Assembly (NCBI GenBank): GCA_014859215.1
Contig: JACUUS010000004.1
Location: 1-33,668, forward strand
Origin: Dehalococcoidia bacterium
GTDB taxonomy: Bacteria > Chloroflexota > Dehalococcoidia > SZUA-161
Direction of reading: 5' to 3'
DNA length: 33,668 bases
Shown in pieces: positions 1 to 33,668 of the stretch. Under the pieces are notes generated by a model, which ran no database searches, was not told the origin of the DNA, and was given only the letters and a program-made list of their open reading frames with translations. The stretch's first letter is position 1. Each line of letters opens with the position of its first letter. The translations under genes were made by a program, and so were the position numbers.

Positions 1-10
1 TTAATCCACA

Positions 11-29
11 GTTCCCCCACCAGGGGAAC
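11..29 (-). terminator. Hairpin downstream of the receiver-domain gene
   Basis: A perfect 7-bp inverted repeat (GTTCCCC and GGGGAAC) with a 5-base loop starts 5 bases beyond the stop codon of the minus-strand receiver gene. It could act as a transcription terminator or 3'-end stabiliser. No T-run follows it on the minus strand, so it is not a textbook intrinsic terminator. Confidence 0.3.
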
Positions 30-34
30 GGAAG

Positions 35-403
35 TCAGGGTCTCTCTTCCTCTTGCAGGGCCTGCCGCAAAGTAGCCAGCGAAAGCTTCGACTTGGGTAT
101 GAATGCGAGCGCGCCCTCGACCTTCGCCATCCTGCTGTAAACACGCTCCTCGTAGGCGCTTGTCACAATGGCCCTTATCTGCGGATAATTATGCTGAACA
201 TAGCGCGCAAGCTCGAGCCCATCCTGTTCAGGCATGTACATGTCGGCGATAATCAGATCGGGTAGAAGTGACTGGATAAGCAAGACGGCTTCCATCCCGC
301 TGCCGGCTTCTCCTACTACCGCGAATTCCTCGCTATGATCCAGCAGGGACCGGAGCCACTTGCGAAATTCGATTTCGTCATCCGCCACCAGAACTCGATA
401 CAA
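35..403 (-). CDS. Single-domain response regulator (CheY-like receiver)
   Basis: Cytoplasmic phospho-receiver protein of a two-component system, about 122 residues with no output domain. Receiver landmarks are present: acidic pair D8-D9 in the VLVADDE strand, phospho-acceptor D54 in IIADMYMP, T81 in the AIVTSAYE strand and K104 in FIPKS. The start chosen is a TTG at 403, which gives the classic MYRVLVADDE beginning and has AGGAA about 9 bases upstream. An ATG at 466 would add 21 residues unlike any receiver N-terminus. It lies 90 bases downstream of the NarL-type regulator on the same strand and is probably cotranscribed. With no DNA-binding domain it may relay phosphate or act by protein contact. 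A cognate histidine kinase is not in the window. The family call is sure; the start is less so. Confidence 0.85.
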   Translation of the reverse strand: MYRVLVADDEIEFRKWLRSLLDHSEEFAVVGEAGSGMEAVLLIQSLLPDLIIADMYMPEQDGLELARYVQHNYPQIRAIVTSAYEERVYSRMAKVEGALAFIPKSKLSLATLRQALQEEERP

Positions 404-493
404 CTTGATCCATTCCTGTCTGCAGAGATAGCCATAGAGTATCGCGTTTGCGGAGAAGGGTAACATGGTGCTGGCCTGACGAATCCGCCCGGT

Positions 494-1156
494 CTATCTT
501 TGACCGCTTCTTGAGCTTTCCAGATAAAGGAGGGTGGCCTTGACTCTTGCGTGTATGTCCTGCTCGTGGGAAAGATGCAGCTCCTGGTAAATAGCGTTTA
601 TGTAGGTTTCCACCGACTTGCGGGACAGCCTCAACCGTTCCGCGATCGCAGCATTGCTGTAACCCTGCGCGAGCAGTTCCAGTACTTCCTGATGCCTGGG
701 GTTCAACTTGGCCACGGCCGAGCCCTGCCTGGGCCGCAGGCTGGCCACCACCGCCGGATCAAGCACCACCATCCCTGCTCTGCTTCCCTGGATAGCCCTT
801 ACTATAGCGGCAAGGTCCGGCACGGTTTGTTTAAGAAGGTAAGCCCAGCCCTGAATCTGCTCCAGCGGCAGGCTAGTTATGTAGCGCCTTTCCCTGTGCG
901 CCGACAGGATAACAATCCCGGTCTGAGGCCTCTCCTGCTTGATCACCAGCGCGGCAGCGATTCCGTCGAGCTCGCCGGGGAGTTCGATGTCCATGATAAC
1001 AACGTCCGGTTTCTGCTCCCTCGCAAGCTCTATCGCGGTCCTTCCATCCTGGGCCATCCCCACCACATCAAGTCCAGGCTCGATGTCCAGTGTCCTGCCC
1101 AGCAGCTCCCTGAACAGCGCCTCGTCATCCACTATGATGAGCCTTGTCTTGTCCAT
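494..1156 (-). CDS. NarL/LuxR-family response regulator
   Basis: Two-component transcription factor of 220 residues, the normal length for the family. The N-terminal receiver (about 1-120) has D10-D11, phospho-acceptor D56 in VVIMDIELPG, S85 in the IVILSAH strand and K109 in YLLKQ. A linker leads to a C-terminal LuxR-type helix-turn-helix (about 151-196: LNPRHQEVLELLAQGYS, then RLSRKSVETY). ATG start with GGAG 5 bases upstream. It is transcribed divergently from the large catabolic cluster, with a shared spacer holding short inverted repeats, so it is the obvious candidate regulator of that cluster. This is inferred from position only. Its sensor kinase is not visible here. Confidence 0.93.
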   Translation of the reverse strand: MDKTRLIIVDDEALFRELLGRTLDIEPGLDVVGMAQDGRTAIELAREQKPDVVIMDIELPGELDGIAAALVIKQERPQTGIVILSAHRERRYITSLPLEQIQGWAYLLKQTVPDLAAIVRAIQGSRAGMVVLDPAVVASLRPRQGSAVAKLNPRHQEVLELLAQGYSNAAIAERLRLSRKSVETYINAIYQELHLSHEQDIHARVKATLLYLESSRSGQR

Positions 1157-1196
1157 CCTTGCTCCATTTAAAACCCCAGGGCAGTTCGGCCTATTA

Positions 1197-1231
1197 TGTC
1201 AGGTGCTGACACTTCTGTCCACATAGTGTCA
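1197..1231. promoter_or_regulatory. Nested inverted repeats with TGTCA half-sites (possible operator)
   Basis: TGTCAG-GTG-CTGACA is a perfect 6-bp inverted repeat at 1197-1211. The right arm overlaps a second repeat, GACACT (1208-1213) paired with AGTGTC (1225-1230). Three TGTCA/TGACA half-sites therefore sit about 40-75 bases upstream of the minus-strand LuxR-type regulator and about 200 bases upstream of the plus-strand cluster. Such symmetry fits a dimeric regulator, possibly the adjacent one. Short repeats also arise by chance. The rest of the 1157-1431 spacer shows no clear -10/-35 pair and no RNA gene that I can recognise. Confidence 0.3.
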
Positions 1232-1393
1232 TCCCTATCCCGCATGGTGTACGCCCCTCTACTTACTCAGGAGACAGCAGCAAAGCAAAACAGGGAGCGG
1301 CACTATATCCAGTCATCCGTTCACGCCTTATCCTCAATAGCGGCACGGTCGACCGCACATCGGTGCGAGCAGTCTAGCAGAATTCTACGCCAT

Positions 1394-1415
1394 TTGCCAG
1401 CAAATCTTTTGGCAA
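1394..1415. promoter_or_regulatory. Inverted repeat TTGCCA-N10-TGGCAA just upstream of the cluster
   Basis: TTGCCA (1394-1399) and TGGCAA (1410-1415) form a perfect 6-bp inverted repeat with a 10-base spacer, centred about 27 bases before the first cluster start codon. The geometry suits a protein-binding site or a small leader hairpin. Nothing else supports either role. Confidence 0.28.
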
Positions 1416-1431
1416 TAGAGGTGCTGTTGAT

Positions 1432-2880
1432 ATGATAGGCATAACCTCTTTCGGTGCCTACATCCCCTGGCACCGCATGGACAGGCAACTCTGCGCAAAA
1501 GCCTGGGGCGGGTTCGCCATACCCGGTGAACGGGCCGTGGCCGGTTATGACGAGGATAGCGTCACCATGGCAGTCGAAGCCGCAATTGACTGCCTGGGCC
1601 ACCTGGAACCCGACAAGCTGGACGGCCTCTACTTTGCTACGACCACCTCGCCGTACAAGGAAAAACAGTGTTCAGCGCTCATGGCCCTGGCCCTCAGCCT
1701 GCGCCCCGATGTACGCACCGCGGACATAACTACCTCCCTGCGTTCCGGCACCAGCGCCCTGGCGATGGCTCTTGATTCGGTAAGAGCAGGGAGCCTGAAT
1801 AGCGTACTCGTCGCCGCGGCGGACAGCCGGGTAGCGGCCCCCGCCGGCATGCTCGAGCAGTCTCTTGGCGACGCCGCCGGTGCGGTGCTCATCGGCAATC
1901 ATGATGTGATAGCCGAAATCCAGAGTTCGTACACAATTTCGGATGAACTGGCCGGCAACTGGCGGTCAGAGAACGACACCTTCGTCCGGGCATGGGAAGA
2001 CCGGATGATTATGGATGAAAGCTATTCGCGAGTCATGCCCCAGGCAATCAATGGCCTGTTAGGCAAGTGCGGCCTTTCCGTCAAAGACGTCACAAGAGCC
2101 GTCTTTGATCCGCCGGGAGACATCCGGCGCCACGGCCGAGTAGCTTCTGACTTGGGTTTCGAACCATCACAGGTAACCGATCCCTCTTCGATCTTCATGA
2201 ACGTCGGCCTTCCCGGCTGCGCCATGTCACTCTTGATGCTTGCAGGCGCCCTCGAAAATGCGAGCCCCGGCGACACCATTCTTTTCGCAGGCTATGGCAA
2301 CGGCGCAGATGCGTTCTTGCTCCGGGTAACAGACGACACCCGGGGCCCGGAACAACGGCGCGGGTTCCGGAAACACCTCGCATCAAAGCACATGCTCGAT
2401 AACTACAACAGCTACCTCAGGTGGCGCGACATTGTCCCGGTTGAAGCCGCGCGCCGGTCGGAAAAAGGGCATATCTCCGTCTCCGCAAACTGGCGCGAGC
2501 GCAGGACCCTGCTCGGGCTCTGGGGAATCAAGTGCAGGCGCTGCGGCACCCCGCAGTACGACAGCGGCGCAATTACGACGACTCCTATCCGCGTCTGCGC
2601 CATATGCCAGGCACAGGATGACTTCGATGATTACAGTTTCGCCAGGAAGAAGGCGAAGGTATTCAGCTACACCCAGGACAACCTCGCACCGGCGATAGAT
2701 CCCCCCTCGTCCGTGGTCATGGTGGAGTACGAAGGCGGCGGAAGATCGCTCTTCGACCTTACTGACCGAGTCCCGGAAGAGGTCAAAGTGGGCATGGATG
2801 TAGAGATGGCCTTCAGAAAAGTGTACTTCGACCGGGGTATCAGCAACTACTTCTGGAAAGCCCGACCCATAAGGTGCTAG
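1432..2880 (+). CDS. HMG-CoA-synthase-like protein fused to a C-terminal DUF35 domain, catalytic residues absent
   Basis: Thiolase-superfamily protein of 482 residues. Residues 1 to about 320 match the archaeal-type HMG-CoA synthase / KAS-III-like fold (start MIGITSFGAYIP; GERAVAGYDEDSVTMA). A DUF35 tail follows: zinc ribbon C368-x2-C371 / C389-x2-C392, then an OB-fold. Compared with the family motifs, Cys (in FACKAGT) is L103, Glu (in SESHPY) is T71 and His (in FHQPN) is D226. Normal synthesis of HMG-CoA is therefore unlikely. A structural, acyl-CoA-holding or different catalytic role is possible. In archaea, thiolase, DUF35 and HMG-CoA synthase form one channelling complex; here a thiolase follows 10 bases downstream. 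ATG start with GAGGTG upstream. First gene of the plus-strand run. Domain assignment is firm; function is open. Confidence 0.85.
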   Translation: MIGITSFGAYIPWHRMDRQLCAKAWGGFAIPGERAVAGYDEDSVTMAVEAAIDCLGHLEPDKLDGLYFATTTSPYKEKQCSALMALALSLRPDVRTADITTSLRSGTSALAMALDSVRAGSLNSVLVAAADSRVAAPAGMLEQSLGDAAGAVLIGNHDVIAEIQSSYTISDELAGNWRSENDTFVRAWEDRMIMDESYSRVMPQAINGLLGKCGLSVKDVTRAVFDPPGDIRRHGRVASDLGFEPSQVTDPSSIFMNVGLPGCAMSLLMLAGALENASPGDTILFAGYGNGADAFLLRVTDDTRGPEQRRGFRKHLASKHMLDNYNSYLRWRDIVPVEAARRSEKGHISVSANWRERRTLLGLWGIKCRRCGTPQYDSGAITTTPIRVCAICQAQDDFDDYSFARKKAKVFSYTQDNLAPAIDPPSSVVMVEYEGGGRSLFDLTDRVPEEVKVGMDVEMAFRKVYFDRGISNYFWKARPIRC

Positions 2881-2890
2881 GAGGCAAGTC

Positions 2891-4063
2891 ATGCCAGGAA
2901 GCATAAGGGACCGGGTAGCGATTGTAGGCATGGGCTGCACCCGGTTCGGTGAACTCTGGGACAAAGGGCCAAGCGATTTGATCGTCGAGGCGGTGGATGA
3001 AGCCTGCAAAGATGCCGGGCTTGAGATAAAGGATATCCAGGCCGCATGGGGCGGCACCCTTTTCAGCGGCTCCGGAGGCCGCTCCGTAAGCGAACCTCTG
3101 CGGCTGCAATATATCCCTATAACGAGAGTGGAAAACGCGTGTGGTTCGGGGCACGACGCCGTCCGAAACGCCTCATATGCAGTCGCCGCCGGAATCTATG
3201 ACGTCGCGCTTGCCGTGGGTTTTGAGAAGCTCAAGGATGAGGGTACGAGCGGACTGCCGGGCATGGACAACCGCACCCACACTCACGCTGTTGCAACCAT
3301 GCCCGGCATGTTCGCGATGATGGCTACCAGGTATTTCGATCGCTATGGGCTCACTCCGCAGGAGGGAAAGACCATGCTGGCCAAAATATCGGTCAAGAGC
3401 CATCGCAACGGCTCCCTGAACCCGAAGGCCCATTTGAAGAACGTCCTGACCCTGGAAAGGGTGCTGAATGCTCCGATCATCGCCTGGCCGCTGGGCCTTT
3501 TTGACTGCTGCGGCGTTTCGGACGGCGCCGCTGCGGCAATCATAACGCGTGCGGACATGGCCGGTAATTTCCGCTCCGACCCGGTCTATATCAAGGCCCT
3601 TCAAATATGTACCAGCCCCACCTCCGGACGCATCACTTCGGAATATGATTACACGCACGTCGAGGAGGCATACCGGGCTGGAATCGCCGCCTATGCTGAG
3701 GCCGGTGTGAGGGAACCCCGCAAGGAAATCAGCATGGCCGAAGTCCATGACTGCTTCTCCATTACCGAAGCCGTCACTATGGAGGACCTCCAGTTCAGCG
3801 ATAGAGGACGCGTCAAAGAAGACATAGACGCCGGGATGTTCAATCTTGAAGGAGAACTTCCTGTCCAGCCCGACGGGGGTCTAAAATGCTTCGGCCATCC
3901 TATCGGAGCCTCTGGCATACGCATGCTCTACGAACTTTATCTCCAACTCCAGGGCCGAGCTGGCCCGCGCCAGATTGAAGACCCCAAACTGGGCCTCGCC
4001 CATAACATGGGCCACGAACCTTATGCACCTACCGTAAGCGTATGTATTCTCGGCCTCAAGTGA
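2891..4063 (+). CDS. SCP-x-type thiolase (acetyl-CoA acetyltransferase family)
   Basis: Thiolase of 390 residues expected to cleave a 3-oxoacyl-CoA with CoA, or run the reverse condensation. The catalytic set is complete: nucleophile C84 in VENACGSG, HDCF motif with H286 and C288, and GHP motif with H336 in KCFGHPIGASG. The start MPGSIRDRVAIVGMG is typical of SCP-x thiolases, and its ATG has an AGGAGG upstream. It follows the HMG-CoA-synthase-like/DUF35 fusion by 10 bases and precedes an acyl-CoA dehydrogenase. Relatives such as archaeal acetoacetyl-CoA thiolase and BbsB of the anaerobic toluene pathway work in complex with a DUF35 protein, so the fusion protein or the DUF35 gene at 5350 is a likely partner. 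Substrate unknown. Confidence 0.9.
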   Translation: MPGSIRDRVAIVGMGCTRFGELWDKGPSDLIVEAVDEACKDAGLEIKDIQAAWGGTLFSGSGGRSVSEPLRLQYIPITRVENACGSGHDAVRNASYAVAAGIYDVALAVGFEKLKDEGTSGLPGMDNRTHTHAVATMPGMFAMMATRYFDRYGLTPQEGKTMLAKISVKSHRNGSLNPKAHLKNVLTLERVLNAPIIAWPLGLFDCCGVSDGAAAAIITRADMAGNFRSDPVYIKALQICTSPTSGRITSEYDYTHVEEAYRAGIAAYAEAGVREPRKEISMAEVHDCFSITEAVTMEDLQFSDRGRVKEDIDAGMFNLEGELPVQPDGGLKCFGHPIGASGIRMLYELYLQLQGRAGPRQIEDPKLGLAHNMGHEPYAPTVSVCILGLK

Positions 4064-4098
4064 GGGGCTCGACCCGCTGGTAAAAGGAGGTGGTCATT

Positions 4099-5313
4099 TT
4101 GAACTTCACGCTCACTCCCCGTCAGCAGGCGGTGCGGAAAGAGTTTGAAGACTTCTTCCGTGAGGAGATGACGAAAGCGCCTCCGGTAGCAGGAGGCGAA
4201 AACATCTATGACAACGACGACGCATGGGCCTTCCATTGCGATATAGCGAGGAAACTTGGCCAAAGAGGCTGGCTCTCACTTCCCTGGCCCAAACAGTACG
4301 GCGGCCAGGAAGCTCCGATAATAGAACAGCTCCTGTTCAATGAAGTCCGTTCTTACTACAGGGCTCCCGGCGTAGACGTGCAGGGGATAGGCATGCTGGC
4401 TCCCACGTTGCTTGTCTCGGGCAATGAGAATCAGAAGCAGCAACACCTGCCTCCGCTGGCACGCGGGGAGACTACCTGGTGTCAGGGATGGAGCGAGCCA
4501 AATGCCGGCTCCGACCTGGCTTCCCTGACAACCAAAGCCGTGCGGCGCGGCGAAGACTACATCATAAACGGCCAGAAGACCTGGACCAGCGGAGCTCACA
4601 GGGCGCACTGGTGCTTCATGCTCGCCCGGACCGATCCCAACCAGCCGCGCCACCGCGGTCTCTCCTTCTTCCTGTTGGACATGAAAACCCCCGGTATTTC
4701 CCTGCGCCCGTTGAAAGGCATGGACGGCTCACACATGTTCAACGAGATGTTCTTCGACGATGTCCGTGTGCCCGCATCCAACCTCGTCGGCGAAGAAAAC
4801 CGAGGCTGGTACGTGAGCCTGATGACGATGAATTTCGAACGCTCCAGCGTCGGCGCCATGTCAGAGGCAAGACGTGTCGTGGAAGAGCTGGTCCAGTTCT
4901 GCAAAGAGAGCATGTTCGATGGCCGGCCTTTGTCTGAGGACCGCCTGGTGCGCAACCTCCTGGGGCAGATCACAATCGAAATTGACGTAGGGAAGGCTCT
5001 TTCATACCGTGTTGCCGCATTGCAGGAAAAGGGACAGGAGAACGCCCTGGAAGCTGCCATCGCCGCATCAGCAGCGAAGCTGTATGGCAGTGAGCTCGGG
5101 CAGCGCCTTGCCTATACGGGCTGCCGCGTGATGGGCCTTTACGGACAGGTCAAGGGCGGCTCCAGGTGGGCCCCGCTGAGAGGTTACTTCGAAAGCGCTT
5201 ACCAGCAGTGCCTGGGGATGAACATCGCCGCGGGAACGTCGGAGATACAGCGCAATGTCATCGCCGTCCGCGGACTCGACCTTCCCCGCGAGCCGGCACC
5301 GGCGAAGAACTGA
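4099..5313 (+). CDS. Acyl-CoA dehydrogenase
   Basis: FAD flavoprotein of 404 residues that introduces an alpha,beta double bond into an acyl-CoA and passes electrons to ETF. All three family regions are visible: N-terminal helical domain, middle domain with GWSEPNAGSDLASL and NGQKTWTSGA, and C-terminal domain ending in AAGTSEIQRNVIA. The Glu just before GTS in medium-chain enzymes is Ala here. E247 in NFERSS sits where isovaleryl- and long-chain-type enzymes carry their base, so it is the candidate catalytic residue. The start is a TTG at 4099, 8 bases after AAGGAGG; the in-frame GTG at 4090 overlaps that ribosome site. The result, MNFTLTPRQQ, is a typical beginning. It lies between the thiolase and a DUF35 gene. 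Substrate unknown. Confidence 0.9.
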   Translation: MNFTLTPRQQAVRKEFEDFFREEMTKAPPVAGGENIYDNDDAWAFHCDIARKLGQRGWLSLPWPKQYGGQEAPIIEQLLFNEVRSYYRAPGVDVQGIGMLAPTLLVSGNENQKQQHLPPLARGETTWCQGWSEPNAGSDLASLTTKAVRRGEDYIINGQKTWTSGAHRAHWCFMLARTDPNQPRHRGLSFFLLDMKTPGISLRPLKGMDGSHMFNEMFFDDVRVPASNLVGEENRGWYVSLMTMNFERSSVGAMSEARRVVEELVQFCKESMFDGRPLSEDRLVRNLLGQITIEIDVGKALSYRVAALQEKGQENALEAAIAASAAKLYGSELGQRLAYTGCRVMGLYGQVKGGSRWAPLRGYFESAYQQCLGMNIAAGTSEIQRNVIAVRGLDLPREPAPAKN

Positions 5314-5349
5314 AGTCCAGAGCAGAATAAATCCTGTAGAGGTGAACCT

Positions 5350-5766
5350 ATGACACAACCCGCTCCCGCATCGCCGCTCTTCTGGCGGTTTAAACCGGAA
5401 GTATTCAGACTCATTGGCATCAAGTGCAAGGACTGCGGTCATATCAGCTATCCCAGGACGAAGATATGTCATGAATGCGGAAGCCTGGAACTCGACGAAT
5501 ATCAACTCGCCAGAGGCGGCACGGTCCACACATACTGCGTAAACTGGGCTCCCCCACCCACCTTCGAAGCGCCCATCATGCCCGTCATAGTCGACCTCGA
5601 TGGAGGCGGCAGGTATCAGGGTCTGATGACTGAGACCGCCGACCCGGAGGAGGTGAAAATTGGGGCCAGGGTCGAAATGGTGTTCAGGAAGCTAACGACC
5701 GACCGGGGTCTCAACGTTTACGGATACAAGTTCCGCCTTAGCGAGGAGGCCGCCGATGAGAGGTAA
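5350..5766 (+). CDS. DUF35 protein: zinc ribbon plus OB-fold acyl-CoA-binding partner
   Basis: Small protein of 138 residues with an N-terminal rubredoxin-like zinc ribbon (C26, C29, C40, C43) and a C-terminal OB-fold (about 58-130; VIVDLDGGGRYQG, EEVKIGARVEM). DUF35 proteins bind thiolase-superfamily enzymes and help hold or channel acyl-CoA, as in the archaeal thiolase/HMG-CoA synthase complex, BbsA-BbsB and Ltp2-ChsH2. Its last 11 bases overlap the start of the next thiolase gene, suggesting translational coupling and a direct partnership with that thiolase. ATG start preceded by AGAGGTG. Its sequence resembles the DUF35 tail of the 1432-2880 fusion (LLGLWGIKC there, RLIGIKC here). Confidence 0.9.
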   Translation: MTQPAPASPLFWRFKPEVFRLIGIKCKDCGHISYPRTKICHECGSLELDEYQLARGGTVHTYCVNWAPPPTFEAPIMPVIVDLDGGGRYQGLMTETADPEEVKIGARVEMVFRKLTTDRGLNVYGYKFRLSEEAADER

Positions 5767-6946
5767 AGTCGCTGTAGTCGGCGTCGGGATGATCAAGTTC
5801 GGCGAGCTCTTCGAAAAGAGTCTCGAGACCATGATTCAGGAAGCTTACCTGAACTGCCTGAAGAACGTGGATAAAGGGATCGATCCGGGTGAGATCAAAG
5901 CGGCCTGGTTCGGACAGTGGAGCGGCGGCTTCATCGGGCAGGGAACCCAGAGCGGCCATTCCCTGACGAGTATGATCGGCAATCGCAATATACCCTGCAC
6001 CAGGCTCGAAAATGCCTGCCCCACCGGGGGTGATACTTTCAGACACGCTTGCCTGGGGGTCGCTTCAGGTCTGTATGATGTCGTGCTGGCGCTCGGCGCC
6101 GAGAAGATGAGGGACAAGCCTTCGGCGGAATCGCTGGGCGGAGCGGGAGGAGGCGGGGGCGCAGAGACCGGTTCGCACCCGGCCTGGATGATCGGGCAGG
6201 GCGGACCGGCGATTCAGGCCATGCACGCAACCCGTCAGATGTACCAGCTTGGCTACACCATGGAAGACTTCGCCAGGGTGGCAGTGAAGAACCATCATAA
6301 CGGCAGCTTCTGCCCTTTCGCCCATTACCAGTTCGACATCACGCTTGAACGTGTACTGAACAGTCCCATTATATGCTGGCCGCTTCACCTTTTTGACTGC
6401 TGTCCGCAGACCGATGGGGCGGCAGCGGCAATCGTATGCCGGGCGGACCTTGCCAGCAAATACAGCAACAAGCCCGTATACGTGCTGGGCAGTCATGTCG
6501 GCAACGACCACAACCAGCTCTGGGATCGGAGCAGCTTTGTCGAGCAGCTCTCGACAGTCAAAGCTGCAAAAGGAGCCTTCGAGATGGCCGGCGTCAAGCC
6601 GCGCGATGTTGATTTTGCCGAGCTGCACGACTGTTTTACCAACACCGAACTGATGAATATCGAAGACGTAGGCTTCGTACCTAAGGGCGAGGCCGCCGCC
6701 CGGCTCAAAAACGGCGAGTTCGACATGCAAGGACCGCTCCCCATAAACCCGAGCGGCGGATTGAAGGCGCATGGTCACCCCATCGCAGCCACAGGCCTCG
6801 GTCAGATATACGAGGTCGTTACCCAGCTCCGCGAGGAAGCAGACAAGCGCCAGGTGAAGCTCAAGAATGGAATTGGCCTTCAACACAACGTAGGCGGACC
6901 CGCGTTCGGAGTCGCCGTCGTAAATATCCTGTCTCGCTCCCTATGA
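5756..6946 (+). CDS. SCP-x-type thiolase, second copy
   Basis: Thiolase of 396 residues, paralogous to the one at 2891. Catalytic residues are intact: C88 in LENACPTGG, H291 and C293 in ELHDCF, H341 in AHGHPIAATG. A glycine-rich insertion (about residues 128-140, GGAGGGGGAE) follows the first half of the core. ATG start with GAGGAGG 6 bases upstream inside the preceding DUF35 gene, with an 11-base overlap. The following HMG-CoA-synthase-like gene begins 20 bases after its stop. The DUF35-thiolase-synthase order mirrors archaeal acetoacetyl-CoA thiolase/HMG-CoA synthase operons, but the synthase partner here lacks catalytic residues. Substrate unknown; carbon-carbon cleavage by thiolysis is the likely chemistry. 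Confidence 0.9.
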   Translation: MRGKVAVVGVGMIKFGELFEKSLETMIQEAYLNCLKNVDKGIDPGEIKAAWFGQWSGGFIGQGTQSGHSLTSMIGNRNIPCTRLENACPTGGDTFRHACLGVASGLYDVVLALGAEKMRDKPSAESLGGAGGGGGAETGSHPAWMIGQGGPAIQAMHATRQMYQLGYTMEDFARVAVKNHHNGSFCPFAHYQFDITLERVLNSPIICWPLHLFDCCPQTDGAAAAIVCRADLASKYSNKPVYVLGSHVGNDHNQLWDRSSFVEQLSTVKAAKGAFEMAGVKPRDVDFAELHDCFTNTELMNIEDVGFVPKGEAAARLKNGEFDMQGPLPINPSGGLKAHGHPIAATGLGQIYEVVTQLREEADKRQVKLKNGIGLQHNVGGPAFGVAVVNILSRSL

Positions 6947-6966
6947 CCGTGTTAAGGAGGATAACC

Positions 6967-7989
6967 TTGGCTGGAATAATCGGCTACGGGGTATATGTAC
7001 CGAAGTTCAGGCTTGAGCAAAAAGACGCTGCGATGCCGTGGGGAAGCTGGGCGAGCGGTGAAAAGGCGGTTTGCGGGGCGGACGAAGATGTCATAACCAT
7101 GGCCGCCGAGGCTGCGCAGAATGCTGTGAAACATGCAGGAATCGACCCTGCCCGGATCGGTGCCATCCACATCGGTACGGCGTCTTCACCCTATATCGAG
7201 CAGTATATCGCGCCCATACTGGCTGAGACCCTTGGGCTCGGGCCCGCGACCACCATGATTGACTACTCGGGCTCCGTCAATTCCCTGTCAAACGCGGTTC
7301 TCGGTTGCCTCGACGCGATTGCCGCCAAACGGATTGACTGCGGCATTGTTATCGGTGCTGAAGACCGCGCCACAGCACCGGGCACGGAGGGCGATGCGGC
7401 TTTCGGCGCGGGCGCGGTCGCTCTCGTGATCGGCAAGGCCGGCACTATAGCCGACTTTGAAGGCGTTCAGACCTATTCCACGCTGTTTCTCGACAGATGG
7501 CGGGCAGTCAAAGATTCCTGGGTCTCCAACATGAATGATTATCGGTTTGATCGGGAATTTGGCTACCAGAAGCACATTTTCGAAGCCTGCAAAAGCCTGC
7601 TTGCCGAACTGGGGAAGAATGCGGGTGATTACACCCATGTGATTTTCCAGCAGCCTGACGACCGAATAGCGGCCCTACCTGCGAAAGACCTCGGCATTGG
7701 GAAGGGACAGCTTGCGCCCGCTACAGCTTCCATCATAGGGGACCTCGGCTCATGCTCCGCCTTTGTCGGCCTGGCCGGCGTTCTGGACAGGGCCCAGCCG
7801 GGCGAGTCGATTCTCCTGGCTTCCTATGGCGCGGGCGCAAGCAATGCGATGAGCATCAAGGTGACAAATGAAATCACCGCCAAGGCAAATCGAATTGTTC
7901 CTCTGGTAAGGTACATGACGCGGAAGAGGCCCATTACATATACATCTTACCTGAGACTCAAAGAACAGGTCCGGCGGGCTCCTTATTAG
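6967..7989 (+). CDS. HMG-CoA-synthase-like protein, catalytic residues absent
   Basis: A protein of 340 residues, close to archaeal HMG-CoA synthase length, without the DUF35 tail carried by its paralogue at 1432. The shared N-terminus (MAGIIGYGVYVP; GEKAVCGADEDVITMA) shows they are duplicates. The three family catalytic positions are again replaced: Glu by A72 (GTASSPY), Cys by V104 (YSGSVNS) and His by Q228 (VIFQQPD). The C-terminal half keeps the GDLGSCSAFVGLAGVLD segment typical of the fold. Start TTG at 6967, 6 bases after AAGGAGG. An upstream ATG at 6943 overlaps the previous stop codon, has no proper ribosome site, and would add eight residues absent from the paralogue. It may be a structural subunit with the upstream thiolase and DUF35 protein. 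Confidence 0.85.
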   Translation: MAGIIGYGVYVPKFRLEQKDAAMPWGSWASGEKAVCGADEDVITMAAEAAQNAVKHAGIDPARIGAIHIGTASSPYIEQYIAPILAETLGLGPATTMIDYSGSVNSLSNAVLGCLDAIAAKRIDCGIVIGAEDRATAPGTEGDAAFGAGAVALVIGKAGTIADFEGVQTYSTLFLDRWRAVKDSWVSNMNDYRFDREFGYQKHIFEACKSLLAELGKNAGDYTHVIFQQPDDRIAALPAKDLGIGKGQLAPATASIIGDLGSCSAFVGLAGVLDRAQPGESILLASYGAGASNAMSIKVTNEITAKANRIVPLVRYMTRKRPITYTSYLRLKEQVRRAPY

Positions 7990-8036
7990 CAGGCTCACCT
8001 AGCGGCAGCCCGGTCCAGCAAGGAAAGGGGGCAGTT

Positions 8037-10016
8037 ATGGGGTCCAATAGAGGAAGAATACTGGACATAGACCTTGCCAAAAGAAGTTCAAAGACAACTC
8101 ACATCAAGGATGATCTGCTTAGAAAATTCGTGGGTGGGAGCGGGCTGGCGGCGAGGCTCTTTCTTGACCGGGTCCCGCCGAACGCTGATCCGCTTTCCGG
8201 CAAGAACATATTGTTCTTGATGGCTGGACCGCTGTCAGGTACCAGGTTCCCCACATCATCCCGCCTCGTTGCAGCATTCAAATCGCCGCTTACAGGCATA
8301 TGGGGACAGGGTTCTTGCGGAGGGGATTCGGCTGCACAGTTAAAAGCGGCCGGCTATGACGGCGTGGCGATCAGCGGCTCTTCGAAGAAACCTGTCTACA
8401 TACTGGTTGAAGACGACAGGGTCGAAATCAAGGACGCCTCGGACATCTGGGGCAAGGATACCTACGAGACCACCCAGATTCTCAAGAAGAGGCACGGAGC
8501 GAAGGCGGACATCCTGGAAATCGGGCCGGCCGGCGAAAACCTGGTCAAGTTCGCGTCCATCATGAACGGCGAATGGGGTTCTATCAGCCGCTGCGGAGGA
8601 GGAGCGGTGATGGGATCCAAGAAATTAAAAGCCTTAGTCCTGCGCGGGACGGGCAAAGTTGAACCTGCCTTGCCCGAAGAGTTCGAAAAAGTGCGCAAGG
8701 CTGTTCTTGAAAAGATCAAGCAGAGCGTCGTAACCCAGGCGCTGACTGCCGCAGGCACAGCCATGGGCGTGGAGGTAAACGCAATTACAGGTGTCCTGCC
8801 GGTGAAGAATTACACGGTGGGCGATGGCAGTTACCTGGCCCCCAAGCTCAGCGGCAACACAATTAGCGCGCAGTATCTCACCAGGCCGCATGCCTGTTTT
8901 ACCTGCCCGATTGCCTGCAAGCGGACCGTCAAGGTCGCCGAGGGTCCATACAGGGTGGGGGAAGGCCCGGGTCCCCAGTATGAGACTGTCTGCGCCTTCG
9001 GGTCCCTGATGCTTATCGATCACCTTGCCGCGGTCATAAGGTTAGGTGAGATGGCGAACCGTTACGGTATGGATACTATAAGCTGCGGCGCCACCATCGC
9101 CTTTGCCATGGAATGCTTCGAGAAGGGTCTTATCACGACCAGGGATTTAAGAGGAGACCACCTCAGATGGGGAAATCCGGAGGATGTTCTCGCCATCATG
9201 GCGAAGATTGCATACAGGCAGGGCTTCGGCGACATACTGGCTGAAGGCAGCCGTTCCGCTGCGAGAAGAATCGGCAATGGGGCCGAGCGGTTCACCGTCG
9301 AGGTAAAGGGTCTCGAGTTTGCCCTGTACGACGTCAGGGGTTCGCATGGGCACGGCCTTGGCTTTGTCATGTCCAATCGCGGAGCGTGTCACGTCGCGTC
9401 GGAGATCGGCAAGATCGAATCAAGCTGGACTGTCTGGCCTGAAATCGGTGTAACCGGGGGGTATGATCCCAAGGCCGATGCGGGCAAAGGCGAGCTAAAC
9501 GTCATATGTGAAAACGTGGCCATGCTCTCCAACGCAACAACGATGTGCCAGTTCGCCCTGATGTCCATGGCGATCACGGAACTGGCCGAGGCGCTCAAGG
9601 CGGCCACCGGCTTCGATTACACCCTAGATGAGATCATGCAGTGCGGCGCGCGCATCTGGATGCTCCAGAGAGGTCTGAACAACCTTATGGGCATCACTTC
9701 CGCCGACGACCGGATGCCTGAGCGCATTCTAACTCCCCACACAGAGGGCGGCGCCGCGGGGTCCGTACCAGATATCAAGCTGATGCTGAAAGACTATTAC
9801 AGATACAGGGGACTGAGACCTGACGGGCGTCCTTCCCAGGCCAGGCTGCGCAGTCTCGGGCTCTCGCCCCTTGCTGCAAAACTCCAGTCATGTAACCTGG
9901 CCGCGGGAGTGCAGACACCGCCCGGCATACAGTGTGATCCCTATCCGGATAGGGTTCCCCCTCAGAAGCCGGTCAAGAAATCAGAGAATCACAAGAAAAG
10001 ACCTGCACCATACTAA
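8037..10016 (+). CDS. Aldehyde:ferredoxin oxidoreductase (tungsten/molybdopterin)
   Basis: AOR-family enzyme of 659 residues that converts aldehydes and carboxylic acids using ferredoxin. The N-terminal domain (about 1-205) carries GRILDIDLA, GGSGLAARLF and GQGSCGGDSAAQLKAAGYDG. The 4Fe-4S ligands are C287, C290, C294 and distant C504, closely matching the spacing known for Pyrococcus AOR. A pterin-binding DTIS-type motif is at D346. It is slightly longer than the usual ~600 residues because of a proline- and lysine-rich tail. ATG start with AAAGGGGG upstream. It sits alone between the thiolase block and the FAD-oxidoreductase block. A plausible job is removal or use of aldehydes released by retro-aldol cleavage, or acid reduction. 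No tungsten cofactor genes are visible here. Confidence 0.93.
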   Translation: MGSNRGRILDIDLAKRSSKTTHIKDDLLRKFVGGSGLAARLFLDRVPPNADPLSGKNILFLMAGPLSGTRFPTSSRLVAAFKSPLTGIWGQGSCGGDSAAQLKAAGYDGVAISGSSKKPVYILVEDDRVEIKDASDIWGKDTYETTQILKKRHGAKADILEIGPAGENLVKFASIMNGEWGSISRCGGGAVMGSKKLKALVLRGTGKVEPALPEEFEKVRKAVLEKIKQSVVTQALTAAGTAMGVEVNAITGVLPVKNYTVGDGSYLAPKLSGNTISAQYLTRPHACFTCPIACKRTVKVAEGPYRVGEGPGPQYETVCAFGSLMLIDHLAAVIRLGEMANRYGMDTISCGATIAFAMECFEKGLITTRDLRGDHLRWGNPEDVLAIMAKIAYRQGFGDILAEGSRSAARRIGNGAERFTVEVKGLEFALYDVRGSHGHGLGFVMSNRGACHVASEIGKIESSWTVWPEIGVTGGYDPKADAGKGELNVICENVAMLSNATTMCQFALMSMAITELAEALKAATGFDYTLDEIMQCGARIWMLQRGLNNLMGITSADDRMPERILTPHTEGGAAGSVPDIKLMLKDYYRYRGLRPDGRPSQARLRSLGLSPLAAKLQSCNLAAGVQTPPGIQCDPYPDRVPPQKPVKKSENHKKRPAPY

Positions 10017-10093
10017 GCTCAGTCAATAGACTTTATGCTTCTCTGAAACCTTTACTCTGCTGAAATGCGAAAGGCCTTGGGGAAGGAGACTGC

Positions 10094-11839
10094 GTGAGCA
10101 AGGATGAACGTTACGACGTCGTGGTCATAGGCGGCGGACCGAACGGAATGACCACGGCTGCGTACCTGGCCAAGTCCAGGCTGAATGTATGTGTGCTCGA
10201 GGAACGGGTTGAGTGCGGGGGAGCTTGCGAGACCGTCGAACCCATACCTGGCGTCCGTATCTACCCGCACGCCATGCTCATGTACGCGGCTCCGGCTCCC
10301 GGCTTCCAACAGCTTGAGCTCCACAAGTATGGCTTTCGAATGATCTGGAATCCCATCGATATGATGGCGTCACTGGCTGCCGGAAGCACGACAACTCAGG
10401 GAGTGGTACCTATAACGCAAAAGGACATGATGGGATTCGCTAAGCTCGGCGGCCTGCTCGGTCAGCCTCCGTTCACGCGGGATCTTATGCGGGCAACTTT
10501 CTGGTGCCCCCCGCACCCGCCTGAAGTCGAGGTTACAGACGACAATGTCCCCTACATGCAGGTATATAAGCAGTACCAACCCGATGTCGTTACCCCGGAA
10601 CTCCGCGAGTGGACCATGTTCGATCTCATGGATGAGTACCTGGAGAGCGAGCCATTCAAGGTCACCATGGCATTCGCAGCCTGGGCTTCAGGAGCAGCCG
10701 GCCACTGGGAAGGCGTGGCTATTCCGGCTCTTCTATGCGTGCAACTTCTCATACTTCCGAACACCGGCAAGCTGAGCATTCCTCGCGGCGGGCTGCATGG
10801 CTACTTCCATGCCATACACCGATGCGCTGTCGCCAATGGCGCCACAGTCCGCACTTCATGTCCCGTCGAGGAAATAATCGTCAATGACGGCCGAGCCGTC
10901 GGTGTTCGTCTTCGCGAAACCTCAGCCCTCGGCGGAAGGAAGATCTGGGCAGATAAAGCGGTGATAGCGGCGGTCGACTACCGCCAGACTTTCTTCGATA
11001 TGGTCGGGAAGCAGCACCTCGATCCGGGGTTCCTGCAGAAAGTCAAGGATATCAGCCTGAAGAACGGCACCCTGTATGTATCTACACTGCATACAAAAAG
11101 GCCGCTCCAATGGAAACCAAGATTCAAAGCGATGGTCGACTCCGGAACAGGCGTGTCCGGCCCCTTCAGTGTTCCCTCCGGCGGGGTCTATCCGTCAGAT
11201 TCGCGCGAGCTCTACTACGAAAACGTTGCCGACTGCGACGCACGCAAGACCAACCCGACACTGCCTCCCGAGAAGCTGATGTGGTTCCTTACTCCATCAC
11301 AGGCTTTCAATCCCTCCGACTGCCAGAGTAAGTACGCGAACGGCCATATCTCAGCAGCTTTCGAAGTCAACGTGCCGGTCCCCGAGTACCACGTACAAGG
11401 GCCCGACGCTATGTGCAGGTCGAAGCCGGAAATCGACGCCTATATGAGGAAAGCATTTGGCCAGGCCTTCGACGGCACTGATGACGACAACATCATCCAC
11501 CACTGGTCGGCGACCGGCTACGAGGTGGAGTTCCGTAATTCAGGGCTCATAGGAGGCACCTGGTGTGGTTCGCGCCATTGCAGCGACCAATCCTGGACGC
11601 AGCGCCCTATTCCTGAACTTGCCCGCTACCGCACTCCGATAGACGGACTTTATACCTGCCATCAGACTACCGGGCATCCTGGTGGGCTGTGCCTCATGGC
11701 GATTCCCTATAACCTTATGCACATTCTGATCGAGGACAGGATCGCCGAACCAGGCAACTGGTGGTACCCCTCTCCCTGGTACATACCCCAGCAAGGCAAG
11801 ACATCCGCCGTACCTTACGGGGCCGGTGGGGGCAAGTGA
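10094..11839 (+). CDS. FAD-dependent oxidoreductase, phytoene-desaturase-like (1 of 5)
   Basis: Flavoprotein of 581 residues. The N-terminal FAD-binding Rossmann motif is GGGPNG at 13-18, followed by the family GG doublet (VECGGACE) and a C-terminal FAD-contact segment (GLYTCHQTTGHPGG). This family includes carotenoid desaturases and many uncharacterised dehydrogenases or isomerases of hydrophobic substrates; the reaction here cannot be assigned. No signal peptide is evident. Start GTG at 10094 with GAAGGAG upstream. The 77-base gap before it is one of the largest in the cluster and could hold an internal promoter. The next FAD gene overlaps its stop by one base, so the two are probably made together. 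It is more distant from the 11839 and 20403 proteins than those two are from each other. Confidence 0.85.
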   Translation: MSKDERYDVVVIGGGPNGMTTAAYLAKSRLNVCVLEERVECGGACETVEPIPGVRIYPHAMLMYAAPAPGFQQLELHKYGFRMIWNPIDMMASLAAGSTTTQGVVPITQKDMMGFAKLGGLLGQPPFTRDLMRATFWCPPHPPEVEVTDDNVPYMQVYKQYQPDVVTPELREWTMFDLMDEYLESEPFKVTMAFAAWASGAAGHWEGVAIPALLCVQLLILPNTGKLSIPRGGLHGYFHAIHRCAVANGATVRTSCPVEEIIVNDGRAVGVRLRETSALGGRKIWADKAVIAAVDYRQTFFDMVGKQHLDPGFLQKVKDISLKNGTLYVSTLHTKRPLQWKPRFKAMVDSGTGVSGPFSVPSGGVYPSDSRELYYENVADCDARKTNPTLPPEKLMWFLTPSQAFNPSDCQSKYANGHISAAFEVNVPVPEYHVQGPDAMCRSKPEIDAYMRKAFGQAFDGTDDDNIIHHWSATGYEVEFRNSGLIGGTWCGSRHCSDQSWTQRPIPELARYRTPIDGLYTCHQTTGHPGGLCLMAIPYNLMHILIEDRIAEPGNWWYPSPWYIPQQGKTSAVPYGAGGGK

Positions 11840-13485
11840 TGACTATGCAAGACTACTTCGGGCACATGTTCGAGGAGTTCCCCGAGGAGAGTACCTGGGA
11901 CGCCGTCATTATTGGGGGCGGTCCAAACGGCCTGATAGCAGCGGCTTACCTTGCCAGAGCCGGGTTAAAGGTGGCCCTGGCGGAGGCCCGATACGAGATC
12001 GGAGGCGGACTCGCCACTGAAGAGATACTCTATCCCTGTTACTCTACGAACCCCCACGTCATTTATCACATGATGGTCGACTACATGCCCGTCCTCAAGG
12101 ACTTCAACCTGGACGGCCCATCCCTGGTCTGGATCAAGCCTAACGCTCAGACGGGCATCGTATTCGAGGACGGGAAGTCTCTGCTTCTCGCCCGCATGAT
12201 CGAGGACACCAAGGATTCGATGAGCAAGTTCTCTTTCAAGGATGCCGTGCGGTTTGGCAAGCTTATGAGAAGCTGGCGTCGGATTGTTGATGAGATCCTT
12301 GCGCCGGCGACCTACGTACCAGTCATGACCCCTCTGGAAATGACGATGGCCTTGCAGAAGACCAGAGTCGGGACTGAAATGCTGGAACTCATCGAGCAAA
12401 GCCCCCTTGAAATAATTACGGCAAACTTTGAAAGTGACCATATCAGGACTCTTCTCCTTTACACGAGTTGCATGTGGGGCCTCGATCCACGAGAGACAGG
12501 CATCGGCATGTTCGTTGCCCTGATGCTCTGTCGCGGGATGAACAAGTGCTATTGCTACGGCGGTTCACACAAGTTCGCGGGCGCACTGGCGCGAGAGATA
12601 TACAGGGCCGGCGGGTTGATACTCGAACACGCCCCCGTGACCAGAATTGTCTTTGAGGGCGGCCGCGCCGCCGGTGTCGAGCTCGCTGAGGGTCGCACTT
12701 TGCACAGTAAGGCTGTCTTGTCGACCCTCGACCCGCAAACTACCTTCTTCGACCTCCTGGGTGCTGACAACCTGCCGGCCGATCTTAAAGACTACGTGGC
12801 AAACTGGAAATCCGACAAATGGAGCTACTACACGCTGCATGTAGCCACACATGAACCACCCCGGTACAAGTGCGATGACCCCTGGATTAGCGATGCCTTC
12901 ATGACCATTTTCGGCCTGGAGGGTACCGGTCAACTGCTTGCACACTGGGACAGGGTCATGGCGGGAGACATCGGCGACATTTTCGGCGGTCACGCAACCT
13001 GCCAGACCATATTCGACCCCATGTTATCCGACAAGGCAGGCAAGCATGTTTCCTTTTTCCAGATGCACGCACCTTACGATATCACGGGAGGCTGGGACCA
13101 GAGAGGGAAAGAGCTGGAAGAGGCGATACTGGCGAAGTGGCAGGAAGCTGCCCCCAATATGACCAGGGAAACCAGGATTATGACCACCTTCGAGACGCCG
13201 CGCGATATCCAGATAAGATTCCCGAATATGCGCCGTGGCGGGATAAAGCACGGCGACTACCGGCCCATCCAGCTCGGCTCATTCCGTCCAAACCAGGACT
13301 GCTCCGGTACGAACACGCCGATACAGGGTCTCTATGTGTGCGGAGCCTCCACTTATCCAGGGGGAATGGTCCTTGGAGGTCCTGGTTATCTTGGAGCCAA
13401 TAAGGTGGCTGAAGATTTGGGAGTCCAGAAATGGTGGAAGCCGACACCCGAGATGCAGCGTTACCTGAAGACATACATCGAATAA
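11839..13485 (+). CDS. FAD-dependent oxidoreductase, phytoene-desaturase-like (2 of 5)
   Basis: Flavoprotein of 548 residues. FAD motif GGGPNG at 26-31, GG doublet in YEIGGGLATEE, and C-terminal FAD segment GLYVCGASTYPGG. The start is taken as the ATG overlapping the preceding TGA by one base, with GGGGG 6 bases upstream. Longer in-frame GTG starts lie wholly inside the upstream gene. An ATG six bases downstream is also possible. Clear paralogue of the protein at 20403: both share NxHxxYHMMVDY near the N-terminus, RPNQDCS near the C-terminus and an EDLGxxKWW end. The pair may form a heteromer or act on successive intermediates. Function unassigned beyond redox chemistry on a probably hydrophobic or CoA-bound substrate. 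Confidence 0.85.
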   Translation: MTMQDYFGHMFEEFPEESTWDAVIIGGGPNGLIAAAYLARAGLKVALAEARYEIGGGLATEEILYPCYSTNPHVIYHMMVDYMPVLKDFNLDGPSLVWIKPNAQTGIVFEDGKSLLLARMIEDTKDSMSKFSFKDAVRFGKLMRSWRRIVDEILAPATYVPVMTPLEMTMALQKTRVGTEMLELIEQSPLEIITANFESDHIRTLLLYTSCMWGLDPRETGIGMFVALMLCRGMNKCYCYGGSHKFAGALAREIYRAGGLILEHAPVTRIVFEGGRAAGVELAEGRTLHSKAVLSTLDPQTTFFDLLGADNLPADLKDYVANWKSDKWSYYTLHVATHEPPRYKCDDPWISDAFMTIFGLEGTGQLLAHWDRVMAGDIGDIFGGHATCQTIFDPMLSDKAGKHVSFFQMHAPYDITGGWDQRGKELEEAILAKWQEAAPNMTRETRIMTTFETPRDIQIRFPNMRRGGIKHGDYRPIQLGSFRPNQDCSGTNTPIQGLYVCGASTYPGGMVLGGPGYLGANKVAEDLGVQKWWKPTPEMQRYLKTYIE

Positions 13486-13516
13486 TCCAAACCCGCTGGC
13501 AAGCTGGGGGTGAATA

Positions 13517-14734
13517 GTGGCTAAGAATAGAGACGGCGCGCTGGGAGTCTACCGGGTCCTTGACCTGACAGACAGCAATGGAGCTTATTGCGCAAGGTTG
13601 CTGGGAGACCTCGGCGCAGATGTAATCAAGGTCGAGCCGCCAACTGGAGACCCCGGCCGCTCGCTGCCGCCATTTGCCGGAGACGTGCCTCACTCAGAGA
13701 AGAGTCTGTATTTCCTTCATCGCAACGCCAATAAACGCGGAGTTACCCTGAACCTTACGACGAGCGACGGAAGGCGCATACTCAAGCAGCTGATCGGCAC
13801 ATCAGATGTCCTGATTGAGAACTTCCCCCCTGATTACCTCAAAAGCCTGGACCTCGATTATCCGAAGCTTCATCGGCTAAACGCCCGGCTTATTGTTGCC
13901 AGCATAACAGAGTTCGGTCACGCCGGTCCGTACAAAGACCGAAAGGGCTCCAACCTGGTCAACTTTGCCATGAGCGGCGTCATGATTACAAGCGGTTTTC
14001 CGGGCAAAGCACCCTGTCTCTGCCCGGGATCGCCCGCCTATGACGCCGCCGCGCTGCATGCCGCCATAGCGATAGTGACAGCGCTCTTGACTCGCGGGTC
14101 AAGCGGAAAGGGCCAGTACATCGATACCTCGGTCCACGAAACATCACGCCTCGGCCTGTACCCGTGGATAATCCCCAATTACTCGTACGCACTTAATCCC
14201 GACGGGCCCCCACCCAGCCCCGAATCAAGGATGGGAGCAGCCATTTACCCTGTATACCCCTGCAAGGACGGTCTCATTCGGGTTATCGCGCTCACCCCTC
14301 GCCAGTGGGATGCCCTTGTCCGTGTGCTGGGCAGTCCCGAAGTCTTGCTCATAGACGAATGGCGGAGCTTCATGTACAGGATCGGAAATTCGGCAGACCT
14401 CTATGCGCTCGTGACTGAGTATACCGAGAAGTACACAATGCTGGAACTCTTCGAAGCAGGGAAAAGAGAGGGAGTGCCGATCGCGCCCATTTTCAGCATC
14501 GAGAATTTCATCGAGAGTCCTCACACCAGAGCAAGAAAGTCCTTCGTCGAGGTTAATCATCCCGTGGCCGGTCGCGCTCCTTATCCGGTTCCACCCTACA
14601 AGTGGTCCGTGACTCCCGCCTATCTACGCCGCCCCGCTCCGTGCCTTGGCCAGCATAATGAGGAAGTCTATTGCAGCGAACTGGGCCTGTCGCTAGCCGA
14701 GCTGACCGCCCTCAGAGGCGCAGGAGCACTGTGA
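13517..14734 (+). CDS. Family III CoA-transferase (CaiB/BaiF type), first of two
   Basis: Cytoplasmic CoA-transferase of 405 residues, normal family length. It moves CoA from a donor acyl-CoA to a free carboxylic acid through an aspartyl intermediate. Family signatures: RVLDLTDSNGAYCARLLGD, LGADVIKVEPP near the N-terminus, VLIENFPPDYL, and GKGQYIDTS with D203 as candidate nucleophile. C-terminal GVPIAPIFSIENF and HPVAGRAPYPVPP segments are as expected. Start GTG at 13517 with GGGGGTG upstream. A second family III gene follows after 10 bases. Family III enzymes commonly activate carnitine-, bile-acid-, phenyllactate- or oxalate-type acids, so this fits an activation step. Substrate unknown. 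Confidence 0.9.
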   Translation: MAKNRDGALGVYRVLDLTDSNGAYCARLLGDLGADVIKVEPPTGDPGRSLPPFAGDVPHSEKSLYFLHRNANKRGVTLNLTTSDGRRILKQLIGTSDVLIENFPPDYLKSLDLDYPKLHRLNARLIVASITEFGHAGPYKDRKGSNLVNFAMSGVMITSGFPGKAPCLCPGSPAYDAAALHAAIAIVTALLTRGSSGKGQYIDTSVHETSRLGLYPWIIPNYSYALNPDGPPPSPESRMGAAIYPVYPCKDGLIRVIALTPRQWDALVRVLGSPEVLLIDEWRSFMYRIGNSADLYALVTEYTEKYTMLELFEAGKREGVPIAPIFSIENFIESPHTRARKSFVEVNHPVAGRAPYPVPPYKWSVTPAYLRRPAPCLGQHNEEVYCSELGLSLAELTALRGAGAL

Positions 14735-14744
14735 AGGAGGACAT

Positions 14745-15980
14745 ATGCGACCTCTAGACGACGTCAGGGTACTCAGTTTCGGAACAGGCGGAGTCGTGCC
14801 CGATGCGTGCAAAATCCTCGGAGAACTTGGAGCCGATGTCATCAAGATAGAATCCAAGGATAACCTCGATTTCATGCGAACTATCGGCCCCGATATCAAC
14901 AACATAGCCGGGTTTAATGAAGCGAACCGCAGTAAGAGGAGCTTCGGAGTCAACCTGAAGAGCGAGCGAGGCCGGGAGATCATACGACGCCTGCTGAAAA
15001 AAGCCGATATTCTGGCTGAGAATTTCCGCGGCGGTGTAATGCAAAGCCTGGGGTTCGATTACAGGAGTGTGCGCAAGCTAAACAAGTCAATAATCTACAT
15101 CAGCAGTCAGGGTTTCGGGGGCGGAGGCCCTTACAGCGATTTCCAGGCTTACGGTCCTATGCTCTCCTCAGCTTCCGGAATGCTGTCTATCTGGTCACAG
15201 CCGGATGATCCCTATCCTGTAGGGTCGAACTCTCCCCTGCCGGACCACATGGCAAGCAAACACGTGGTCATAGCGGTCCTGGCAGCTCTCGACTACCGCC
15301 GAAGGACAGGGAAGGGACAGTTCATTGATATGGCCCAGACCGAGGTGGCGGTCAATCTCATCGGGGAGCATTACCTGGACTATACGTATAATGGGCGCGT
15401 AGCCAGGCCGTCGGGAAACCGCAGTACCCACGCAGCCCCGCATGGATGTTATCCATGCCACGGCCCCGATGAATGGTGTGCAATTACGGTCCACACAGAT
15501 CAGGAGTGGGAGGATTTCCGTGAAGCCCTGGGTGATCCGGCCTGGGCAAGAGACTCGAAATTCATCGACATATTATCCCGTCTCAAGAACGTCGATGAAC
15601 TGGATGAGCACGTGAAGCAATGGACAGTTCAGCGAAATGCACATGAAATTATGGAGACAATGCAAAAGGCCGGCATCGCCGCCGGCGTAGTGCAGCGCGC
15701 CCCGGATTGCATTGCCGATCCTCAACTCACCTGGCAGGGCGCAGTAATTGAACTGGACCACCCTGTCGCCGGGAAGAGACTCTACCCGAATGTTCCCTTC
15801 AAGCTTTCGGCGTATCCCTCGTTATGGAGCACAAGGGCTCCTCTTCTCGGCGAACATACAGATGAAATTTGCCGCGATATCCTGGGGATGACCGATAAGG
15901 AAATAGCGGGCCTCCTGGCCGCGGAGATTCTTCATAACCCATCCAATACCTCCGGAACCGGCAAGAGCATGTTCGGCTAA
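14745..15980 (+). CDS. Family III CoA-transferase (CaiB/BaiF type), second of two
   Basis: CoA-transferase of 411 residues. Diagnostic segments: DDVRVLSFGTGGVVPDACKI, LGADVIKIESKDNLDFMR, ILAENFRGGVMQSLG and GKGQFIDMAQTE with D195 as candidate nucleophile. ATG start with AAGGAGG and a short spacer, 10 bases after the stop of the first copy. The two copies are clearly diverged, so they either form a heteromer or handle different acids, for example substrate entry versus a later intermediate. A zinc alcohol dehydrogenase follows after 26 bases. Family assignment is firm; specificity is unknown. Confidence 0.9.
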   Translation: MRPLDDVRVLSFGTGGVVPDACKILGELGADVIKIESKDNLDFMRTIGPDINNIAGFNEANRSKRSFGVNLKSERGREIIRRLLKKADILAENFRGGVMQSLGFDYRSVRKLNKSIIYISSQGFGGGGPYSDFQAYGPMLSSASGMLSIWSQPDDPYPVGSNSPLPDHMASKHVVIAVLAALDYRRRTGKGQFIDMAQTEVAVNLIGEHYLDYTYNGRVARPSGNRSTHAAPHGCYPCHGPDEWCAITVHTDQEWEDFREALGDPAWARDSKFIDILSRLKNVDELDEHVKQWTVQRNAHEIMETMQKAGIAAGVVQRAPDCIADPQLTWQGAVIELDHPVAGKRLYPNVPFKLSAYPSLWSTRAPLLGEHTDEICRDILGMTDKEIAGLLAAEILHNPSNTSGTGKSMFG

Positions 15981-16006
15981 ACAGAGTATTCCTGAGGAGG
16001 TCTTAA

Positions 16007-17119
16007 ATGAAGGCCGCTGTATGCTACGAGCCCAATACGCCACTTCGCATAGAGGAAGTGGAGCTTGATAGTCCGCAGGCAAACGAAATCCTGGTCAGGA
16101 TTGCAGCCACCGGTATCTGCCACAGCGATCTGCATTTTCTGAAGGGTGAAATGCCGGCTGCCATGCCCATAGTGATGGGCCATGAGGGAGCCGGGATCGT
16201 TGAGGAGGTCGGGCCCGGCGTGACCTCCCTCAAGCCAGGTGACCACGTCGTTATGGCGGTGGCCTTTTCCTGCGGCAACTGCTCGTACTGTAGAGAAGGA
16301 CGTCCAACCATGTGCGTGGAGAATCTACCTGTTATGTCCGGCGCGGTCCTGCCCGTCGGGGGAGGCACGCGTTTGCATAAGGACGGCAAGCCGTTACACC
16401 ATCTGTTCGGCCTGGCTTCATTTGCGGAGTACACCGTTATCCATGAGAGATCAGCTATAAAGGTCCGGAATGACGCCCCATTCGAAGTGGTCTGCCTGCT
16501 GGGGTGCGGCGTCAGCACGGGCCTGGGCGCCGCCATGAACACGGCTGCAGTGAAACCTGGCGAGAGTATAGCAATCTTCGGCTGCGGCGGTGTTGGATTG
16601 AGCGCGGTGATGGGCGCCAAACTCGCCGGAGCAGGCAAAATCATTGCCGTTGACATGCTTGACCGGAAGCTCAGCATGGCCAAAGAGCTCGGGGCAGATT
16701 ATACGGTGAATGCTTCACAAGAAGAGCCGGTGGGCAAAGTAATGGAGATTACGGGCTCGGGCGTCGACTACGCAATTGAATGCATCGGTAACGTCAATGT
16801 CATGTCGCAGGCATTCTCTTCCATTCGGTACGGAGGCAAGTGCATTGTGGCTGGAATGGCGCCTCTCGGGGCCATGTTTAGCGTCGCCCCATTCGAGTTT
16901 CTCCTGGGCAAGACTATTACCGGCACCGTCCAGGGCGACATCAGGGGCGCAATCGATATCCCCAGGTACATCGACCTTTACATGGACGGCAAACTGCCGC
17001 TGGACAAGCTTATCTCAAGCTACTACACGCTGGAAGAGGTCAATCAGGCTTTCGAGGCTCTCGGGAAGGGAGAGATAATACGCAGCATTATACGCTTCCC
17101 GAAAGCTGGTTCCAAGTAG
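16007..17119 (+). CDS. Zinc-dependent alcohol dehydrogenase (medium-chain, class III-like)
   Basis: NAD-linked alcohol/aldehyde interconversion enzyme of 370 residues. Catalytic zinc ligands C38 (GICHSD), H59 (GHEGAG) and C167 (GCGVSTG) are present. Structural zinc ligands C89, C92, C95 and C103 are also present. The Rossmann motif is GCGGVG at 192-197, and D216 after the second strand favours NAD over NADP. ATG start with GAGGAGG upstream. It sits between the CoA-transferase pair and an FAD oxidoreductase. It could oxidise a hydroxyl intermediate or reduce an aldehyde released from CoA-ester cleavage, in parallel with the aldehyde:ferredoxin oxidoreductase at 8037. Substrate not deducible. 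Confidence 0.93.
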   Translation: MKAAVCYEPNTPLRIEEVELDSPQANEILVRIAATGICHSDLHFLKGEMPAAMPIVMGHEGAGIVEEVGPGVTSLKPGDHVVMAVAFSCGNCSYCREGRPTMCVENLPVMSGAVLPVGGGTRLHKDGKPLHHLFGLASFAEYTVIHERSAIKVRNDAPFEVVCLLGCGVSTGLGAAMNTAAVKPGESIAIFGCGGVGLSAVMGAKLAGAGKIIAVDMLDRKLSMAKELGADYTVNASQEEPVGKVMEITGSGVDYAIECIGNVNVMSQAFSSIRYGGKCIVAGMAPLGAMFSVAPFEFLLGKTITGTVQGDIRGAIDIPRYIDLYMDGKLPLDKLISSYYTLEEVNQAFEALGKGEIIRSIIRFPKAGSK

Positions 17120-17134
17120 GTAAAGGGGGGAAAC

Positions 17135-18862
17135 ATGGCAGACGCAACATTCGATGCGGTCATTGTCGGCGGGGGAAACAAGGGGCTCCTCCTTGCCATG
17201 TATTTGATCAAGTACGGCGGCCTGAGCGTCGGCATCTTCGAACGCAGGCACGAAATCGGCGGCTGCCTCTCAACGGAAGAGATTTCAGCGCCCGGCTTCC
17301 GTGGCAACGATCATGCAAACATCATTCTGCCCTGGTACTATGCTCCGGTTTGGCGCGACTTCCCTGAGTTCTGGGATTATGGCGCCCAGTGGGACCAGCA
17401 TCTCTGCGCCGACGGTTTCGTATTCGGCAATAACGAGAGTGCGATCGCAATTTATAGCGATAAGTGGGACCCGACCGGGGAGCGCACGGCAAAAGAGATT
17501 GCACGCTTCTCAAAGAAGGATGCCGACACGTGGCTCAGGCTCATGGCCCTGGAGAAAAGTGACGAGTATCAGAGGGTCCAGATGGACACGCTTTTCCTGC
17601 CGGCTGAAATGCGGCTCGCTCCCGGAGTTATGGAAAGGCAAATGGCTGTCTATCCCAAGCTGGTGGAAGCCGGCTTTGTTCCCGATTCGGCGATACTGGC
17701 GGCCAGCACGATGCGCTCTGCCAGGGAGTGGTTTGTAAGCCCCGAACTCCAGTCGTGCATCCTCCGTTTTGCGGTCTCTTCAGTTAATGACGTAAGCGAA
17801 CCGGGACAGGGCATGAATGCGATGGGTTTTGCGGCAACCCTCCCCACTATAGGCTTCGCCAGGGGAGGTACTCATCAAGTCGCCCATGCCGCACATCAGG
17901 TGCTGGTCCAGAACGGGTGCAAGTTCTTCACCCACGCTGAGGTTAAGAACGTAATCATCGAGAACGGTTCTGCAACGGGCATCCGCCTTAGCGACGGGTC
18001 CGAGATCGGCGCACGAAAACTGGTCGTATGCGCCGGTTTGAGTCCCGAGCAGCTCTGCTTCGATATGATAGGCCGGCAATACATTGATGAGGTACTGGCA
18101 AGACGTGTCGAGCTTATCGAGAACACCTTCGGCTGTCTCATGTGGTATACATTCGCTATCCACGAGGCCCCGAAATACAAGGCGGAAGCATTCAATCCGG
18201 ATATACATGATTGCCAGTGGCTTGGCCTGCAGCCCGACCCTGACCCCGAACATATCGCACGGGAATGCAGGTGGGTGAAACTGGGACTCTGGCCGCCGTT
18301 CGAGGACTACGCTCCTACCGTTGGCGTCCATAGTCTCGTGGACCCTTCTTATGCCCCACCAGGCAAGCATGTCGCGCAGAACGAGCAACTGGGTCCGCCC
18401 GCGGGACGCCATACCCCAAAGGAGTGGATCGAAATCAAGAAGCGTTACGCCGATGAACTCATCCAGATCTGGGAGCAGTACGCGCCCAACATGACCTGGG
18501 ATAATGTTATCGGCGTGGACACCAACAGTCCGTACGATAACCTCCGCATGAAGAACCTGGCCCCGCACGGCACCATGGCCGGCATAGACCGCACAACATT
18601 CCAGATTGAAAACAACCGCCCTACACCTGAGCTGGCAAACCATCGCACTCCCATAAAGAATCTCTACGCGACCGGTGGCTGCTGGCATGTAGGATCGAAC
18701 GCCGGCTCCAGCGAGTCATACAACTGCTACAAGATCATCGCGACGGATATGGGCCTGGGCAAGCCCTGGGAGGAACCCGGCAAGGAAGAGCCCGATTCAT
18801 TGATCCAGCAACTGTGGGAAGTGAGAAAGCGCGTACGGGCCTCGGCAACCCGCAAGCCTTGA
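17135..18862 (+). CDS. FAD-dependent oxidoreductase, phytoene-desaturase-like (3 of 5)
   Basis: Flavoprotein of 575 residues. The N-terminal motif is GGGNKG (about 12-17), an unusual variant of the GGGPNG seen in its neighbours, followed by HEIGGCLSTEE. The C-terminal FAD region NLYATGGCWHVGSNAG lacks the PGG of copies 1, 2 and 4. A YAPNMTWDN stretch is shared with copies 2 and 4 (APNMT), showing common descent. ATG start after a run of six G bases. It follows the alcohol dehydrogenase and precedes a CoA-transferase subunit pair. Redox chemistry on a hydrophobic substrate is likely; exact reaction unknown. Confidence 0.85.
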   Translation: MADATFDAVIVGGGNKGLLLAMYLIKYGGLSVGIFERRHEIGGCLSTEEISAPGFRGNDHANIILPWYYAPVWRDFPEFWDYGAQWDQHLCADGFVFGNNESAIAIYSDKWDPTGERTAKEIARFSKKDADTWLRLMALEKSDEYQRVQMDTLFLPAEMRLAPGVMERQMAVYPKLVEAGFVPDSAILAASTMRSAREWFVSPELQSCILRFAVSSVNDVSEPGQGMNAMGFAATLPTIGFARGGTHQVAHAAHQVLVQNGCKFFTHAEVKNVIIENGSATGIRLSDGSEIGARKLVVCAGLSPEQLCFDMIGRQYIDEVLARRVELIENTFGCLMWYTFAIHEAPKYKAEAFNPDIHDCQWLGLQPDPDPEHIARECRWVKLGLWPPFEDYAPTVGVHSLVDPSYAPPGKHVAQNEQLGPPAGRHTPKEWIEIKKRYADELIQIWEQYAPNMTWDNVIGVDTNSPYDNLRMKNLAPHGTMAGIDRTTFQIENNRPTPELANHRTPIKNLYATGGCWHVGSNAGSSESYNCYKIIATDMGLGKPWEEPGKEEPDSLIQQLWEVRKRVRASATRKP

Positions 18863-18899
18863 GGATCCGCTTTCACACACCTCATATGGAGGTCTGCCA

Positions 18900-19622
18900 A
18901 TGCCGGTAAACAAGATAGTAACCAGTTTCGACGAAGCGGTTTCCGATGTGCAGGATGGGGCCACCATCATGGTCGGCGGATTCGGCACCGTTGTAAGCAT
19001 GCCTAGCTGCCTGCTCGAGGCAATCTACCGAAGAGGAGTGAAGAACCTCGTAACCGTTTCAAACAGCAGCGGTTTCGGGGCCGATGTCTGGCGTATGCAG
19101 GGCGCACCTTTCCCGGAGGACATGGACATCCTCGTCAGAAACGAGCGCATTAAAAAGGCAATAGTATCCGCGCCGGTGAGCGCTCTGTACGTGAACAATT
19201 TCGAGAAGCTACTAAGAGCGGGCAAGGTGCAGGTGGAGATGGTGCCTCAGGGGACACTGGCAGAGCGCATCAGGGCAGCCAAGGCCGGCATCGGCGCCTT
19301 CTATGTCCCGGTGGGAGTCGGCACAGTGATCGAGGAGGGTAAAGAAAAGAGAGTATTCGACGGAAAGGAATACCTGCTTGAGCGCCCCATCAAGGCGGAC
19401 TTCGCTCTCATACACGCTCGCATGGGCGACCGTTGGGGAAACCTGGTCTACCGGGGAACCTCCAGGACTTTCAATCCGACGATGGCCGGAGCTGCCAGGG
19501 TAACAATCGCCGAGGTTGACGAGATAGTCGAGCTTGGCGAACTCGACCCGGAAACGATTGTCACCCCGGGCATTTACGTTGATAGAGTCGTGGCGCGGCC
19601 GAAACAGGCTTCCGCCAGTTAG
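18900..19622 (+). CDS. Family I CoA-transferase, subunit A
   Basis: Alpha subunit (240 residues) of a 3-oxoacid/glutaconate-type CoA-transferase, which forms a heteromer with the product of the next gene. The glycine-rich CoA-contact segment near the N-terminus (GATIMVGGFGTVVSMP) and the PVGVGTVIEEGK and RPIKADFALIHA segments are characteristic. It carries no catalytic Glu, as expected for subunit A. ATG start with GGAGG 7 bases upstream. The B subunit begins 35 bases after its stop. This is a third CoA-transferase system in the window beside the two family III enzymes. Substrate unknown. Confidence 0.9.
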   Translation: MPVNKIVTSFDEAVSDVQDGATIMVGGFGTVVSMPSCLLEAIYRRGVKNLVTVSNSSGFGADVWRMQGAPFPEDMDILVRNERIKKAIVSAPVSALYVNNFEKLLRAGKVQVEMVPQGTLAERIRAAKAGIGAFYVPVGVGTVIEEGKEKRVFDGKEYLLERPIKADFALIHARMGDRWGNLVYRGTSRTFNPTMAGAARVTIAEVDEIVELGELDPETIVTPGIYVDRVVARPKQASAS

Positions 19623-19657
19623 AGGAAAGTGGAGCCAGAAGACGGGGGTTACATGGT

Positions 19658-20338
19658 ATGGGCAATCTAGCTGAAAAGGAAAGACTTGACAGACAGGTGA
19701 TGGCATTGCGCGTCGCCACGGAATTCCAGGATGGCAACGTTGTAAACCTGGGTATAGGCATACCGACCCTCGCCTCCAACTTCGTCCCGGCGGGTCGTGA
19801 AATTATCTTCCATACCGAGAACGGGGCTCTCGGATTTGGCGAGATTAATCTCCCGGGTGAAGGGGACCTCGACCTGGTGAATGCGGGAGGCCAGACTGTC
19901 AAACCCCAGCCAGGAATGTGCTTCTTCAGCCACGATGAGTCCTTTGCTATGATTCGCGGAGGCCACGTCGACATCAGCGTGATGGGGGCCTACCAGGTCT
20001 CCGAAAAAGGCGATCTGGCCAATTACATGATACCGGAAAGGCAAGTCGGCACGATCGGCGGGGCAATGGACCTTGCCTGCGGGGCAAAGAGACTCATAGT
20101 TACCATGAACCACACTACGAAGACAGGGGAAGCGCGCATAGTCAAGGAGTGCGCCTATCGCCTGACGGCGCGAGCCTGTGTAGACCTCATAGTAACCGAC
20201 CTCGCCGTCATCGAAGTCACCGCCAACGGACTGCTTCTCAAAGAGGTGGCTCCCGGATGGTCCCCTGACGAGGTTCAGAGTCTGACCGAGCCTGATCTCA
20301 TCGTAGCTGCTGATTGCCATGAAATCGCCCTGATGTAA
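19658..20338 (+). CDS. Family I CoA-transferase, subunit B
   Basis: Beta subunit of 226 residues carrying the catalytic glutamate: E54 in HTENGALG, the (S/T)ENG motif of this family. VVNLGIGIPTLASNFV upstream and GGAMDLACGAKRLIVTMNHT downstream are standard subunit B segments. Length is normal. ATG start at 19658; an out-of-frame ATG 5 bases earlier opens only five codons. It pairs with the A subunit directly upstream. The enzyme would transfer CoA between two acids through a glutamyl-CoA thioester, recycling the CoA of a product or activating a substrate. Confidence 0.92.
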   Translation: MGNLAEKERLDRQVMALRVATEFQDGNVVNLGIGIPTLASNFVPAGREIIFHTENGALGFGEINLPGEGDLDLVNAGGQTVKPQPGMCFFSHDESFAMIRGGHVDISVMGAYQVSEKGDLANYMIPERQVGTIGGAMDLACGAKRLIVTMNHTTKTGEARIVKECAYRLTARACVDLIVTDLAVIEVTANGLLLKEVAPGWSPDEVQSLTEPDLIVAADCHEIALM

Positions 20339-20402
20339 ACTGCTGTGCACTCTTGGCGCGTGAAATTGGAATCCAGCCAATGCCGTGATAAGGAGGCAAC
20401 AA

Positions 20403-22034
20403 ATGCCGGGACAATATGATGTGATTGTGATCGGTACCGGCCCCAACGGGCTCGAAATCGGCGCCTACTTGAGCAAAGCCGGGCTAAAGGTGCTCATGCT
20501 CGAGAAGAGGTACGAGGCAGGAGGAGGCCTGGCCACCGAGCAGGTAACTCTGCCCGATTTCTTCCATAACACGCATGCCGTCTACCACATGATGGTGGAC
20601 TACGCACCCGTGTACAGCGATTTCAAACTCGAGGAGCAATACGGCGTCAGGCACATTCATCCCGAGCTGCAGTGGGCCATGCCTCTCGACAACGGCAAGT
20701 GCATTTGCATATACCGGGACGTGGACAAGACCTGCGCCTCGATCGCGCAGTTCTCCCAAAAAGACGCTGACAGCTATCGAAAAATGTATCACCAGTTCCA
20801 CGAGCTCGTGGATTCCTTCGTTGCTCCGGCGACGTTCTGTCCCCCTGTTCCTGCCCCGCTCCAGGCGGCCAAGCTCGACCTCACCGAGGTGGGCCGGCAG
20901 ATTACGGCTTTTTCGGAACAGACTCCAGAGGAAGTGGTGAACAGTCTCTTCGAGAATGATCACGTTCGTACCCTGATGCTGTATATCTGCTGTCATTGGG
21001 GGCTCGACTATAACCAGTCCGGGGTCGGTTACCTGATACCCCTATACCTGAACCGCGCTACGAGTTATCGTCTCACAGCGGGAGGCTCACACAGAGTATC
21101 CAATGCGCTGCTCAAATCTATTTTTGAGCATAAGGGGCAGATTAGGACAAGCGCTCAGGTCACCCGAATACTGACTGAGAATGGAGCAGCAAAAGGCGTT
21201 GAACTGGAGGACGGTACCCAGATCATGGCCGGCAAGGCGGTAGTAAGTACGATAGACACCCATCAGACTTTCTTGAAATATGTGGGCGAGGACAAGCTGG
21301 ACAGAGATTTCGTCGATATGATCAAGATCTGGCACTGGGAGAAGTGGAGTCTCTGTGACTTGCATCTCGCACTGAATGAGCCACCCAGGTTTAGAGCTGC
21401 TGAAACGAATCCTGACGTCAATAGGGCGTTCGTCTACCTGCTGGGATACGAGAGGCTGTCCGACCTCCTCGATCACTGGGAGTCGATGCGCACAGGCGGG
21501 CTCCCGGCCGGCGCGGGCTTCAACTGCTGTTTCCCGAGCATTCACGACCCATACCAGGCGCCTCCGGGGAAAGCTTCAGGCCTCCTGTCACAAATGGCGC
21601 CGTTCACACTGGATGGTAGCGGGCCGAACAAGTGGCTCAAGAACAGCTTCAGGCAAGAATGCGCTGAGCGCATGGCGGCAATCCTCGAGCGTTACGCTCC
21701 CAACATGACAAAGGACAACATCCTCTGGACTTACCTTACCACGCCGGCGGATATCGAAAACAAATTCGCTAACATGGTCCAGGGATCCTACAAACAGGGG
21801 GCCTATCATCCTTTGCAGATGGGGTACTTGAGGCCCAACCAGGACTGTTCTCTGAACCGGACCCCGGTAAAGAACCTCTATCTGGGCGGATGCAGCGTCT
21901 ATCCAGGCGGGTGCGTGATCTGGGGACCTGGCTATAACTGCGCCAACAGCATTGCCGAGGATCTGGGCATAGAGAAGTGGTGGTCAGAGCCGTCGATAGT
22001 AACGGCTGCGCGCGAGAAGGGGCTTATCGACTAG
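20403..22034 (+). CDS. FAD-dependent oxidoreductase, phytoene-desaturase-like (4 of 5)
   Basis: Flavoprotein of 543 residues, the closest paralogue of the 11839 protein. FAD motif GTGPNG at 11-16, YEAGGGLATEQ, shared YHMMVDYAPV, APNMTKDN, RPNQDCS, and FAD segment NLYLGGCSVYPGG. Start ATG at 20403, 6 bases after AGGAGG; a GTG at 20385 precedes that ribosome site and is rejected. It is preceded by a 64-base gap after the CoA-transferase and followed by a small unrecognised gene. The many conserved histidines and tyrosines shared with its paralogue hint at a common reaction. Function unassigned. Confidence 0.85.
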   Translation: MPGQYDVIVIGTGPNGLEIGAYLSKAGLKVLMLEKRYEAGGGLATEQVTLPDFFHNTHAVYHMMVDYAPVYSDFKLEEQYGVRHIHPELQWAMPLDNGKCICIYRDVDKTCASIAQFSQKDADSYRKMYHQFHELVDSFVAPATFCPPVPAPLQAAKLDLTEVGRQITAFSEQTPEEVVNSLFENDHVRTLMLYICCHWGLDYNQSGVGYLIPLYLNRATSYRLTAGGSHRVSNALLKSIFEHKGQIRTSAQVTRILTENGAAKGVELEDGTQIMAGKAVVSTIDTHQTFLKYVGEDKLDRDFVDMIKIWHWEKWSLCDLHLALNEPPRFRAAETNPDVNRAFVYLLGYERLSDLLDHWESMRTGGLPAGAGFNCCFPSIHDPYQAPPGKASGLLSQMAPFTLDGSGPNKWLKNSFRQECAERMAAILERYAPNMTKDNILWTYLTTPADIENKFANMVQGSYKQGAYHPLQMGYLRPNQDCSLNRTPVKNLYLGGCSVYPGGCVIWGPGYNCANSIAEDLGIEKWWSEPSIVTAAREKGLID

Positions 22035-22054
22035 GACCTGAAAGGAGCTTGCTA

Positions 22055-22306
22055 ATGCTATTCAGATCGACAGGCCTGGGAAAGACAGAGCTGGTGGGCA
22101 AAGTTGATACGATGAAGAGGCAGGGAGATTACCTGATCATGTACGTGGATGTGATTGAGCCTGTGAAGTGGCGGATTCGGGCATCGATGAGTTTCAAGGA
22201 CCTGGCAAGGGTAATGGGTTGCTGCGTCAAGGGCTCAATTATGCGTTTCATATTGTCTCCGAGGCAATGGCGAAATAGGTCGCCCGAGCATCCAGGAGAC
22301 TTCTAG
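22055..22306 (+). CDS. Small protein of unknown function
   Basis: I do not recognise this 83-residue protein. It begins MLFRSTGLGKTELVGKVDTM, contains DYLIMYVDVIEPVKW, an adjacent Cys pair (MGCCVKG, about residues 58-59) and a basic C-terminus. There is no signal peptide or clear membrane segment. It looks real: ATG start with AAAGGAG 7-8 bases upstream, 20 bases after the previous stop, same strand as its neighbours. An in-frame GTG at 21977 lies inside the preceding gene and is rejected. It sits between two FAD-oxidoreductase genes, so an accessory or electron-transfer subunit role for one of them is conceivable. That is inference only. Confidence 0.7.
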   Translation: MLFRSTGLGKTELVGKVDTMKRQGDYLIMYVDVIEPVKWRIRASMSFKDLARVMGCCVKGSIMRFILSPRQWRNRSPEHPGDF

Positions 22307-22386
22307 GATTGTTCGCTCCGGTGTCCTCCCCCGGTTTGTGAAGGAAATGAGCTGCTCCAGGCCTGAAATAAGAGAGGGGGCCAATC

Positions 22387-23904
22387 ATGGCTAAGGCAAA
22401 TTATGACGCAATTGTCGTTGGGGCCGGGTTCGGCGGCAGCAGCTGCGCGGCCATACTCGCCAGGCGCGGGCTAAACGTATTGCTGCTGGAGAAGAATTCC
22501 CGCGCGGGCGGCAAGGCGATGAGTCTCTCCAAGAGCGGGTTCACCTATACAGCCTGGGTGGTAATCGCCGCGCCCGTAATAGGCAACCTCATTGAAAACC
22601 TTCTGCAGGAACTGGGTTTGCAGGACAGGGTCAAGGTGGTAGCGCCGCCTAACCCTGACAGCATATATCTGAACTCAAGCGGCAATTATGTTTCCATGCC
22701 CCAGATGGCGCCGGGCGAAATGGACCCCAACAAGGTTTTCGACTGGCTTGAAGTCGAGGAGGATGAGCGCGCCGAGGCCCTGCGCCTTTTCGTGGACCTG
22801 ACAACGATGACTCCCCAGGACATCGACAGGCTGCACGATGTCAGTCTTAACGAATGGTTCAGCCGTTATACAGTGCCGAAGGGGCTCTACGGCTTCCTGG
22901 TCAGCTTATGCTGCGACGGCATGTTCATGGTCCCCGTCGATGCCCTAGCTGCTTCGGAAGGAATCCGTACTCTCCAGGACGTTCTGCTGCGAAGCGGCGG
23001 ACTCTTCTGTCAGGGTGGCTGGGGTCGGGTTCCCGAGGTATTCGCACAATCGGTCGAAGAAGACGGTAGCAGGGTGTTAATGCGCACAAGGGTCGAGCGA
23101 ATCAACGCCTCGCACGGCAGAGTGACAGGCGTTGTAACAAACAAAGGCGTCTTTGAAGCCCCTATCGTTATCAGCAATGCGGGAATACAACCTACCGTAC
23201 TCAAACTGGTAGGCGAAGAGCATTTCGATCCCAGTTATGTCAACTATGTTAAGGACCTCGTCCCTTCCTGGGGCATGATGGGTATGCGTTATTTCCTTAA
23301 CGGTAAGGTCACAGACGCGCCGTACGGGGTCATATTCTCACCTGACACCCCCTGGAGCCTTGAACGCTACATCAAGGCCCGGGCGGGACTCGGACCCAAG
23401 GAAGGGGTCGTTTACTTCGAGGCCCCTTCAAATTACGATCCGTCTGCTGCGCCCACTGGTAAGCACGTGCTTCTCACCGGCTTCTGGTGTCCCCCCGATC
23501 CGCAGCTCACCGAGAAGGAGAAGAAGGAGTGGTCGCAGCGCGGTGAAGACATCGTATTCAAGGCTTTTCCCGATCTCCCCGGGCGGATCGAGTCGAAGGA
23601 AGGCTACTCCACGCGTGATGTGTGCGTATTGACGCGAGACCAGGTCCTGCCTGGTCAGGGCGGCGAATGCATAGGCCTCGGCCAGATCGTGGGCCAGTGT
23701 GCCAGGTACAAGCCGGCAGCCAAAGCGCCCCTGCAAGGGCTGTTCTACGTTGGTTGCGACGCCGGCGGTTACGGCGTGGGAATCCATCAGGCGACCGACT
23801 CAGGCATCAATGTCGCGAACATGGCGCTCAGGTACCACCGCCTCCACACCGGCATGCGTGTATCCCCGCTCCAGGGTGTGCCCTCGGCGAAGGGAGCCAG
23901 ATAG
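22387..23904 (+). CDS. FAD-dependent oxidoreductase, phytoene-desaturase-like (5 of 5)
   Basis: Flavoprotein of 505 residues, shorter than and distinct from the other four. FAD motif GAGFGG at 12-17, RAGGKAMSLSKSG, and a C-terminal FAD segment GLFYVGCDAGGYGVG followed by GIHQATDSGINVANMAL, as in the CrtI-like desaturase family. ATG start with GAGAGGGGG upstream, after an 80-base gap that is the widest in the plus-strand run. It is followed after 28 bases by an enoyl-CoA hydratase. Probable redox enzyme on a hydrophobic ring or chain; a carotenoid role is unlikely because no carotenoid synthase gene is nearby. Confidence 0.85.
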   Translation: MAKANYDAIVVGAGFGGSSCAAILARRGLNVLLLEKNSRAGGKAMSLSKSGFTYTAWVVIAAPVIGNLIENLLQELGLQDRVKVVAPPNPDSIYLNSSGNYVSMPQMAPGEMDPNKVFDWLEVEEDERAEALRLFVDLTTMTPQDIDRLHDVSLNEWFSRYTVPKGLYGFLVSLCCDGMFMVPVDALAASEGIRTLQDVLLRSGGLFCQGGWGRVPEVFAQSVEEDGSRVLMRTRVERINASHGRVTGVVTNKGVFEAPIVISNAGIQPTVLKLVGEEHFDPSYVNYVKDLVPSWGMMGMRYFLNGKVTDAPYGVIFSPDTPWSLERYIKARAGLGPKEGVVYFEAPSNYDPSAAPTGKHVLLTGFWCPPDPQLTEKEKKEWSQRGEDIVFKAFPDLPGRIESKEGYSTRDVCVLTRDQVLPGQGGECIGLGQIVGQCARYKPAAKAPLQGLFYVGCDAGGYGVGIHQATDSGINVANMALRYHRLHTGMRVSPLQGVPSAKGAR

Positions 23905-23932
23905 AGCAGGCAGAACTTCTGAGGAGGTCCAT

Positions 23933-24697
23933 ATGGCCATAGATTACGAGAAGAAGGGTCATATTCGAATTATGACCTTCAATAATCCCGAACGCAGAAA
24001 TGCTCTGACCACGGCTGACTTCCTGGAAATGGACAGGATAGATGAGGAGTTTCAGGCTGATCCAGACGCGTGGGTGCTCATAATGACAGGCGCGGGCGAC
24101 AGGTCCTTTTCCGCCGGCGCGGATCTGGAGGAAGCGATCGGCAAAGCCACCAGCGCGGGAATCAAGCTCGAACCGAGGGCCAAACGCTGGTTCAGTCACT
24201 GTTACAAACCCCTGATCTCCGCAATAAACGGCTACGCGGTAGCTGGCGGCACCGAGTTCATCCTGCTGACAGACATCCGCATCGCCGCCGAGCATGCCAT
24301 GCTGGGAATCCAGGAAGTACGCTGGGGCCTCGTGCCCCTGGGCGGCTCCTGCGTGAACCTTCCACGCCAGGTCTCATGGTGCAAGGCAATGGAGATTCTT
24401 CTCATCGGGGACCGGCTCACCGCGCAGCAAGCCCTGGACATCGGCCTGATAAACATGGTGGTCCCCAAGGAAGAACTGATGCCAACCGCCATGAAAGTCG
24501 CGGAGCGCATCTGCGAAAACGGCCCCCTGGCCGTGAGACTGGTTAAAGAGATCGTACTCAAGTCCATCAGCCAGCCCAGGGAACTTGGATTCGTTACGGA
24601 GATGGAGCTTGGGGCAGCCGCGTTTAAGAGCGAGGATGCGAAGGAAGGCCCCCTGGCTTTCTTCGAGAAGAGGAAACCCAAATTCAAAGGTTGCTGA
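23933..24697 (+). CDS. Enoyl-CoA hydratase/isomerase (crotonase family)
   Basis: Crotonase-fold protein of 254 residues that adds water across, or shifts, the double bond of an enoyl-CoA. Oxyanion-hole segments are FSAGADL and GYAVAGGTEF. The two catalytic glutamates of hydratases are present at E108 (GGTEF) and E128 (IQEVRWG), 20 residues apart as in rat enoyl-CoA hydratase (144/164). Start ATG at 23933, 6 bases after GAGGAGG-T; longer in-frame starts lie inside the preceding FAD gene. It begins a block with two thiolase-like and two DUF35 genes, so it probably acts just before carbon-carbon cleavage. Hydrolase or lyase members of the family cannot be excluded. Confidence 0.9.
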   Translation: MAIDYEKKGHIRIMTFNNPERRNALTTADFLEMDRIDEEFQADPDAWVLIMTGAGDRSFSAGADLEEAIGKATSAGIKLEPRAKRWFSHCYKPLISAINGYAVAGGTEFILLTDIRIAAEHAMLGIQEVRWGLVPLGGSCVNLPRQVSWCKAMEILLIGDRLTAQQALDIGLINMVVPKEELMPTAMKVAERICENGPLAVRLVKEIVLKSISQPRELGFVTEMELGAAAFKSEDAKEGPLAFFEKRKPKFKGC

Positions 24698-24741
24698 GGA
24701 TTAGCCGATAGCGCCGGGGAAGATGCCAGAAGGAGGCAGAT

Positions 24742-25899
24742 ATGGCTGAACGTGTAGCCATAGTGTCGGTAGCCCAGACCAGGTACAGCCCCGACAGATC
24801 AGATGTGAATGAAGGCGAACTGGCTTACGAAGCCATCAAGCAGGTCCTTGACGAGACCGGACTCGGTTTCGAACGGGATGGTACGGGGATAGACTCCGCG
24901 GTCACATGTTCCCAGGACTTCTGGGACGGCCGCACAATCTCGAATATGAATGTGCAGCCCTTCGTCGGGGCCCACCTTTCGCATGAAGACAAAGTCGCCG
25001 AGGACGGCCTTACGGCTGTTTATACGGCCCTCTCCCAGATTCTGTCAGGCCACCAGGACATAGTATTGGTGGTCGCACACTGCAAGGAATCGCAGACGGA
25101 CAGGAGCCTGGTAGAGAACGCTGCCTTTGATCCCGCCTTCCTGCGTGTACTGGGTCTCGATTTCCTTATCGGCGCGGCCATGCAGGCCAAACGCTATATG
25201 TTCAGGTACGGGATCACGCCCGAGCAATGCGCCAAAGTCGCAGTCAAGAACCGCGGCAACGCCCGGAATAACCCTTATGCACAGGAACCTATGGATATCA
25301 GCGTCGAAGATGTACTCGGGTCCCGCATGCTGGTTTCACCCATCAGGCTTCTGGATACCAGACCCGTATCTGACGGCGCTTGCGCCATGATCCTGGCCAA
25401 AGAGTCCAAGGCCAGAAAATTGACCTCGAAACCTGTCTGGATCCTTGGTGTGTCAAACTGCTATGAAACGCACTACCTAGGCGATAGAGATTTGGCCGAG
25501 TGTGATGCTCTGACGACAGCCGCCAGGAAGGCTTATTCCATGGCCGGCATCAAGAACCCCATCAGGCAAATCGACGTGGCCGAAATCTCCGAGGAGTATT
25601 CGTACCAGGAGCTTCTATGGCTGGAGGGGCTCGGCTTTTGTGGCCGCGGAGAGGCAGGTAAGCTCATAGATTCAGGAGCCACCAGGATGACGGGTAAGCT
25701 TCCGGTGAACCCGTCAGGCGGCATGCTGCCCGGTAATCCTGTATGTGTGGCCGGAACGGCCAGGGTCGCCGAAGCAGTGCTGCAACTCCGCGGCGAAGCC
25801 CAAGGCAGGCAGGTTGACGGAGCCATGGTGGCTCTTGCACACGGTGTGACAGGAGCGTGCGGGCAGCATCAGGGCGTCATGATCCTGGGCAACAGGTAG
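24742..25899 (+). CDS. Thiolase-fold protein without the catalytic residues (SCP-x-like)
   Basis: A 385-residue SCP-x-like thiolase homologue (MAERVAIVSVAQTRY start; VNPSGGMLPGNP near the end). By alignment with the thiolase at 2891, the nucleophilic Cys is A86 (KVAEDGL), the HDCF motif is SEEY (S283, E285) and GHP is GNP (N332). Ordinary thiolysis is therefore not expected. It may be a lyase with other residues, an inactive subunit of a heteromer with the next gene product, or a CoA-ester-binding scaffold. ATG start with AAGGAGG upstream. The next thiolase-like gene begins 13 bases downstream, and two DUF35 genes follow. The fold is certain, the activity is not. Confidence 0.85.
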   Translation: MAERVAIVSVAQTRYSPDRSDVNEGELAYEAIKQVLDETGLGFERDGTGIDSAVTCSQDFWDGRTISNMNVQPFVGAHLSHEDKVAEDGLTAVYTALSQILSGHQDIVLVVAHCKESQTDRSLVENAAFDPAFLRVLGLDFLIGAAMQAKRYMFRYGITPEQCAKVAVKNRGNARNNPYAQEPMDISVEDVLGSRMLVSPIRLLDTRPVSDGACAMILAKESKARKLTSKPVWILGVSNCYETHYLGDRDLAECDALTTAARKAYSMAGIKNPIRQIDVAEISEEYSYQELLWLEGLGFCGRGEAGKLIDSGATRMTGKLPVNPSGGMLPGNPVCVAGTARVAEAVLQLRGEAQGRQVDGAMVALAHGVTGACGQHQGVMILGNR

Positions 25900-25912
25900 T
25901 TGGAGGTACGAA

Positions 25913-27082
25913 ATGCCGAACAGGGTAGCGATAGTCGGAATCGGTCAAACCTATCACACGAGCAAGCGTCCGGACGTCAACCAGGCGGAAATGGTCAACG
26001 AGGCAGTACGCGCCACCCTCGCCGACGCCCAGCTGCGAATAAAGGACATTGAGGCTGTTTTCTGGAGCAATATGGAGACCTTCGAAGGCATCTACCTTCC
26101 CGATCACTGGATGGCCGATGAAGGCGGGGCATTCATGAAACCCGGACTCAAGGTGTGTACCGGGGGCACGAGCGGTGCTTCCGTAGTTTGTGAAGGCTTC
26201 TACTTTGTGGCATCAGGGCTCTACGACATCGCCATGATAATCGGCTTCGAAAAGCAGGACTCCGGCGATACCACCGCGGCGATTTCCGCTGCTGCCACTC
26301 CCATGTGGGGTAAGGGCGCGACCACCGGCGCCATAGGCGAATTCGCCAAGCAGGCGCTCACTTATATGCAGGAATCCGGGGCTACGGAGGAGCACGCCGC
26401 CCAAGTCCGGTTAAAGGCAGACCGGAACGCGTGCCGGAACCAGTACGCACACCTTAAGCTCGGTCTGAAAAGCATTGACGAAGTCCTCAAATCGCCATAC
26501 CTGGTCTGGCCGCTGCGAATCCTGGATTTCTGTCCGCAGTCATGCGGCGCCTGCGCTCTCATTTTTGCCTCGGAGAAGGCGGCGAAGAGAATTCACAAGC
26601 GGCCTGTCTGGATTGCGGACGTCGAGACTGTGCACCAGGAACCGTTCCGGGCAGGCTCCTTCGGCGATCCTACCGGAAAAGAGACATACACCCAGCATGT
26701 AGCGTGTGAGCGGCTGTATAAGAGAAACGGGATCACGAATCCTCGCACGGACATCGATATGGCGGAGATTTACGAGCCTTCAAACTGGGAGGAGATGAAT
26801 CTCTATGAACATTTCCACTTCTGCGGTAAGAATGAAGCCTGGAAGCTGATCGAGAAAGGCGTCACCGAAATAGAGGGCGAATTCCCCGTAAACCCTTCGG
26901 GCGGCGTTATTGCCACGAATCCTATTGGCGCCACTCCCACAATCCGCGTCGCTGAAGCTGCCCTCCAGATAAGGGGGGACGCCGGTGAGCACCAGGTAAC
27001 AAGAGACGTTAAGACAGCTATTGCTACGGCTCTCGGCGGGCCGAACTGGACCGTAATGACGCTGCTGAAAAGGTCATTGTAG
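25913..27082 (+). CDS. Thiolase-fold protein lacking thiolase Cys and His residues (SCP-x-like, partner copy)
   Basis: A 389-residue paralogue of the preceding gene product (MPNRVAIVGIGQTYH start). The Cys position aligns to G85 (CTGGTSG); a Cys three residues earlier (C82) is out of register but could be worth testing. HDCF becomes YEPS (Y287 at the His position, P289 at the second Cys) and GHP becomes TNP (N336). Y287 at the His position recalls SCP-x aldolases, which use tyrosine chemistry, so a retro-aldol lyase is possible. ATG start with TGGAGG upstream. Two DUF35 genes follow directly, giving two thiolase-fold and two DUF35 subunits, a natural set for a hetero-oligomer. Confidence 0.85.
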   Translation: MPNRVAIVGIGQTYHTSKRPDVNQAEMVNEAVRATLADAQLRIKDIEAVFWSNMETFEGIYLPDHWMADEGGAFMKPGLKVCTGGTSGASVVCEGFYFVASGLYDIAMIIGFEKQDSGDTTAAISAAATPMWGKGATTGAIGEFAKQALTYMQESGATEEHAAQVRLKADRNACRNQYAHLKLGLKSIDEVLKSPYLVWPLRILDFCPQSCGACALIFASEKAAKRIHKRPVWIADVETVHQEPFRAGSFGDPTGKETYTQHVACERLYKRNGITNPRTDIDMAEIYEPSNWEEMNLYEHFHFCGKNEAWKLIEKGVTEIEGEFPVNPSGGVIATNPIGATPTIRVAEAALQIRGDAGEHQVTRDVKTAIATALGGPNWTVMTLLKRSL

Positions 27083-27091
27083 GAGGTGATG

Positions 27092-27610
27092 ATGCCTGCA
27101 CAACCCTCCAGGAGAAAAGCGGACACCTCGCCGGAGTACATCCAGGTGAAGTTCGACAGGCCGCGTCCTTATCGATGGTCAACTGGCAAATACCTCGGCA
27201 AGGTCTATAAAGAGGCCAAAGAGAACAGGAAAATGGTCGGCAACAGATGCCCAAAGTGCAAACAGATACTCTGGCCGCCCCTTCCCGTGTGCGGGAGATG
27301 CAAGGTCGAAGCCGGCGAAGACTGGGTGGAGTTGCCGCAAACCGGCACCGTCATCCAGTACACCTATCTGGTCTTTCCCATGTGGGACCCGCATCGCGGG
27401 GAAAGATGGGCTAATCCGTACCCCTCCGCCATTATCGAGCTTGACGGCTGCGGGGTCTACCACCGCTACTGGCTGGAGGAAACCGACAAGGAGAAACTCA
27501 AGGTAGGCATGAGGGTCCAGGCAGTGTGGAAAGAAAACGAGGAAGAGCTGGGTGAAGGCATGGGAGACATCCTGTACTTCAGGACTATCGAAGAACAGGG
27601 GGCACGCTGA
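27092..27610 (+). CDS. DUF35 protein with extended N-terminus
   Basis: A 172-residue DUF35 protein. A basic N-terminal extension of about 45 residues precedes the zinc ribbon (C53, C56, C67, C70; NRCPKCK, VCGRCK) and an OB-fold (PSAIIELDGCG, LKVGMRVQAVW). Extended DUF35 partners are known for thiolases such as BbsB, where the DUF35 subunit BbsA is needed for activity. The start is chosen as the ATG at 27092, 5 bases after AGGAGG; the GTG at 27086 and ATG at 27089 are too close to that site. It overlaps the next DUF35 gene by one base (TGATG). It probably binds one of the two thiolase-fold proteins upstream. Confidence 0.88.
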   Translation: MPAQPSRRKADTSPEYIQVKFDRPRPYRWSTGKYLGKVYKEAKENRKMVGNRCPKCKQILWPPLPVCGRCKVEAGEDWVELPQTGTVIQYTYLVFPMWDPHRGERWANPYPSAIIELDGCGVYHRYWLEETDKEKLKVGMRVQAVWKENEEELGEGMGDILYFRTIEEQGAR

Positions 27611-28077
27611 TGACCATAACCAGAAAGCTCGAGGGTCTGGATGTCTGGATATACAACGGGCAAATCAATATTCCCAATACGTACTCGGCTGGCGCTACGG
27701 GGAGCAAGTTTCTTACCGAGCTTCGAGACCGCAAGAAGATCACAGGAACAAGATGCCGGAGCTGTAACTACGTGTATGTGCCTCCCAGATTAACCTGCAA
27801 GTACTGCTTTCAGAAGATGAGCGAATGGACTGAGGTCAGCGACCGCGGTTCATTGCTCACTTACGCTATTGCGCACCAACCAACGCCGGTCCTGCCTCAG
27901 GCGCCGCCCATAGTATACGGGATAGTCCAGCTCGACGGCGCAAGCACCGGCCTCGTCCACTTCCTGGGCGAGGTAGCTCTCGAGGACCTGAAAATCGGCA
28001 TGAGGCTGCAGGCGGTCTTCAAGCAGGACCGTACGGCAAGCCTGCTTGACATTAAGTATTTCAGACCGCTGGATTGA
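27610..28077 (+). CDS. DUF35 protein, second of the tandem pair
   Basis: A 155-residue DUF35 protein with a roughly 45-residue N-terminal extension, zinc ribbon C49, C52, C63, C66 (TRCRSCN, TCKYCF) and OB-fold (PIVYGIVQLDGAS, LKIGMRLQAVF). Its ATG overlaps the stop of the preceding DUF35 gene by one base, so translation is probably coupled and the two made in equal amounts. Two DUF35 proteins beside two thiolase-fold proteins suggest one DUF35 subunit for each. The two DUF35 sequences are only moderately similar, as expected if each fits a different partner. Confidence 0.9.
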   Translation: MTITRKLEGLDVWIYNGQINIPNTYSAGATGSKFLTELRDRKKITGTRCRSCNYVYVPPRLTCKYCFQKMSEWTEVSDRGSLLTYAIAHQPTPVLPQAPPIVYGIVQLDGASTGLVHFLGEVALEDLKIGMRLQAVFKQDRTASLLDIKYFRPLD

Positions 28078-28120
28078 TACATCAGGCATTCTGCCCTTCT
28101 AATATACAGAGGAGCGTTAA

Positions 28121-29299
28121 ATGGAGTTCGCGCTAACCCCTGAGCAGGAGCAGTTCGCTGAGGAATTCCGCAGCTACCTCAAGGCGCATCTGACTCCCGC
28201 CTTGAGAGCGGAGATGGAGCATAAGGGTGAAATGGGCAAGTCTCCTCTTCACAAAGAGTTCATCCGTCAGATGGGGCGCGATGGGTGGCTTGGAATAGGC
28301 TGGCCGAGAGAGTACGGCGGCCAGGGGCGCGCCCCCATGGAGCAGCACATCTTCTATGAAATCGTTGCCTACGAGAGAATCATGCTGCCCCTGATGGCCC
28401 TGAACGCTGTCGGACCGGCGCTCATGCGCTACGGCTCGGATGAGATGAAAGCCGAAATACTTCCGCGAATCCTCCGTGGAGAACTCGAGGTCGCTATAGG
28501 ATACACGGAACCCGAAGCAGGCACCGATCTCGCTTCCCTCAAGACGACTGCCGTGAGAGACGGCGGCCACTATGTCATTAACGGGCAGAAGGTCTTTACG
28601 AGTTGCGCGGAGTATGCGGACTATCTATGGATAGCGGCCCGAACAGACCCTCATGCCGCCAAGAAGCACCACGGCATTTCAGTATTCTTCTTCCCAATGA
28701 ATACTGCGGGGATAACAATTGAACCAATGTGGCTGCTCGGCGGGGAGAGAAACAATTCCACCTTCTATGACAATGTCAGGGTGCCGACAAGTTGCCTTGT
28801 GGGCGAAGAAAACAAGGGCTGGAAGTACATAACTACCCAGCTCGACTTTGAACGAATAGCGCTCAATCCTTCCTCACCCATGAGGCGGAATATCGACGAT
28901 ACGATCGGATGGGCCAGGGAGACCAGCGTGGACGGTTCGCCCGTCCTTAACCGTCCATGGGTCAGGACAAGGTTAGCGGAACTCATAATGAATGTCGAAG
29001 TCCTGAAAATGCTCAATTACTACGTGGCATGGCTGATAACCGCAGGCATCGTGCCCTATGCCGAGGCATCCATGGTAAAGGTTTTCGGCGCTGAACTCTA
29101 CCAGCGAGTCAATCATTCCTTGATCGAGATCATGGGTGAATTCGGGCAGCTTCAGTCGGGTTCGAAGTGGGCGCCCCTGAAAGGCCGGATAGAGCAGGAT
29201 CTGAGAAGCGATGTCATCCTGACTTTCGGCGGCGGAGCAAGCGAAATCCAGCGAAATATTATCGCCATGGCGGGGCTGGGGATGCCGCGTTCCACGTAG
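28121..29299 (+). CDS. Acyl-CoA dehydrogenase
   Basis: FAD acyl-CoA dehydrogenase of 392 residues. Start MEFALTPEQEQFAEEF, middle-domain GYTEPEAGTDLASLKT and NGQKVFTSCAEYAD, C-terminal GGGASEIQRNIIA. As in the first copy at 4099, the Glu preceding the GTS-type motif is missing, and E244 in LDFERIA is the candidate base at the isovaleryl-type position. ATG start with AGAGGAG upstream. Two MaoC-fold genes and the lyase-like/DUF35 genes follow, the gene set of the mycobacterial ChsE-ChsH-Ltp2 operon, where the dehydrogenase oxidises a short steroid side chain. Another dehydrogenase begins at 33581, so a two-gene heteromer like ChsE1-ChsE2 is possible. Confidence 0.9.
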   Translation: MEFALTPEQEQFAEEFRSYLKAHLTPALRAEMEHKGEMGKSPLHKEFIRQMGRDGWLGIGWPREYGGQGRAPMEQHIFYEIVAYERIMLPLMALNAVGPALMRYGSDEMKAEILPRILRGELEVAIGYTEPEAGTDLASLKTTAVRDGGHYVINGQKVFTSCAEYADYLWIAARTDPHAAKKHHGISVFFFPMNTAGITIEPMWLLGGERNNSTFYDNVRVPTSCLVGEENKGWKYITTQLDFERIALNPSSPMRRNIDDTIGWARETSVDGSPVLNRPWVRTRLAELIMNVEVLKMLNYYVAWLITAGIVPYAEASMVKVFGAELYQRVNHSLIEIMGEFGQLQSGSKWAPLKGRIEQDLRSDVILTFGGGASEIQRNIIAMAGLGMPRST

Positions 29300-29339
29300 A
29301 GCCCTTCAGAAAGAAGCTGTCTCCCGGGAGGTGAAATCC

Positions 29340-29849
29340 GTGACCCGGAACATCTACGAAGAGCTCCAGGCAATGGTAGGACAGGAAGCCGGACCATTTC
29401 TGGCCCCGAACGCTGTCAATGAAGCCATGATCCGGCACTGGTGCGAGGCCATGGAAGACGGCAATCCGCTTTATTCTGATGAAGAATATGCGGCGGGAAG
29501 CAAGTACGGCGGCATCATAGCTCCTCCACAGATGGTGCAAGCCTACTGCATGCCTCCGCTGTGGCCAAAAAGAGCTATCTCGGACCCACAGGCAAAGGCA
29601 GTCCAGATGATGGACGACGCAGGATACAAGGGCGTCGTGGCAACGACAACCTCACAGGAGTATTTCCAGCCCATGCGGCTGGGTGACAGGCTGAGCTACA
29701 CGATAAAACTGGTCAACGTTTCGCCGGAGAAGACTACGAGGCTGGGCCGCGGGCACTTTCTGACCTCGGAATATACTTACAGGAACCAGAAAGGAGAAGT
29801 GGTCTGCGTACAGCCCTTCACGGTCCTGAAATTCGTTCCCGCGATTTAG
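29340..29849 (+). CDS. MaoC-fold dehydratase N-terminal-type subunit, catalytic His replaced
   Basis: A 169-residue hot-dog-fold protein of the MaoC/FAS1-like dehydratase N-terminal family. The hydratase motif D-x4-H appears as D40 and Y45 (MEDGNPLYSDEEY), so the catalytic His is a Tyr. The next gene product has a complete D/H pair. This matches ChsH2 (non-catalytic MaoC domain) with ChsH1 (catalytic) in steroid degradation; there the DUF35 domain is fused to ChsH2, whereas here DUF35 proteins are separate genes. Start GTG at 29340, 8 bases after GGGAGG; an earlier GTG at 29331 overlaps that site. Probably one half of a heteromeric enoyl-CoA hydratase. Confidence 0.85.
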   Translation: MTRNIYEELQAMVGQEAGPFLAPNAVNEAMIRHWCEAMEDGNPLYSDEEYAAGSKYGGIIAPPQMVQAYCMPPLWPKRAISDPQAKAVQMMDDAGYKGVVATTTSQEYFQPMRLGDRLSYTIKLVNVSPEKTTRLGRGHFLTSEYTYRNQKGEVVCVQPFTVLKFVPAI

Positions 29850-29860
29850 AAAGGGATTAT

Positions 29861-30292
29861 ATGAAAACGAACTCCATCTACTGGGATGAGGTGAAGGAAG
29901 GTGACGAGCTTCCCTCCGAATCACGGAACATTACGCGCACAACAATCGTCGCTACGGCCATTGCCACACGTGATTTCACCCCCGTTCACCACGACCATGA
30001 GGCCGCGCAAAGAGAAGGCGCCAGGGATATTTTCCTCAATATTCTGAGCACAGGCGGCCTTATCGGCAGATACCTGACTAACTGGAGCGGGGCCGAGGGA
30101 GAGCTGAAGAAGATTACCATCCGCCTGGGGGCCACCGTCTTTCCGGGTGATACCCTTACGTCTTCGGGCAAGATAACCAGGAAATATTCCGAGAACAATG
30201 CCCACCTGATAGACGTTGACTTCAACCTAGTCGTAGCGATGGGCCCCCATGCCTGGGGGACCGCCACGATGGCGCTGCCGGTTAAGGTCTAA
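29861..30292 (+). CDS. MaoC-family enoyl-CoA hydratase, catalytic subunit
   Basis: A 143-residue hot-dog hydratase. The hydratase-2 motif is present as D38 and H43 (ATRDFTPVHHD), with the same D-x4-H spacing as the catalytic pair of ChsH1. The C-terminal half has FPGDTLTSSGKI, typical of MaoC domains. ATG start with AAAGGGA upstream, 11 bases after the stop of its presumed partner. It would hydrate a 2-enoyl-CoA made by the upstream acyl-CoA dehydrogenase, producing the 3-hydroxyacyl-CoA that a retro-aldolase can split. The heterodimer with the 29340 product is inferred from gene order and from the missing His in that partner. Confidence 0.9.
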   Translation: MKTNSIYWDEVKEGDELPSESRNITRTTIVATAIATRDFTPVHHDHEAAQREGARDIFLNILSTGGLIGRYLTNWSGAEGELKKITIRLGATVFPGDTLTSSGKITRKYSENNAHLIDVDFNLVVAMGPHAWGTATMALPVKV

Positions 30293-30305
30293 GGAGGCTT
30301 ACCTC

Positions 30306-31532
30306 ATGTTCGATGAGTATCTGGCCAGAAGGTACCGGACCACCGTCCGGCCCAGGAAAGAAGACTACCTGGTCAAGGATAATGTTGCAATAGTCGGGAT
30401 CGGAGCTACAGAATTCTCGAAGGACTCTGGACGAAGCGAGATTCAGATGGTGTGCGAGGCCATCAAAGAAGCCGTCGACGACGCAGGTCTCCGGATGGAA
30501 GACATTGACGGGTTGGTCAGGTTCGTAATGGATTACACTGATGAAATGCACCTGGTCAGTTCGCTTGGTATTCCGGAACTCGCGTATTTCGGCGAATGCG
30601 GTTGGGGCGGCGGCGCGAGTTGCGCCACCGTCGCTCACGCCGCTGCTGCTGTAGCAGCCGGAGTGGCAAACTGCGTGGTATGTTACCGCGGCATGAACGA
30701 GCGTTCGGGCAGGAGGTACGGCCGCGTACCGGGCGCCGAACAGGTGATGATATCCCCGAATGACCACTTTGGCTCCCTCATGCCTTTCGGTTTTGCCACC
30801 CCGCCATCCTGGGTCGCCATGTTCGCCACCAGGTATATCCACGAGTTCGGCGCCACCGCCGAGCAATTCGGCTGGGTGTCCATTGTCTGCCGTGAGCATG
30901 CCTGCATGAATCCGAAGGCCATGTTCTATGGCCGGCCGATTACAATGCAGGACTACCTTCAAGCTCGCATGATCGTCGAGCCCTTGAGACTCTATGACTG
31001 CTGCGTCGATTCAGACGGGGCAGTGGCTGTAGTTGTGACCAGCGCGGAGAAGGCCAGAGACCTGAAACAGAAGCCCGCCTACATCCTCGGCGCCACGCAG
31101 GGCATCGCCACACAGGGCGAGATGATGACCAGTTACTATCGACCCAGAATTTCCGGACTGCCCGAATCATGGTATGCCGGGCAGGAGCTATGGCGGATAA
31201 CAGGCTGCAGCCCCGGGGATGTCGACGTTGCACAGTTCTACGATGCCTTCACACCGCTTATTCCGTTACAACTGGAAGAATACGGTTTCTGCGGGGTGGG
31301 CGAGGGGGCCGCCTTCTGTGAAGGAGGTAACCGCATAAGGCTCGACGGTGAAATCCCGTGCAATACATCAGGCGGCCATCTCTCAGAAGCCTATATACAC
31401 GGAATGAACTTGATAGCCGAAGCGGTGCGCCAGATAAGAGGCACATCAACCGCACAGGTGAAGAAAGTAGAGCTGAGCCTTGTCACAGGCGGACTCGGGG
31501 TCCCTACAAGCGCGATTCTTCTCAGGAGGTAA
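30306..31532 (+). CDS. SCP-x thiolase-fold lyase, Ltp2-like (probable retro-aldolase)
   Basis: A 408-residue thiolase-fold protein without the thiolase nucleophile (region WGGGASCATV) or the GHP motif. It has Y312 in FYDAFTP and Y363 in SEAYIHGMN, 51 residues apart. From memory, Ltp2, the steroid side-chain aldolase, uses two active-site tyrosines (Tyr-294 and Tyr-344) with nearly the same spacing and needs a DUF35 partner. A DUF35 gene follows immediately. Retro-aldol cleavage of the 3-hydroxyacyl-CoA from the MaoC hydratase is the best guess. A 25-residue N-terminal extension (YLARRYRTTVRPRKEDY) precedes the usual VAIVGIG start. Start ATG at 30306, 8 bases after AAGGAGG; longer starts lie in the MaoC gene. 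Confidence 0.85.
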   Translation: MFDEYLARRYRTTVRPRKEDYLVKDNVAIVGIGATEFSKDSGRSEIQMVCEAIKEAVDDAGLRMEDIDGLVRFVMDYTDEMHLVSSLGIPELAYFGECGWGGGASCATVAHAAAAVAAGVANCVVCYRGMNERSGRRYGRVPGAEQVMISPNDHFGSLMPFGFATPPSWVAMFATRYIHEFGATAEQFGWVSIVCREHACMNPKAMFYGRPITMQDYLQARMIVEPLRLYDCCVDSDGAVAVVVTSAEKARDLKQKPAYILGATQGIATQGEMMTSYYRPRISGLPESWYAGQELWRITGCSPGDVDVAQFYDAFTPLIPLQLEEYGFCGVGEGAAFCEGGNRIRLDGEIPCNTSGGHLSEAYIHGMNLIAEAVRQIRGTSTAQVKKVELSLVTGGLGVPTSAILLRR

Positions 31533-31538
31533 CAGCAG

Positions 31539-31967
31539 ATGGTCATGGAGTATGCTCCCGGTGTCCCACTGCTGCGTCCATACATAAACCAGGACAACGA
31601 AGGCTTCTGGCAGGGTGTGAACAGGCAGGAGCTGGTTTTCCAGAGATGCACCGAATGCGGCCTCCTCGTTCACCGTCCGCGACCTATGTGCCCCAGGTGC
31701 CTGTCAACGGACAGGGAATGGGTGCGCTCGGAGGGCAAAGGCGTCATATATAGCTGGGTAAACTTCGTCTATGCCAACGCGGCCTATCCCGGGATCAAGG
31801 TCCCTTATTCCGTCGTAGTCGTAGAAATGGTCGAGGGCGTACGCATCATCGGAAACCTGTACGACGTGACACCGGACGAGGTGAAGGTCGGGATGCCGGT
31901 GGAGGTGGTTTTCGAACGTATCGCCGATGACCTGACCCTTCCCAAGTTTAAGAGAAGGATAGCATAG
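31539..31967 (+). CDS. DUF35 protein, ChsH2-DUF35-like
   Basis: A 142-residue DUF35 protein with zinc ribbon C37, C40, C51, C54 (QRCTECG, RPMCPRC) and OB-fold (VPYSVVVVEMVEGV, VKVGMPVEVVFE). The N-terminal NEGFWQGVNRQELVFQRC segment is typical of the subgroup that pairs with SCP-x lyases, such as the DUF35 domain of ChsH2 with Ltp2. ATG start with AGGAGG about 9 bases upstream, overlapping the lyase stop codon region. It is the likely obligate partner of the 30306 protein. It is a close paralogue of the protein at 33160, with identical cysteine positions, showing that the lyase-DUF35 unit was duplicated. Confidence 0.92.
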   Translation: MVMEYAPGVPLLRPYINQDNEGFWQGVNRQELVFQRCTECGLLVHRPRPMCPRCLSTDREWVRSEGKGVIYSWVNFVYANAAYPGIKVPYSVVVVEMVEGVRIIGNLYDVTPDEVKVGMPVEVVFERIADDLTLPKFKRRIA

Positions 31968-31987
31968 CTCAGGCGAGGGTATGAGCA

Positions 31988-33163
31988 ATGAAAAACTTAA
32001 GCGGTAAAGCGGCCATCGTCGGTATCGGAACGACCGGCTTCTCCAGAGACTCCGGCATGACGGAACTCCGCATGACGTGTGAATGCATAAGGGCCGCCCT
32101 GGATGAAGCAGGCCTGGTGCCGCCGGATATCGACGGCATAGTCAAGCATACCGATGACGCCACAGACGAGCACAGCGTGACCAGCGCCATGGGAATGGGA
32201 AATCTAACCTATTTCGGCGAAAGCCGTTGGGATGGCGCGCCTTGTTCGATGTTGCTTCGCGCTGCCATCGGCGTTGCCGCCGGCGCGGCCAACTATGTCG
32301 TCGTCTATCGGGCTGTGAACAGCTCGTCACAGAGGCGAATGAGAACGAGCTCTCGGAACATGGCGCAAATGGCAACCGGGGACCTCATTCAGTGGACCTT
32401 CCACGCTCCCTTTGGTCTCCTCACCGAAAGCGGCCGCGTCGCCATGATTGTCCGCCGGTATATGCATGAGTTCGGTATAGACCGGGATGATTTCGGATGG
32501 ATACCCGTAGTCTGCAGGGAAAATGGTTCCAGGAATCCAAAGGGAATGTATTTTAACAGCCCGCTGACCTACCAGGACTACCTGTCGTCCCGCAGTATTG
32601 TCGAACCGCTTCGCGTCCTGGACTGCTATGAACCTGCGGATGCGGCCGCAGCCTTGATAGTGACGACGGCGGAAAGGGCCGGAGACCTCAGACAAAAACC
32701 GGTGTATGTTCTCGGGGCCGCACAGAGTACCGTTCCTGAGACAGAAGAAAAGAACAGCTTTTACGGTCAGAGTATCGCCGGCCTTCCCGAAGTCCGCTCG
32801 GTGGGAAAGCGTTTGTTCGCGACAGCAGGTCTCCAGCCCGGAGACATCAGGGTTGCGGAGCTTGACGATGCCTATTCCCCCCTTGTGCCAATGCAGCTAG
32901 AAGAGCTGTGCCTGTGCGATCCGGGAGGGGGTGTGGCCTTCTGCAAAGGCGGGGACCGTATCAGGAGCAGCGGGTCGTTGCCACTGAATACATCGGGAGG
33001 GTCTCTGGGCGAAGGCCACCTTTACGGAATGAACCATGTAATCGAGGCGGTCAGGCAGGTAAGAGGCACCGCTGCGACTCAGGTGAATAATACCGGACCG
33101 GTCCTGGTCGCCACAGGAGCGGGTGGACCGGCGAGCGGCCTTATTCTAGGAGGTGCGAGATGA
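31988..33163 (+). CDS. SCP-x thiolase-fold protein, Ltp2-like but candidate tyrosines replaced
   Basis: A 391-residue paralogue of the 30306 protein, aligned through nearly its whole length (VGIGTTGFSRDSG, MHEFGIDRDDFGWIPVVCREN, NTSGGSLGEGHLYGMN, EAVRQVRGT). It lacks the thiolase Cys and GHP. At the positions of the candidate catalytic tyrosines it has D293 (ELDDAYSP) and H344 (EGHLYG). It may be an inactive subunit pairing with its paralogue, or a lyase using Asp/His on another substrate. Start ATG at 31988 with GAGGG upstream; an overlapping ATG at 31981 opens only eight codons. Its stop overlaps the next DUF35 start (ATGA), indicating coupled translation. Confidence 0.85.
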   Translation: MKNLSGKAAIVGIGTTGFSRDSGMTELRMTCECIRAALDEAGLVPPDIDGIVKHTDDATDEHSVTSAMGMGNLTYFGESRWDGAPCSMLLRAAIGVAAGAANYVVVYRAVNSSSQRRMRTSSRNMAQMATGDLIQWTFHAPFGLLTESGRVAMIVRRYMHEFGIDRDDFGWIPVVCRENGSRNPKGMYFNSPLTYQDYLSSRSIVEPLRVLDCYEPADAAAALIVTTAERAGDLRQKPVYVLGAAQSTVPETEEKNSFYGQSIAGLPEVRSVGKRLFATAGLQPGDIRVAELDDAYSPLVPMQLEELCLCDPGGGVAFCKGGDRIRSSGSLPLNTSGGSLGEGHLYGMNHVIEAVRQVRGTAATQVNNTGPVLVATGAGGPASGLILGGAR

Positions 33164-33579
33164 CCATGGAATCGAGTCCTGCGCCTTCCGTTCCGGCTCC
33201 CCCCTTGATCTGGGAAAACACGGGTTTCTGGGAGGCCGTTAAGCTGCATCAATTAGTCTTTCAAAGATGCAAGAACTGCGGCAAATGGCTCCACCCGCCG
33301 CGCCCGTCCTGCCCATCCTGCCGGTCTCTTGAAAAGGAATGGGCCCTTTCAGCGGGCAGGGGCAAAGTGCACAGTTGGGTAACATATCGTGAATCCCCTC
33401 ATCCGGCATTCAGAGCCCCCTACTCCGTAGTGCTGGTTGACCTTGAAGAGGGCGTCAGGCTCGTCAGCAATATTGTCGACGCGCACCCGGATGAAATTTC
33501 AATCGGAATGCCGGTGGAGATAACGTTTGAAGATATTGCCGGAGACCTTACTCTCCCCAGGTTCAGAAAGGTGGCATGA
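33160..33579 (+). CDS. DUF35 protein, ChsH2-DUF35-like, second copy
   Basis: A 139-residue DUF35 protein with zinc ribbon C37, C40, C51, C54 (QRCKNCG, PSCPSC), the same positions as in its paralogue at 31539, and an OB-fold (APYSVVLVDLEEGV, ISIGMPVEITFE, DLTLPRF). ATG start overlaps the stop of the preceding lyase-like gene as ATGA, with GGAGG 6 bases upstream, so the two proteins are probably coproduced as a complex. An acyl-CoA dehydrogenase gene starts one base after its stop. Confidence 0.92.
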   Translation: MTMESSPAPSVPAPPLIWENTGFWEAVKLHQLVFQRCKNCGKWLHPPRPSCPSCRSLEKEWALSAGRGKVHSWVTYRESPHPAFRAPYSVVLVDLEEGVRLVSNIVDAHPDEISIGMPVEITFEDIAGDLTLPRFRKVA

Positions 33580-33580
33580 C

Positions 33581-33668
33581 ATGGATTTCGCCCTCAGCGA
33601 AGAGCAGGAAATGCTGCGCAAATCGGCCCGCGATTTCCTTACTGCTCACTGTCCCAAGTCCGTCGTCA
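33581..33668 (+). CDS. Acyl-CoA dehydrogenase, N-terminal fragment cut by the window edge
   Basis: Only the first 29 codons are present. MDFALSEEQEMLRKSARDFL is the characteristic first helix of acyl-CoA dehydrogenases and is similar to the starts of the 4099 and 28121 proteins. The ATG lies one base after the preceding DUF35 stop, with AGGTGG upstream. The frame is open to the window end. It could be a partner of the dehydrogenase at 28121. Confidence 0.8.
   Translation, partial: MDFALSEEQEMLRKSARDFLTAHCPKSVV

Follow-up and report, generated by a model that had tools for sequence, protein, structure and literature searches.

HMG-CoA-synthase-like proteins without catalytic residues as probable scaffolds in thiolase complexes of a Dehalococcoidia bacterium

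Two gene modules at the start of the window

The window, a stretch of 33,668 bases from a single contig in an assembly of 2.5 Mb with an estimated contamination of 7.7%, opens with two three-part modules on the forward strand, each of which combines a protein resembling HMG-CoA synthase (HMGCS), a thiolase and a DUF35 domain. The named relatives nearest for these genes are found in Dehalococcoidia/Chloroflexota assemblies (70 and 69% identity). In the first module, an open frame of 482 amino acids (1432-2880) encodes an A-B fusion subunit, in which alignment, AlphaFold2 modelling and domain matches place an HMGCS-like part at residues 1-335 and a fused DUF35 zinc-ribbon/OB domain at residues ~350-482, so that this protein is not a simple synthase homologue. 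It is followed by its cognate thiolase, the C subunit (2891-4063), which is of the archaeal/SCP2 type and retains Cys84, His286 (HDCF) and His336 (GHP). A gene for an acyl-CoA dehydrogenase resembling pimeloyl-CoA dehydrogenase (4090-5313) separates this module from the second, which consists of a separate DUF35 zinc-ribbon/OB linker subunit B' (5350-5766), a second thiolase C' with intact ENACPTG, HDCF and GHP motifs (5756-6946) and a stand-alone HMGCS-like subunit A' (6967-7989). The frame of the latter is likewise open (6943/6967-7989; 340 amino acids counted from the TTG at 6967), and a strong Shine-Dalgarno sequence, AAGGAGG, precedes the TTG. Both thiolases thereby carry the nucleophilic Cys, HDCF and GHP motifs of archaeal/SCP2-type 3-ketoacyl-CoA thiolases. 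One relative, L020, repeats the order of fused gene, thiolase, DUF35, thiolase and stand-alone HMGCS-like gene without the dehydrogenase.

Further along the window, a cluster at 10094-23904 holds five carotenoid-oxidase/phytoene-dehydrogenase-like FAD proteins (10094, 11761, 17135, 20385 and 22387) together with an aldehyde ferredoxin oxidoreductase, two CaiB CoA-transferases and a Zn alcohol dehydrogenase. Four more thiolase-fold proteins, which lack the nucleophilic Cys, HDCF and GHP, are encoded pairwise at 24742-27082 and 30249-33163, and two DUF35 genes accompany each pair (27086 and 27610; 31539 and 33160). In the second pair, one protein retains the Tyr of the YDxF motif seen in Ltp2/Sal-type aldolases and the other shows DDAY, which suggests that these pairs may be aldolase heterodimers with a dead partner. 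That the FAD oxidoreductases, the aldehyde ferredoxin oxidoreductase and the Ltp2-like proteins of the window hint at a bulky alicyclic or isoprenoid-like substrate is only a guess.

Loss of the catalytic residues and its extent

Archaeal-type HMG-CoA synthases are defined by a catalytic Glu, Cys and His, and neither protein of the window retains any of the three. In alignment with the archaeal HMGCS of PDB 6ESQ, the corresponding columns hold T71, L103 and D226 in the fused protein, with its His column uncertain by one residue because of an insertion in its subclade (P227 if the insertion is respected), and A72, V104 and Q228 in the stand-alone protein. These are the columns at which the residues had initially been reported as replaced, and alignment with characterised HMGCS and KAS-III enzymes confirms the loss. 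The columns can be trusted, since all 22 of 22 canonical archaeal HMGCS show SESHPY, ACKAGT and HQPN at these positions and FabH sequences nearly all show Cys and His.

The full-length folds are kept, as had also been proposed: AlphaFold2 models of the fused and the stand-alone protein, with an input alignment run without three plasmid sequences, are confident (pLDDT 92.3 and 88.1), and the structures closest to both are the 6ESQ HMGCS, PhlA and a subunit of MucABC, with PhlA also the best sequence match in the PDB for the fused protein. DSSP assignment of the models places L103 and V104 just ahead of the helix that follows a strand, that is, at the nucleophile turn where the catalytic Cys sits. 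Judged from their residue content, both proteins would be unable to make HMG-CoA. Both score below the cut-off of TIGR00748 (142 and 218 bits for the fused and the stand-alone protein, against 353); for NF003274 (NCBIfam PRK04262, 'hydroxymethylglutaryl-CoA synthase', cut-off 244), the fused protein stays below at 208 bits, yet the stand-alone protein reaches 269 bits without any catalytic residue, which likely leads to systematic mis-annotation.

The loss is uniform across the sampled family. The fused form is present as nine genes in this genome, all nine of which lack the three residues, and the database holds no fewer than 579 stretches with it. Among 134 distinct fused sequences that were sampled, 130 have none of the three residues, three have only the Glu, one has only the His and none has the Cys; the fused relatives L111-L113, which retain the Glu, look like a putative intermediate state. 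In twelve stand-alone relatives of the 6967 type, which come from the same class and include two partial sequences, every catalytic residue that is covered is likewise missing. The loss across paralogues and relatives is therefore a family trait and not an accident of one genome. A copy 65% identical to the fused protein occurs in a Desulfobacteraceae assembly (L021), through horizontal transfer or a binning error.

Missing catalytic residues, together with the faster evolution of the HMGCS-like part (mean distance 0.52 for the nine paralogues, against 0.39 for their thiolases), could also be read as the signature of decaying or duplicated HMG-CoA synthases heading for loss. Intact frames, however, are seen in hundreds of sequences that span several phyla and a single archaeal lineage, the folds are confidently predicted, and dN/dS is about 0.1 (0.09-0.13) for the least saturated pairs. 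On the grounds of selection and conservation, pseudogene decay was ruled out as highly improbable, in agreement with the original view that decay is unlikely.

A different reading gives the HMGCS-like subunits an alternative set of catalytic residues, for instance for a retro-Claisen or hydrolytic step via Thr71 and Ser102. Thr occupies the Glu column in 111 of 126 fused proteins and the Ser before the Cys column (Ser102) is well conserved, and the stand-alone family shows the like for Ser103 (11/12) and Asn105 (12/12), so that these residues, which stand where the catalytic ones were, may retain a role in binding or chemistry. A search for an alternative Cys/His set in the fused HMGCS-like domain, however, found no conserved pair: the best His is present in only 86 of 126 sequences, and C54, the sole Cys with strong conservation, is part of a helix distant from the nucleophile position. 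The residue at the His column of the fused family varies between P, Y and A, and C114 and H203 of the stand-alone protein are inherited from the catalytic type, since the catalytic 6ESQ enzyme has both. As such, independent catalysis by these subunits seems quite unlikely.

Partner thiolases and the proposed complexes

In this genome, every one of the nine fused genes is followed directly by a cognate thiolase, and the nine thiolases are closely related. Beyond this genome, an adjoining thiolase was detected at 75 of 80 database loci; of the remaining five, three are contig ends, and L036 and L052 are exceptions in which the sequence continues beyond the gene. Across 91 fused-thiolase pairs, the thiolase Cys is present in 91 of 91 and the two His residues in 85 of 85 and 84 of 84 where covered. 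The distance matrices of the two partners correlate with r 0.77 over the 91 pairs and with r 0.72 (P 5e-5) over the nine paralogous pairs of this genome, and a correlation among paralogues of the same genome does not reflect species history. The fused HMGCS-like and partner-thiolase families thus co-evolve; both are under purifying selection. On a 6.5 kb contig of the same genome (L013, G000:C225), one fused-thiolase pair directly adjoins another in tandem, which suggests that the module has multiplied by duplication.

The uniform loss, the purifying selection and the strict pairing with an intact thiolase fit the earlier suggestion of non-catalytic thiolase-superfamily subunits. The further suggestion that the two copies form a heterodimeric lyase is unlikely and was rejected: the copies fall into different clades and have separate thiolase and DUF35 partners, and the fused form recurs across this genome and the database.

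The available data are most compatible with a model in which both proteins are catalytically silent subunits, most likely scaffolds, of two complexes of thiolase, DUF35 and HMGCS-like protein, and it is probable that the thiolase carries out CoA-dependent 3-ketoacyl-CoA chemistry in them. In architecture, the complexes would resemble the archaeal thiolase-HMGCS complex and PhlACB, and the partner thiolase would perform all the chemistry, with its Cys attacking a 3-ketoacyl-CoA and then being freed by CoA, or with the reverse condensation. The HMGCS-like subunit would keep its fold, hold the assembly together and probably shape a shared CoA/acyl cavity via the DUF35 linker, which is fused in the first module and encoded by a separate gene in the second. 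Binding of an acyl-CoA by the HMGCS-like subunit, which had been envisaged from the start, would be plausible. The setting would be the beta-oxidation of bulky or branched acyl-CoA.

Since PhlA and MucABC share both the three-part gene set and the residue loss, and since the stand-alone protein has a Gln at the His column as PhlA does, the complexes could instead be PhlACB-like acyltransferases, which C- or N-acylate a small acceptor and in which the HMGCS-like subunit would still be non-catalytic. The thiolases at 2891 and 5756, however, match archaeal acetoacetyl-CoA thiolase with 254 and 210 bits, compared to only 78 and 71 bits for PhlC, and thereby resemble CoA-dependent thiolases instead. 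The neighbours of fused genes are acyl-CoA dehydrogenases, MaoC hydratases, SDRs and CoA-transferases. At eight loci, mainly from Desulfobacteraceae/Deltaproteobacteria (L079, L082, L088, L090, L093, L094, L097 and L098), the fused protein is even extended by an SDR dehydrogenase and then by an SCP2 sterol-carrier domain (796-914 amino acids in all), with the thiolase adjoining downstream; these extensions were recognized by sequence inspection and checked against Pfam for two, L082 and L097. Both window proteins, furthermore, fall outside the PhlA clade. An acyltransferase function is therefore rather improbable, and the likeness to CoA-using thiolases, the SDR-SCP2 fusions and the acyl-CoA neighbours together point to beta-oxidation thiolysis.

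Precedents and evolutionary origin

The proposed architecture has precedents. PhlA (PDB 5M3K, 5MG5 and 9SKH), a subunit of an acyltransferase defined by C-acyl transfer independent of CoA, shares with both proteins the HMGCS fold, the loss of Glu, Cys and His (Cys/Gly/Gln at the three columns) and thiolase-fold and DUF35 partners, and the gene set of the PhlA type, with an intact Cys/His thiolase-fold subunit and DUF35, is present for both. The structure paper states that PhlA lacks the key Cys and Glu, and that in PhlACB the substrate is contacted only by PhlC residues, which alone act in acyl transfer, even though all three subunits are required (PMC6392133). MucABC of Streptococcus macacae (PDB 9VBO and 9VBT), named an acyltransferase complex by its depositors in the structure entry, likewise has an HMGCS/KAS-III-like subunit in which the three residues are replaced (Cys/Glu/Gln in 9VBO). 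These precedents make the proteins, which had been put forward as a possible new class, an instance of a known architecture. DUF35 is fused in the 1432 protein, which sets it apart from PhlA, and MucABC has no fusion either. This fused version is very common and seems to be undescribed so far; a literature search found no paper describing a fused HMGCS-like-DUF35 family. The novelty is as such a widespread, apparently uncharacterised form of the PhlA-type architecture.

The archaeal HMGCS makes HMG-CoA for mevalonate. Its complex with thiolase (6ESQ) has the same three components and provides the nearest fold for both proteins as well as the nearest solved thiolase, but its HMGCS keeps the Glu, Cys and His that both window proteins lack. 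BbsAB (benzoylsuccinyl-CoA thiolase), Sal-Shy and Ltp2-ChsH2 also combine a thiolase-fold enzyme with a DUF35 domain in acyl-CoA degradation; to our knowledge, none of them has an HMGCS-like third subunit.

In a maximum-likelihood tree, PhlA, the archaeal protein L193 and MucABC, the last on a very long branch with PhlA, cluster with catalytic HMGCS (95/72); the proteins of the window, by contrast, fall into a separate clade of fused and stand-alone bacterial forms (87/77). The tree thereby favours two independent losses, in the window family and in PhlA, but the test (p-AU 0.41) does not reject a tree in which the dead forms are constrained to one group, which is compatible with a single common loss. 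L193, a PhlA-like protein with TCTNPY, FSGKSGT and FQQP, comes from the archaeal phylum of a Hadesarchaea genome; it lacks the catalytic residues, and the relatives of that genome have canonical HMGCS, so the PhlA-type loss has also occurred in archaea. A more tentative scenario is that HMGCS lost catalysis independently of PhlA and gave rise to a large bacterial and archaeal family of non-catalytic subunits, which might tune the acyl specificity of fused DUF35-thiolase complexes by lodging part of a bulky acyl chain in the emptied pocket; the nine sets of this genome might then be thiolases for different substrates.

These results call for a correction of annotation, as neither protein is likely to be a mevalonate-pathway synthase, even though one scores above a curated cut-off. 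In addition, they indicate that the pairing of a dead HMGCS with a live thiolase, known from a small number of acyltransferases of the antibiotic type, also exists in a widespread catabolic form, which occurs in Chloroflexota, Desulfobacterota, Bacillota and Pseudomonadota as well as in some archaea. An assay would tell what a non-catalytic partner of the thiolase superfamily adds to acyl-CoA cleavage.
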